NCBI GenBank assembly: GCA_018434325.1
Contig: JAHDPO010000046.1
Span: 1-48,568, forward strand
Source: Clostridia bacterium
GTDB lineage: Bacteria > Bacillota > Peptococcia > DRI-13 > UBA5745
DNA: 48,568 bases
Direction: 5' to 3'
The translations under genes were made by a program, and so were the position numbers. This document shows positions 1-48,568 of the stretch, piece by piece. The notes below the pieces were generated by a model. That model saw only the letters and a list, made by a program, of their open reading frames with translations. It ran no database searches and was not told where the DNA came from. Numbering within the stretch: position 1 is the first letter of the stretch; each line of letters starts with the position of its first letter.

Positions 1-75
1 AAAAATTGCACAAAATAGCCTGAGATTGGCCTCGATTTGGCTAAAAGAGGTCTCAGCTGCTGCTGCAATTCACCC

Positions 76-137
76 ACAAACGCAAAAATTGTACAGGCCG
101 AATCCGAAAAACACATACAAACGCAAAAATTGTACAT
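76..137. repeat. 20-bp perfect direct repeat, window-end repeat family
   Basis: The 20-mer ACAAACGCAAAAATTGTACA occurs at 76-95 and again at 117-136. The same unit (with two mismatches over 22 bases) appears in reverse orientation three times at 48349-48484. The whole gap 1-478 otherwise holds no convincing gene: the open frame at 26-406 has no ribosome site, lies over these repeats and has no recognisable protein features. Confidence 0.7.
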
Positions 138-410
138 CTGCTCCCCAGTCACAGGCGGTCACTGCCCCCAGGGTGCAAGCGGTAACTACCCTGCCACTTT
201 CTGCTTTTTCATTTGACCCTTATCTAAATGACATTGTGCCGGAGCGGGAACTTTTTGCCGTATTTTCTCTGCAGCTGGACCTGCGAAAGCTTTCTCCTCA
301 ATGGAACTGCGGCAAAATGGTCAGACATAAACAAAATAGTTTCATCATCAAACAAAATTTTTGGTTTTTTTTTTGTTTAATAAGCCAAATCCTCTTGAAT
401 ATTTAAAAGA

Positions 411-439
411 AAAAATCCCCGACTTCAATCAGGGATTTT
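411..439 (-). terminator. Rho-independent terminator of the molybdenum hydroxylase operon
   Basis: An 8-bp stem (AAAATCCC at 412-419 paired with GGGATTTT at 432-439) is followed on the minus strand by a T-rich run. It lies 40 bases past the stop codon of the 2Fe-2S subunit gene, the last gene of the operon. Confidence 0.75.
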
Positions 440-478
440 GCTGAAGCTATATTTTTTTGTTGAAACGCTGCATCATTT

Positions 479-1003
479 TTAGCTGCGGCCCAGCAAGATG
501 TTGACGGCCTGGCGCATTTCCTGATAGCTGGTGCAACGGCACAAATTAGATTCCAGCCAGCTTTCGATCTCATATTCCTCGGCGTCCGGTTTCTGGTTGG
601 CTAAAGCGTGACAGACCATCAAGAAGCCGGAGGTGCAGTAACCGCATTGGAAGGAGCACGCTTCGACAAAGGCCATCTGCGCCGGGTCGATATAACCGCT
701 GCTGCCGCTGGTGCTGGCCTTATCGTTGGCACTGGCGCCGGCTGCACCCAGACCTTCCACGGTCATGATCTGATGGCCCACGGCCTCGACGGCCAGCACC
801 AGACAGGATTTCACCGGCCAGCCATCCATAATGACGGTGCAGGCGCCGCAATCGCCGTTTTTACAGCCTGGCTTCGCTCCCGTCAGCCCCAGGTTTTGCC
901 GCAGCACGTCCAGCAGTATATCCGCCGGACGCACCATTACCTGGCGGGCCTGACCGTTGACCTGCAGCTCTATCACACATTGCTCTTGGTTATATTCCAT
1001 CAT
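479..1003 (-). CDS. 2Fe-2S subunit of a xanthine dehydrogenase-family molybdenum hydroxylase
   Basis: Small iron-sulfur subunit that passes electrons from the molybdenum centre to the FAD subunit. The N-terminal plant-type ferredoxin domain carries GCKNGDCGAC plus a further Cys (KSC), and the helical second 2Fe-2S domain carries CGYC and CRC, so all eight expected cysteines are present. At 174 residues it is slightly longer than the usual 155-165 because of a Ser/Gly/Ala-rich insert (about residues 84-98) before the second cluster domain. It is the last gene of a three-gene operon; its start overlaps the FAD subunit stop (ATGATG context), which implies translational coupling. The family covers CO dehydrogenase, xanthine, nicotinate and aldehyde hydroxylases; the substrate cannot be read from this subunit. 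Confidence 0.93.
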   Translation of the reverse strand: MMEYNQEQCVIELQVNGQARQVMVRPADILLDVLRQNLGLTGAKPGCKNGDCGACTVIMDGWPVKSCLVLAVEAVGHQIMTVEGLGAAGASANDKASTSGSSGYIDPAQMAFVEACSFQCGYCTSGFLMVCHALANQKPDAEEYEIESWLESNLCRCTSYQEMRQAVNILLGRS

Positions 1004-1854
1004 GATTTTGCACCTGCCTTACTGCCTGCGCTTAATTCCGCCAAGACCTGGCCCAGCATATTTTTAAATAAAAGCTCTCGATATCCCCGGGAACAATGAA
1101 CATCATCCGCCGGCTTTTCCGGCAGCAATTCCACTGCTTTGTTTAGCCTTTGGGTAATATCCATGGCGGTATCATTCAGCGCCGCTTCCATTTCTTTGCT
1201 GCGGAAAGGGTAAGAGCAAATCCCGGCGAAGGCTATTTTAAGTTTGCCCTTTTCGATAATAGCTGCCAGGGATACGGCCGGATAGTCAATTTTTTCTGTG
1301 GGGGCTTTTTTTACATGCAAATAAGGCATCTGAGCATACTTCTTCGGCACATGAACTTTCAGAATGAATTCTCCCGGCAAAAGCCGCATTCTGCCGTCAA
1401 AGACCTTTTGCAAAGGCAGCCGCCGGACGCCCTCAGGACCTTGCAGGGAAACTTCACTTTCCGTCAGAAGTAAAGGCAGTACAGCCTCCCGATAGATGAT
1501 GGTGCCGCAGAGATTGCCGCCTAAGGTAATACGGCACTGATTGGTGTGATCGGCAATGCGGCCCACAGCTTTGCCCATGAGGGGAAAGCATTGGGAATCG
1601 GCAATGGCCCGCAGGGAAAGGGCTCCGCCCATATTGATATAGCTTCCCTCCTCCTTCAATTCACAGCAGGCCGGAATTTCTTTCAAATCGACAACGGCCT
1701 CAGGGGTGATGCTGCCCACCCGGGCCATGCTGATGATCTCGCTGCCGCCGCCATAATACAAGGTTTTCTTGCCTGCTTTTTCGTAAGCTGTATAAGACTG
1801 AACAGCTTCTTCCGGCGTACAGGGGCGGCAATAGGCAAAGTTCACAGGAATCAT
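1000..1854 (-). CDS. FAD-binding subunit of a xanthine dehydrogenase-family molybdenum hydroxylase
   Basis: Medium subunit of the molybdenum hydroxylase; it binds FAD and hands electrons to NAD or another acceptor. Visible features are the FAD-contact segment YYGGGSEII near residue 34 (the family form is xGGTxL) and the second flavin motif CRITLGGNLCG near residue 107, followed by the C-terminal CO-dehydrogenase flavoprotein domain. The length of 284 residues is normal. The start overlaps the stop of the large subunit by four bases and its own stop overlaps the start of the 2Fe-2S gene, so the three subunits are translated as a unit in the order Mo, FAD, FeS. Confidence 0.92.
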   Translation of the reverse strand: MIPVNFAYCRPCTPEEAVQSYTAYEKAGKKTLYYGGGSEIISMARVGSITPEAVVDLKEIPACCELKEEGSYINMGGALSLRAIADSQCFPLMGKAVGRIADHTNQCRITLGGNLCGTIIYREAVLPLLLTESEVSLQGPEGVRRLPLQKVFDGRMRLLPGEFILKVHVPKKYAQMPYLHVKKAPTEKIDYPAVSLAAIIEKGKLKIAFAGICSYPFRSKEMEAALNDTAMDITQRLNKAVELLPEKPADDVHCSRGYRELLFKNMLGQVLAELSAGSKAGAKS

Positions 1855-4304
1855 TGAATTCCACCTCCTTCTCCAAATCCAGCCCCCGGCCCGGCTGTAA
1901 AAGCAGCTGACGAGGCAGCCGCAGCAGGCGCAGGTGCGGCCTCAGCCCCGGATCCGCCCGCCTTCGCTCCAGCTCCAGCCGCCGTAGCTGTCCGCCACAA
2001 ATCTTCCGGCTTTAAAGGCAGATGATTAAACGCTACGCCGCAGGCTTTAGACAAAGCATTAGCCAAAGCCGCCGGTATGCCGATGATGCCGTGTTCCGAC
2101 ATGCTGCGCATGCCGTAAGGTGCATCCAGCTGAGGCGTCTCCACAAAATCCAGTTGGTAAACCGGCTCCTCGCCGACGTGGATAGCTTTATAGCTGCGCA
2201 GGGAAGGCGTGGTCATTTCTCCTCTGCCCTGTTTGGCATAGCTAAAGCTTTCCCGGCTGGCCATGGACAGGCCCATAGCCATTCCGCCCCGGACGGAGCC
2301 CGCCATGCTTTCCGGGTTGATCAGATTGCCCACATCCATTACGGAATAAGCGCCTATAATATGATAGGTATAGTCTTTCAAATCCATCTCCACTTCCACT
2401 GCCTGAGCCCCAACGGTCCAGGCCGGCCCCGTCCTGCCTTTACCGGTTTTCGGGTCCAGGTTGCTCAGCCCCTTAAACATACTGGTGCCCCGGCCCAATA
2501 CCGGTTCTCCTATCGAGTTGCCGAAAATATCTTTGTAGCCCATCACAATATCCTGAAAATCGATATAAATATCGGGGTTTTGCCGGGCGAATACCCGGCT
2601 TTGCTTGACTTCCACATCTTCCGGGAAACACCCTAAGGCTTCGGACCCGATTTTACGCAGCTGCTCCAGAATATCCTCCGCTGCCCGCATTACCGCCCGG
2701 CCGGCTATGTAGGACGTGATGCTGGCCACCGTTTTATAATGAACGGGGTTCAGCTGGGTATCCACCTCCATGACCACGTGGACCTGGTCGTCGCTGACAC
2801 CCAGCTTATCCGCCAGCATCTGAGCCAGATGGGACTGGCTGGCGCTGCCCATTTCCACCACTCCGGTATTCAAATTCAAAGAGCCGTCGGAATTAAAGGT
2901 AACCACGGCGCCGGAAGGCGCATTGGTAGGCGGTGTGGCCGCTTTCCAAAAGCAAGCCATACCTTTGGCCCTCACCGTATCCGCCGTTATTTGCATCGGC
3001 TGAGACTCTTGCCAATTCGTCAGCTCCTGCAGCCGGCTGATGCAAGCCGGCAGATTGCCCAGATTGCTGAAAGAGCCCTGCACTTGGGTGGGCGTATATT
3101 GCCCCGGGGTAATGGCATTGACCAGCCGCAGCTGCAGAGGATCCATGGCCAGTTTTTCCGCCAGCAGCTCCATGGCCCGCTCAATACAAAAGGTCAGGGA
3201 TTCATGAGCAAAACTGCGGCAGGAAGTGGCATATGTATGATTGGTGTAAACGCCGTAAGCATCACAATGCAGATTATCCACCCGGTAAGGACCGGTGCAG
3301 TCCGACGCTATAGCCTTAACCATATAAGGACCGATGTCGGTATAAGCCCCATTATCCAGCCAAAAAGTGAGTTCCGCCGCTTGCAGCAGCCCTTCCTTCG
3401 TGGCCCCCAGCTTAATCCGGGCAGACAGCCCCGCCCGGCTGGGAGCCGCCGTCATGTCCTCTTTCCTGTCCATTACCAGCCTTACCGGGTTGCCATCCAC
3501 CTCCCGGGAAGCTATATAGGCCAACAGCTCCTGCATTACCGGGGCCTTGCCGCCAAAACCGCCTCCCACAAAAGGTACATGGACCCGAATATTGCCGGCC
3601 GGAATCTGAAAGCAATCGGCAATTTGTTTTTTGACTTCAAAAGGCGCCTGTGATGAAGTCGTAATCGTCACCATACCGTCTTTGGAGATTTCCGCTCTGG
3701 CAGTTCGTATTTCCATCGCCAAATGATCGGAGGGAGGCAAGAAAAACTCCTGCTCGATGGTCACCCGGCTATTGCGCCACCCTTCGGCCATATTGCCTTT
3801 TCTTACGGGAAAATGGCAGGAAATATTGCTGCGGGGCTTGGGATTGATATCCTCCACCATATGAACATAAGCGCCCAGCTCCTCGTGCACCAATGGGGCT
3901 GTCGAATTCAGAGCCTCCTGGGGAGTGAATACGGCCGGCAACACCTCATATTTTACTTCAACGGCCGCCGCCGCCAAAGCCGCCGCCGCTTCATCCACCG
4001 CCACTGCTAAAGCCACCGGCTCGCCGGCATAGCGAACTATTTTATTGGCCAGAATCGGCCGGTCAACCAAGAGAGTCCCGCTGAGATTGGGATAATCCTC
4101 TCCTGTTATCACCGCTTTGACTCCCTTGATCGATAAGGCTTTCGTCTTATCTATACTGATAATTTTGGCATGAGCATAAGGAGAGACCAAAAGCCGGGCC
4201 GTATAATGGCCTACCGTGGGAAAATCGTCGGTGTATTTGGCCTGTCCGGTGACCTTGGCCCAGGCCTCTTTTCTTTTCACGTTTAATCCGATAGTTCCAC
4301 CCAT
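1851..4304 (-). CDS. Molybdopterin-binding catalytic subunit, xanthine dehydrogenase family
   Basis: Large catalytic subunit that hydroxylates a purine, N-heterocycle or aldehyde at a molybdopterin cytosine dinucleotide centre. The sequence shows the N-terminal aldehyde oxidase a/b hammerhead domain (GQAKYTDD near residue 20), the cofactor-binding glycine loop GGGFGGKAP near residue 250, and the C-terminal segment YGMRSMSEHGIIGIPAA in which the Glu of MSEHG matches the catalytic glutamate of the family. After the conserved domain ends (PLKPEDLW) comes an unusual tail of about 50 residues made almost only of Ala, Gly, Ser and Pro. It is the first gene of the operon. The substrate is unknown; no purine transporter or deaminase is adjacent. 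Confidence 0.92.
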   Translation of the reverse strand: MGGTIGLNVKRKEAWAKVTGQAKYTDDFPTVGHYTARLLVSPYAHAKIISIDKTKALSIKGVKAVITGEDYPNLSGTLLVDRPILANKIVRYAGEPVALAVAVDEAAAALAAAAVEVKYEVLPAVFTPQEALNSTAPLVHEELGAYVHMVEDINPKPRSNISCHFPVRKGNMAEGWRNSRVTIEQEFFLPPSDHLAMEIRTARAEISKDGMVTITTSSQAPFEVKKQIADCFQIPAGNIRVHVPFVGGGFGGKAPVMQELLAYIASREVDGNPVRLVMDRKEDMTAAPSRAGLSARIKLGATKEGLLQAAELTFWLDNGAYTDIGPYMVKAIASDCTGPYRVDNLHCDAYGVYTNHTYATSCRSFAHESLTFCIERAMELLAEKLAMDPLQLRLVNAITPGQYTPTQVQGSFSNLGNLPACISRLQELTNWQESQPMQITADTVRAKGMACFWKAATPPTNAPSGAVVTFNSDGSLNLNTGVVEMGSASQSHLAQMLADKLGVSDDQVHVVMEVDTQLNPVHYKTVASITSYIAGRAVMRAAEDILEQLRKIGSEALGCFPEDVEVKQSRVFARQNPDIYIDFQDIVMGYKDIFGNSIGEPVLGRGTSMFKGLSNLDPKTGKGRTGPAWTVGAQAVEVEMDLKDYTYHIIGAYSVMDVGNLINPESMAGSVRGGMAMGLSMASRESFSYAKQGRGEMTTPSLRSYKAIHVGEEPVYQLDFVETPQLDAPYGMRSMSEHGIIGIPAALANALSKACGVAFNHLPLKPEDLWRTATAAGAGAKAGGSGAEAAPAPAAAASSAAFTAGPGAGFGEGGGIQ

Positions 4305-4388
4305 AGCGTACCTCGTTTGCGTATTTTGCTAAGGAGATACTTCCGCGATTATCGCTTAATCAATATATCCTTAGTAATATTTCCTAGT

Positions 4389-4409
4389 ATTAACCATACT
4401 TTGGTTAAT
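4389..4409. promoter_or_regulatory. Inverted repeat, candidate operator of the molybdenum hydroxylase operon
   Basis: ATTAACCA and TGGTTAAT form perfect 8-bp arms around five bases, about 85-105 bp upstream of the large-subunit start at 4304. The position suits a regulator site. The rest of the gap 4305-4820 holds no convincing gene; a small frame at 4371-4559 overlaps this palindrome and looks like chance. Confidence 0.45.
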
Positions 4410-4743
4410 ATGCGCTAATCTGCCGCAAAACTGAACCCTGCATGCAAAGTCAGATCCATACAGCCTGCACAGCCCACTCAGACTGGTCAGACTGATCGGA
4501 CCACGTTGGGAAGCACAGGAGTTGCTGAGGCTAACTGTACAAATTTTGAGATAGCACACGACTAATAAGAATGACTTTTAATTAAAGCTGGTGCTTTTGA
4601 GTAAGAAATGTATAAGAATTGGTTTTTCGTGCGGAAAACATATTTTATTCACCTTTATCCATTTGAGATTCGAGCACAAGTTCAATTTTTGTACAGCCGG
4701 CCTTTCGGGCAACTGGCCTTTTGTGCGACTTCAGCTAATCCAC

Positions 4744-4771
4744 TTGCCTGCAAATTCTGACGCGCTATAAT
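4744..4771 (+). promoter_or_regulatory. Sigma-70 type promoter of the LpdD-like gene
   Basis: TTGCCT (4744-4749) and a consensus TATAAT (4766-4771) are separated by 16 bp, placing the transcript start near 4779, about 40 bases before the ATG at 4821. Confidence 0.5.
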
Positions 4772-4820
4772 ATAAGTACAATCCATAAGTATAATTCACG
4801 AACAGAAAGGCGGCTCCATC

Positions 4821-5201
4821 ATGAATATCATTCACGCAAAAGCAGGCAAAGACAAACTAATACTGGAAGCCGTAGCCACCCAATGTGATGAAGGGATCAA
4901 TGTTTATTTGGGCGGCGGCGAAAAAAGCCACATTGGTTGCGTAGTGCTTTGCCAACCCCGGCCCAGCCTGAGGCAAGACGGCACCATGAGCGTCACCGCC
5001 TCCGTTCTCAATGTAGTGGGCCACAAAGACGACGGCCTGGCCCAGCCCCTGGCCCGTGAGCTTTGCCTGGCCAGCGGCCAGACAGTGGTGGTCACTGCCG
5101 GCGTCCACATTGATGGCGCTACCGCCGAAGATATCGAGGGCTTTTTAGAGCTGCTTGCGGAAATTACCAGACAAATCAAAGAAGGTTTGGTTAGGGAATA
5201 A
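4821..5201 (+). CDS. LpdD-like (prenylated-flavin chaperone-like domain) protein
   Basis: Small cytosolic protein of 126 residues resembling LpdD, the small subunit or flavin chaperone associated with UbiD-type gallate decarboxylases. The signature runs are HIGCVVL near residue 37, GHKDDGLAQP near residue 68, and VTAGVHIDGA near residue 94, which match the conserved GHKDD and aGIHID blocks of that family as I know it. No UbiD decarboxylase (LpdC) or UbiX-like prenyltransferase (LpdB) lies within the window, so it stands alone. It is divergent from the molybdenum hydroxylase operon. A weak ribosome site (GAAAGG) lies about 10 bases before the ATG. Role here is unknown. Confidence 0.7.
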   Translation: MNIIHAKAGKDKLILEAVATQCDEGINVYLGGGEKSHIGCVVLCQPRPSLRQDGTMSVTASVLNVVGHKDDGLAQPLARELCLASGQTVVVTAGVHIDGATAEDIEGFLELLAEITRQIKEGLVRE

Positions 5202-5289
5202 CGATATGCTCCATGTAGCGATAGAGCATTTACACCTTTTCCATCACAGAATTAAAAAGACCAGGGGCTGTCACATTTTGATAAGGGAT

Positions 5290-5520
5290 GTGCAAAATTG
5301 CAGATTTTACACCTCGTTTTGTTGTAAAAACAACATCTGCATTTCCTTTCAGATTAAAATCGGGTCTCAAATCTTCCACAAAAGTGGTTTGACCCTTTAA
5401 ACCCGTGAATTTGAGAAGTTAGCCGCCCCATGAAGGTGTAAAAACTGCAAATTTGAGCAGCAGCGCAACAGGCGGGTGTAATAGCTGCAATTTTGAGCAG
5501 CAGCCCATTATCCTTAGCAA
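5290..5520. repeat. Intergenic repeat family B, copy 1 (operator-like palindrome inside)
   Basis: This stretch matches 23169-23361 along most of its length: both start with TGCAAAATTGCAGATTTTAC, share a TTGT-AAAA-ACAA palindrome (here TGTTGTAAAAACAACA at 5320-5335), a GGTTTGACCCTTTAA block and a tail with the dyad CTGCAAATTTGAGCAG (5445-5460, variant at 5485-5500). No gene is seen in the gap 5202-5693. Confidence 0.75.
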
Positions 5521-5693
5521 TGCAAAAAAAAGCTGCTCAAATTGGTTTTCAAATTTGAGACAGCCCCGTTTCGTATCATTTAATTTTTATGCGGCAGCCC
5601 GACCGTCGTTGTTCACCTACCGACGCCCTAGTACCATTATGCGCTCTTGCTCGGGCCTTGCCTGCACCCGCGCCCTGCGCTCCGCCTCTTCCC

Positions 5694-6866
5694 TTAAGAC
5701 ACTCGCCTATAGGGCTTTGAATCCAGCAGCTTCCGGTACACTTCCTCCACCTGATGAGCAAAGCCGTCGGCCGAAAAGCGGCGGGCCGTCTTCAAGGCGC
5801 CCTGAGCCAGCTTCTCTTTTTCCCAGGCATTGTCCAACACCTGATTCAAAGCCTTCACCAAACCGGCTTCATTGCGAAAAGCAAAGCCGTTGACGCCATC
5901 CTGGAGAATACCCTCAAGACAGCGGTCGGCCTTGGCAACCACCGGCAGCCCGGAAGCCATAGCTTCAATGTATGTCAGCCCTTGGGCTTCGCTTTGGGAG
6001 GCATTGATAAATACGTCTCCCACCTGATAATACATGCCGATCTCATCCCAGGGGCGGGCGCCGGCAAAGATAATCTTATCCGTCAAACTTAACTCTTTGG
6101 CAAGCCCTTCCAGCCGGCAGCGATGGGGACCGTCGCCGATCAGCAAAAGGCTGACATCCTTATGGTCACGCAAGTATTGCTGCAAGCCGTAAAACAGCTC
6201 CGCAATATTTTTCTCCTCGGCTATCCGGCCCACAAAAAGCAAAACTTTGGCCTCCTGCCCGATACCCAGCCCCCGCTTCAATTCCTGAACGGCCGGCCGG
6301 CTGTACTGGTCCGGCGCAAACCGGCCCAGCTCTATACCGGAAGGAATAGTGGTGATTTCTTTGGTAACGCCATAAGAAAGCAGCAAATCCTTTACTTTTT
6401 CCGTAGGCACGATGACATGATCGGCGGAATTGCAAAAGTCGCCGCTGACCTTTTTGGCCACCGTCTTAGCCAGGGGATCCAGCATTTTAAATTTCGCCAC
6501 ATAGTGGGTGTAGTCCTCATAGATCGTATGCATAGTATGGACCAGGGGCAGCTGCAATTCCCGGGCCATATGGCGGCCAAAAATGCCCAGAGAAAACTCC
6601 GTATTGGTATGAATGAGATCCAAGTCCAGGCGGCGCACCATTTTGGCCAAACCGTAATGATAAAACATCCCCATCCTGCGGGCCCCCACAAAAGGCAGGC
6701 TGGGCAAGCGGTAGACATTGGCCTCCGGCTTTGCTTCCGGGTCTGTGGTGGTAAATATATGGATCTGATGACCTTGGGCCGTCAGCTTTTCTTTGAGCAT
6801 CAAGACCGAGGTGGCTACGCCGTTGAGTTGAGGATAATAGGTATCGGTAAAAATGCCGATTCTCAT
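5694..6866 (-). CDS. GT4-family glycosyltransferase, diacylglycerol glucosyltransferase-like
   Basis: Retaining GT-B glycosyltransferase of group 1 (GT4). The N-terminal half begins with MRIGIFTDTYYPQLNGVA, the glycine-containing acceptor-side loop typical of monoglucosyldiacylglycerol synthases and related mannosyltransferases; the C-terminal half has VGRIAEEKN and the nucleotide-sugar EX7E motif in QSEAQGLTYIEAMASGLPVV near residue 290. At 390 residues it is full length with no membrane span. Its start overlaps the stop of the upstream nucleotidyltransferase gene by four bases, so the pair likely makes an activated sugar and transfers it to a lipid or other acceptor. The exact acceptor is inferred from family resemblance only. 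Confidence 0.85.
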   Translation of the reverse strand: MRIGIFTDTYYPQLNGVATSVLMLKEKLTAQGHQIHIFTTTDPEAKPEANVYRLPSLPFVGARRMGMFYHYGLAKMVRRLDLDLIHTNTEFSLGIFGRHMARELQLPLVHTMHTIYEDYTHYVAKFKMLDPLAKTVAKKVSGDFCNSADHVIVPTEKVKDLLLSYGVTKEITTIPSGIELGRFAPDQYSRPAVQELKRGLGIGQEAKVLLFVGRIAEEKNIAELFYGLQQYLRDHKDVSLLLIGDGPHRCRLEGLAKELSLTDKIIFAGARPWDEIGMYYQVGDVFINASQSEAQGLTYIEAMASGLPVVAKADRCLEGILQDGVNGFAFRNEAGLVKALNQVLDNAWEKEKLAQGALKTARRFSADGFAHQVEEVYRKLLDSKPYRRVS

Positions 6867-7624
6867 AACAATTCGTCCTCTCCGGGTAAGGGCAGACCCA
6901 AGCTTTTACAGAGCCGGCTGTAGCTCTCCAGGCTGCCCACGTCATGGCACTGGCCTTCAATCATATAAGTGATAATGGGCTGGCGGGGGTACAACCAGAC
7001 AATAAAGTTGCCGGGAGCATCCATTTTCTTGCCCTCCTGGCGGTATTGCCGAAAGAGCTTTACGGTTTCCTGCCGGTAATAATAAATCGCATACATGGCC
7101 AGGTTGGATTTGGGCAAAGCCGGTTTTTCTTCAATATTAATTATATTCTTATCCTGATCCAGCAATACCACACCCATCTGGCTGAGCATAGCCGGGTCTT
7201 CCACAGGCTTAACGCAGACGCCGTCTTGGTTTTCCCGCCGGCAGACAGCCAGAAAATCCGTCAGGGAAAAATCAAAATAATTATCCCCCGCTATAATCAG
7301 CAACTCTTCGTCAATTTGCTCTTTTTCGATGGCGTAGCAAATATCGCCAATGGCGCCCAGGCTCTCCGCCACGTCGCTGGTGCCGTCGTCCAGCAGCCTG
7401 ATGGGCAGGGAGCCTTGATAAGAGGCCAGCCAGAGGTTGAAATCCTCAATAAATTTGTGATTGGCGACAATAATGATCTCCCGGCAGTCCGGAATCTGAT
7501 TAACGAGGCTTACAATATGGCCTAATATGGTTTCGTTGCCGATGGGCAATAATGCTTTGGGCAGCTTTTGATTTAAGGGGTAAAGCCTGGTGGCATAGCC
7601 TGCCGCCAAGATCAGCGCTTTCAT
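6863..7624 (-). CDS. Sugar-phosphate nucleotidyltransferase
   Basis: NTP-transferase of the glucose-1-phosphate thymidylyl/uridylyltransferase type, which makes an NDP-sugar from a sugar-1-phosphate and NTP. The start shows the nucleotide-binding signature LAAGYATRLYPL followed by PKALLPIGN, and an IIAGDNYFDF segment near residue 115 carries the metal-binding Asp. At 253 residues it is short and lacks a C-terminal left-handed beta-helix. A Shine-Dalgarno AAAGGA lies nine bases before the ATG. It is translationally coupled to the glycosyltransferase downstream. No gene is seen in the 166-bp gap upstream (7625-7790). Confidence 0.85.
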   Translation of the reverse strand: MKALILAAGYATRLYPLNQKLPKALLPIGNETILGHIVSLVNQIPDCREIIIVANHKFIEDFNLWLASYQGSLPIRLLDDGTSDVAESLGAIGDICYAIEKEQIDEELLIIAGDNYFDFSLTDFLAVCRRENQDGVCVKPVEDPAMLSQMGVVLLDQDKNIINIEEKPALPKSNLAMYAIYYYRQETVKLFRQYRQEGKKMDAPGNFIVWLYPRQPIITYMIEGQCHDVGSLESYSRLCKSLGLPLPGEDELL

Positions 7625-7790
7625 GAAACGTTATCCTTTCAACGAGTGCTTTGCGACCTCTAAAAGCTATCACAGAGTACTGGGTATTTTGGCCTGATGA
7701 AAAAGCCATATTAATTTTAACACCAACCCTGTTGAAGAACAATCGCTCTTTATGGAAAACCACCCATTCCGCCTCATTTTTAATGGTTTC

Positions 7791-8480
7791 TTAATATGTC
7801 TTTAATATTTCCACATCCGCCGGCGCTATATATCTGGCAGGCTGCGGCAAGTGGCCCGTCAGCATCAGAAGACTGGCGTAATACTCCACCCGTTCCAGGC
7901 GGTAAAGAGCCTCCGTCAGATTGGGCCCCCAGGTGAGGACGCCGTGATTAGCCAGCATAACGGCTTTGTAGTCCCGGCAATAAGGAGCAATAGATTCCGC
8001 CACCGCCGGCGTGCTCGGCAGAGCAAAGGGCGCCACCGGCACCGGCCCAAGCATAGCCACCGCTTCTGCCAGCAGGGGCTTATCCAGGGCAATACCGGCA
8101 CAGGCAAAGGCCGTAGCCATGGGGCAATGGGCATGAACCGCCGCTTTAACCGCAGGATTTTCCCGATATACCCGCAAATGCATCATCAGCTCAGTGGATG
8201 GCTTATACGTTCCTTCCAGCACTTTGCCGGTCAAGTCCACTTTGATCATCATTTCTTCCGTCATATAGCCTTTAGAAACACCTGTAGGCGTAGCCCAGAC
8301 AATACCGGGCGCCACCATGCAGGAAATATTGCCGTCATTGGCCGCCACATAGCCTTTTTTATACAGACGCCGGCCCACATCGATGATGCCCTGCCTGGCT
8401 GCCTCGTCGCTGAGGTATTCCGGGTATAAGCGATCCAATTCTTCCACTTTCTTCATTTTATCCGCCATTTTATCCGCCAT
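7791..8480 (-). CDS. Class II aldolase/adducin-family protein (fuculose-phosphate aldolase-like)
   Basis: Zinc-dependent class II aldolase fold, like L-fuculose-1-phosphate aldolase and L-ribulose-5-phosphate 4-epimerase. The metal ligands are visible as HAHC (His116, His118) and NHG (His179), and Glu97 in STELMMH is the expected catalytic acid. The 229 residues match the family length. The start is a small tandem duplication: ATGGCGGATAAA is repeated so the protein begins MADKMADKM; the ribosome site GGAGG sits seven bases before the first ATG, favouring that start. It is a single gene, divergent from the fused hydroxylase gene at 8667. Aldolase and epimerase activity cannot be separated from sequence alone. 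Confidence 0.85.
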   Translation of the reverse strand: MADKMADKMKKVEELDRLYPEYLSDEAARQGIIDVGRRLYKKGYVAANDGNISCMVAPGIVWATPTGVSKGYMTEEMMIKVDLTGKVLEGTYKPSTELMMHLRVYRENPAVKAAVHAHCPMATAFACAGIALDKPLLAEAVAMLGPVPVAPFALPSTPAVAESIAPYCRDYKAVMLANHGVLTWGPNLTEALYRLERVEYYASLLMLTGHLPQPARYIAPADVEILKTY

Positions 8481-8666
8481 TGCCGCTCCTCCTTCAGTCT
8501 TCTGCTTTGCTTTGCCTTAGCTTTATCCATTACTTTGTTCCTATGGTATTGCTATTTAGGAAAAAAAGCAAGAATCTAACCTATGTTGTTTCTGAAAAAG
8601 CTTAACTCATGATATGATGCAGAAAGGTAAAAATGAAAGGCAAAGATAATATTAGGGGGGGATATT

Positions 8667-11600
8667 ATGACTTTGGATAGCCTGAATTTTTCTGTCAATG
8701 GCAGTCCTGTCTGCTTGCCGAAAGAGAGAGGCGATGATTCTCTATTAAATTATTTAAGGGGAACAGCTTGTCTCAAAGGCACGAAAGAGGGCTGCAGCAC
8801 CGGCCATTGCGGCTCCTGCACCGTTTTGGTGGATGGGAGGCCGCTGCGGTCTTGTATTACTAAGCTCTCGGCCGTAGAGGGCAAAGCGGTGGAAACCATC
8901 GAAGGCCTGGCCGAAGGCGGCCGGCTCCATCCTATCCAAATAGCTTTTCTGGATGTGGGCGCTATTCAATGTGGTTTTTGCACGCCGGGAATGGTCATGG
9001 CCACAAAAGCTCTGCTGGATCAAAACCTGAATCCCAGCCGGCAGGATATCATGAAAGCTTTAAGGCGCAATTATTGCCGCTGCACCGGCTACGTTAAGAT
9101 CATCGAGGCGGTGGAGTTGGCGGCTGCCCGCCTCAGAGAAGAAAAAGAGCTAAGCGCGGGCCGCCAAGAGGCCCCGGCAAATCAGGAGACTCCGGTAAAT
9201 CAAAATGCACCTGTAAATCAAAATGCACCGGTAAATCAGGGAACCTCGATCAGCCTGGATTCTGCCGTTCCGCCTTTGTCCCAAAGCCGTTTATATGTGC
9301 AGCAGCCTCAGGGTGAGCCCAGCGAAAGGCCGCTGCCCACCTATAACCAAATCCACAAGGTCTGCGGCCGCGACCATCAAGACACTTATGACTATGTAGG
9401 ACAGCCTTTGTGGGACGCCGACGGCGCTGCCAAAGCTACCGGCGCTCTGGATTTTGCCGCCGATCTGGAGTTTCCCGGCATGGTTTACGGCGCTCCTGTT
9501 TGGTCCGGCCGGCCCCATGCCAGGATTCTCAGCATTGATACTGCGGCCGCCAAGGCCGCTGCCGGCGTAGTAGCCGTACTGACCGCCGCCGATGTGCCGG
9601 GCAAAAACGGCTTTGGCCTTTTGACGCCGGATCAGCCGGTATTTTGCGGCGAGGAAGTAAAATTCGTCAGGGATATGGTGGCCTTAGTCATAGCGGAAAC
9701 GGTCGCCCAGGCCAAAGCCGCTCTTTCTTTGGTTCAGGTGGAGTATGAGGATCTGCCTGCTGTATTTACCATGCAGGAAGCTGCCGCCAAAGGCCAGGTT
9801 ATCAAAGAGCTGACCCACGTGGTGGGCGATCCCGACGCCGTCCGCCAAGAGCCTGATCTGCTGATTTTAAAAGGTCATTTTTCCACGCCGCCGGTGGAGC
9901 ATGCCTATCTGGAACCGGAAGCCTCTATCGGCCTTTGGCAAGAGGAGGAAGGGCTGATCCTTTATGCGCCCACACAATCGCCTTTTGAGCTGCGGCGGCA
10001 GCTGACGGCTGTGCTGAATCTGCCGGCGGACAAAATCCGCATCGTCGTCACTCCCTTAGGAGGCGGTTTCGGCAGCAAGGCCGATGCCACCATAGAGCCG
10101 GCGGCGGCAGTGGCTGCCTATTGCCTGAAGCGTCCGGTGAAAATCGTTCTTTCCCGGGAAGAGTCCTTAGGCCTCAGCACCAAACGCCATCCTTACGAGA
10201 TGGATTATGAAATCGGTGTGGACCGGCAAGGCCATCTGCGCTTCATTGACGCCTATTTACTGTCCGACGGCGGCCCCTATTCCAATCTTAGCCCCCGGGT
10301 CATCGATCAGGCCTGTATCTTTTCCGTAGGCCCCTATCGCATTCCGGCGGCCAGGATCAGAGGCCAGGCTGTTGCCACCAACAATATTCCCGCCAGTGCC
10401 TTCCGGGGTTTCGGCATCAACCAGGCTAATTTCTCCATGGAGTCATTGCTGGACGAGGCGGCCGAAAAACTGGACCTGGACCCCTTTGAACTGCGGCTGC
10501 GCAACGTCTTTCAATTAGGAGACAGCACTCTTTCCGGTGAAATTCTCCAAAAAAGCGTGGGCATTCGGGAAACCGTCACCCTTTGTCGGGATGCCGCCCA
10601 AAAAGCCCTCGAAAAATATAAAGATCAGTATCCCCAAGGCACGAAGCGGCTGGGCATGGGTATGGCCAGCGGTTTCAAAAACGTCGGCGCCGGCAAAGGT
10701 AAGGTGGATGACGCCGGCGCCACAGTTAAGCTTGAAGCCGACGGCAGCCTGACGCTTTATGTCTCGGGTATCGACATGGGACAGGGCTTCCGGACGGCCA
10801 TGGTGCAGCTGGCTGCCGAGGTGCTGGGCTGTGAGCCCGAAGCGGTTAACGCCATCAATGGTGACACCAAGCTGACAGTACCCCATAGCAACGCTGTGGG
10901 TGAACGCCAAACCTTGATCAGCGGCAGTGCCGTTGTCGGAGCGGCCAAGGAATTCCGCAGCCGGCTGGCCGATGTGCTGGCAGGCAAAGGCATTGTCCCG
11001 GCGGCAGCTAACCAGGAGGCCCAATCCGCCGGTACTGCCGGTGGTGCCGGTGGTGCCGGGGTTGCTGCCGGAGCCAATGCCGGCACCCCTGTGGCCGGCT
11101 CGCAGTACGCCTTTGATCCTGACGACAACTCTTATCAGCAGCTGCCTGCCTGCACCCCGGAAAATCTCCGTCAGGCTCTGCAGCTTCTGGAAAGCGGCCG
11201 GATTCAGGGCCAAAGCCTCACCGGCAGCTATGTCTATATTGCGCCCAAGACCTTTGCTCTCTACGATGTGGAAGGCCGGGCCAGCGTATCCAAAGAGGAC
11301 TATAAGAACTACCCCGCTTACGCTTACACTACCCAGGCGGCTATCGTTGAAGTGGATACGGCCACAGGTAAAACCCGGGTTCTGGAGGTCATTGCCGCCC
11401 ACGACCTAGGCCGCCTGATCAATCCCAACGTAGTAGACGGCCAGCTCACCGGCAGCTGCTCCATGGGTATCGGCTACGCTTTGTCGGAAGCCTTCCCCAT
11501 GGAAGAAGGCCGGCCTCAAGTCAAATACTTCGGCCAGCTGGGCCTGCCCACTATTGATGAGACGCCGCTTTATGACATCATGATGCTGGAAGATCCCGAT

Positions 11601-11768
11601 CCCGCCGGCCCCTTGGGCGCCAAGGGCGTGTCGGAAGTAGCCACGGTACCCATGACCCCGGCGGTAATCAATGCCATTTATCAGGCTGCCGGTGTCCGCA
11701 TCAAATCTCTGCCCGCCACGCCGGCCAAGCTTTTAGCGGCCCTGGAAGCCAAAAGCGGCGGCAAATAA
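8667..11768 (+). CDS. Fused 2Fe-2S / molybdopterin hydroxylase (selenium-dependent xanthine dehydrogenase type)
   Basis: Single-chain molybdenum hydroxylase of 1033 residues. The first 155 residues hold two 2Fe-2S domains (GCSTGHCGSC, then CGFC and CRC). A linker containing tandem NQxxPVNQNAPVNQ units leads to the molybdopterin domain, with GGGFGSKAD near residue 465, AFRGFGINQANF near residue 570 and GAKGVSE near residue 990 holding the catalytic Glu. No FAD domain is fused or adjacent, as in aldehyde oxidoreductase (Mop) and the Se-dependent XDH-like family, which it resembles best; the selenium requirement itself cannot be seen. An Ala/Gly-rich insert lies at about residues 790-815. A GGGGGG ribosome site precedes the ATG. 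Confidence 0.85.
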   Translation: MTLDSLNFSVNGSPVCLPKERGDDSLLNYLRGTACLKGTKEGCSTGHCGSCTVLVDGRPLRSCITKLSAVEGKAVETIEGLAEGGRLHPIQIAFLDVGAIQCGFCTPGMVMATKALLDQNLNPSRQDIMKALRRNYCRCTGYVKIIEAVELAAARLREEKELSAGRQEAPANQETPVNQNAPVNQNAPVNQGTSISLDSAVPPLSQSRLYVQQPQGEPSERPLPTYNQIHKVCGRDHQDTYDYVGQPLWDADGAAKATGALDFAADLEFPGMVYGAPVWSGRPHARILSIDTAAAKAAAGVVAVLTAADVPGKNGFGLLTPDQPVFCGEEVKFVRDMVALVIAETVAQAKAALSLVQVEYEDLPAVFTMQEAAAKGQVIKELTHVVGDPDAVRQEPDLLILKGHFSTPPVEHAYLEPEASIGLWQEEEGLILYAPTQSPFELRRQLTAVLNLPADKIRIVVTPLGGGFGSKADATIEPAAAVAAYCLKRPVKIVLSREESLGLSTKRHPYEMDYEIGVDRQGHLRFIDAYLLSDGGPYSNLSPRVIDQACIFSVGPYRIPAARIRGQAVATNNIPASAFRGFGINQANFSMESLLDEAAEKLDLDPFELRLRNVFQLGDSTLSGEILQKSVGIRETVTLCRDAAQKALEKYKDQYPQGTKRLGMGMASGFKNVGAGKGKVDDAGATVKLEADGSLTLYVSGIDMGQGFRTAMVQLAAEVLGCEPEAVNAINGDTKLTVPHSNAVGERQTLISGSAVVGAAKEFRSRLADVLAGKGIVPAAANQEAQSAGTAGGAGGAGVAAGANAGTPVAGSQYAFDPDDNSYQQLPACTPENLRQALQLLESGRIQGQSLTGSYVYIAPKTFALYDVEGRASVSKEDYKNYPAYAYTTQAAIVEVDTATGKTRVLEVIAAHDLGRLINPNVVDGQLTGSCSMGIGYALSEAFPMEEGRPQVKYFGQLGLPTIDETPLYDIMMLEDPDPAGPLGAKGVSEVATVPMTPAVINAIYQAAGVRIKSLPATPAKLLAALEAKSGGK

Positions 11769-11840
11769 AGAACCTTATCCCGAAATTCCAATAAAATCAG
11801 CTCAGGGGGTCTCATGAGAAGGCCCCCTCTTCCCCACTTT

Positions 11841-11991
11841 TGCTCAAAATTGCAGGTTTAAAGTGTGCTGTTCTTTCAGAATAGCGGCCCCCTCCTGATC
11901 GCAACACTAAATATAGCCAAATACGGTCAAATGCAGTCAAATGTAGTCCCCAATGAAGTGTTCCGACACTTTAAACTTGAGATTTTGCTCA
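11841..11991. repeat. MITE-like element, copy 1
   Basis: About 150 bp bounded by imperfect terminal inverted repeats: left end 11841-11866 (core GGTTTAAAGTGT), right end 11966-11991 (core ACACTTTAAACTT). The interior shares ATATAGCCAAATNNNGTCAAATGCAG with copy 3 at 40865-41005. There is no coding capacity. It sits in the 511-bp gap 11769-12280, which has no gene. Confidence 0.75.
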
Positions 11992-12060
11992 AAATTGCCG
12001 GTTTTCCCCTATCAGGATGGTCAAAATCCTAATGAAAAACAGTAATTTAGCGCGCTACGC

Positions 12061-12165
12061 TTGCAATTTCAAGCAGTTAGCTATAGCATTTTCCGGGAAT
12101 ATCTGCAATTTTGAACAGCAGCTCAACATGCTGGTGTAATAGCTGCAAATTTGAGCAGTCAGCCG
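12061..12165. repeat. Cluster of 16-bp dyads (CTGCAAATTTGAGCAG family)
   Basis: Three copies of the dyad are spaced about 40 bp apart: TTGCAATTTCAAGCAG (12061-12076), CTGCAATTTTGAACAG (12103-12118) and CTGCAAATTTGAGCAG (12143-12158), each followed by an AGTTAGC or similar tail. The same units occur at 5445-5500, 23325-23340 and 41097-41152. Confidence 0.65.
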
Positions 12166-12217
12166 TACCATCCATCATCCATCCCTGGTACCACAAGCGA
12201 AAAATACTGATTTTCAA

Positions 12218-12250
12218 AAAGGCTGCCGCTAATTTGCGACAGCCTTTCTT
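12218..12250. terminator. Terminator downstream of ferritin and the fused hydroxylase
   Basis: AAAGGCTG-CGC pairs with GCG-CAGCCTTT around an A/T loop. It lies between the convergent ends of the fused hydroxylase (stop 11768) and ferritin (stop 12281) and has A/T-rich flanks on both sides, so it could act in either direction. Confidence 0.65.
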
Positions 12251-12280
12251 CAAACTTCTATCCTATCTATTCTGCCTATC

Positions 12281-12796
12281 CTAATCCAAAACCAAAGAAG
12301 GCGGCGCATATACTCTGGCGCCCAGCTCCTGATCCAGCTGATAAAGGCCCTGGGGCGTCTTGCCGAAAAGTTCAAACTTCTTGATCAGATCGCTGGCGTT
12401 TTTCTCTTCCTCCAACTGCTCCTTCACAAACCAATCCAGGAACTGCATGGTGCGGAAATCCTTATCGGCGTACGCGGCGGCATAAATATTATTGATGGAG
12501 GCGGTGACCAGCTTCTCGTGCTCCAGCACCTGATCCAAAACAGCCTCGAAAGAAGCATATTCATAAGGCGGCGCATCGATGGGCAAGAGCCTTACTTTAT
12601 AGTCGTTATTCAGCAGGTATTGCCGGAATAAAAGGCCATGATCCCTCTCCTCCTGAGCTTGAATCACAAACCAGTTTTCAAAGCCGGCCAGGCCCTCGTC
12701 GCTATAATAATTGGCCATATCCAAATAAAGATAAGCAGAATAAAGCTCTTTACAGATTTGCTCATTTAATAATTTTACTACATTTTCACTTAACAC
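12281..12796 (-). CDS. ftnA: Non-haem ferritin
   Basis: Iron-storage ferritin of the bacterial FtnA type, forming a 24-subunit shell that oxidises and stores iron. Ferroxidase residues are visible: Glu17 in KELYSAYLYLDMA, Glu50 and His53 in QAQEERDH, and the later acidic helix KEQLEEEK. The 171 residues are the usual length and there is no haem-ligand Met typical of bacterioferritin. Translation starts at GTG, with AGGAGG seven bases upstream. It lies just downstream of, and on the same strand as, the Crp/Fnr gene, with a Fur-box-like palindrome between them. Confidence 0.93.
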   Translation of the reverse strand: MLSENVVKLLNEQICKELYSAYLYLDMANYYSDEGLAGFENWFVIQAQEERDHGLLFRQYLLNNDYKVRLLPIDAPPYEYASFEAVLDQVLEHEKLVTASINNIYAAAYADKDFRTMQFLDWFVKEQLEEEKNASDLIKKFELFGKTPQGLYQLDQELGARVYAPPSLVLD

Positions 12797-12873
12797 AGGC
12801 GTCCCTCCTTGATTTTATTAAGTAAATTATATCCCGGAACTCCTCTGAAATCAAGGGTTTTTCATCCTATTAT

Positions 12874-12888
12874 CAATAATAATTATTG
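12874..12888. promoter_or_regulatory. Fur-box-like 7-1-7 palindrome upstream of ferritin
   Basis: CAATAAT-A-ATTATTG is a perfect 7-1-7 inverted repeat, sharing 10 of 14 arm bases with the Fur/PerR 7-1-7 consensus. It lies about 80 bp upstream of the ferritin start and abuts the stop codon of the regulator gene. Regulation by iron or peroxide is an inference. Confidence 0.5.
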
Positions 12889-13557
12889 TTAATTATGTTG
12901 CAGCAATTCAAAATGGTTGCGTTCAGCCTGCAAAATTCCTTCGTCCCGCAACTTGCTGATTTCATTGGCCATAGCGCTGCGGTCCACACAAAGGTAATCC
13001 GCCAGCTCCTGCCGGTTGAAAGGGATCATAAAGCTTGGACTGCCGGCTTTCTGGGCCTGGGCCGTCAGATAAGCAATCAGCTTCTCCCGGGTGCTGCGGC
13101 GGGAGAGTATCTCGATCTTTTGATTGAGCATTTGATTCTTATCGGCCAGGATACCCAGCATATTCTCAATGAGCTTATTATGAAAAACACAGGAGGAACT
13201 GCAGGTGGTAATCATTTTGCGGTAATTGATCATCAGGATTTCGCTCTTTTCCACCGCATAGACATTTACCGGCAAAATGTGGTTTTTGCCGCAGGCAAAG
13301 GCCTCGCCGAAGAGCTCCCCCGCCTCCAGCTTGGCCAGGATCGTACGGTTGCCCAGAAAATCCTCTTTGACCACCTGCACAGCGCCGGATAAAACCACGC
13401 CTACAAAGGAAGAAACATCTCCAACCACAAAAACCGTCGCCATTTTGTCAAATTTTTTGGTTTTGGCCGTAAGACATTGCAGCAAGCCGTCCAGCTCATT
13501 TTCTTTGATGCCGTTGAATAATGGCATTTTTTTTAATAGCGGATAAAAATTTTTCAT
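12889..13557 (-). CDS. Crp/Fnr-family transcriptional regulator (HcpR-like)
   Basis: Cyclic-nucleotide-binding-fold sensor joined to a winged helix (NRQELADYLCVDRSAMANEISKLRDEG region near the C-terminus). It probably responds to nitric oxide or redox stress and controls the divergent ferredoxin-hcp operon, the usual partner of HcpR. There is no N-terminal Fnr-type Cys cluster; a CSSSC motif lies in mid-protein before the long dimer helix. I chose the ATG at 13557, preceded by AGAGAGG, over the in-frame ATG at 13587, which has a ribosome site one base away and would put the operator palindrome inside the coding region. The protein is then 222 residues. Confidence 0.82.
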   Translation of the reverse strand: MKNFYPLLKKMPLFNGIKENELDGLLQCLTAKTKKFDKMATVFVVGDVSSFVGVVLSGAVQVVKEDFLGNRTILAKLEAGELFGEAFACGKNHILPVNVYAVEKSEILMINYRKMITTCSSSCVFHNKLIENMLGILADKNQMLNQKIEILSRRSTREKLIAYLTAQAQKAGSPSFMIPFNRQELADYLCVDRSAMANEISKLRDEGILQAERNHFELLQHN

Positions 13558-13570
13558 TTTGCCTCTCTTT

Positions 13571-13586
13571 TGTTGTAAATACAACA
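13571..13586. promoter_or_regulatory. Operator palindrome between the Crp/Fnr gene and the ferredoxin-hcp operon
   Basis: TGTTGTA-AA-TACAACA is a perfect 7-2-7 palindrome of Crp/Fnr size, 14 bases upstream of the regulator start and about 92 bases upstream of the ferredoxin gene. A possible -10 (TATAGT, 13603-13608) places the palindrome around -36 to -42 relative to the hcp-side transcript start, the usual activator position. It likely serves autoregulation and hcp activation. Confidence 0.65.
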
Positions 13587-13677
13587 TACCTCTTGTGAAC
13601 AGTATAGTAAACTAACGTCAGTAAGTCAAGTCAGTCAAGGGATTAGAGCAAGGGATTAGAGCGAAGGAGGAATTGAA

Positions 13678-14484
13678 ATGATTCGCAAAATTATCAAAAT
13701 AGATGAAAGCAAATGCAACGGCTGCGGTCTCTGTGCCGAAGCTTGTCATGAAGGAGCCATCGCCATGGTGGCGGGAAAGGCCAAACTGATTCGGGACGAC
13801 TATTGCGACGGCCTGGGCGATTGTCTGCCTTGCTGTCCTACCGGCGCTATCACCTTTGAAGAGCGGGAAGCTTTAGCCTACGACGAAGAGGCCGTGGCTA
13901 TCAATATGGCCAAAAAAGCCGAGGAAGCAAAGACCGGTCAGGCCAAGCCTCATTTTGGCGGCGGCTGCCCCGGCAGCAACGCCCACACTATTAACCGCCC
14001 GCCGGCAGGGGGCTGCCCCGGCAGCAATGCCCACGCGATTAAGCGCCCCGCCGCTGCTACTGCCGCCGGCGTCGGATCAACCCCGGCAGCCGCAGCAAGA
14101 CCTGCTCAGGAGATGGAAAGCCAATTAAGGCAATGGCCTGTCCAAATCAAGCTGGTGCCGGTCAACGCCCCTTATTTCAATCAGGCTCATCTGCTGATTG
14201 CCGCCGACTGCACAGCCTACGCTTACGGCGATTTCCATAACCGCTTTATGCAAAACCGGGTGACCATCATCGGCTGTCCCAAGCTGGACGAAGGCGATTA
14301 CAGCGAAAAGCTGACGGCCATCCTGCAGCAAAACGATATCAAAAGCGTTACCGTTACCCGGATGGAAGTTCCCTGCTGCGGCGGCTTGTCCAATGCGGTG
14401 ATCAAAGCCCTGAAGGACTGCGGCAAAATGATTCCCTGGCAAATCGTCACCATCACCACCGACGGTCAGATCATCGAAAACTAA
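13678..14484 (+). CDS. 4Fe-4S dicluster ferredoxin-type protein linked to hcp
   Basis: N-terminal bacterial 2[4Fe-4S] ferredoxin domain (CNGCGLCAEACHEG and CDGLGDCLPCCPTG, residues about 12-60), followed by a linker carrying two GGCPGSNAHxI repeats and an Ala/Pro-rich stretch, then a C-terminal domain of about 130 residues with more cysteines (DCTAYAYGDFH, GCPKLDEGDY, PCCGG). This arrangement is common next to hcp in anaerobes, and it probably supplies electrons to the hybrid-cluster protein. GAAGGAGG precedes the ATG. It lies 50 bp upstream of hcp on the same strand. The duplicated GCPGS segment looks like an internal repeat expansion. Confidence 0.88.
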   Translation: MIRKIIKIDESKCNGCGLCAEACHEGAIAMVAGKAKLIRDDYCDGLGDCLPCCPTGAITFEEREALAYDEEAVAINMAKKAEEAKTGQAKPHFGGGCPGSNAHTINRPPAGGCPGSNAHAIKRPAAATAAGVGSTPAAAARPAQEMESQLRQWPVQIKLVPVNAPYFNQAHLLIAADCTAYAYGDFHNRFMQNRVTIIGCPKLDEGDYSEKLTAILQQNDIKSVTVTRMEVPCCGGLSNAVIKALKDCGKMIPWQIVTITTDGQIIEN

Positions 14485-14534
14485 CGATAGTAAATCAAGA
14501 TAAATCACAGAAACAAAAAAAGGGAGGAACACCA

Positions 14535-16103
14535 ATGTCAAACATGTTTTGCTTTCAATGCGAACAAACTGCCGGCTGCACTGCCTGCACCGGTAAAGCC
14601 GGCGTCTGCGGCAAACAGGACCACACCGCCAATCTCCAGGATAAGCTTACCGGCGCCATGATCGGCCTGGCCAAAGCCGTCCAGGCAAAAGGCTTGGAAA
14701 ACAAGGCCGACGATGAGTTAAGTCTTACGGTCATGGAGGGTTTATTCACGACCATTACCAACGTCAGCTTCGATGATGAGGCTATTCAGCAGCAGATCGA
14801 CAAAACCCACCGGCTCACCGCCAAGTTCGGCGTCAGCCAGGATTACGATATGACGAAAATCTGGGAAGGCCATGAGGATATTCGTTCCTTGAAATCCCTC
14901 ATCCTCTTCGGTATCCGGGGCGTAGCTGCTTATGGCTATCATGCTTACGTCCTGGGCTACCAGGATCAGGAGGTAAACAGCTTTTTCATTAAAGCCTTAG
15001 CCGCTCTAGGCGAAGAAGGCAGCCTGGAGACTCTGCTTCCTGTGGTCATGGAAACGGGTAAAGTCAACCTGGCCTGCATGGCGCTTTTAGATAAAGCCAA
15101 TACCGAAAGCTACGGCACCCCTCAGCCTACTACCGTGCCTCTTTCCGTGGAAAAAGGGCCTTTCATCGTGGTCAGCGGCCATGATCTCTATGATCTGAAG
15201 CAGCTGCTGGAGCAGACAAAAGGCAAAGGCATCAACATCTATACTCATGGTGAAATGCTGCCGGCCCACGCTTATCCCAAGCTGAAAGAATACGGCCATT
15301 TGAAAGGCAACTTCGGCACCGCCTGGCAGAGCCAGCAGAAAGAATTTGCCGATATCCCGGCTCCCGTTCTCTTCACCACCAACTGCCTGATGCCTCCGAA
15401 AGACAGCTACAAAGATCGGGTCTTCACCACCGAAGTAGTGGCTTATCCCGGCCTGGTTCATATCGGCGAGGATAAAGATTTCACTCCGGTAATCGAAAAA
15501 GCTCTGGCTTTAGGCGGTTACAAGGAAGACCGGGCCATGACCGGCATCAACGGCGGCAGCCAGGTTACCACCGGCTTTGGTCACGGCGCAGTACTGGCCG
15601 CTGCCGGCACCATAGTTGAAGCAGTCAAAGCCGGCGCTATCAAGCACTTCTTCCTGGTGGGCGGCTGCGACGGCGCAAAACCCGGCCGTAACTACTACAC
15701 CGATTTCGTCAAGCAGACGCCGAAAGACACCATCGTCCTGACTCTGGCTTGCGGCAAATATCGTTTCAACGATCTGGATGCCGGTGAGATCGGCGGTTTC
15801 CCCAGAATTATGGACATGGGTCAATGCAACGACGCTTACTCCGCCATCAAGGTGGCGGTGGCTTTGGCGGAAGCCTTCGGCTGCGGCGTCAACGAGCTGC
15901 CCTTATCCATGGTGCTGTCCTGGTACGAACAAAAGGCTGTCTGCATCTTGCTGACCCTGCTCCACCTGGGCATTAAGAATATTCTGCTGGGACCCAGCCT
16001 GCCGGCCTTCGTATCACCCAACATCCTCAATTACCTGGTGGAGAACTTCAATATCGCTCCCATCAGCACTCCTGAGGCAGATCTGAAAAAAATCCTGGGC
16101 TAA
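14535..16103 (+). CDS. hcp: Hybrid-cluster protein (hydroxylamine / NO reductase)
   Basis: Hybrid-cluster protein that reduces nitric oxide or hydroxylamine during nitrosative stress. The N-terminus MSNMFCFQCEQT with following Cys residues (GCTACTGKAGVCGK) binds the 4Fe-4S cluster; hybrid-cluster ligands appear in GGCDGAKPGRNYY, LACGKYRFN, MDMGQCND and YEQKAVC. At 522 residues it is in the normal range for the shorter anaerobe class. GGGAGG lies upstream of the ATG. With the ferredoxin gene and the divergent Crp/Fnr regulator it forms a typical nitrosative-stress locus. Confidence 0.96.
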   Translation: MSNMFCFQCEQTAGCTACTGKAGVCGKQDHTANLQDKLTGAMIGLAKAVQAKGLENKADDELSLTVMEGLFTTITNVSFDDEAIQQQIDKTHRLTAKFGVSQDYDMTKIWEGHEDIRSLKSLILFGIRGVAAYGYHAYVLGYQDQEVNSFFIKALAALGEEGSLETLLPVVMETGKVNLACMALLDKANTESYGTPQPTTVPLSVEKGPFIVVSGHDLYDLKQLLEQTKGKGINIYTHGEMLPAHAYPKLKEYGHLKGNFGTAWQSQQKEFADIPAPVLFTTNCLMPPKDSYKDRVFTTEVVAYPGLVHIGEDKDFTPVIEKALALGGYKEDRAMTGINGGSQVTTGFGHGAVLAAAGTIVEAVKAGAIKHFFLVGGCDGAKPGRNYYTDFVKQTPKDTIVLTLACGKYRFNDLDAGEIGGFPRIMDMGQCNDAYSAIKVAVALAEAFGCGVNELPLSMVLSWYEQKAVCILLTLLHLGIKNILLGPSLPAFVSPNILNYLVENFNIAPISTPEADLKKILG

Positions 16104-16237
16104 TCCTTTTTCATCGGTTATACTATTCTGCGATTAAAATACTCCATATTTTAATCTGGCAATTCTTGATTGCCACTGCGCCAAAGGCGCAGGCAGATTA
16201 GTATTATTGATTCCCGATAAAACTCGATAAAACCTAT

Positions 16238-16287
16238 AAAAAAACAGCAGGTTCACAGGATAGTTGCCTATGAATCTGCTGTTTTTT
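16238..16287 (+). terminator. Strong Rho-independent terminator after hcp
   Basis: AAAACAGCAG-TTCA pairs with TGAA-CTGCTGTTTT around a 13-base loop, followed by TTTTTT. It ends the ferredoxin-hcp transcript and lies directly before a TATAAT (16292-16297) that may serve the next gene. Confidence 0.85.
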
Positions 16288-16323
16288 GCAGTATAATTAG
16301 TTGTTGGGAAAGGTGGGATCTAC

Positions 16324-17406
16324 TTGCTTTACGAAAAGAAAAAGCTGTTGGTTGTGGATGATGTGGAGATTAATCGCTTCATTTTAAAAGAGCTCTTCAG
16401 CGAAGAGTTTGAGGTTCTGCAAGCGGAAAATGGCCGCAGCGCCTTGGATTATCTGCAGCGTTATCCAAATGAAATCGCTATCGTACTGCTGGATCTGATC
16501 ATGCCGGTGATGAACGGGTTTGATGTACTGCAAAACATGCATGATACCGGGCTGATCCAAAAAATCCCCGTTATTCTCATCACCGGTGAGCACGACGACG
16601 AGAAAACTTTAAAAGGCTATGAGCTGGGCGCCTCGGATCTGCTGACCAAGCCCTTTAATCCCCGAATCGTCTACCGCCGGGTGCTCAATGTTATCAATCT
16701 TTATGCTCATAAAGAAAACCTGGAAGCAAAGCTCAAAGAGCAAAAGGCTATATTGGAAAAGCAGGCTCAGCGCCTGCGACAATCCAATCAATTCGTTATC
16801 GACGCCCTCAGCACTGCCGTAGAATTTCGCAGCTGCGAGTCCGGCGAGCACATCAAGCGTATCCGGGGGCTGACTAAGGTTTTTTTGGAAGCTATTAAAG
16901 AATCCTACCCGGAAGACTACCCCCTGACTCCCGAAGAAATCGACGTGATCTCCAGTGCTTCGGCTATGCACGATATCGGCAAAATCGCTATCCCCGATTC
17001 TATTTTGCTCAAACCGGGGCCCTTGACCCCTGAAGAGTTTGAGATCATGAAGACCCACACCATCAGGGGCTGCGAAATTCTCTCCAGTCTGAATTTTAGC
17101 CGGGATCAGGAGTATTACAAATATTGCTACGAAATCTGCCGTCACCATCATGAACGCTGGGATGGCAAAGGTTATCCCGACGGCCTCAAAGGCGACGATA
17201 TCTCGATTTGGGCTCAGGCCACCTCTTTAGCCGATGTCTACGATGCGCTGACCAGCGTCAGAATATATAAACCGGCCTTCCCCCATCAGCAGGCCGTGGA
17301 AATGATCATGCGGGGAGAATGCGGCACTTTTAATCCCAAGCTGCTGGCTTGTTTCAGCCGCCTGGAAAGCACCCTGCCGGAAAAAATCCGGCTGGCCAGC
17401 AACTGA
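16324..17406 (+). CDS. Response regulator with HD-GYP phosphodiesterase domain
   Basis: Two-component output protein predicted to degrade cyclic di-GMP. The N-terminal receiver domain (residues 1-125) has the acidic pair VVDDVE, the phosphoacceptor Asp in VLLDLIMPVMNGFD, and the conserved Lys in TKPFNP. A coiled-coil linker (residues 130-160) leads to an HD-GYP domain with HDIGKIAIPD and HHERWDGKGYPDGLKG. The length of 360 residues is typical. Translation appears to begin at TTG, with GGTGGG upstream. No histidine kinase is adjacent, but an HPt protein is encoded convergently just downstream. Confidence 0.9.
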   Translation: MLYEKKKLLVVDDVEINRFILKELFSEEFEVLQAENGRSALDYLQRYPNEIAIVLLDLIMPVMNGFDVLQNMHDTGLIQKIPVILITGEHDDEKTLKGYELGASDLLTKPFNPRIVYRRVLNVINLYAHKENLEAKLKEQKAILEKQAQRLRQSNQFVIDALSTAVEFRSCESGEHIKRIRGLTKVFLEAIKESYPEDYPLTPEEIDVISSASAMHDIGKIAIPDSILLKPGPLTPEEFEIMKTHTIRGCEILSSLNFSRDQEYYKYCYEICRHHHERWDGKGYPDGLKGDDISIWAQATSLADVYDALTSVRIYKPAFPHQQAVEMIMRGECGTFNPKLLACFSRLESTLPEKIRLASN

Positions 17407-17478
17407 GCCGGCCTTGACCAGCCGGGATATATCTGCTCCGGCCATTCGCAGCAGCCATCCCAGACCGGGCCCGCCTCG

Positions 17479-17850
17479 CTATTCGGCGGCCATCTCTTTA
17501 ACGATCGCCTCCACATGAATCCGGGTTTTGCTGTAAGCGGCCCAAAATTCCGCCAAAGCCTCATCAACGGACGCCTCCTGGCGCAACTCTTCCGTGAGGC
17601 GGCTGCTGGCTGCATAAAGTCTGGTCAAAGACAGGTTTCCCGTCATCCCCTTAATAGCGTGGGCTATGTCCGCCGCCTTTCTGTAATCCTTTTGCAGAAG
17701 ACTTTCCTCAAGAGAAGCAAAATCTCCGCTTTCTAAAAACATATCCAACATTTTTTGATAAAGCTGTTTGTTATCTCGAACTCTGGCGAGAGCTTCCCCG
17801 ACATTGACGAAACATTCCCGCTCTGAAGGCTCCTTATCCACTGTGGCCAT
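17479..17850 (-). CDS. Histidine phosphotransfer (HPt) domain protein
   Basis: Stand-alone HPt module of 123 residues, a four-helix bundle that relays phosphate between receiver domains. The signature AHAIKGMTGNLSL places the phosphorylated His at residue 64, followed by the Lys-Gly pair of the family. It converges with the HD-GYP regulator gene, which suggests, but does not prove, that it phosphorylates that receiver. A short AGGAAAGGG run lies immediately before the ATG. Confidence 0.85.
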   Translation of the reverse strand: MATVDKEPSERECFVNVGEALARVRDNKQLYQKMLDMFLESGDFASLEESLLQKDYRKAADIAHAIKGMTGNLSLTRLYAASSRLTEELRQEASVDEALAEFWAAYSKTRIHVEAIVKEMAAE

Positions 17851-17976
17851 CCCTTTCCTATTATCTGTTAAACCTTACTCTTCATTATTACAATATTATA
17901 ACATGTCTGGTTGGTATTTTCCACCGGCTTACCTCCATAAGCCGTAAAAAACCTTGCTAAACCTGGACTTGAATAT

Positions 17977-18010
17977 CCCATAACGATGGGTTAATATATA
18001 AGTATATAAT
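17977..18010 (+). promoter_or_regulatory. Upstream region of hemerythrin: inverted repeat and -10 box
   Basis: CCCAT-AACG-ATGGG (17977-17990) is a small perfect inverted repeat lying just upstream of a consensus TATAAT (18005-18010). The start codon is at 18038. A clear -35 is lacking, which fits activator or repressor control through the repeat. Confidence 0.4.
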
Positions 18011-18037
18011 AATGACTTTTAATAGGAGGAGATTGTT

Positions 18038-18436
18038 ATGCCATGGACACCATCTTTATCCGTCGGCGTCAGTATGATTGATGAGCAGCACAAGACATGG
18101 TTTGATAAGGCAGAAAAGCTTTTTGAGGCAGGGAAAAAGAATCAGGCCAAAGAATACGTAGGAGAATTGCTTAATTTTCTGGATGAATATACAAGGAAGC
18201 ATTTTGCCGATGAAGAAAAATATATGCTCAGCATCCGCTATCCGGCCTATGACGAGCAAAAAAAAGCCCATACGGCTTTCATTGCCCAATTAGATAAGCT
18301 GCGCAACGATTACAAGACCTCCGGCGGCAATATTGCCGTCATCATCAATGCCAACCAAATGGTGGTTGATTGGCTGACGAAGCATATCTCCAATATGGAC
18401 AAAAAAATCGGCGAGTTTGCCAAACAAAGCCGTTAA
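18038..18436 (+). CDS. Bacteriohemerythrin with one ligand substitution
   Basis: Non-haem di-iron oxygen-binding protein of 132 residues. The expected ligands can be placed: His18 (DEQH), His55 and Glu59 (KHFADE), His78 (KKAHTAF), His116 and Asp121 (KHISNMD). The position that is normally the first His of the HxxxH pair is Gln74 (YDEQKKAH), so one of the seven iron ligands is replaced. This may alter oxygen affinity or metal occupancy. GGAGGAG precedes the ATG. It lies between signalling genes and the trpB transcript, with which it converges. Confidence 0.88.
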   Translation: MPWTPSLSVGVSMIDEQHKTWFDKAEKLFEAGKKNQAKEYVGELLNFLDEYTRKHFADEEKYMLSIRYPAYDEQKKAHTAFIAQLDKLRNDYKTSGGNIAVIINANQMVVDWLTKHISNMDKKIGEFAKQSR

Positions 18437-18471
18437 GCCTAAGCCGGCATCACAAATTTATTTTATAAATC

Positions 18472-18522
18472 AAATGCACCCCCAAAGCTGCTGATGAGCT
18501 GCTTCGGAGGTGCATTTTTTTA
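18472..18522. terminator. Bidirectional terminator between hemerythrin and trpB
   Basis: AAATGCACC-CC-AGC-GCT pairs with AGC-GCT-GG-GGTGCATTT, flanked by T-run on the plus strand and T/A on the minus strand. It lies between two convergent genes and can end both transcripts. Confidence 0.8.
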
Positions 18523-18534
18523 TGCCCGGATCGC

Positions 18535-19917
18535 TTACTCCTTGACAGGAGGAAGGGTGGCAAAGCCTTTAGCCAGCTCCTCGTCGGTAGGGATGTAGTC
18601 GGTGAGCGTGCCGTCGTTAAATGACATATATGCTGCCATATCAAAATAACCGGTGCCCGTCAAACCAAACAGAATGGTTTTTTCTTCGCCGCTTTCCTTG
18701 CAGGCCAAAGCCTCATCGATAGCGGCTTTAATGGCGTGGGAGGATTCCGGCGCCGGCAGAATACCTTCGCAGCGGGCAAATTGCTTGGCCGCCTCAAAAA
18801 TTTCATTCTGGGCATAGGCTTTAGCCTCCAGGAAGCCGTCATGGTAAAGCTGAGAAAGCACGCTGTTCATGCCGTGAAAACGCAAGCCGCCGGCATGGTT
18901 GGGAGCGGGAATGAAGCCGCTGCCCAGAGTGTACATCTTGATCAAAGGCGTGGTCTGACCCGTATCGCCAAAGTCGTAAGCAAAATGGCCCCGGCTGAAA
19001 GAGGGGCAGCTGGCAGGTTCCACGGCAATGAAGCGAATGTCCTCTTCTCCCCTCAGCTTCTTGGCCATGAAAGGAGCAATCAGGCCCCCCAGATTGGAAC
19101 CGCCGCCGGCGCAGCCGATGATAACGTCGGGATGAATATCGTATTTAGCCATAGCCGCCTCCGTCTCCAAACCGATCACCGACTGGTGCAGCAGCACATG
19201 GTTCAATACGCTGCCTAATACATAGCGGCAGTTGGGGGTGGTGGTAGCCACCTCAATGGCCTCAGAGATGGCGCAGCCCAGGGAACCGCCGGTGTCCGGC
19301 ATGGCCTCGAGAATTTTACGGCCTACGGCAGTAGTGTCCGAGGGGGAAGGAATCACCTGAGCACCGTAGGTCTCCATTACTGCTTTACGGTAAGGCTTCT
19401 GCTGGCTGGACACCTTCACCATGTAGACTTTGAGATCGACGCCAAAGTAGGCGCAAGCCATAGACAAGGCTGTTCCCCACTGGCCGGCCCCCGTCTCGGT
19501 GGTCAGGCTGGTGATGCCCTGCTCTTTGGCATAGTAAACCTGGGCGATGGCTGAGTTCAGCTTATGGGAGCCTGAAGTATTGGTGCCTTCGAATTTGTAA
19601 TAAATTTTGGCCGGCGTACCCAGCGCTTTTTCAAGGCAATAAGCCCTGACCAAAGGAGAGGGGCGGTACATTTTATAGAAATTCCGAACCTCCTCGGGGA
19701 TTTCCACAAAACTCTCGGTGGTATTCATTTCCTGGCTGATTACGCCGTCACAGAAAACCGGCTGCAGATCCTGAGCTGTACAAGGCTGATGGGTGCCGGG
19801 ATGCAGCATGGGCGCCGGCTTGTTTTTCATATCCGGCCGCAGGTCAAACCAATGCTTGGGCAGCTCCTCTTCCGTCAAAAATATTTTGTAGGGAATTGCC
19901 TGGTTTTTGTTGGTCAT
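18535..19917 (-). CDS. trpB: TrpB2-type tryptophan synthase beta chain
   Basis: PLP enzyme that joins indole and serine to make tryptophan. The pyridoxal lysine is in SGSHKLNSA, the phosphate-binding glycine run in CAGGGSNLGG, and the ETGAGQWG segment contains the catalytic Glu. Length (about 460 residues) and the long N-terminus identify the TrpB2 group rather than the ordinary TrpB1 that pairs with TrpA. No other trp gene is nearby. I chose the ATG at 19917, eight bases after AAAGGA; an in-frame ATG at 19926 is too close to that site. The gene is preceded by a T-box leader with a Trp (UGG) specifier, so it is expected to be induced when tryptophan-tRNA is uncharged. Confidence 0.93.
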   Translation of the reverse strand: MTNKNQAIPYKIFLTEEELPKHWFDLRPDMKNKPAPMLHPGTHQPCTAQDLQPVFCDGVISQEMNTTESFVEIPEEVRNFYKMYRPSPLVRAYCLEKALGTPAKIYYKFEGTNTSGSHKLNSAIAQVYYAKEQGITSLTTETGAGQWGTALSMACAYFGVDLKVYMVKVSSQQKPYRKAVMETYGAQVIPSPSDTTAVGRKILEAMPDTGGSLGCAISEAIEVATTTPNCRYVLGSVLNHVLLHQSVIGLETEAAMAKYDIHPDVIIGCAGGGSNLGGLIAPFMAKKLRGEEDIRFIAVEPASCPSFSRGHFAYDFGDTGQTTPLIKMYTLGSGFIPAPNHAGGLRFHGMNSVLSQLYHDGFLEAKAYAQNEIFEAAKQFARCEGILPAPESSHAIKAAIDEALACKESGEEKTILFGLTGTGYFDMAAYMSFNDGTLTDYIPTDEELAKGFATLPPVKE

Positions 19918-20009
19918 GTTCGTCATCCTTTCATTTCCTTACTTTGGGAAATACAACAGCACCCGTTGAATGAGGCCAAAAGCCCGGAGTTGATCAGGCG
20001 GGGGACCAT

Positions 20010-20299
20010 AAAAAAAAGACTCCTATCCCTGTAGGGACAAAAGTCTGAAACTTCTGCGGTACCACCCTGATTGGCTCGAAAGCCCGCTCATCTCACATAC
20101 TATCATATGTGCCTTAGGATAACGGGTAAGGTTCCCGTCGACGCCTACTTGCCTGCACAAAGTACAGAAGCTTTCAGGTCACCCTCGTGAGTCCATTGGC
20201 CAAAGTATCCCTCACCGCACTCCCACCACCGGCGGCTCTCTGTGGAGTTCAATCCTTGGTTACTACTCTCAGTCATCGGTTTATGCCGTATTTCTTTAT
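20010..20299 (-). ncRNA. T-box riboswitch, tryptophan specifier
   Basis: On the minus strand the 14-base T-box core AGGGTGGTACCGC (20056-20068) sits before a terminator hairpin (20011-20046: AGACT/AGTCT and TCCCT/AGGGA arms, then eight T). Stem I is visible upstream with the AGTA bulge (rc of 20261-20267). The specifier loop lies between TGAG and CTCA helices and reads AATGGA, giving UGG (20193-20195), the tryptophan codon, which agrees with the trpB gene downstream. Confidence 0.93.
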
Positions 20300-20305
20300 G
20301 GATCT

Positions 20306-20335
20306 ATAATACGCCGGATTAAAGGCTGCTGTCAA
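20306..20335 (-). promoter_or_regulatory. Promoter of the T-box/trpB transcript
   Basis: A consensus -35 TTGACA (20330-20335) and -10 TATTAT (20306-20311) are separated by 18 bp on the minus strand, giving a start near 20299, at the beginning of T-box stem I. Confidence 0.8.
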
Positions 20336-20373
20336 CAGCTATTTAAAAAGCTATAATTGAAAAGCTATAGTCC

Positions 20374-20784
20374 CTATTTTTTCCTGCAGGGCACTTTCTT
20401 GCAGCCCTCGCACTCGGCAATCTGCTCCATATGGCGGAGAATCTTCTCCATACTTTCCTTGCTGATCACGTGCTCGATGCGGCAGGCGTCCTCCTCAGCG
20501 ATAGCCTGGGGTACACCCAATACCTCTGCAAAATATCTCGTTAAAAGCCGGTGCCGCCGGTAAACCTCGGTGGCCTTGGCCCTTCCTGATTCGGTAAGCT
20601 GGATTCCCTGCTCCTTATCCATGAGAATGTAACCCGACTCCCTTAGAATGGACATGGCCCGGCTGACGCTGGGCTTGGTAAAGCCTAACTCTGCCGCCAC
20701 ATCCACAGAACGGACGAAACCGTTTTTCTCCTCGATCACCAAGATGGCTTCCAAATAATCTTCACCGGACTTCTGCAATGCCAT
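20374..20784 (-). CDS. DtxR/MntR-family metal-dependent repressor
   Basis: Metal-responsive winged-helix repressor of 136 residues (MALQKSGEDYLEAIL start). The N-terminal HTH runs through VRSVDVAAELGFTKPSVSRAM, followed by the wing and the dimerisation/metal-binding helix with EEDACRIEHVIS (Cys, Glu and His ligands). There is no SH3-like third domain. The extreme C-terminus has a CEGCKKVPC cluster of three cysteines, often seen in anaerobe members. The start at 20784 is favoured by GGAGG six bases upstream; longer in-frame starts lack a ribosome site. It is divergent from the FAD oxidoreductase gene and may control it. Confidence 0.85.
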   Translation of the reverse strand: MALQKSGEDYLEAILVIEEKNGFVRSVDVAAELGFTKPSVSRAMSILRESGYILMDKEQGIQLTESGRAKATEVYRRHRLLTRYFAEVLGVPQAIAEEDACRIEHVISKESMEKILRHMEQIAECEGCKKVPCRKK

Positions 20785-20853
20785 AGTCATCCTCCCCTCA
20801 TCCGGAGATACTCTTATTTTATCACGGTATTGACGATATCTCAATAGCAATGG

Positions 20854-20882
20854 TTTACACGGTAATAGGAATCATATATACT
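20854..20882 (+). promoter_or_regulatory. Sigma-70 type promoter of the FAD oxidoreductase gene
   Basis: TTTACA (20854-20859) and TATACT (20877-20882) with a 17-bp spacer give a start near 20889, about 25 bases before the ATG at 20913. It overlaps the region upstream of the divergent DtxR-like gene. Confidence 0.6.
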
Positions 20883-20912
20883 TATTATTGAATATATAAC
20901 GAGGCGGTTATC

Positions 20913-23084
20913 ATGACAGACGAACGTTTTGACTCCTTGGAAAAGGCCGATCTGGCCATGGAGGAGATGTATAAAGGCTACATTTTGGATTCCCAAATGA
21001 AAAAAACCGAGTACACAGAACATAACGAAGGCAGCCCTGGTCAAAACTGCTTTTCGGGAAAAGAGCGGCGTTCCGGCAAGGACCGCCGCACCGGCCAGGG
21101 CGGCTGGAATGGCCCGGAGCGCCGCTCCGGCAAAGATAGACGCCTTAGTGATTCCCTGACAAAAGGCAAGCCAGTCCCCCGCAAAAACAAAGCTCTTGTC
21201 GCCTTGCTTTTAGCCTTTGCCATTCTGGCCAGCACCCTTTACCTGATGCCGCTGCTGATTTGGCAGCCGGTGGAAGAAGTGGTTTGGGTCAATCAGGAAA
21301 ATGCAGCCAGCGATTATGATGTCATCGTAGTGGGAGCGGAACCGGAAGGTATCGCTGCCGCTGTTTCTGCTGCCAGAAACGGCATGAATACATTGCTGCT
21401 GGAAAAATCCTCTGCCCTAGGCGGCCTGATGACTTTAGGACAGCTGAACTTTTTGGACATGTGCCATGGCCGGGACGGCACTTTGCTGACTCAGGGAATT
21501 TTTGAGGAATTCTACGATGGAGTAGGCGGTACCGCCTTTGATATTACGGAAGCCAAGAATTATTTCATTGAGCTGGTTACCGCTGAACCCTTGCTTACAC
21601 TGCGAACCAATGCGGTTTTACTGTCTCCCGTTATGGAGGACAAGACTCTCACCGGTGTTAAGGTTTGGGAAAAAGGCAGCGAGGTCACCTATACCGCTAA
21701 ACGCATCATCGACGCCACCGCCGACGGCGACCTGGCAGCCTTGGCCAGAGCCCCCTATACTTACGGCGGCGAAGATATCGGTGAAAGAAACCGTCAGATG
21801 GGTGTTACCTTGGTCTTTGAGCTGTCCGATGTCAGCTGGCCCCGGGTATTTCTCCATCTCAACGGCCAACGGCTTCAAGGCATGATCAGTCGCGGAGCCA
21901 CCGGCATGGGCGCTACCAGCAAATCGGCCTGGGGCTACGAAAACGAGGGCTTCTCTTATGTTCCCCGGGACCCCCTCATGCGTCTGCGGGGCTTTAATGT
22001 CGCCCGCCAGCGCAACAATAACGTCCTGATCAATGCCCTGCTGATTTTTGGTGTTGATCCCCTGAATCACCGCAGCTATATGGATGCCATTGACCGGGCC
22101 AAAACGGAATTGATTCATCTTTTGCCTTATATCCGGCAAAATTTCACCGGCTTTGAGAAAGCGGAGCTGACGGCTACCGCCAGCCAGCTTTATGTGCGGG
22201 AAACCCGCCACTTTATCGGCGAATATCAGCTTACTATAGACGACGTGCTGGAAAACCGGGATCAGTGGGATAAAATCGCTGTCGGCAGCTATCCCGCCGA
22301 TGTTCAGCCCTCTCCGGATCAGCCCTTTGGCACAGTCATCGGCAATCCCGACCGCTATGCCGTTCCCTTTCGCTCCCTGGTGCCTCTGGAAGCAGAAAAC
22401 CTGCTGATCGTGGGCCGCAGCGCCTCTTATACTTCCCTGGCCGCTTCCAGCGCCAGAGTGCTGCCTTTAGGCATGGCCTGCGGCCAAGCCGCCGGCGCCG
22501 CCGCTGCCCAGTCGATCAATGAAGCAGCAGGCTTTAGGGAGATGAGCCGGGACCGGCAAGCCATCGGCAGGCTGCAAGCTACATTAAGAGAACAGGGAGC
22601 TTATCTGGCGGATTTCGCCATTGCTGAGCCGGTGATGAGCCATTGGGCCTATGAGGGTCTGGCGGCCCTGCGGCGTTTGGGCTTGGCAGACGGCGGCTAC
22701 CAAAATGATTACCGCCTGGAGGCGGTTATGGATAAATGGCGTTATCAGTATCTGCTCAATGGCGTCATCCGAAAAGCCGGCTATGATTTCGGCTACATCG
22801 AAGTCAGCGATATGCCCGTCTGCAGCGAGGTGATCGATACGGTGGCTGCTGCTTTTGCTGCCGGTGAGGCAGCGGCGGCGGAGGCGGCTGGGGCGGCTGC
22901 CGGGGCGGCGCCGGCCGGCATTGCCCTCAGCGGCGATTTCCGGCAAAACACAGCCTTGCTGGCCGACGCCGGCCTGCTGACGCCGGAGCTGCTGCCTTAT
23001 TTTGCCGAGGCTGCCAAAATACCTCAAGCTGCCGAAGTGATAATGCTGCTGGCTAATTTGTATGAGGGACTGTTATTGCAATAA
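20913..23084 (+). CDS. Membrane-anchored FAD-dependent oxidoreductase
   Basis: A 723-residue protein. Residues 1-90 are hydrophilic and basic, with two copies of ERRSGKDRR near residues 50 and 70; one membrane span follows (about residues 93-115), then an FAD_oxidored-type domain starting DYDVIVVGAEPEGIAAAV, with SALGGLMTLGQLNFLD typical of that family, and a closing FAD contact RVLPLGMACGQAAGAAAA. The first glycine motif is altered (GAEPEG where GGGPAG is usual). Near the C-terminus an Ala/Gly-rich stretch (about residues 645-670) interrupts the chain. The orientation of the span would place the catalytic domain outside the cytoplasm if the basic N-terminus stays inside. Substrate unknown. 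Confidence 0.8.
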   Translation: MTDERFDSLEKADLAMEEMYKGYILDSQMKKTEYTEHNEGSPGQNCFSGKERRSGKDRRTGQGGWNGPERRSGKDRRLSDSLTKGKPVPRKNKALVALLLAFAILASTLYLMPLLIWQPVEEVVWVNQENAASDYDVIVVGAEPEGIAAAVSAARNGMNTLLLEKSSALGGLMTLGQLNFLDMCHGRDGTLLTQGIFEEFYDGVGGTAFDITEAKNYFIELVTAEPLLTLRTNAVLLSPVMEDKTLTGVKVWEKGSEVTYTAKRIIDATADGDLAALARAPYTYGGEDIGERNRQMGVTLVFELSDVSWPRVFLHLNGQRLQGMISRGATGMGATSKSAWGYENEGFSYVPRDPLMRLRGFNVARQRNNNVLINALLIFGVDPLNHRSYMDAIDRAKTELIHLLPYIRQNFTGFEKAELTATASQLYVRETRHFIGEYQLTIDDVLENRDQWDKIAVGSYPADVQPSPDQPFGTVIGNPDRYAVPFRSLVPLEAENLLIVGRSASYTSLAASSARVLPLGMACGQAAGAAAAQSINEAAGFREMSRDRQAIGRLQATLREQGAYLADFAIAEPVMSHWAYEGLAALRRLGLADGGYQNDYRLEAVMDKWRYQYLLNGVIRKAGYDFGYIEVSDMPVCSEVIDTVAAAFAAGEAAAAEAAGAAAGAAPAGIALSGDFRQNTALLADAGLLTPELLPYFAEAAKIPQAAEVIMLLANLYEGLLLQ

Positions 23085-23168
23085 GCACCCAAACCGGCTA
23101 AAAAGGTGGCCCAGGCAGCTTCGGCGCTGTACAAGGCTAAAGCTGTACGGTTAAGGCGCATCCCGTTT

Positions 23169-23361
23169 GTGCAAAATTGCAGATTTTACACCCCATTTCG
23201 TTGTAAAAACAACATCTCTGTCTCATTTTCAGGTTAAAATCGAGTCTCAAGCCCCCCAAAACAGAGGTTTGACCCTTTAACCCCGCGAAATTGAGAAGTC
23301 AGCCGCTGCATGAAGGTGTAAAAGCTGCAAATTTGAGCAGTTGCCCATTATCTTTAGCAAT
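23169..23361. repeat. Intergenic repeat family B, copy 2
   Basis: Close relative of 5290-5520: same TGCAAAATTGCAGATTTTAC opening, palindrome GTTGT-AAAA-ACAAC (23200-23213), GGTTTGACCCTTTAA block and the dyad CTGCAAATTTGAGCAG (23325-23340). It fills most of the 338-bp gap between the FAD oxidoreductase and GAPDH; no gene is seen there. Confidence 0.75.
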
Positions 23362-23368
23362 GATGCAT

Positions 23369-23406
23369 AAGAGGCTGCCTCTAAATTTGAGACAGCCTCT
23401 TTTTCT
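23369..23406. terminator. Terminator between the FAD oxidoreductase and GAPDH genes
   Basis: AAGAGGCTG pairs with CAGCCTCTT around a loop, followed by TTTTCTT on the plus strand. The genes converge, so it may also end the minus-strand island transcript 16 bases after the GAPDH stop. Confidence 0.8.
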
Positions 23407-23422
23407 TATCCTTCGTTTCCGC

Positions 23423-24424
23423 CTAGCCTTTCATTCCAATATAGCAAGCCAAATCTATAATCCGGCAGGCATAGGCCCATTCATTATCATACCAGGATAC
23501 TACTTTAACCATCTTTTCCCCCATCATCATAGTAGCTGAACCATCTACTATGGAGGAACGGCCGTCGCCAATAAAGTCTACAGATACCAGGGGCTCATCC
23601 GTATAGCCTAAGTAACCTTTCAGGTAGGTTGACGACGCCTTGGCCATAGCTTCATTGATTAAGGCTGCATCAGCAGGTTTTTCCAGAGTAACAGTAAGAT
23701 CCACTACGGAGCCAAAGGCTGTGGGCACCCGAAAGGCCATGCCATTAAGCTTTCCATCCAGTTTCGGCAACACCTTCCCCAAGGCTTTGGCCGCTCCTGT
23801 AGAAGTAGGTATGATGGATACCCCGGCAGCCCTGGCCCGCCGCAAATCCTCATGAGGCAGATCCAATATGCGCTGATCATTCGTGTAAGCATGAATCGTA
23901 GTCATTAAGCCTTCTACTATACCAAACTCCTTATCTAAAACATGAGCTATGGGGGCTAAGCAATTAGTGGTGCAGGAAGCATTGGAGATAATAAAATCCT
24001 TTTGCGGATCATACTTATCTTCATTTACACCCATTACAAGGGTTACGTCCTCATTTTTGGCCGGGGCCGAAATAATCACCCGTTTGACGCTGCCGCCTAA
24101 ATGGGCTTTTGCTTTAGTCCCGTCGGTAAAGCGTCCTGTGGCTTCGATAACAATCTCTACTCCTAAATCGGACCAGGGCAGCTCTCCGGGATTGGCCAGG
24201 GCGAAGACCCGTATCTCTTTGCCGTTAACAATAAGGGCTTCCTTAGTATAAGAAACCTCTCCGGAAAACTTGCCGTGAATCGAATCGTATTTCAACAAGT
24301 GGGCCAGGGTCTTGGTATCCGTTAAATCATTGACTGCCACGATCTCTAGCTGGGGGTTGTCCAAAGCCGACCAAAGAGCCAGACGGCCGATCCGGCCAAA
24401 TCCATTAATACCAACTTTTATCAC
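23423..24424 (-). CDS. gap: Glyceraldehyde-3-phosphate dehydrogenase
   Basis: Phosphorylating GAPDH of 333 residues that oxidises glyceraldehyde-3-phosphate to 1,3-bisphosphoglycerate with NAD. The Rossmann start IKVGINGFGRIGR, catalytic Cys in NASCTTNC near residue 150, and HAYTNDQ and SWYDNEW segments are all intact. Translation starts at GTG inside the ATGTGA that ends ptsI, a four-base overlap that ties it tightly to enzyme I. A gap gene at the end of a PTS operon, rather than with pgk and tpi, is unusual and suggests that the pathway encoded upstream yields glyceraldehyde-3-phosphate. Confidence 0.95.
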   Translation of the reverse strand: MIKVGINGFGRIGRLALWSALDNPQLEIVAVNDLTDTKTLAHLLKYDSIHGKFSGEVSYTKEALIVNGKEIRVFALANPGELPWSDLGVEIVIEATGRFTDGTKAKAHLGGSVKRVIISAPAKNEDVTLVMGVNEDKYDPQKDFIISNASCTTNCLAPIAHVLDKEFGIVEGLMTTIHAYTNDQRILDLPHEDLRRARAAGVSIIPTSTGAAKALGKVLPKLDGKLNGMAFRVPTAFGSVVDLTVTLEKPADAALINEAMAKASSTYLKGYLGYTDEPLVSVDFIGDGRSSIVDGSATMMMGEKMVKVVSWYDNEWAYACRIIDLACYIGMKG

Positions 24425-26178
24425 ATTATTCCTCCCATCTCAATCTCAGCCAGTGCCTTTAATTCTTTGATCACCGCAGAAATACTTGGCGCATTCAAAA
24501 CCCTGGGCAAAACTTCCTTTGTCTTTTCTATAGAAACGTGCCTAATCGTATATTTTGTTCTTCCCAATTGTGAAGGTACAACGCTCAACTCTTTAACGCC
24601 CAGAGCAATCCAAATGGGAATTAATAATTGATCGGAAGCAGCTTCACCGCACATGCCCACGGGAATCCCCGCTGCAGCCGCCCCCTGGCAAATAGCTTGA
24701 ACAGACCTCAAAACAGAAGGATTACAAGCGTTATATAACTTTTGCACCCTTTCATTCATCCGGTCCACGGCCATGGTGTATTGAATCAGATCATTGGTTC
24801 CGATACTAAAGAAACTGCTTTCCTTAGCCAACTGATCACAAACCAGTACTGCCGAGGGGGTTTCGATCATTATCCCCACCTCGATATCCCTTTTATAGGG
24901 AATGCCTTCCTTGTCCAAGGAAGCTTTGGCTTGGTCCACCGCTTCCTTTGCCTGGCGCAATTCTTCAAGGTTAGTTATCATGGGAAACATAATTTTCACA
25001 TTGCCAAATATTCCGGCCCTTAAAATTGCCCTAAGCTGGGTTTGGAATATATCTTGTTTAGCTAAGCTGATTCTTATTGCCCGAAAACCTAAAAAGGGAT
25101 TGGCCTCTTCGGGGAGCTTCATATATTTGGCCTGCTTATCTCCGCCTATATCAAGAGTCCTGATGATCACTTCTTTGCCTTCGGCTTCTTCAGCTACCAA
25201 ACGGTAGTGATAAAACTGCTCCTCTTCCGTGGGATACCTGTCGGAGGACATGTAGATAAACTCTGTGCGAAATAAGCCTACTCCGTCTGAATAATTAAGG
25301 GAAGCTCTTCTTTTATCCGCCTTTTCCCTGCCCCCCTCCCCCAAATTGATACAAGCCAATACAGATACACCGTCTTTTGTCACCGCCGGCATATCAATAT
25401 CCTTTTCATAAACGTATTTTAAAAAATGGTCGGAATCCTTTGATTTGTTAAACCGCTCTTTTTCTTCCTCGATGGGGCTTAAAACCAACTCGCCGCTATC
25501 CCCATAGATAATAGCAGGCTCCCCATCCTTTGCTTCAGCTAATAAGCCCTCAACTCCCACAATAGCCGGAATACCCAGGCTCCTTGCAAGGATCACCGTA
25601 TGGGATGTCAGCCCTCCTTGTTCGGCAACAAAACCTGCCAACAAATCGCTATCCATCCGTAAAGTAACATCCGGGGTTAAATTCTGCGCCAAAACAATCC
25701 ATTTTTTATTTTTTTCCGGGGCGATTGCCTGTTCCTGAAAGAACTTCTCTGAGTTGACGCCTTGTATATGCTGAATGATCTCCCGGCATACATTTTCAAT
25801 ATCCAGAGCTCTTTCTTTCAGATACTGGTCATCAAGGCCGGCAAAAGCCTCAACAACAGCATCTTTCTCTAAAGATAGCGCATAGGAAGCATTGAACTTA
25901 TCATTTTTAATCAGCTTGTAGGCTCCTGAAAAAAATTCTTCATCATCGGCTATATCCAGATAGGTCTCCAAAATATCCCTGGCTTCTTTATTTATTTGTG
26001 TGGCAATCAAGCCCTGCAAATACTCCTTATAATCAGATATAGCTTTAGTGAGTTGCCCCGCTTCCTTTTCGGTGTCCTCCACTTTTTTGGGGGATATCAG
26101 GACTGCCGCCGGTATATATTTTTTGATAAAACCGTCTGTACAACCGGGCGCCGCTCCGGAACCGAATAATTTCCTCAT
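24421..26178 (-). CDS. ptsI: PTS enzyme I (phosphoenolpyruvate-protein phosphotransferase)
   Basis: General PTS enzyme that takes phosphate from PEP and gives it to HPr. The swivelling domain holds the active His193 in GGLTSHTVILARSLGIPA; the PEP-binding barrel has FRTEFIYM, FLGFRAIR and the catalytic Cys in GMCGEAASD. The 585 residues are close to normal. AAGGAGG precedes the ATG, 15 bases after the HPr stop. Together with HPr and the EII genes upstream it makes this cluster independent of general PTS genes elsewhere. Confidence 0.96.
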   Translation of the reverse strand: MRKLFGSGAAPGCTDGFIKKYIPAAVLISPKKVEDTEKEAGQLTKAISDYKEYLQGLIATQINKEARDILETYLDIADDEEFFSGAYKLIKNDKFNASYALSLEKDAVVEAFAGLDDQYLKERALDIENVCREIIQHIQGVNSEKFFQEQAIAPEKNKKWIVLAQNLTPDVTLRMDSDLLAGFVAEQGGLTSHTVILARSLGIPAIVGVEGLLAEAKDGEPAIIYGDSGELVLSPIEEEKERFNKSKDSDHFLKYVYEKDIDMPAVTKDGVSVLACINLGEGGREKADKRRASLNYSDGVGLFRTEFIYMSSDRYPTEEEQFYHYRLVAEEAEGKEVIIRTLDIGGDKQAKYMKLPEEANPFLGFRAIRISLAKQDIFQTQLRAILRAGIFGNVKIMFPMITNLEELRQAKEAVDQAKASLDKEGIPYKRDIEVGIMIETPSAVLVCDQLAKESSFFSIGTNDLIQYTMAVDRMNERVQKLYNACNPSVLRSVQAICQGAAAAGIPVGMCGEAASDQLLIPIWIALGVKELSVVPSQLGRTKYTIRHVSIEKTKEVLPRVLNAPSISAVIKELKALAEIEMGGIM

Positions 26179-26193
26179 AAAGGCCTCCTTAGA

Positions 26194-26454
26194 CTAATCC
26201 GTCAAATTCTCAATATAGGATATAACAACCGGTCCTGCCTCACTTTCATCCGAGCCTTCAGCGGTAAGCTTTATCTCCGCATTTTGGCCGATACCGCCGG
26301 CTAAAACACTGACAATGCTTTTGGCGTTAATGGACTTTTCTTTGTAGTAAATTGTTATTTCACTGGAAAATTCTTTGCATAAACGCACTAAACCACTAGC
26401 CGGCCGAGCATGTAAGCCGGATGGGTTTTTAATCATTAAATTTGCTGCAAACAT
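26194..26454 (-). CDS. ptsH: HPr phosphocarrier
   Basis: Phosphocarrier of 86 residues. His15 in GLHARPAS receives phosphate from enzyme I, and Ser46 in NAKSIVSVL is the site used by HPr kinase in Firmicutes, so this copy retains both regulatory and transport sites (though MGVM is replaced by VSVL after Ser46). GGGAGG lies upstream of the ATG. It follows the LevR-type regulator stop by four bases and precedes ptsI by 15, indicating one transcript. Confidence 0.95.
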   Translation of the reverse strand: MFAANLMIKNPSGLHARPASGLVRLCKEFSSEITIYYKEKSINAKSIVSVLAGGIGQNAEIKLTAEGSDESEAGPVVISYIENLTD

Positions 26455-26458
26455 TAAG

Positions 26459-29440
26459 CTATCCTCCCTTTACTATTTTCAAAACAGCTTCCTGGGAACC
26501 GCAAGCAATCAGCCTTTCGATTACCTCTTGCTTTGATATCACATCGTAAATTTGAGAAAATGTATTGCCCCAATCCTCGGTTAAGGCAGGCATTATAATC
26601 AGCTTTACCTCTACGCCGTCCCATAAAAGGGCTTGCCGGCTGATATATATGCCAATTGCCGATTTCAGCACATGCTGACTATAACCATGGGGCATAGCAA
26701 GACCAATATCTAAGCCGGTATTGCCTAAAGCCTCCCTGTCGAAAACACTGGCTCTATATTTATGGTTCACATATCCTTCCTGCTGCAAAAACCCGCACAT
26801 ATAATCAATGATTTCTGTTTTTGTTCTGGAAGGCTGATTTACAAAGATTAGCTTCTGATTAAACAAAGCTTCTCCAAGCTTCCTGCTTTCAAAAGCTTCA
26901 TCAGCTTTGAATTGCTCCCTCACCTCTAAAACCGTTCTTTCGGAAAGTTTTTTTGCTTTTGCAAAAAACTGAGCCGCTGCCTCTGCATCATTTATATCTT
27001 TCATCAAGATATGCGGCAGCCAAGGCAGCCCCGGATTAAAGGGCCCCAAACTTCCTAAAACATGATAGTCTGATTCCAAATCCATAATCTGCTTTTTTAT
27101 ATCCTTGGGCTGCAGGGCATTTAAACAAATTATATCCGCTGAAAACTCCTTGAATTGTTGTTCATTCCTTAGCCACCTCTCCAGAAAAAGGCCGCTGCCT
27201 TCTCCTGTTAAGCAAAAGGCTACAAACAGCCTTGGCTTTTTATATTCTACAGGCCCATTTAAAATAAGCGGCCTTTTTTGGCTGACCAAGGAATTGGCAA
27301 CCTCGTCAATATCAACATTCGGCAAATATACTTTTCGCACCGCATCCAAGACCATAAGGGTATCAACTCTGGTTACCGTGCGGGTAATAATTCCTACTTC
27401 TTCTGTGATCCTTTGCCCAAAGTTCTCCGGAGAACCCATATCGGCAAGAATAATCACACCCTTACCCTGGTTGCTTTTGATTACCGTGTTCAGCAAACGC
27501 TGATATATTTGCTGAGGATTCTCGTCTAAACCAATATCCAAAGGTTCAATGTAATGGGCTCCCATCAAGCTTTCAACCACACTCACCATAGCTGAGGCGA
27601 CATTGCCGTGGGTGGCCACTACCAGACCAATGCTGGGAGTTTCTTCTTGAGTATCATTCCTTGCCGCCGCCAAGTACATTGCCAGAAAACCTACTTCTTC
27701 TTCCGGCAGCTCCAGGCCAAAATCCCTGACGGAGCACTTGGCCATTTTCTTGGCCACTAAGAATTCCTTGGGATGCTGAATGACCAGATTCCTTAAATGG
27801 GCATTCAATATTGGGGCTCCATTTTTCAGCCGGTCCAGAGCGCTGCTCAAATGGGTAGATAATAGGAACAGCAGACCTTCGTCATTAATATCCAAATCCT
27901 CTTTGGCGATAACCAGCATGTCTTTTACCATATTGATTATATTACCGTCCACCATTTTCTGGATTGGCTCGCTGCCCCCGGGATACAGGTTTCTTTGGGC
28001 TTGAAACTGATTTAAATAGCGGCCGATTCTTTTTTCCACAAGGCTCCAAATCGTGGAGTTTATCTCATTATCAGAAATGTGGCGGCTATGGAGTTTTTTA
28101 TATTCCCCTTCAATGATTTTGTAGATCTCATTGGAGAACTCATAAGGGTCCTTCAGATAAACCGCATCTGATAAATCCTCCTGCCCCTCGGGCAAAAACA
28201 AAATATCATGGGTTCCATACCAGGAAATATCTCTTTGGGCGGCAACAATTGCCGCAGCTTCTCCCCCTGCAAAACCCAGGTTATCCGGATTAACAATTAA
28301 AGGGGTATTTGTGATATTGCCTACCACATGGTTTAAATAAGCTCTGGCACAGGCAACCTGGATCTGGCTGCGCAACTCCCCTATGTTTCCCGGATAAATT
28401 GTTGTTAAAAGCTTCTTAATAACAGCGCTTTTTACCAGGATTCCAATATTTATCCGTGTAGACTCCATTTGAAAGAAAGCTTTGATCAGCTTATTCTTCT
28501 CGGCAATTTCCCGTTGCTCCAGGGAAGGCATTTGGATGACCATGGGTATGCGCCGCCGGAAGGTATTTAACAGGGATTCCCCAATATCTTCAGTGGTGGC
28601 GGCAATAATCATCACTTTAACAGCCCGCAGCTCCTTGCTGCCTAAAGCTCGATATACGCCTTTGTCTATAACCTGAAACAACATTTCCTGCCCGTCGGGG
28701 GGGAGGCGATGGACTTCATCCAGAAAGAAAATCCCCCCGTCCGCCGCGGCAATCAGCCCTTCTTTACTCGTAACAGCGCCGGTAAAGGCTCCTGCCGCAT
28801 AGCCAAAAAGCTGGGCAATGAGGAGTTGGGGATTTTCCGCATAATCGGCACAATTAAACTCGGCAAAAGGAAAGGCCTTACTATTTTTTCCTTTTAGGCC
28901 TAAAGCAAATTGGTACATTGCCTCGGCCATTTTACTTTTGCCCACGCCGCTTTCCCCGATGATAATTGTATGAAGGCCTGTAGGCGGATATAAGACGGCC
29001 GCTTTTGCCTGATCTACTTGATGCCTCAAGCTGCCGTTAGAGCCAATCAGTTTAGCAAAGCTATCCTGGGAAAGGTCATCTGCACTATTGGCTGCCGCTT
29101 TCTGGGGTCTCGCTTTCACCTGGCTTCGTGATATATCTTTAGAGCCTTCTAAAAACTTATAAACACTATTGTAAGCAATGTCATAGCCCAAAAGAGTCAG
29201 GTTTTCCATGATTAACCTTACGGTAAGATTTTTATCCCGGCTCAATATACTGTCAATATCTTTTTGGAGGATTAATTCCCGGCGTTCTCTGGAATTTAAT
29301 ATACCTATGTTTTTCCTGATGGTTGTAATCTTGCTTCTGGAAATATGCAGAGCTTTAGCCAACTCTTGATCAGTCAGAGGATTTCTTATATCTTCATTTT
29401 TAATTAATTCTCTTAACTTGCGGGCAATTAGCTCTTCCAT
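26459..29440 (-). CDS. LevR-type sigma-54 activator with PTS regulatory domains
   Basis: Enhancer-binding activator of 993 residues. Order of domains: N-terminal DNA-binding region (LTDQELAKALHISRSKITT near residue 25); AAA+ domain with Walker A GESGVGKS (about 162-169), the sigma-54 contact loop GAFTGA (about 217-222) and Walker B FFLDEVH; a PRD with His residues near 560; an EIIA-mannose-like domain (LVVATHGN near 615); an EIIB-Gat-like part; and a C-terminal EIIA-fructose-type domain (GLAMPHGYSQHV, active His). The last domain replaces the second PRD of classical LevR. I chose the ATG at 29440, six bases after GAGGAG; an upstream in-frame TTG lacks a site. It should activate the sigma-54 promoter at 38538-38554 when its PRD/EIIA sites report PTS flux. 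Confidence 0.92.
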   Translation of the reverse strand: MEELIARKLRELIKNEDIRNPLTDQELAKALHISRSKITTIRKNIGILNSRERRELILQKDIDSILSRDKNLTVRLIMENLTLLGYDIAYNSVYKFLEGSKDISRSQVKARPQKAAANSADDLSQDSFAKLIGSNGSLRHQVDQAKAAVLYPPTGLHTIIIGESGVGKSKMAEAMYQFALGLKGKNSKAFPFAEFNCADYAENPQLLIAQLFGYAAGAFTGAVTSKEGLIAAADGGIFFLDEVHRLPPDGQEMLFQVIDKGVYRALGSKELRAVKVMIIAATTEDIGESLLNTFRRRIPMVIQMPSLEQREIAEKNKLIKAFFQMESTRINIGILVKSAVIKKLLTTIYPGNIGELRSQIQVACARAYLNHVVGNITNTPLIVNPDNLGFAGGEAAAIVAAQRDISWYGTHDILFLPEGQEDLSDAVYLKDPYEFSNEIYKIIEGEYKKLHSRHISDNEINSTIWSLVEKRIGRYLNQFQAQRNLYPGGSEPIQKMVDGNIINMVKDMLVIAKEDLDINDEGLLFLLSTHLSSALDRLKNGAPILNAHLRNLVIQHPKEFLVAKKMAKCSVRDFGLELPEEEVGFLAMYLAAARNDTQEETPSIGLVVATHGNVASAMVSVVESLMGAHYIEPLDIGLDENPQQIYQRLLNTVIKSNQGKGVIILADMGSPENFGQRITEEVGIITRTVTRVDTLMVLDAVRKVYLPNVDIDEVANSLVSQKRPLILNGPVEYKKPRLFVAFCLTGEGSGLFLERWLRNEQQFKEFSADIICLNALQPKDIKKQIMDLESDYHVLGSLGPFNPGLPWLPHILMKDINDAEAAAQFFAKAKKLSERTVLEVREQFKADEAFESRKLGEALFNQKLIFVNQPSRTKTEIIDYMCGFLQQEGYVNHKYRASVFDREALGNTGLDIGLAMPHGYSQHVLKSAIGIYISRQALLWDGVEVKLIIMPALTEDWGNTFSQIYDVISKQEVIERLIACGSQEAVLKIVKGG

Positions 29441-29502
29441 TTTTAGCTCCTCTTTCAAATCAGTTTCAATTAAAATTGATCCTGCTTAGGCAAAACCATA
29501 AG

Positions 29503-30747
29503 TTACCGACCTTTTGTCCCCCAAAGATTTACGGCGGCAGCCAATTCCGGGTATTCCCTGGCGGCTTCATTGATGCCGATGCCGTTTCTAAAGGACTCTA
29601 TCGCCAATAAAATACCTTTAGCTCCAGCCTTTGCTCCCATAGGATGGCCATAAATACCGCCCCCAGCCATAAGAATACATTCATCTCCCAAAAGATTCAT
29701 CAAATACTCAATTGCTCCGGGATGAACTCCGCCGGCTACAGTCATAAAGCTGCTTTTAATATTTTCCATTGGCGCAATGCATTGGGCATGGGCTTCAACC
29801 AACTCGTTGGTATTTAAGCCAAATCTGCCGCTGTCGGGATAAACCAAAGGCATATCCATACCCAGTAAGCGGGGCAGCTTGCCGCAAGCCAAGGCTGTAG
29901 CCATTCCATTATTTTTTGAACGATAATAAGCACCCATGCCGGCACAATGGCCAAAAATCGGATAAATGAGCTTTTCTTCCTTCATTTTGCGAATGAAATC
30001 TTCAACGGCGCCCCAGCCCATAGCCTGGTAATTGACCATTAAAGAATTGGCGCCGGCGTCAATAGCACGGCAAGCCCGCTCAAAAAGGTTTGGTCCTGTG
30101 ATATTGACGGCATAAAGGCAGGTTTGATCTTTGCCCGCTTCTTTCAGCCTGGCCATAACGGCTGCCGTCCTGGCTTCCATGGGAGAGTAATCAGGATAGG
30201 ACAACAACTCGTCGTCCTTAATAATATCCGCTCCCCCTAAGGCAGCCTGTAATGCACCCTGGGCACTGACCTCCGGGCTTACGCCAATACAGGGTTTCAG
30301 AATCGCTCCAACCAGCGGCCGCTCAGGCACCCCCAGCTTTGCCCTGATGCCTTCTATACCCAGCATTGGGCCCGGCAAATCGCTAAGCAGTTTTTTAGGA
30401 AATTCTATATCTACCAGACGAATACCTTCCTGGCCCAAAACATTACCTGCAACAGTGCTCATGATCATCGGCAAATAGGCGGGAAAATTAGCGGTGGGAA
30501 AAGCTATTCTGGCCACGCAGGCATTGCCCTGGGCCATCGGATAAATCCCCGTCACCTTTGCTCCATACATTTCTATTACTTCCGGTGTTTCTCCTTCCAC
30601 ATGGGTCCAGGTACCGGCGCTTTGGTCCGCCGCTACCAGCTTCACCCAATCATAAATATCCGGCTCTTTGTCGGATTCCATATAATAAGTGGCGATTAAA
30701 GAAGATTCATCTATTCCTTCAGGTAATCTCATTGTCGGGAATTTCAT
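29503..30747 (-). CDS. RuBisCO-like protein (form IV family)
   Basis: Member of the RuBisCO large-chain superfamily, 414 residues. The carbamylation and metal motif is kept as GGADIIKDDE (Lys177, Asp179, Glu180), Lys151 of GAILKPC matches the catalytic Lys175 of RuBisCO, and the phosphate-binding glycines are present (VAGGVHPG, AGGGIYGHPMG). The second lysine of KPK is Cys153 and the loop-6 lysine is missing, so CO2 fixation is not expected. Related proteins enolise, isomerise or decarboxylate sugar phosphates (methylthioribulose pathways, 3-oxo-isoapionate-4-phosphate). In this operon it probably acts on the product of the PTS and the zinc dehydrogenase. It is preceded by a 47-residue membrane protein whose stop lies one base from its ATG. 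Confidence 0.92.
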   Translation of the reverse strand: MKFPTMRLPEGIDESSLIATYYMESDKEPDIYDWVKLVAADQSAGTWTHVEGETPEVIEMYGAKVTGIYPMAQGNACVARIAFPTANFPAYLPMIMSTVAGNVLGQEGIRLVDIEFPKKLLSDLPGPMLGIEGIRAKLGVPERPLVGAILKPCIGVSPEVSAQGALQAALGGADIIKDDELLSYPDYSPMEARTAAVMARLKEAGKDQTCLYAVNITGPNLFERACRAIDAGANSLMVNYQAMGWGAVEDFIRKMKEEKLIYPIFGHCAGMGAYYRSKNNGMATALACGKLPRLLGMDMPLVYPDSGRFGLNTNELVEAHAQCIAPMENIKSSFMTVAGGVHPGAIEYLMNLLGDECILMAGGGIYGHPMGAKAGAKGILLAIESFRNGIGINEAAREYPELAAAVNLWGTKGR

Positions 30748-30748
30748 T

Positions 30749-30892
30749 TTAAGTCTGTCCTTCTTTCTGTTTATTGTCTTTTCCGTCTTTTTGTTTCTCT
30801 TGACCTTTGCTTTGGTATCTTACATTTCTGCGCTGACGTAAAATTAAGGTCCAGGCAGCTCCGGCAACTAGTAAGATAAACAGGAAAAGCAT
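30749..30892 (-). CDS. Small single-span membrane protein (47 residues)
   Basis: Open frame starting MLFLFILLVAGAAWTL with one strong membrane span (residues 1-18), followed by a highly charged Lys/Gln/Arg-rich tail (LRQRRNVRYQ ... KEGQT). It lies between EIIC and the RuBisCO-like gene, its TAA ending one base before the next ATG, the spacing of a translated operon gene. A weak ribosome site (GGTGAT) precedes it. The shape resembles small accessory subunits of membrane complexes, such as the gamma subunit of decarboxylase pumps, but no family is recognised. It could anchor or assist the EIIC or a soluble enzyme. Confidence 0.55.
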   Translation of the reverse strand: MLFLFILLVAGAAWTLILRQRRNVRYQSKGQEKQKDGKDNKQKEGQT

Positions 30893-30922
30893 AAATGATC
30901 ACCGGCTTTCCTAAAACATTTT

Positions 30923-30952
30923 GTCTGTAAGGGGCTGTCGCCCCTTACAGAC
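30923..30952 (-). other. 13-bp perfect RNA hairpin between EIIC and downstream genes
   Basis: GTCTGTAAGGGGC pairs perfectly with GCCCCTTACAGAC around a 4-base loop. It lies 18 bases past the EIIC stop. No U-run follows, so it looks more like an RNA-processing or stabilising hairpin that sets relative expression of the upstream EII genes and the downstream RuBisCO-like gene than a full terminator. Confidence 0.7.
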
Positions 30953-30970
30953 GATATAAACAATTCTTTC

Positions 30971-32239
30971 TTAAACGATGGTTTTCCCAAATATATCGAG
31001 TATTTTATAGATTACCCAGGTAATAGGATTACCGCCTTCAGACAAACAGCTTGTTAAAACATCGCTGTTTTTCAATACGCCTTCGAGCACAGCCAGGTTG
31101 GTATGGGCTGCAGCCAGGGCTGTGGCGCACCAGAAATAAACGGAAAAAACGACAAAAGCAGCAATACAGGTGTGCAGGATATTATTTTTTGCATAATAAG
31201 CCAGGGGAATAATGAACCAGGGGATTGCCACCAGGCTGGCAACAGCCAGCATTCTATTGCCGGGGATAATCGACATGATGGTGACAATAGGCGTCATAAT
31301 CATAATACTAGTCATATTACAAGGGTTTCCCATTAAAGTAGAGGCGTCAATACCAATCCAGATCTGCCTGCCTTTAAGCCTTTGTTCACAGAACTCCTGG
31401 GCGGCGCCGGCTATGGGCAATAAGCCTTCCATCATAATCTGAATCATCCGGGGCAGCAAAATCATCACAGCTGCCATGTTGATGCCCAATAAGAAGATAT
31501 TGACCAAATCAAAGCCCGCTAAGACACCGATTACAAAGCCGATGATGGCGCCTACCACCATTGTCTCGCCAATAATGCCAAGCTTTTCCTGCATGGTTTC
31601 CGGATCAGCTTTTACGCTTCTGATGCCGGGGATCTTTTGGCAAAGCTTGATCACCGGAATACCGATCATGGCGGGAGCAATAATTGCGCCTGTAGGCCAG
31701 GTACAGGCTTCCATACCAGAATCCTCTTGGAAGCGGGGCGCTACATAGTCGGACCATTTCCAGGTAATAATCATATAAATTGCCGTTCCTATACAGGACC
31801 AAATAACACTGCCGGTAGCGCCGTAAATCAAACCGCCGCAAGCTAAAAAGCTCCAATAATTCCAGAAGTCGATCATTAATGTCTTGGTGAAGTTGGTAAT
31901 TAACAGGACTAAATTAAGAGCTATACCCATTAAGATTAAAATCCCTGCAGCAGGAGCACCCCAGGCATAAGCAATCAAGGCCCAGCCTGTATCGACTATA
32001 TCCAGATTCCAACCTAGTCTGGCTACCATGGCTTGGGTAGCAGGAGTCATCTTGGCTACCAGCATATCGGTAACCAGGTTCATGCCAACCATACCCACAG
32101 CTCCGGTAAGGGCTGCTCTAATGGCATCTCCCAGTTTCATGCGGAAAATAAGAGCAATTATGATAAGCCCCAAAGGTAAAATACCGCTGCCTCCCAATGA
32201 CTGGAGAGTGCTTGACAAACCGCTCAAAAAGGCATCCAT
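30971..32239 (-). CDS. PTS EIIC, galactitol (Gat) family
   Basis: Membrane permease of the galactitol-type PTS, 422 residues with about ten hydrophobic segments along its whole length (for example ILPLGLIIIALIF, GAIIGFVIGVLAGF and FVVFSVYFWCATAL). The family feature MGNPCNMTS and a GIPVIKL segment are present. It imports and phosphorylates a polyol or related compound with EIIA and EIIB encoded just upstream. AAGGAAG lies before the ATG. The substrate of Gat-family permeases ranges from galactitol to pentitols, so it is not fixed here. Confidence 0.92.
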   Translation of the reverse strand: MDAFLSGLSSTLQSLGGSGILPLGLIIIALIFRMKLGDAIRAALTGAVGMVGMNLVTDMLVAKMTPATQAMVARLGWNLDIVDTGWALIAYAWGAPAAGILILMGIALNLVLLITNFTKTLMIDFWNYWSFLACGGLIYGATGSVIWSCIGTAIYMIITWKWSDYVAPRFQEDSGMEACTWPTGAIIAPAMIGIPVIKLCQKIPGIRSVKADPETMQEKLGIIGETMVVGAIIGFVIGVLAGFDLVNIFLLGINMAAVMILLPRMIQIMMEGLLPIAGAAQEFCEQRLKGRQIWIGIDASTLMGNPCNMTSIMIMTPIVTIMSIIPGNRMLAVASLVAIPWFIIPLAYYAKNNILHTCIAAFVVFSVYFWCATALAAAHTNLAVLEGVLKNSDVLTSCLSEGGNPITWVIYKILDIFGKTIV

Positions 32240-32272
32240 TTTATACTTCCTTTCCTGGTGAAATTCGCTTTT

Positions 32273-32770
32273 TTAGATAGCTTGAACAACGATTGCTTCA
32301 ATTTCTTTGGCATTTTCCGCTTCGATAATTTTCTGTACCAAAATAGGATCCTGTATCAGCTCCATTATTTTGGACATAGTGTCTAACTGCCCTTGATTGT
32401 CTGCCATAGCCAACATAAAAATCACTTTAACTCCAATGGTCTCCTCCGGATCGTCGATACGATTAAAAAACACCTCCTTTTTTACTTTGGCTACCAAGAT
32501 AGCCGAGCTGATCACATGAACCCTGTCACTATGGGGAATGGCCACAGCTATAGGTTCCACAGGTATGCCTGTGGGAAAAGACTTCTCCCTTTCAATTACC
32601 GCTCCACCATAAGAGGTTTTTACTTTTCCCAGGGCTTCCAGGTGAGAGGCCATTTCCAACAATACCTCATTTTTATCAGAATTGTCAGAAATGTAACCCA
32701 ATATAGCTGGCAGGTGGATACTGCTGGTATTCATTGAGCTGTTCACATCCGTTTCCATTAGGCTCGCCAT
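32273..32770 (-). CDS. PTS EIIA, Gat/fructose type
   Basis: Soluble EIIA (PTS_EIIA_2 fold, 165 residues) that accepts phosphate from HPr on His80 in VAIPHSDRVHV and passes it to EIIB. It is the second of three adjacent EII genes, three bases after EIIB and 33 before EIIC. The first 15 residues, rich in Met and Ser, may not all be translated; an in-frame ATG at 32758 is an alternative start. Confidence 0.92.
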   Translation of the reverse strand: MASLMETDVNSSMNTSSIHLPAILGYISDNSDKNEVLLEMASHLEALGKVKTSYGGAVIEREKSFPTGIPVEPIAVAIPHSDRVHVISSAILVAKVKKEVFFNRIDDPEETIGVKVIFMLAMADNQGQLDTMSKIMELIQDPILVQKIIEAENAKEIEAIVVQAI

Positions 32771-32773
32771 ATC

Positions 32774-33070
32774 TTACTCTTTTAATAAGGCTTTTTTTAT
32801 GTTTTCTTTCACCTGTTCTTTACCTCGTCCTGTAATAAACGGGATGCCGTCCACTACCGGGATATCGCCAAAATCCAGGGTCAGCTTAGCCATCAAAAGG
32901 ATCAGGTCCGGTTTGAGCTGGGCCACGGCAGTTTTGCCCGCTGTCGCATTGCGTTTTTGCACATTAGCTTTAAATCCCAATTCTTTGCAGACATCTTCGC
33001 AGGCCTTTGCTCCCACTGATGAAGTGGCAAAGCCGGCGCCGCATAAAACCAATATTGTTTTTGTTTCCAT
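32774..33070 (-). CDS. PTS EIIB, Gat family
   Basis: Small cytosolic EIIB of 98 residues. The phosphorylated Cys10 lies in the P-loop-like LVLCGAGFATSS, as in GatB. It follows the zinc dehydrogenase by 36 bases, with AAGGAGG before the ATG. With EIIA and EIIC it forms a complete substrate-specific PTS. Confidence 0.93.
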   Translation of the reverse strand: METKTILVLCGAGFATSSVGAKACEDVCKELGFKANVQKRNATAGKTAVAQLKPDLILLMAKLTLDFGDIPVVDGIPFITGRGKEQVKENIKKALLKE

Positions 33071-33106
33071 TACTAGCCCTCCTTAAATTTAGAATACGTC
33101 CTTAAT

Positions 33107-34147
33107 TTAGAATACCACTACGCCTTTGATCATTTTTCCCTTGCCCATGTCTTCAAAACCCTTTGCTAAATCCTTCAGTTCATACCGGTGGGTGATGTAT
33201 TTTTTAGCGTCCAACTGACCGCTCAATACCAGATTTAATGCTCTGCGGTTTACTTCCGGGGAATAAGCTGAAGCGCCATAAATCGTGATTTCTTTATAGT
33301 GGATGGCATTAGTATCTAATATTACCCCGCCCTTTGGCGGGATGCCCCCAAAGAAAATCACCTTGCCTCTTTTTCTGGTAAGATTAATAGCGTCAGCTTG
33401 GGCCTGGCCGGCAGGACAAGCGCTGATCACCGTGTCGGCTCCCCGGCCCTTGGTTTTTTCTAAAACCAGCTTTTTTAACTCCGGATCGCCGCTGCCCATG
33501 GTATAAATGTTTTTAAATCCCCGGTCCCTGGCCAGTTGAGCCTTATCCGGATTCATTTCCACAATTATCGTTTCCTTCACGCCCCGTATCCCGGCGATTT
33601 CGCTGTGCAGGCAACCGATGGTTCCGGATCCGATTACCACCACCAGATCTTCCATTACGATATTTGTATTAATTTGAGCGTTCAACACAGAAGAAGCGGT
33701 TTCAGCTATGACTGTATCAACAGGATCGACGCCGTCAGGGATAATCGTAAAACAACCGGTATCCAGCATATCCTGAGAAAAGGCCACATATTCGGCGAAG
33801 CCTCCGGCAATGCCCTCGGCAGTTCCGATCATGCGCATGTTGTCGCATTGATTTTGAATGCCATTGGTGCAATACCAGCAGCGGCCGCAGGGTATGACCG
33901 GAGCAATGGAGAGCTTTGCACCAACAGGAAAGGCGGGGTATTCGCTCTCCACAACCTCACCGGCAATCTCATGACCGGAGATGGCCGGATAAATAGTTTT
34001 AGATGAGCCGCCTCCATAGGTCCTTAAATCGGAACCACAAATACCGCAGGCAATTGTCTTAATTAAAATGCCTCTTGGCGGACAAGCCGGTGTTTCTACC
34101 TCCTCATAACGCAAATCATAAGGTCCGTGCAAAACTGCAGCGTACAT
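33107..34147 (-). CDS. Zinc-dependent alcohol/polyol-phosphate dehydrogenase (GatD-like)
   Basis: Medium-chain dehydrogenase of 346 residues. Catalytic zinc ligands appear in CGICGSD and GHEIAGEV, the structural zinc site in CGRCWYCTNGIQNQC, and the NAD fold in VVVIGSGTIGCLHSEIA. In Gat-type operons the GatD homologue oxidises the phosphorylated polyol made by the PTS to a ketose phosphate, the likely role here. GGAGG lies before the ATG. It follows the E2 catalytic gene by 18 bases. Confidence 0.92.
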   Translation of the reverse strand: MYAAVLHGPYDLRYEEVETPACPPRGILIKTIACGICGSDLRTYGGGSSKTIYPAISGHEIAGEVVESEYPAFPVGAKLSIAPVIPCGRCWYCTNGIQNQCDNMRMIGTAEGIAGGFAEYVAFSQDMLDTGCFTIIPDGVDPVDTVIAETASSVLNAQINTNIVMEDLVVVIGSGTIGCLHSEIAGIRGVKETIIVEMNPDKAQLARDRGFKNIYTMGSGDPELKKLVLEKTKGRGADTVISACPAGQAQADAINLTRKRGKVIFFGGIPPKGGVILDTNAIHYKEITIYGASAYSPEVNRRALNLVLSGQLDAKKYITHRYELKDLAKGFEDMGKGKMIKGVVVF

Positions 34148-34165
34148 TTCTTTACCTCCGTATCA

Positions 34166-34822
34166 CTAATTTCCATCAATATTCTCTAATTTAGCCGCCA
34201 GACTTGTCAGGAACCGGGCTGCCGCAGCCCCGTCAATCACTCTATGGTCAAGGCTGATACCAAGATTGATCGTCTTTACCGGTTTAAAGGCTGATCCATC
34301 CCACTTAGGCTGGTCCGTCATTTTGCCGACAGAGAGGATCGCTGCATTGGGGCTATTAACGATGGCGCTAAAATGGGTAATATTAAACATCCCCAGATTG
34401 CTTATAATGAAAGTCGCTCCCGTTAAATCTTCATAAGTGAAGATCCCTTTAACCGCTTTTTCTTTAATGGCTTCCATCGCCTCATGAAGCTGGGCTAAAG
34501 ATTTATTGCCAGCATCGGGAATAACCGGTACCAATAAACCCCTGGGAGTATCAACGGCTATACCCAGATTGATATTTTCATGAACCAGGATTTTTGAGCC
34601 GTCATCCCAGGAGCTGTTCATAAGAGGGAATTTTTTCATGGTTTCTGCAAGGACTTTTCCTAAGAGGGTAGTATAGGAAGCTTTAAATTCTAAAGCCGAC
34701 CTGTATTGAATCAGCCGGGTGCAGTCCACTGCTGTATAAAGCTGAAACTGAGGAATTTCCCAGTTTGCAGTCATTTGCCTGGCCATGGCCTTTTTTAAGC
34801 TGCTAAGTTTTACCTCACTCAT
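34166..34822 (-). CDS. E2 acyltransferase catalytic domain as a separate protein
   Basis: Dihydrolipoamide acyltransferase core of 218 residues, with the catalytic His193 and Asp197 in LDHRVIDGAAAARF, and the segments RGLLVPVIPDA and TFIISNLGMFNI. It has no lipoyl domain and no peripheral-subunit-binding domain; it starts directly at the catalytic core. The lipoyl domain is encoded by the preceding gene in another frame, overlapping by eight bases (ATGAGTGA), which looks like translational coupling of two proteins rather than a frameshift. It transfers an acyl group from lipoyl to CoA. Normal E2 chains are a single 400-550 residue polypeptide. Confidence 0.9.
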   Translation of the reverse strand: MSEVKLSSLKKAMARQMTANWEIPQFQLYTAVDCTRLIQYRSALEFKASYTTLLGKVLAETMKKFPLMNSSWDDGSKILVHENINLGIAVDTPRGLLVPVIPDAGNKSLAQLHEAMEAIKEKAVKGIFTYEDLTGATFIISNLGMFNITHFSAIVNSPNAAILSVGKMTDQPKWDGSAFKPVKTINLGISLDHRVIDGAAAARFLTSLAAKLENIDGN

Positions 34823-35063
34823 CAGCTTCCACCCACGCTATGGTTTTGGTTATTTCCACCGTATCTCCTTCCTGAGCCAGTATTTCCACAATCGTTCCGG
34901 CAAAGGCTGCCTCAATATCGGTTACCGCCTTATCGGTTTCAATTTGGGCAATGATTTCTCCCTCCTCGATTTGATCCCCGACTTTTTTCAGCCAGCTTAC
35001 AATAGTGCCTTCTTCCATATCCAGCCCGATTTTCGGCATAACAATTTCTTTTCTCATCGCCAT
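34815..35063 (-). CDS. Free-standing lipoyl-domain protein
   Basis: An 82-residue biotinyl/lipoyl domain starting near MRKEIVMPKIGLDMEEG, with the lipoylated Lys45 in IETDKAVTDI. It is the swinging-arm part of E2 and carries the acyl group between E1, E2 and E3. AAGGAG lies before the first ATG; a second ATG six bases on has better spacing. No hinge or subunit-binding domain follows the lipoyl fold before its TGA. Confidence 0.9.
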   Translation of the reverse strand: MAMRKEIVMPKIGLDMEEGTIVSWLKKVGDQIEEGEIIAQIETDKAVTDIEAAFAGTIVEILAQEGDTVEITKTIAWVEADE

Positions 35064-35099
35064 AAACTCCTTTTTTCGATTAAACTCGATTAAACTCGA

Positions 35100-36464
35100 T
35101 TAAAACTGAAATAACACTTCCCGAATTATTTCACTCACCGTAGGGTGGGGGAAAACCAGAGTCTTTAATTCCTCTATGGTCTTTTTGCTTGCCAATAGAT
35201 TGGCGGCGCCCCAAATTATTTCCGAAGCATAGCTGCCGATCAAATGCACTCCTAAAAGCAGCTCCCGCTCTTTATCCACAAGTATTTTACAATAGCAATT
35301 TGAGGCTTTACCTTTTTCCGCCACAAATCTGCCGGAATAGGCCATGGGCAGCTTGGCGGCAGCATAGTTGAGTCCCTTGGCTTTTGCCGTTTCCTCCGTT
35401 TCACCCACAAAGGCCACTTCCGGCGTAGTGTAAACCACCGAAGGTATGAGCTCATAGGACATACTATCGGCGACGCCCGTCATGTGATTAACCGCCACCT
35501 CCGCTTCCCGGTAGGCAATATGGGCCAGCATTGCCTTTGCATTAACGTCTCCCGCCGCATAGACGCCTTTTCTGTTTGTTTCCAGGTGCAAATCGGTGAC
35601 TATAGCCAGACCTTCACGTTCAATGCCCAGTCTCTCCAAGCCAAGCCCTTCCGTATTGGGACTGCGGCCTGCGGAAATCAAAACCTTTGAAGCCTCTATT
35701 TCCGCTGTTTTTCCCTCCTTTTCATAATAGACCTTGCCCTCAGAAATTTTTGTCACGTGACAATTAAGGAAAAACTCTATGCCTTCTTTAGCTAATTCTT
35801 TCTGCAAGAATCCGGCTATTTCCGAATCGGTATTGCCGGCAATCTTGTCTAACACTTCTATTACGGTAACCCGGCAGCCCACTTGAGAGAAATAAGCGGC
35901 CATCTCCAGACCCACTATGCCGGCGCCAATCACCACCAGCTTTTCCGGTAAGGTTTCGGCAGCTAATAATTCCCTGCTGGTTACGACAAAGCCTTGGGCC
36001 AGGCCCTCCTGCAAACCGGTAATCCCAGGTAAGCTTGCCCTTGCGCCCGTTGCAATGAGAAGATTTCTTCCTTCATATTCCTTCCCTTGAGCGCTGACCA
36101 AAAAACCTTTGGATGTACTGCCCCTGATCTCCGCCCCGGCCTTTTCTACGTTAACCTGAGCTGACTTTAATTGAGCTGCCACCCCCGAAACTAAGCTTCT
36201 TACCGCCGCATCCTTTCGTTTCAAGGCCAGGGAATGATCAAAGCTTACTTCCTTTGCCAAAACACCGTAATCTTGAGAGCCTTGGGCGTTTTTGAACATT
36301 TTAGCGGAATACAGCAGAGATTTAGTGGGTATGCAGCCCTCATTGAGGCAGACCCCGCCCAGGCTTTTTTCCTCAAACAAAGTGACCTTGAGGCCTCTTT
36401 GCGCTGCCCGCAAAGCCCCCAGATAACCGGCAGGACCGCCGCCGATAATAATTAAATCTTCCAT
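35100..36464 (-). CDS. lpdA: Dihydrolipoamide dehydrogenase (E3)
   Basis: FAD/NAD oxidoreductase of 454 residues that reoxidises dihydrolipoamide. It has the FAD fold DLIIIGGGPAGYLGALRAAQ, the redox disulfide in GGVCLNEGCIPTK, the NAD site VVIGAGIVGLEMA, and the C-terminal His-Glu pair in HPTVSEIIREV. I chose the ATG at 36464, after AGGGGGG; the longer in-frame start at 36485 would overlap E1 beta. No N-terminal lipoyl domain is present, unlike some acetoin complex E3 proteins. Confidence 0.94.
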   Translation of the reverse strand: MEDLIIIGGGPAGYLGALRAAQRGLKVTLFEEKSLGGVCLNEGCIPTKSLLYSAKMFKNAQGSQDYGVLAKEVSFDHSLALKRKDAAVRSLVSGVAAQLKSAQVNVEKAGAEIRGSTSKGFLVSAQGKEYEGRNLLIATGARASLPGITGLQEGLAQGFVVTSRELLAAETLPEKLVVIGAGIVGLEMAAYFSQVGCRVTVIEVLDKIAGNTDSEIAGFLQKELAKEGIEFFLNCHVTKISEGKVYYEKEGKTAEIEASKVLISAGRSPNTEGLGLERLGIEREGLAIVTDLHLETNRKGVYAAGDVNAKAMLAHIAYREAEVAVNHMTGVADSMSYELIPSVVYTTPEVAFVGETEETAKAKGLNYAAAKLPMAYSGRFVAEKGKASNCYCKILVDKERELLLGVHLIGSYASEIIWGAANLLASKKTIEELKTLVFPHPTVSEIIREVLFQF

Positions 36465-36472
36465 AAGCCCCC

Positions 36473-37444
36473 CTATTGCAAACAAGTTTTCACTGCAGCT
36501 AGAATCTTCTCGCTATTGGGTAAAAAGGCGTCTTCTAAAATCGGGGCAAAGGGCACCGGCACATCGGGAGCTGCGACCCGCAAAACCGGTTTTTTTAGAG
36601 CAGTAAAAGCTTTTTCCTGAATGGTGGCGGCTATTTCCCCGCCAAAGCCTGCCTTGCGGCAAGCTTCATGGGCTACCACGGCATGGCCTGTTTTTCTGAC
36701 AGAATTGATTATGGTTTCTTCCTCAAAAGGTGCAATGCTCCTGATATCGATGACTTCTGCTTCTACGCCTTCCTTTTCCAGGACTTCGGCAGCTTTCAGC
36801 GCTTGGTTGACCATTGCCGAATAAGTCACAATAGTAATATCTTTGCCGGTTCTTTTAATATCACAGGTATAGTCGCATTCATAAGGCTCTTCAGGAACAT
36901 GGCATTTCGTTTTATAAAGAGCTTTGTGTTCAATAAATACCACAGGATTATTATCTCTAACAGCCCGTAAAAGCAGGCCCTTGGCATCATAGGCATTGGA
37001 AGGGATCAGCACCCTGATGCCGGGAATATGGCCTAAAATAGCCTCCAGGGATTGGGAATGCTGGGCGCCGTTGCCCAAACCGGCCCCGCATTGCGTCCTG
37101 ATCACCAGGGGGAGATTAACCATGCCCCCATACATATACCTGAGCTTTGCCGCTTGGTTAAGTATTTGGTCAAAGCAGGTGCCTAAAAAATCAATGTAGG
37201 ATAATTCCATGATGGGCCTCAGGTTAAGCATTGCCGAACCTACGCCTAATCCCACAATAGCCGATTCAGAAATTGGGGTATCAAAAACCCGCTCCGCTCC
37301 AAAGTTCTCCAGCAGGCCATAAGAACAACGAAGCTGACCTCCGTAAACAGCAATATCTTCGCCGGCTGTAAAAACTTCAGGGCTGCTGTTTAAGGCAATA
37401 TGAAGAGCCTCATTGATTGCTTCCCGCATCGAAATTTTTCTCAT
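36473..37444 (-). CDS. TPP-dependent dehydrogenase E1 beta subunit (AcoB-like)
   Basis: Beta chain of the E1 component, 323 residues, of the transketolase-like pyrimidine-binding type. Motifs include FTAGEDIAVYGG, FDTPISESAIVGLGVGSAM (the Glu that activates thiamin) and VIDIRSIAPF in the C-terminal domain. It resembles AcoB and PdhB equally; the alpha partner favours the acetoin-type. I chose the ATG at 37444, after GGGAGG, rather than an upstream TTG. It follows E1 alpha by 25 bases. Confidence 0.92.
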   Translation of the reverse strand: MRKISMREAINEALHIALNSSPEVFTAGEDIAVYGGQLRCSYGLLENFGAERVFDTPISESAIVGLGVGSAMLNLRPIMELSYIDFLGTCFDQILNQAAKLRYMYGGMVNLPLVIRTQCGAGLGNGAQHSQSLEAILGHIPGIRVLIPSNAYDAKGLLLRAVRDNNPVVFIEHKALYKTKCHVPEEPYECDYTCDIKRTGKDITIVTYSAMVNQALKAAEVLEKEGVEAEVIDIRSIAPFEEETIINSVRKTGHAVVAHEACRKAGFGGEIAATIQEKAFTALKKPVLRVAAPDVPVPFAPILEDAFLPNSEKILAAVKTCLQ

Positions 37445-37469
37445 TGTTTTTCCTCCCAATTAATCTTCA

Positions 37470-38474
37470 TTAAGACTTAACAAAAGGCTGCCAGGTAATA
37501 TTTTCAAAATCCTGAGCAAAAAGATCATTCCATAAGTCTTCCGCCTGGGGTTCAGGCGCCAGCTTCGCTTTATTGCTGGCTTCTAAAACCATAGCTTTCT
37601 CTTCTGAGGCGATTGCTTTTAATTCATCCGGAAGCACACCATATTCTTGTATTAAAAGGTTCTCCAGCCTGGTTATCGGGCACTCCTGACGGCGGCTGAT
37701 CACTTCTTCTTTTGAACGGTAATTTTCATTATCGCCAAAATAATGGCCCGATAGCCGGTAAGTCTTCATCTCTAAAAGCACCGGCCCGGTTCCCTGGCGC
37801 ACTTCTTCCAGACAGTTGCCAAACTCCCTGTAAACTTGAGCGATGTCGTTGCCGTCCACAGTAAGGCCTTTTATACCGTAAGCGGCGGCTCTCTCGCTGA
37901 TATTTTCAATGTTTACGGACTTTCCAATATTCATGGATATTGCCCAATTATTGTTTTCACAAAGGAAGATCACCGGCAGCTTCTTGACAGAGGCCAGGTT
38001 GAGCGCTTCGTGGAAAGAGCCTTGATTAGAAGCGCCGTCGCCGAAAAAGCAAACTACGACATTATCGGTTTGCTTATATTTAAGAGCGAAAGCGGCTCCG
38101 GTGGCAATAGGGATGCCGCCGCCGACAATACCGTTTGCTCCCAGCATGCCAATGGAAAGATCAGCAATATGCATGGAGCCGCCCTTGCCTTTGCAATAGC
38201 CGGTTTTTCTGCCCATCAGCTCGGCAAACATTCTTTCCAAATCGGCTCCTTTAGCTATGCAATGACCGTGGCCCCTATGGGTAGAAGTAATATAATCTCC
38301 TTCTTTAAGATGGGCGCAAACGCCCACGGCTATCGCTTCCTGACCATTGTAAGTATGGATGGCAGCCCTGGTCAGATTCATTTTGGCAAGCTCGATCGCC
38401 TCATTTTCAAAGGCACGAATTCTGTTCATTTTTCTATAGAAGTTAATGAGCTGCTCCTTAGATAAAAGGGTCAT
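37470..38474 (-). CDS. TPP-dependent dehydrogenase E1 alpha subunit (AcoA-like)
   Basis: Alpha chain of E1, 334 residues from the ATG at 38474. It carries THRGHGHCIAKG and MLGANGIVGGGIPIATGAA segments, which are characteristic of acetoin dehydrogenase AcoA, and the thiamin-diphosphate motif GDGASNQG ... NNNWAIS. In acetoin dehydrogenase this chain cleaves an alpha-hydroxyketone to an aldehyde and an acyl group that goes to CoA; 2-oxo acid dehydrogenase activity is an alternative. The longer in-frame reading to 38633 would run across the sigma-54 promoter, so the shorter start is preferred. It is the first gene after that promoter. Confidence 0.92.
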   Translation of the reverse strand: MTLLSKEQLINFYRKMNRIRAFENEAIELAKMNLTRAAIHTYNGQEAIAVGVCAHLKEGDYITSTHRGHGHCIAKGADLERMFAELMGRKTGYCKGKGGSMHIADLSIGMLGANGIVGGGIPIATGAAFALKYKQTDNVVVCFFGDGASNQGSFHEALNLASVKKLPVIFLCENNNWAISMNIGKSVNIENISERAAAYGIKGLTVDGNDIAQVYREFGNCLEEVRQGTGPVLLEMKTYRLSGHYFGDNENYRSKEEVISRRQECPITRLENLLIQEYGVLPDELKAIASEEKAMVLEASNKAKLAPEPQAEDLWNDLFAQDFENITWQPFVKS

Positions 38475-38537
38475 CTTTATTTCAACTCTCTTTCTTATTA
38501 TGGTTTTATCGAAAACTTTCTGATGCTGATAGTCACT

Positions 38538-38554
38538 AGCAACAATTATGCCAA
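38538..38554 (-). promoter_or_regulatory. Sigma-54 (RpoN) promoter of the catabolic island
   Basis: The minus strand reads TTGGCATAATTGTTGCT: the GG and GC elements are exactly ten bases apart (consensus TGGCAC-N5-TTGCW, with one mismatch in the -24 block). It lies 64 bases upstream of E1 alpha and its presumed activator, with a GAFTGA loop, is encoded at the far end of the same gene set. Confidence 0.78.
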
Positions 38555-38658
38555 TTGACAAACTATTTTGTTTAATTTTTAAATTGCCTGGCAAATCTTT
38601 TAATTTCTTGCTGTGTTTACAAAGAACAAACATTTATAGGCTGCATATTTTTGATATT

Positions 38659-39543
38659 TCAGATTTGTTTTGTCATTTCAAATTTGTTTTTCATGACCAA
38701 TTTGAAATGATTTTTAATTTGGTCATAAGCCATTCCTTGCGATAACAAATTGCATATATGGAAAACGCCTGCTTCCTCATTCGTCCAGGGACAAACTAAC
38801 TTAGCTTTTTCCTTTAGCTTAGTCTGAGCATTTCCTATAGCCAAACCTAAACCAACTGTTTGTATCATTTCAATATCATTTAGCCCGTCTCCCATAGCGG
38901 CTGTCTTTGCTAATTCTAAACCCAATTTATCTGCCATAAAGCTAATGCCAAAGCCTTTGGATATGCCTTGGGCCACTACTTCGGAATAACCGGGAACCGT
39001 ATTATAGGCAGGACAATCCGGCAGTTCTTTTAATAACATTGCATTAGCCTTTTTTAAGCTCCCCTCCGACCCGCATAAAACAAATTTATACCAAGGCAGG
39101 GGAATTTGATCTAATGATACGATATTGCCGGAATGCCCTTCTCTTTTAACGATTATTTCCGCCATTTTATGATGAGAAATTTTCAAAACAGGCCCTTCTT
39201 TGGGAAAGACCAATATCCCCAGCTGAGGAAAATTGCGTTGAATCAAAGCCAGTACCTCTTTAGCTTCTTTAGGCAAAAACCTCTCAAACAGCACTTTTTT
39301 TTCTTTAGGATCATAGATTAAAGAGCCATTCAGCAAGACCATCGGCCCATTGATAAGTTTAAATAATTCCGGATAAATGGCTATACTGTGGAGATTCCTG
39401 CCGGAAGCGACGGTAAACCTGCCTCCGGCGGCAATATATTTCTTAACGCCCTCGATTGTTTGATTTGTCACTTCCGAATTCTGATTCAATAAGGTATCAT
39501 CCATATCCGTAATAAAAAGGTCGTAAGCTAAATTTCTTTTCAT
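38659..39543 (-). CDS. Cof-type HAD-family phosphatase
   Basis: Haloacid dehalogenase-fold hydrolase of 294 residues with a class II cap. The nucleophile motif is DLFITDMDDTLLN, motif II lies in FTVASGR, and the C-terminal metal motif is AAMGDGLNDIEM. Such proteins dephosphorylate sugar phosphates or flavins; next to a PTS island it may relieve sugar-phosphate stress. The ATG at 39543 follows AAGGAG by seven bases and is preferred to the in-frame ATG at 39558. It is upstream of the sigma-54 promoter, so it is probably transcribed separately. Its last 20 codons contain the candidate enhancer repeats. Confidence 0.9.
   Translation of the reverse strand: MKRNLAYDLFITDMDDTLLNQNSEVTNQTIEGVKKYIAAGGRFTVASGRNLHSIAIYPELFKLINGPMVLLNGSLIYDPKEKKVLFERFLPKEAKEVLALIQRNFPQLGILVFPKEGPVLKISHHKMAEIIVKREGHSGNIVSLDQIPLPWYKFVLCGSEGSLKKANAMLLKELPDCPAYNTVPGYSEVVAQGISKGFGISFMADKLGLELAKTAAMGDGLNDIEMIQTVGLGLAIGNAQTKLKEKAKLVCPWTNEEAGVFHICNLLSQGMAYDQIKNHFKLVMKNKFEMTKQI
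38673..38726. promoter_or_regulatory. Two overlapping inverted repeats, candidate enhancer sites
   Basis: TCATTTCAAATT (38673-38684) and AATTTGAAATGA (38699-38710) are perfect 12-bp arms; ATGACCAA (38693-38700) and TTGGTCAT (38719-38726) are perfect 8-bp arms interleaved with them. They lie 120-185 bp upstream of the sigma-54 promoter, the usual distance for an activator of this class, and fall inside the 3-prime end of the HAD gene. Confidence 0.6.
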
Positions 39544-39652
39544 ACTAAACTCCTTCATTATTTTGCCTATCTATTAATAATATAAGCAATTAATATGCCA
39601 CGGTTTTTCAATTTTGTTATAGCAAAAACAACAAAAAATACTCCCCCATCCA

Positions 39653-39730
39653 TCATGCTTATCAATTCAGCCATGATGATGAGGGAGTATTCATTCCTTG
39701 TGCGCCGACAGGGTCAGAGCAGCGTACTTT
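39653..39730 (-). pseudogene. Remnant of a small membrane protein related to 48028-48231
   Basis: The minus strand reads KYAALTLSAHKE then a stop, matching the end YIALALSVHKNE of the gene at 48028-48231, and the following 60 bases (TCAGCCATGATGATGA core) are also shared between 39653-39690 and 47988-48025. Upstream of KYAALT an in-frame stop ends the similarity. It looks like a decayed or partly copied element. Confidence 0.5.
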
Positions 39731-39748
39731 TACCCGCCGCCGCTGCAA

Positions 39749-40477
39749 TCAGCTATCCCGGCGAGAGCCTGTATCCCGGTGTTCAGCCGGCCGGTACAGG
39801 CCCCCATGATAACAGATAATGGTTTGGACAGGTAGTGCCAATAGCTTATGCATAGAGGCTTCCGCTTCCGCCATATCCAGGGTGAATTGCGGATTGGCAA
39901 TAACGGGCCGGCCCTCCTCCAGCGCCATAGCATCGCCGGCAATGACGGTTTTATGCTCCGGCAGCCAAAGAGAGATATGACCCGGCGTGTGGCCGGGAGT
40001 GGCCATAATCCGGCAGCCGCCGCACCAATCAAAGGACTGGTTCGCTGCAAGGGTTTCATCTACAGCAACCGGTTCCACCCGGTTCAACAAGCTCATAAAT
40101 GCCTGGCCGAATGCCTTCTGCTCCGGCGGCAAAAGAGCCTGCATCTGCTCAGCCTGGATAAGCCTCAAGGACTTTGCGATGCCTGCAATTATCGGCTCTT
40201 CCTCTCTTGAAGCCAGCACCTTCACCTGGGGCCAGGCGGCTTTAAATGCAGCGGCTGCCCCCATATGGTCATGGTCGTGATGGGTCAGCACTATGTGAGT
40301 CACCTGCTCAGGAGAAAGCCCTTTATCCCGAATTGCTGCTTCAAGCAACGGCAGGCTGCCCACAAAGCCGCAATCCACCAGCACCAATACATCCTCATCT
40401 TGCAGCAGTACAGGGTGGATCGTTTGCTCCATGCCTTCAAAACCGGCAGTAATTTGAAGAACCAATATTTTACTCAT
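39749..40477 (-). CDS. Metallo-beta-lactamase-fold hydrolase
   Basis: Zinc hydrolase of the glyoxalase II-like type, 242 residues. The metal motif is THHDHDHMG, with further ligands in TPGHTPGH and AGDAM, and His in CYHGG. The ATG at 40477 follows AAAGGAG by six bases; a longer frame reaches upstream to 40708 but runs through a MITE-like repeat, so it is not used. The last ten residues (after GGLYRP) look atypical and lie against a repeat remnant, so the end may have been altered. Substrate unknown; a thioesterase or lactonase is likely. Confidence 0.88.
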   Translation of the reverse strand: MSKILVLQITAGFEGMEQTIHPVLLQDEDVLVLVDCGFVGSLPLLEAAIRDKGLSPEQVTHIVLTHHDHDHMGAAAAFKAAWPQVKVLASREEEPIIAGIAKSLRLIQAEQMQALLPPEQKAFGQAFMSLLNRVEPVAVDETLAANQSFDWCGGCRIMATPGHTPGHISLWLPEHKTVIAGDAMALEEGRPVIANPQFTLDMAEAEASMHKLLALPVQTIICYHGGLYRPAEHRDTGSRRDS

Positions 40478-40548
40478 GGCAGTCTCCTTTATGACTTTTA
40501 TTATACAGGACAGCAATTGCCTCCTATAACGAAAATCCGAAGCGATTT

Positions 40549-40688
40549 TAAGCAAAATTTCAAGTTTAAAGTGCCGGAAGCCCGCTTCCATAAGGCCGAA
40601 CACTGCTTTTCGGCTATATCTAGTGCCGTTTTCTGGACAAAACTCTATTTTAGAGGAACGCCACACTTTAAACTTGCATTTTTGCTTA
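40549..40688. repeat. MITE-like element, copy 2 (inverted orientation)
   Basis: Terminal inverted repeats TAAGCAAAATTTCAAGTTTA (from 40549) and its complement-like partner ending at 40688 (CACACTTTAAACTTGCATTT). The interior, read in reverse, shares AAAATAGAG and CTAGATATAGCC with copy 3, so this copy is in the opposite direction. The 697-bp gap 40478-41175 has no gene. Confidence 0.75.
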
Positions 40689-40864
40689 TTTCCCATCCCG
40701 CCTTGCAACGTCTCTTAATATATAGCGGCATCAGTTAGCGTCTGCTCCGCCCCTTTAAATGTTCAAAATTTCAACTTTTCCCCTGTACCGGGACTGGATG
40801 TTCAAAATTGCAGGTTTTCCTCCCGAGCCTACTGAAAAAGTCGGTCGGCCAATTCTCAGCCCTT

Positions 40865-41005
40865 TGAGCAAAAATGCAGGTTTAAAGTGTGCTGCTTAGT
40901 TAAAATAGAGTCTATTCTCTTGCCAACATACTAGATATAGCCAAATTTAGTCAAATGCAGCCCCCTAAAATGCTTTTGGACACTTTAAACTTGAAATTTT
41001 GCTCA
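40865..41005. repeat. MITE-like element, copy 3
   Basis: Left terminal repeat 40865-40890 (TGAGCAAAAATGCAGGTTTA...), right terminal repeat 40980-41005 (ACACTTTAAACTTGAAATTT...). The interior matches copy 1. Further dyads of the CTGCAAATTTAAGCAG type follow at 41097-41112 and 41137-41152. Confidence 0.75.
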
Positions 41006-41175
41006 TTTTCAGTGTCCTCGGTTTTCCCTCCCAATATGTCCCTTGGACTCAATCTTCCTTTTTAAGCAGTTAGCTACCGCATGCTGGGTGGAAAACCTGC
41101 AAATTTAAGCAGTTTGCCAACATGCCGGTGTAATACTAGCAAAATTGAGCAGTTAGCCGACATCATCAAGCCTTC

Positions 41176-41643
41176 TCATGGCTCCGTCTGCTCAAAGCTC
41201 TTCAAACAACCGGAACGCTGATAGGCTAAGATATCCTCCGGTATCTCCGATTGCGGCAAGCTTTTCGGTACCGCCTCAGTTCCGGCAGCCAAAGCCGTAT
41301 CGTAATACCAGCATTTGAACCGGAGGGTGTTCATGGTTTTTTGCAGCTCCTCCATTTGCTTTGTCACCACCGCAAGACGCTCGTAAAACAGATTCCGCCG
41401 CTTTTGCAAGGAGCCGTCCCCCTCCTGGCACCAGTCAAGGAACAATTTTATCTCTTTAATCGATAAACCGGAGGTCTTTAAGCATTCAATAACGCCAAGA
41501 ATTTCGATTTCTTTATCGGTGAACCTGCGAATGCCGCCGCCGCTGCGTTCCATGTTTGGGAATAACCCCTCCCGGTCATAATAGCGCAGAGTTGATATGG
41601 CTATACCGGTGGTCTTCGCTACCTCGCCTATAGAGTACTGCAT
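41176..41643 (-). CDS. MerR-family transcriptional regulator
   Basis: MerR-type activator of 155 residues. The N-terminal HTH and wing (YSIGEVAKTTGIAISTLRYYDREGLFP, residues 3-30) are followed by RRFTDKEIEILGVIECLK and a coiled-coil dimerisation helix. It lacks the paired cysteines of metal sensors, and its position next to an iron alcohol dehydrogenase suggests an aldehyde or electrophile response, as in AdhR. GGGAGG precedes the ATG. It is divergent from the dehydrogenase. Confidence 0.9.
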   Translation of the reverse strand: MQYSIGEVAKTTGIAISTLRYYDREGLFPNMERSGGGIRRFTDKEIEILGVIECLKTSGLSIKEIKLFLDWCQEGDGSLQKRRNLFYERLAVVTKQMEELQKTMNTLRFKCWYYDTALAAGTEAVPKSLPQSEIPEDILAYQRSGCLKSFEQTEP

Positions 41644-41695
41644 AACAGAACCTCCCTATAAATGTTACAAATGTTACATAGTTTTAAAAAATCAC

Positions 41696-41726
41696 TTGAC
41701 CTAAACCTGACTTTAGGTTCTAACAT
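41696..41726 (+). promoter_or_regulatory. MerR-type promoter with 19-bp spacer
   Basis: TTGACC (-35, 41696-41701) and TAACAT (-10, 41721-41726) are separated by 19 bp, longer than normal, with the dyad AACCT-GACTTT-AGGTT filling the spacer. This is the classical architecture of MerR-activated promoters, and it faces the iron alcohol dehydrogenase gene. Confidence 0.8.
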
Positions 41727-41800
41727 AAACAATAGAAAATAAATTGGCTTCTGTCAAGCTCCATTAAACGAATATAAACAAGCAACAGGAGGAAACGAAA

Positions 41801-42970
41801 ATGTTTAATATGTATGTGCCTACTCGCTTTATCTTTGGCAATGGCCGCCTGGCCGAGCTGCATCAACAGAAAATGCCCGGTAAAAAAGCTATGCTTGCCA
41901 TTTCTAACGGCAAGTCCATCCGGGAAAACGGCGGACTGGATCGCACGCAGGAACAGCTGCGCCTTGCCGGGGTTGAAGCGGCTTTGTTTGATAATATCGG
42001 GGCAAATCCCACTAAAGCAGCCATCATGGCAGGAGCCAAATTTGCCCGTGACAATGGCTGTGATTTTATCGTTGCCTTAGGCGGCGGCAGCGTAATGGAT
42101 GCCGCTAAAGCCATCGCCATGATGGCGGCTAACGAAGGCGATTTGTGGGATTATGTTGGCGGTAAAACGGGCAAAGGCCAGCCCCTTGAGCAGGATCCTC
42201 TTCCTATTGTCTGCATTACCACCACTGCCGGTACCGGCAGCGAGGCGGATCAGTGGGGTGTTGTCACCAACGAGGAAACCAATGAAAAAATCGGCGTGGG
42301 CGGCTATGACTCCACCTTCCCCGTGCTTTCCATCATTGACCCTGAGCTGATGGCATCGGTTCCGCCTAAATTCACGGCTTATCAGGGCTTTGACGCCTTA
42401 TTTCATGCCACGGAGAGCTATATCTCCGTCTTTGCCAGCCCCATGAGCGATATGTACGCGCTAACCGCCATTGAGAATGTGGGAAAATATCTCGTCCGTG
42501 CAGTCAAAGACGGCGGCGACATGGAAGCCCGGGAAGGCATGGCCTTTGCCAGCACCCTTGCCGGTGTGGTAATGACCGTCAGCGTAACGACGGCGGAGCA
42601 TTCTTTGGAGCACGCCATGTCTGCCTACCACCCGGACCTGCCCCACGGCGCAGGACTGATTATGATTTCCAAGGCCTTCCATGGATTTTTTATCGAAAAA
42701 CAGGCTTGCGATGACCGCTTTGTCCGTATGGCCCAGGCTCTGGGCATGAAGAATGCTTCCAAACCGGAGGACTTCATTACCGCACTCAGCAAATTGCAGG
42801 CGGACTGCGATGTGGCCAACTTGAAAATGAGCGATTACGGTATTGGCCCCGATGAATTTGATTTGTTGGCGGCCAATGCTCGTGAAACCATGGGCGGACT
42901 GTTTGCAGCCAATCCCTGTGAAATGACCCATGAAGACTGTGTAGATGTTTTCAGAAAATCCTATCGCTGA
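41801..42970 (+). CDS. Iron-containing alcohol dehydrogenase
   Basis: Group III NAD(P)-dependent alcohol dehydrogenase of 389 residues. It shows the dinucleotide-binding VALGGGSVMDAAKA, the TTAGTGSE loop, and metal ligands in GFDALFHATE and EHSLEHAMSAYHPDLPHG. It reduces or oxidises short-chain alcohols or aldehydes, probably for detoxification under MerR control. AGGAGG precedes the ATG. It is the first gene of a plus-strand operon. Confidence 0.93.
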   Translation: MFNMYVPTRFIFGNGRLAELHQQKMPGKKAMLAISNGKSIRENGGLDRTQEQLRLAGVEAALFDNIGANPTKAAIMAGAKFARDNGCDFIVALGGGSVMDAAKAIAMMAANEGDLWDYVGGKTGKGQPLEQDPLPIVCITTTAGTGSEADQWGVVTNEETNEKIGVGGYDSTFPVLSIIDPELMASVPPKFTAYQGFDALFHATESYISVFASPMSDMYALTAIENVGKYLVRAVKDGGDMEAREGMAFASTLAGVVMTVSVTTAEHSLEHAMSAYHPDLPHGAGLIMISKAFHGFFIEKQACDDRFVRMAQALGMKNASKPEDFITALSKLQADCDVANLKMSDYGIGPDEFDLLAANARETMGGLFAANPCEMTHEDCVDVFRKSYR

Positions 42971-42997
42971 TTAGCAACGGGAAGGAGCATGCAGCAA

Positions 42998-43582
42998 ATG
43001 AATCTCGGCGAATTCTTAAATCATTTAAATCGCGGGCTGACCGTTGCCGGCGGGTCGGAAGCCCATCTCTTTATGCATGAGGTAAGCCAGGAAGCCTTGC
43101 GGATTACAGCGGAGCTTAACAATGCTTATCACACACCGGCGGAAATCCGCTCCTTGATGGCAAGGCTTACCGGCAAGCCGATAGACCCCTCCTTTGCCAT
43201 GTTTCCACCCTTTTACACCGACTGCGGCAAAAACATCACTATAGGAAAAAATGTTTTTATCAACAGCGGTTGTAAATTCCAGGATCAAGGCGGCATCGCC
43301 ATCGGAGACGGCGCCTTGATCGGTCATAATGTGGTTCTGGCTACTCTTAACCATGACCTGGCCCCGGAAAAACGAAGCGCCATGCATCCGGCCCCTATCG
43401 TAATTGGGAAAAACGTCTGGATAGGCTCCAATGCCACTATTCTCCCTGGCGTAACCATCGGGGAGGGAGCCATCGTTGCCGCCGGCGCAGTGGTGACAAA
43501 GGATGTCCTGGCCAATACCATTGTGGGCGGCGTGCCGGCCAAATTGATTAAAAAAATCGTCAGCGAGGAAAATAATGAGTAA
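42998..43582 (+). CDS. Hexapeptide-repeat sugar O-acetyltransferase
   Basis: Maltose/galactoside acetyltransferase-like protein of 194 residues, a trimeric left-handed beta-helix enzyme that uses acetyl-CoA. Hexapeptide repeats are clear from [13 protein letters not shown] onwards ([40 protein letters not shown]), and the catalytic His lies in TLNHDL. The ATG at 42998, ten bases after AAGGAG, is chosen over the ATG at 42989, which is too close. It is 27 bases past the alcohol dehydrogenase and overlaps the next gene by eight. Confidence 0.9.
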
Positions 43583-44402
43583 AAAGGTTTTGACCATTTC
43601 CGGCAGCCTGATCCCTATATTGCTTTGCCTTATATGCATGGCCGCCTTGGTTGTTTTGGCCGGTTGCTCCAGTCGTCCCCACTCTTCATCAACCGCTCCA
43701 ACATCTATACCCGCTGACACGCCAACAGCTATGCCCTCTGAGAGTTCGGCCTCGCCTGCTTCTGCTCCGCCGGAATCAGGCGAATCCAGTACCCAGGCAG
43801 AGGAGCCGCAGCAGAATGCTCAGCAGAATGCTCAGCAGGATGCTCAGCAAAATACTCAGCCGACGTCTTCGCCACCGGCTGCAATGCCCTCCACCGTGCC
43901 TTCTAAACCGGAGCCTCGGGAAGAATCGCAGCCGCAGGCTGCCCCGCCAACAGCCGCAATCCCTTCCGGCATACCTTTGGAATCCGCCGAAGAATCCAGC
44001 GAACCAGGCGAACCAGGCGAATCCAACGCCCGGGAAGAAGCTGACGCCAAGCCAACGATAAACATTCAGATCGGCAGCCAAAGCTTTACGGCAACCCTGT
44101 ATGCCAATGCTTCTGCGGAGGCGTTGCTGGAAAAGCTGCCCCTGGCCTTGAATATGGATGAATTAAACGGCAACGAGAAATTCTATTTTTTCTCAGAAAG
44201 CCTTCCTGCCGCAACTCAGCAGGTGGAAAATATCAAAGCCGGCGATCTTATGCTCTACGGCGCCGATTGCCTGGTATTGTTCTATGAAAGTTTTGCAACC
44301 TCCTACAGCTACACAAGACTTGGCTATATTGGAGATGTGACCGGTCTGGCAGACGTTCTTGGCAGCGGCAGTGTCGAAATTACTTTTAGCGCCGGCCATT
44401 GA
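43575..44402 (+). CDS. Lipoprotein with cyclophilin-like domain
   Basis: A 275-residue secreted lipoprotein. The signal peptide ends in the lipobox VLAGC (Cys about residue 33). A linker of about 120 residues is very rich in Pro, Ser, Glu and Gln with tandem QQNAQQ units. The C-terminal 110 residues form a cyclophilin-like fold of the bacterial type ([35 protein letters not shown], and [18 protein letters not shown]). The biochemical role of this domain is unknown. It shares the operon with the acetyltransferase and alcohol dehydrogenase. Confidence 0.82.
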
Positions 44403-44410
44403 AGAGCAAA

Positions 44411-45520
44411 TTATTTATCCAAAAAGCATGAAAGCACTTCTTCCACGAATTTCTCCCGTTCATTGATCCAGGGACTGTGGCCGGAATGCTCAAACCACAA
44501 GATTTCCTTTTGGGGAGCATCCAATATTTCCAGGTATTCCTCAACTAAAACCGCAGGCGCATTGATATCATGACGGCCCAAAAAGAAATAGACAGGCACG
44601 TCCAGTTTGGCATAATCCCTTCTCAAATCGATGTCATAAAGCTGTTGGTACACATGATTAAAGGTATTGACGATACCCCGGACATAGTTGATTTTATCAA
44701 GGATTCCGTACTCGGAAGCAGCGATATCCCGCAAGGTGTTGTAGCCGGCATTATGAATTTCGGGATTGCCTGCCATATGGGCGCTGAGATAATTTAAATA
44801 CACAGCGCTCTTCCAGGTTACGTCCTTGCCGTAGTAGGGAGGCACGCCGTTAGCCGCCAGTTTTTTTACGATGGCAAAATCCTTTTTTAATGTGGCAATT
44901 TCCAAATCTTTAGCATAATCTATCTCTTCCGTTTCACAAAAGCTGATCATTTGCCCTGTGCCAATAAACGCGTGATAGGAATCCGGGTATTGATCAATCA
45001 GGAAAATCCCCAAAGCGCTGCCCCAGGATTCCCCTATCAGATAGATTTTTTCCTGGGAAAACCGCTCTTTTAAGTATTCCGTCAGGGCATAGCCACCCTG
45101 AATATAAGTATCAACGTTGATGTGCTCCGTTTTATCGGCATAATAGGATTTGCCGGCGCCGGGCTGATCCCAGTTTACAACCACAAAGTGCTGCTCAAGA
45201 GCCGCCAGCTCATACCGCACGGCAGCCATCTGAGTGCCGCCGGGACCGCCTGCCAAAAACAACAGTACGGGCTTGCTTTTATCCCATCCCCTCAAACTGA
45301 TCCATTGTTTTCTGCCGTTTAACTCCAGCTCCGTCAGTTCTGCAATGCTGTTTTCCGGTATGTTGCCTTTCTCATCAAGAATCGGGGGCGTGGCGGCAAG
45401 CATTTGTGAAAAGCTAATTACTCCCAGACTCAAAACGATTATTCCGACTAAGAATGAGGCAAGCTTTTTCAGAAGCGTCCAGGGCCGTTGATTCATTTTT
45501 TTCTTCATACAATCAATCAT
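44411..45520 (-). CDS. Alpha/beta hydrolase with N-terminal membrane anchor
   Basis: Hydrolase of the proline iminopeptidase-like group, 369 residues. A membrane span (about residues 21-40) is followed by the oxyanion motif LAGGPGGTQ, the nucleophile elbow GESWGSALG, the acid Asp in GRHDINAP and the His in HSGHSPW. The span would place the enzyme at the outer face of the membrane. Convergent with the lipoprotein gene, eight bases away. Whether it is a peptidase or an esterase cannot be told. Confidence 0.88.
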   Translation of the reverse strand: MIDCMKKKMNQRPWTLLKKLASFLVGIIVLSLGVISFSQMLAATPPILDEKGNIPENSIAELTELELNGRKQWISLRGWDKSKPVLLFLAGGPGGTQMAAVRYELAALEQHFVVVNWDQPGAGKSYYADKTEHINVDTYIQGGYALTEYLKERFSQEKIYLIGESWGSALGIFLIDQYPDSYHAFIGTGQMISFCETEEIDYAKDLEIATLKKDFAIVKKLAANGVPPYYGKDVTWKSAVYLNYLSAHMAGNPEIHNAGYNTLRDIAASEYGILDKINYVRGIVNTFNHVYQQLYDIDLRRDYAKLDVPVYFFLGRHDINAPAVLVEEYLEILDAPQKEILWFEHSGHSPWINEREKFVEEVLSCFLDK

Positions 45521-45640
45521 CGATCTATATCCTCCCCATAATAAAACAGCTGCATTTCAGGTGCGATGCTATTTTAGCAAAGCAATCTGTCAGGCAGCTG
45601 TTTTCAGCCTTAAATCTATCTTAAATCAGCCAATCGGCAA

Positions 45641-46534
45641 TCATGTTTTTGGCCGCCGGGAATCGGCAGCCTGCTTACCGTCAAGGATAGCCTGCAGTTT
45701 GGCATATAGGCCCCTCAGAGTAAAAAGCGTTCCTTGCATAGTGGCGGCCACAGACTTGACCAAATGGGGAATCCGGCTAAATTGGCTGACGCTTTCATTG
45801 ATCATATAGGTCCACGTGGTCGTAGCACCCAAAAGATCGGCTTGGGCCATATCGATGCCCTCTTCGGTAATTTGGCATTTCCGCATATGCTCCACCACAT
45901 CGCTTTTAATATCTGCCGTCATTTCGGCAAAGGCGGCAAGGGCAAAAGCCTGGTATTCCTCTAAAGGGCTTTTTCCTCCAATAATCATCAAATGGATGCC
46001 ACGCCGTTTGTCCTCCATAGCCGCCAAATAAGAAGCCCAATTCATGTTGATAAAGTAAAGGGTCAGCTGCCTTTCGGCCAGCCTCACTCCCTTTTCGCCT
46101 ATGCGATCAATCAGCCTTCGATAGGCGTCAGGAGATTCCTCGCTCATGATTTGCGGCGCCTCCAACTCCAGCAAAATCCGGTTGCGGTAATCGGTAACCA
46201 GCTTTCTCTGCTTTTCAAGAATTTGTGAATACCGCTCCAGCATATAGCGGGCTTCCCCATCCTTGCCTTCCTGGATTCTTTGGCTGCGGCGCAACAGTTT
46301 AGGATATTTTTTGTAGTGATAAAATTCAATGCCGAAAAGCGTATCCAAATCAACGTCTTTCAGGCAAACAAAGAACCGGCTTTCTCCCGGGTCCCCCTGC
46401 CGTCCGGCTCGGCCCCGCAATTGATTGTCAATGCGCAGGCTGCGGTTGATGCCCGTACTCACCACAGATAAGCCGCCGGCAGCCCGGACGAATTCCGCCT
46501 CTTTTTCATCGCAGCCCCCCAGGCGGATGTCCAC
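45641..46534 (-). pseudogene. SecA-like ATPase, C-terminal fragment after a frameshift
   Basis: Continues the SecA-like chain after the break at about 46530: it begins VDIRLGGCDEKEAEFVRAAGGL, then IDNQLRGRAGRQGDPGESRFF, the helicase motif VI of SecA, followed by the helical wing and scaffold region to residue 297. It lacks the C-terminal zinc-binding tail of housekeeping SecA. It could be read from a GTG within the break, but without motor domain 1 it would not be functional as an ATPase by itself. Confidence 0.85.
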
Positions 46535-47966
46535 GCCCCGCCATATTGGTGGAAATCGTCACGCGATAAGGCCGGCCGGCTTCCGCAATAATCGCCCCTT
46601 CCTCCTGATCATTTTTGGCATTGAGGACACAATGCCTTATTCCCCGCTGGGTCAATAAGGCCGAAAAGTGCTCCGACTCCTTTACGCTTTGGCTGCCTGC
46701 CAAAACAGGCTGCCCCTTCTGATGAGCGGCTTGGATGCAGGCCAAAACGGCGGCCTCCTGCTCTGCCTTTTCCAAAAATATCGAGTCGGAATGGTCAATG
46801 CGGATACAGGGTAGATGAGGCGGGATTGCGTCCACCTCCAGCCCGTAGATTTTTTTCAGCTCCGCCGCGGCAGAGGCCGCCGTTCCCGTCATGCCGCAAA
46901 GTATTTTGTATTGCAATAAAAAAGCTTGCATGCTCATGGAATGATAAATCACCGCCGGCTCTCCCTGCTTTCCTAGCTCCCGGCATTCCACGGCCTGGTG
47001 CAATAGATCGGGAAAGCGACGGTCCTCGGCAGTGCGTCCCGTGGACTCATCAATAACCCATATGGAGCCGTCTTTGACAATATAATCTTTATCCTTCTTT
47101 AAAAGAAATCTGGCTTCTAAGGCTGCGCTGACCATAGCAAGGACATCGGCATTTTCGCCGAGATAAAGATTGGCAAGTCCTAACCTGGCTTCTATAAAGG
47201 TAATGCCTGTTTCCGTCAGCCATACCTGATTATCTGCCGGATTGACTTCCGCATCAGCTTCCGGCAACTCTCCAACAGCCTCGGCAACCTTAACCGCTAT
47301 CGCAGGCCCTGCCTGGGGATTGCCTGCCAGAACCAAGGGGATTCGGGCTTCGTCAATCAAAATGGAATCCGCTTCGTCCACCAAAGCGACAGGAAAAACC
47401 GGGAAGATCAATTTTTCTTTTTCTGTACAGAGAAAATCCCGCAGATAGTCAAAAGCGGCTTCTTTCGCCGACACATATACCACATCACAGGCATAGACGG
47501 CCTTCCTGCGCCCGAAATCGGCGGCTTCGTCTATATAACCGCAGGTCAAGCCACAAGTCCTGTAAATAGCCATATTCGCCTGATAATCCCGGCGGGCCAG
47601 ATAGTCGTTGAACACCAGAAGATGAACAGGCTTTTTCTGCAAAGCAAACATAGCCGCCGCAACCACCGCCGCCAGGGTTTTGCCCTCGCCGGTGGGAAGC
47701 TCGGCAATGCGGCCTTGCTGCATGGAATAAGCGGCCATTAGCTGGGTGTCAAATAAAGACAGACCCGTCTTTTGCCTGATGATTTCTTTTAAGAGGCTAT
47801 AGGCTTCAGCGGTTTTCCCGCCACCTTGCAGGACAGATTGCCGAAGCAGGGCGACCAATTGGCCTTCCGCCCAACCCAGCCATTGATAGCTGTTGACCCG
47901 GCGGCAGAAATCCGCATAAGGCAAATCAGGCCCTCGCCGAGAGCCTGCGTTTTTTCTTATATTCAT
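46506..47966 (-). pseudogene. SecA-like ATPase, N-terminal fragment up to a frameshift
   Basis: N-terminal 486 residues of a SecA/SecA2-like preprotein translocase motor. It has Walker A AELPTGEGKTLAA, DEAD-type motif VDEADSILIDEARIP, and ILCGMTGTAAS. It ends in STNMAGRGHPPGGLR and a stop, whereas SecA reads TNMAGRG-T/V-DIRLGG; the lost reading resumes in another frame in the downstream fragment. The DNA has one GGGGC where two would restore MAGRGVD, so a 5-bp contraction explains the break. The start at ATG 47966 follows AAGGAG. It is preceded by a small membrane protein gene. Confidence 0.85.
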
Positions 47967-48027
47967 ATACAAACTCCTTCATCGATAAATCATGCTTGTT
48001 TATTCAGCCATGATGATGAAGGAGTTT

Positions 48028-48231
48028 TCATTCGTTTTTATGCACCGACAGGGCCAAGGCAATATAGCCTCTCGTATTTTCAGAGACGGCAAGGACAAAA
48101 GAGATCACCGCCATAAATATGGCGGGAAGAGGCGCGATGACCGGATTGATCAGCACCATGGCCAGCGCCGCCAGTATAAAGAAATGGATAAGTCCGTAAT
48201 ATATACGATTTCTGAAAAAATTTGAGCTCAT
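48028..48231 (-). CDS. Small two-span membrane protein, SecA-linked
   Basis: A 67-residue hydrophobic protein (MSSNFFRNRIYYGLIHFF start) with two spans (about residues 12-32 and 34-52) and the C-terminus YIALALSVHKNE. GGAG lies six bases before the ATG at 48231. It is 61 bases upstream of the SecA-like gene in the same orientation and may be co-transcribed. A decayed copy of its last residues lies at 39653-39730. No known family is recognised. Confidence 0.6.
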   Translation of the reverse strand: MSSNFFRNRIYYGLIHFFILAALAMVLINPVIAPLPAIFMAVISFVLAVSENTRGYIALALSVHKNE

Positions 48232-48348
48232 GCTGTTCTCCAAGTCTCAGCTAAATACGCAAAATTGCAGGTCCTTCACCGAGAGTGTGAATTCAGGCCG
48301 AGGTCTTAGCTGCAGGGTCAGTTGCCTCCCGGAGCCAGGTCAGTTTCT

Positions 48349-48515
48349 GTTCAATTTTTCCGTTTGTATGCAGATCCTCGTCGGCGTCTGTTCAATTTTT
48401 TCGTTAGTATGTGAAATGCAACCGTTACCGGGGTCATTCTTAGCCAATCTCAGGCCAAATTTGTTCAATTTTTTCGTTTGTGTGTAGATTCCCCTTTGCA
48501 TTTCACATACTAACG
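48349..48515. repeat. Palindromic repeat cluster at the right window end
   Basis: Three units of the GTTCAATTTTTTCGTTTGTA type (48349-48370, 48390-48411, 48463-48484), and a perfect 19-bp inverted repeat: CGTTAGTATGTGAAATGCA (48402-48420) with its complement at 48497-48515. The units match 76-137 in reverse. No gene is seen in 48232-48568. Confidence 0.7.
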
Positions 48516-48568
48516 TAATTTTTGCTCACCCGGCCTCTGCTAATTGCATACAAGTGTAATTTTTGCAC

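Follow-up and report, generated by a model that had tools for sequence, protein, structure and literature searches.

What does a member of the RuBisCO superfamily do in an operon for sugar-alcohol uptake and a thiamine-dependent dehydrogenase complex? The question is raised by the window, i.e., the whole stretch of 48,568 nucleotides that we analysed, in which a RuBisCO-like protein (RLP) of 414 aa is encoded on the reverse strand at 29503..30747. To our knowledge, few RLP reactions have been described so far. In strict anaerobes, the clade to which this protein belongs connects an RLP with the uptake of sugar alcohols by a PTS and with a lipoyl complex of unusual make-up. From the genes, their conserved linkage, the active-site residues and the predicted fold we infer a pathway, substrate and every reaction step included, in which the RLP would be a carbamate- and Mg-dependent isomerase of ketose monophosphates serving anaerobic polyol catabolism; we put the probability of this reading at about 0.42. 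A sugar-phosphate rearrangement feeding a thiamine-dependent splitting would, if true, be a new role for the Rubisco family.

A form IV protein in a clade of its own

The RLP gene is intact, with an ATG start and no internal stops, and its product matches both the N-terminal and the catalytic RuBisCO domains of Pfam (RuBisCO_large_N, 8e-15; RuBisCO_large, 2e-41), so the coordinates, strand and family given in the original prediction were right: this is a form IV protein of the RuBisCO superfamily. Its structure, predicted from 14 sequences (mean pLDDT 85, pTM 0.87), matched known structures with Z 40-48. MtnW structures came first (Z 45-48, over almost the full chain), and Z values of 42-44 were reached by form III RuBisCO and by IV-Photo RLPs; the closest solved fold is that of the DK-MTP-1P enolase MtnW (YkrW-type; 2oem), with a VIA Z of 46-48 and an rmsd of 1.8-2.4 Å over 373-393 residues. 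Identity to all the RLPs and RuBisCOs with a solved structure or a curated name that we tried was 26-33%, and no close identity to a characterised RLP was found: the best value for an RLP of known activity was 33% (G. kaustophilus MtnW), and OiaX-annotated proteins reached 26-30%. The NCBIfam equivalog models for MtnW gave 264 of 409 and 222 of 513 bits, below their cut-offs, and that for OiaX gave 169 bits against a cut-off of 700.

The window RLP, five orthologues from Anaerostipes (77-79% identical to it) and one from a Eubacteriales MAG (locus L007; 72%) form a single clade of seven, with UFBoot 100 in both of two maximum-likelihood trees and a long stem of 0.66-0.68. This clade falls outside OiaX and outside IV-Photo, and it is excluded from the group that joins MtnW with uncharacterised RLPs of anaerobes, with a support of 80 in one tree and 97/98 in the other. 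The window clade could prove to be kin of the R. rubrum isomerase Rru_A1998 (Deep-Ykr), and such kinship would favour the isomerase reading.

Orthologues at 72-79% identity occurred only in five of the eleven Anaerostipes species searched and in the Eubacteriales MAG. No close orthologue was present in 396 other sampled members of the family of Anaerostipes, nor in the 396 other genomes (397 in all) sampled from the phylum to which the L007 genome belongs, and a similar search of its order yielded no further one. The host genome has four genus-mates, none of which carries a close orthologue; one carries an RLP of 38% identity. The patchy distribution of the sequences suggests horizontal transfer; a search for viral copies of the RLP found none. 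Among the papers available to our literature search there was no report joining RuBisCO-like with Lachnospiraceae and none on a PTS-linked RLP.

Active-site residues

To map the residues we aligned the protein with form III RuBisCO, with MtnW and IV-Photo RLPs and with OiaX-annotated proteins; the spinach numbering is given first. The carbamate lysine and metal ligands K201/D203/E204 are present as K177/D179/E180, and K175, N123 and H294 are retained as K151, N102 and H267, in agreement with the carbamate lysine, acidic ligands and single catalytic lysine that the original prediction had described as kept. Its statement that the phosphate loops are kept holds for the P1 site, where T65/W66/G381/G403/G404 correspond to T46, W47, G340, G362 and G363, but not for P2, where R295/H327/S379 are replaced by C268/L301/A338. 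The loop-6 lysine is indeed absent (K334 is R308), and E60 is D41. Residues D41, C268, L301, R308 and A338 are invariant in all seven members and, as a set, distinctive for the clade; the superfamily tree and residue comparison that had been proposed as a check thus returned a separate clade in two trees with an invariant residue set of its own. The change of KPK to KPC is real (K177 is C153) but is not distinctive, and we rejected it as a special signature since the cysteine is shared by nearly all RLPs of the related group and by PDB 4nas. Arginine at position 334 is also found in the IV-Photo RLPs (1ykw, 2qyg), which share the metal site with the window RLP and differ from it in having Glu at position 123, in their identity of 33% and in forming a separate clade.

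RuBisCO chemistry is the basis on which the retained residues can be read as capable of enolisation and the protein as incapable of carboxylation. Residues needed for RuBP carboxylation are substituted (K334R, R295C, H327L, S379A, K177C), a combination that, as predicted, differs from that of true RuBisCO; forms I-III were rejected on Lys334 and R295/H327/S379 being Arg308, Cys268, Leu301 and Ala338. Because the enolisation machinery and the P1 site are kept and the P2 site is lost, the substrate would be a monophosphate, and the residues fit the enolisation of such a compound held at P1, without bisphosphate carboxylation.

MtnW shares with the window RLP the carbamate Lys, the metal ligands, the P1 site and the absence of the loop-6 Lys. 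Its catalytic base Lys98, however, aligns with Asn102, so the MtnW mechanism would not be available in the same form, and its loop-6 residue is Ser rather than Arg. We rejected MtnW on this substitution, on the subthreshold NCBIfam scores and on the position of the window RLP outside the MtnW clade. We give hardly any credence to the broader proposal that the protein is a DK-MTP-1P enolase of methionine salvage or else a residual RuBisCO: the top NCBIfam score is for MtnW, which together with form III RuBisCO also provides the nearest PDB structures, but the scores lie far under the cut-offs, Lys98, the loop-6 Lys, R295 and H327 are all missing, and the operon contains no methionine-salvage or Calvin-cycle genes.

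The operon and its conservation

On one strand, the reverse, the genes run in the order E1 alpha, E1 beta, E3, lipoyl protein, E2, Zn-dehydrogenase, IIB, IIA, IIC, RLP, LevR, HPr, EI and GAPDH. The TPP dehydrogenase is encoded by E1 alpha (37470..38474; TIGR03182, 365 bits) and E1 beta (36473..37459; NF006667, 351 bits, above cut-off); we moved the start of E1 alpha from 38633 to 38474 by homology, as in the longer ORF the TIGR03182 match sets in at residue 59 and the PDB match at residue 54. There follow the E3 dihydrolipoyl dehydrogenase (35100..36485; TIGR01350, 440 bits, above cut-off), a free-standing lipoyl-domain protein of 82 aa with an ETDKA lipoylation motif (34815..35063; Biotin_lipoyl, 3e-21) and an E2 acyltransferase of 218 aa (34166..34822), which is a catalytic domain alone with a DHRVIDG motif (Pfam 2-oxoacid_dh, 8e-69, residues 3-215) and whose top PDB match is a PDH E2. 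All the parts of an acetoin/pyruvate dehydrogenase complex are matched and encoded together here. Unlike in that complex, the lipoyl domain is a separate protein of 80-82 aa, unfused to E2, and the E2 has neither a lipoyl nor a subunit-binding domain. The sequence of E1 is compatible with pyruvate as well as acyloin substrates, and with PDH as well as acetoin-DH specificity. This pairing of a free lipoyl protein with a catalytic-domain-only E2 (34166-35063), seen also in Anaerostipes and L007, is unusual for complexes of the PDH/acetoin-DH type.

The remaining genes concern uptake, oxidation and regulation. A Zn-dependent medium-chain alcohol/polyol dehydrogenase (33107..34147; Pfam ADH_N and ADH_zinc_N) resembles Tdh, IolM and idonate-DH, all far under their cut-offs. 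The PTS consists of a Gat-like EIIB (32774..33070; Pfam PTS_IIB, 1.4e-8; NCBIfam GatB, 1e-12), a family 2 EIIA (32273..32770; Pfam PTS_EIIA_2, 9e-27) and an EIIC of the galactitol (Gat) family (30971..32239; Pfam EIIC-GAT, 2e-53; NCBIfam Gat IIC, 326 bits, below the cut-off of 542). Past the RLP lie a LevR-type sigma-54 activator with AAA, PRD, EIIA-man and EIIA_2 domains (26459..29458), HPr (26194..26454; Pfam PTS-HPr, 7e-24), enzyme I (24421..26178) and a GAPDH (23423..24424) that overlaps the end of the EI gene by 4 nt and is an extra copy, two more being encoded elsewhere in the genome. The neighbourhood of PTS and thiamin complex noticed earlier is therefore confirmed, and is extended by the lipoyl-less E2, the separate lipoyl protein and the HPr, EI and GAPDH genes beyond the regulator. 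A Cof-type HAD phosphatase gene on the same strand (38659..39558; Pfam Hydrolase_3, 4e-47), present also at L007, probably belongs to the same regulon.

The complex, with its free lipoyl protein and lipoyl-less E2, adjoins the RLP in all seven clade members, and lipoyl/E2 genes lie beside the RLP at none of the 37 other RLP loci examined. The galactitol-family PTS is present at six of the seven loci, five of which also have the Zn-dehydrogenase. From E1 alpha to the RLP, gene order is conserved gene by gene in four Anaerostipes loci (L004, L006, L090, L091), with the HPr gene placed ahead of the RLP in L090 and L091. The fifth (L005) has the same order without the Zn-dehydrogenase, whose absence is either an assembly error or a natural deletion, and has E2 and IIB fused in one ORF (7274-7972). 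At four of the five Anaerostipes loci the RLP gene is followed by one for a lipoate ligase, recognised by eye; the L005 contig does not cover this region. The Eubacteriales MAG retains RLP, E1, lipoyl protein, E2 and E3, and an ABC permease, a xylulokinase-like FGGY kinase and a 2-hydroxyacid dehydrogenase replace the PTS and Zn-dehydrogenase. Hence the RLP and the TPP/lipoyl complex are the conserved core, and the uptake module varies; the adjacency of GAPDH, HPr and EI is not kept as a set in Anaerostipes. The original prediction had raised the possibility of a distinct functional class, and phylogeny, residues and the conserved, unique operon partners make such a class likely for this clade.

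Two Anaerostipes genomes (G106 and G109) encode no other E1 alpha of the same type, which argues that the complex is dedicated. This bears on a rather unlikely alternative, in which an isomerase or epimerase activity of the RLP turns an unusual ketose phosphate into an ordinary one (e.g., xylulose 5-phosphate) and the complex is an ordinary pyruvate dehydrogenase downstream of glycolysis. In its favour, E1, E2 and E3 are most PDH-like, and the second RLP cluster of the host genome has a PTS and a dehydrogenase without an E1 complex; but the RLP and the complex stay linked in L007 even where a kinase and an ABC transporter take the place of the PTS and dehydrogenase, and the complex is the sole one of its kind in those two genomes.

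We consider it improbable that the RLP is an enolase or tautomerase of a 2,3-diketo pentyl phosphate (cf. MtnW, and LsrG in AI-2/DPD-phosphate degradation) and that the TPP complex splits this diketone, yielding acetyl-CoA. Fold and sequence are nearest to MtnW, and MtnW-like enolase chemistry on a diketone would fit the fold equally well; in addition, the kinase at L007 has a match to autoinducer-2 kinase as well, at 178 bits and thereby under the cut-off, and the HAD phosphatase adjoins in both the window and L007. Against this stand Asn102 at the position of the MtnW catalytic lysine, the absence of an MtnB-type dehydratase from the cluster and the absence of the HAD gene from the Anaerostipes clusters.

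Related RuBisCO-like proteins

The host genome has a second RLP (L059, 5870-10564), 34-36% identical to the window RLP, next to genes for a Gat-family EIIC, an EIIA, a Zn-dehydrogenase and a LevR regulator, and no E1 complex. In one genus-mate (G004; L108, 6250-10564) a PTS, a split transketolase, a Zn-dehydrogenase, an RLP of 36-38% identity and a HAD gene are clustered; this is a parallel pathway that uses a different TPP enzyme. Further PTS-, kinase- and aldolase-linked RLPs occur in 18 more Lachnospiraceae genomes of the 397 sampled. Other RLP loci pair with class II aldolase, split transketolase and triosephosphate-isomerase- or RpiB-like genes, and the neighbours of the RLPs of Lachnospiraceae and relatives (L092-L122) also include FGGY or DUF1537-like kinases and UPF0261/Tm-1-like proteins; these RLPs probably have several separate functions. 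The L059 and L092-L122 proteins share the KPC motif with the window RLP, and many of them the Gat PTS, Zn-dehydrogenase or LevR, but they are 31-45% identical, have Lys or Gly at position 334, and are accompanied by class II aldolase, split transketolase or erythrulose-phosphate-isomerase-like genes and never by the lipoyl complex.

Several of the related loci (L093, L107, L121), like L007, have 2-hydroxyacid dehydrogenases and kinases beside the RLP, and some have erythrulose-phosphate isomerase-like genes, as would suit an OiaX-like enzyme that acts on a branched 3-oxo sugar-acid phosphate by decarboxylation or transcarboxylation. OiaX, the 3-oxo-isoapionate-4-phosphate decarboxylase, resembles the window RLP in the RLP fold, the metal site and the catabolic sugar operon. 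Yet OiaX and its relatives keep the substrate-binding R295 and K334, and often H327, all missing in the window RLP; they form a separate clade, and the neighbours of OiaX are a four-carbon acid sugar kinase and TRAP/ABC transporters. Identity with OiaX was rejected on the low equivalog score, the missing R295/K334 and the separate clade. As a polyol PTS and a Zn-dehydrogenase would not yield a 3-oxo acid, we hold out little prospect for such an enzyme here.

A proposed polyol pathway

According to the isomerase reading, the Gat-type PTS would import and phosphorylate a sugar alcohol, and the Zn-dehydrogenase would oxidise the phosphorylated polyol, giving a ketose phosphate whose carbonyl lies close to the phosphorylated end. 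By enolisation and reprotonation in the style of RuBisCO, the RLP would then shift the carbonyl along the chain, giving an alpha-hydroxyketone that the TPP-dependent E1 could cleave. The acyl group would pass from E1 to the free lipoyl protein, to E2 and to CoA, with E3 re-oxidising the lipoate, and the triose phosphate would go to GAPDH. In L007, the ABC/kinase module would supply the RLP with a ketose phosphate, as the PTS/dehydrogenase module would elsewhere. The simplest specific version would run from a 5-deoxypentitol through 5-deoxypentulose 1-phosphate and 1-deoxyxylulose 5-phosphate to acetyl-CoA and glyceraldehyde 3-phosphate.

Two precedents lead to this route. The R. rubrum RLP is reported to turn 5-methylthioribulose 1-phosphate into 1-methylthioxylulose 5-phosphate, a step that leads on to DXP (PMC4958253); purified PDH makes 1-deoxyxylulose, mutations in aceE lead to more DXP in E. 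coli, and XylB phosphorylates deoxyxylulose (PMC3424233). By analogy, a PDH-type E1 that forms such acyloins could in principle also cleave them, and a carbonyl shift followed by that cleavage would give an acyl-CoA and a triose phosphate. As 5-deoxy-D-ribitol has been reported as a rat metabolite (PMC6302742), deoxypolyols are plausible gut substrates, other polyols being equally possible.

Besides the R. rubrum precedent, the isomerase reading draws on the invariable presence of the RLP and E1/E2/E3/lipoyl core in the clade and its absence from the other loci, on the active-site residues and the dedicated complex described above, on the extra GAPDH that ends the unit, and on the second RLP, accompanied by a PTS and Zn-dehydrogenase only, where an isomerase would supply the missing step towards a central intermediate. 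Counting against it, the isomerisation role is borrowed from one distant relative, the R. rubrum MTRu-1P isomerase, which is reported to carry out the like conversion of a ketose 1-phosphate to a 1-substituted xylulose 5-phosphate in another pathway with other partners (a cupin sulfurylase). Furthermore, GAPDH, HPr and EI vary in Anaerostipes, the 2-hydroxyacid dehydrogenase of L007 is unaccounted for, L005 has no Zn-dehydrogenase, and E1 fits either pyruvate or acyloin. More tentatively, the clade may represent a new functional class of carbonyl-migrating RLP isomerases that feed a dedicated TPP/lipoyl complex cleaving acyloin phosphates, and so provide anaerobes, including Anaerostipes, with a direct and aldolase-free conversion of (deoxy)polyols to acyl-CoA and triose phosphate. 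If true, the pathway would add a reaction to the RuBisCO superfamily and a new entry to acetyl-CoA, and would offer a handle on the larger group of uncharacterised PTS-, kinase- and aldolase-linked RLPs. As the clade includes two near-complete Anaerostipes genomes, the pathway may be testable in culture.

Regulatory sites

Exact matches to the sigma-54 (-24/-12) pattern TGGCAYN5TTGCW occur three times in the window against 0.22 expected, and none of 100 shuffles reached three. Two are promoter-like and correctly oriented on the reverse strand, TGGCATAATTGTTGCT ahead of E1 alpha (38538..38553) and TGGCATATTAATTGCT ahead of the HAD gene (39585..39600), and the third is intragenic. A sigma-54 site also precedes the RLP in the second cluster of the host genome, and the LevR-type sigma-54 activator encoded in each of the two clusters is consistent with these predicted sites. 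Scans for sigma-70 promoters and terminators did not rise above the shuffled background. The gap of 223 bp between EIIC and the RLP contains a strong hairpin of 13 bp (30923..30952, reverse strand), possibly a partial terminator or processing site, hairpins overall being no commoner than in shuffles; the corresponding gaps in Anaerostipes are of similar size, and the HPr gene fills two of them. Elsewhere in the window, at 45641-47972, a SecA-like protein appears by eye to be split over two overlapping ORFs, possibly by a frameshift.
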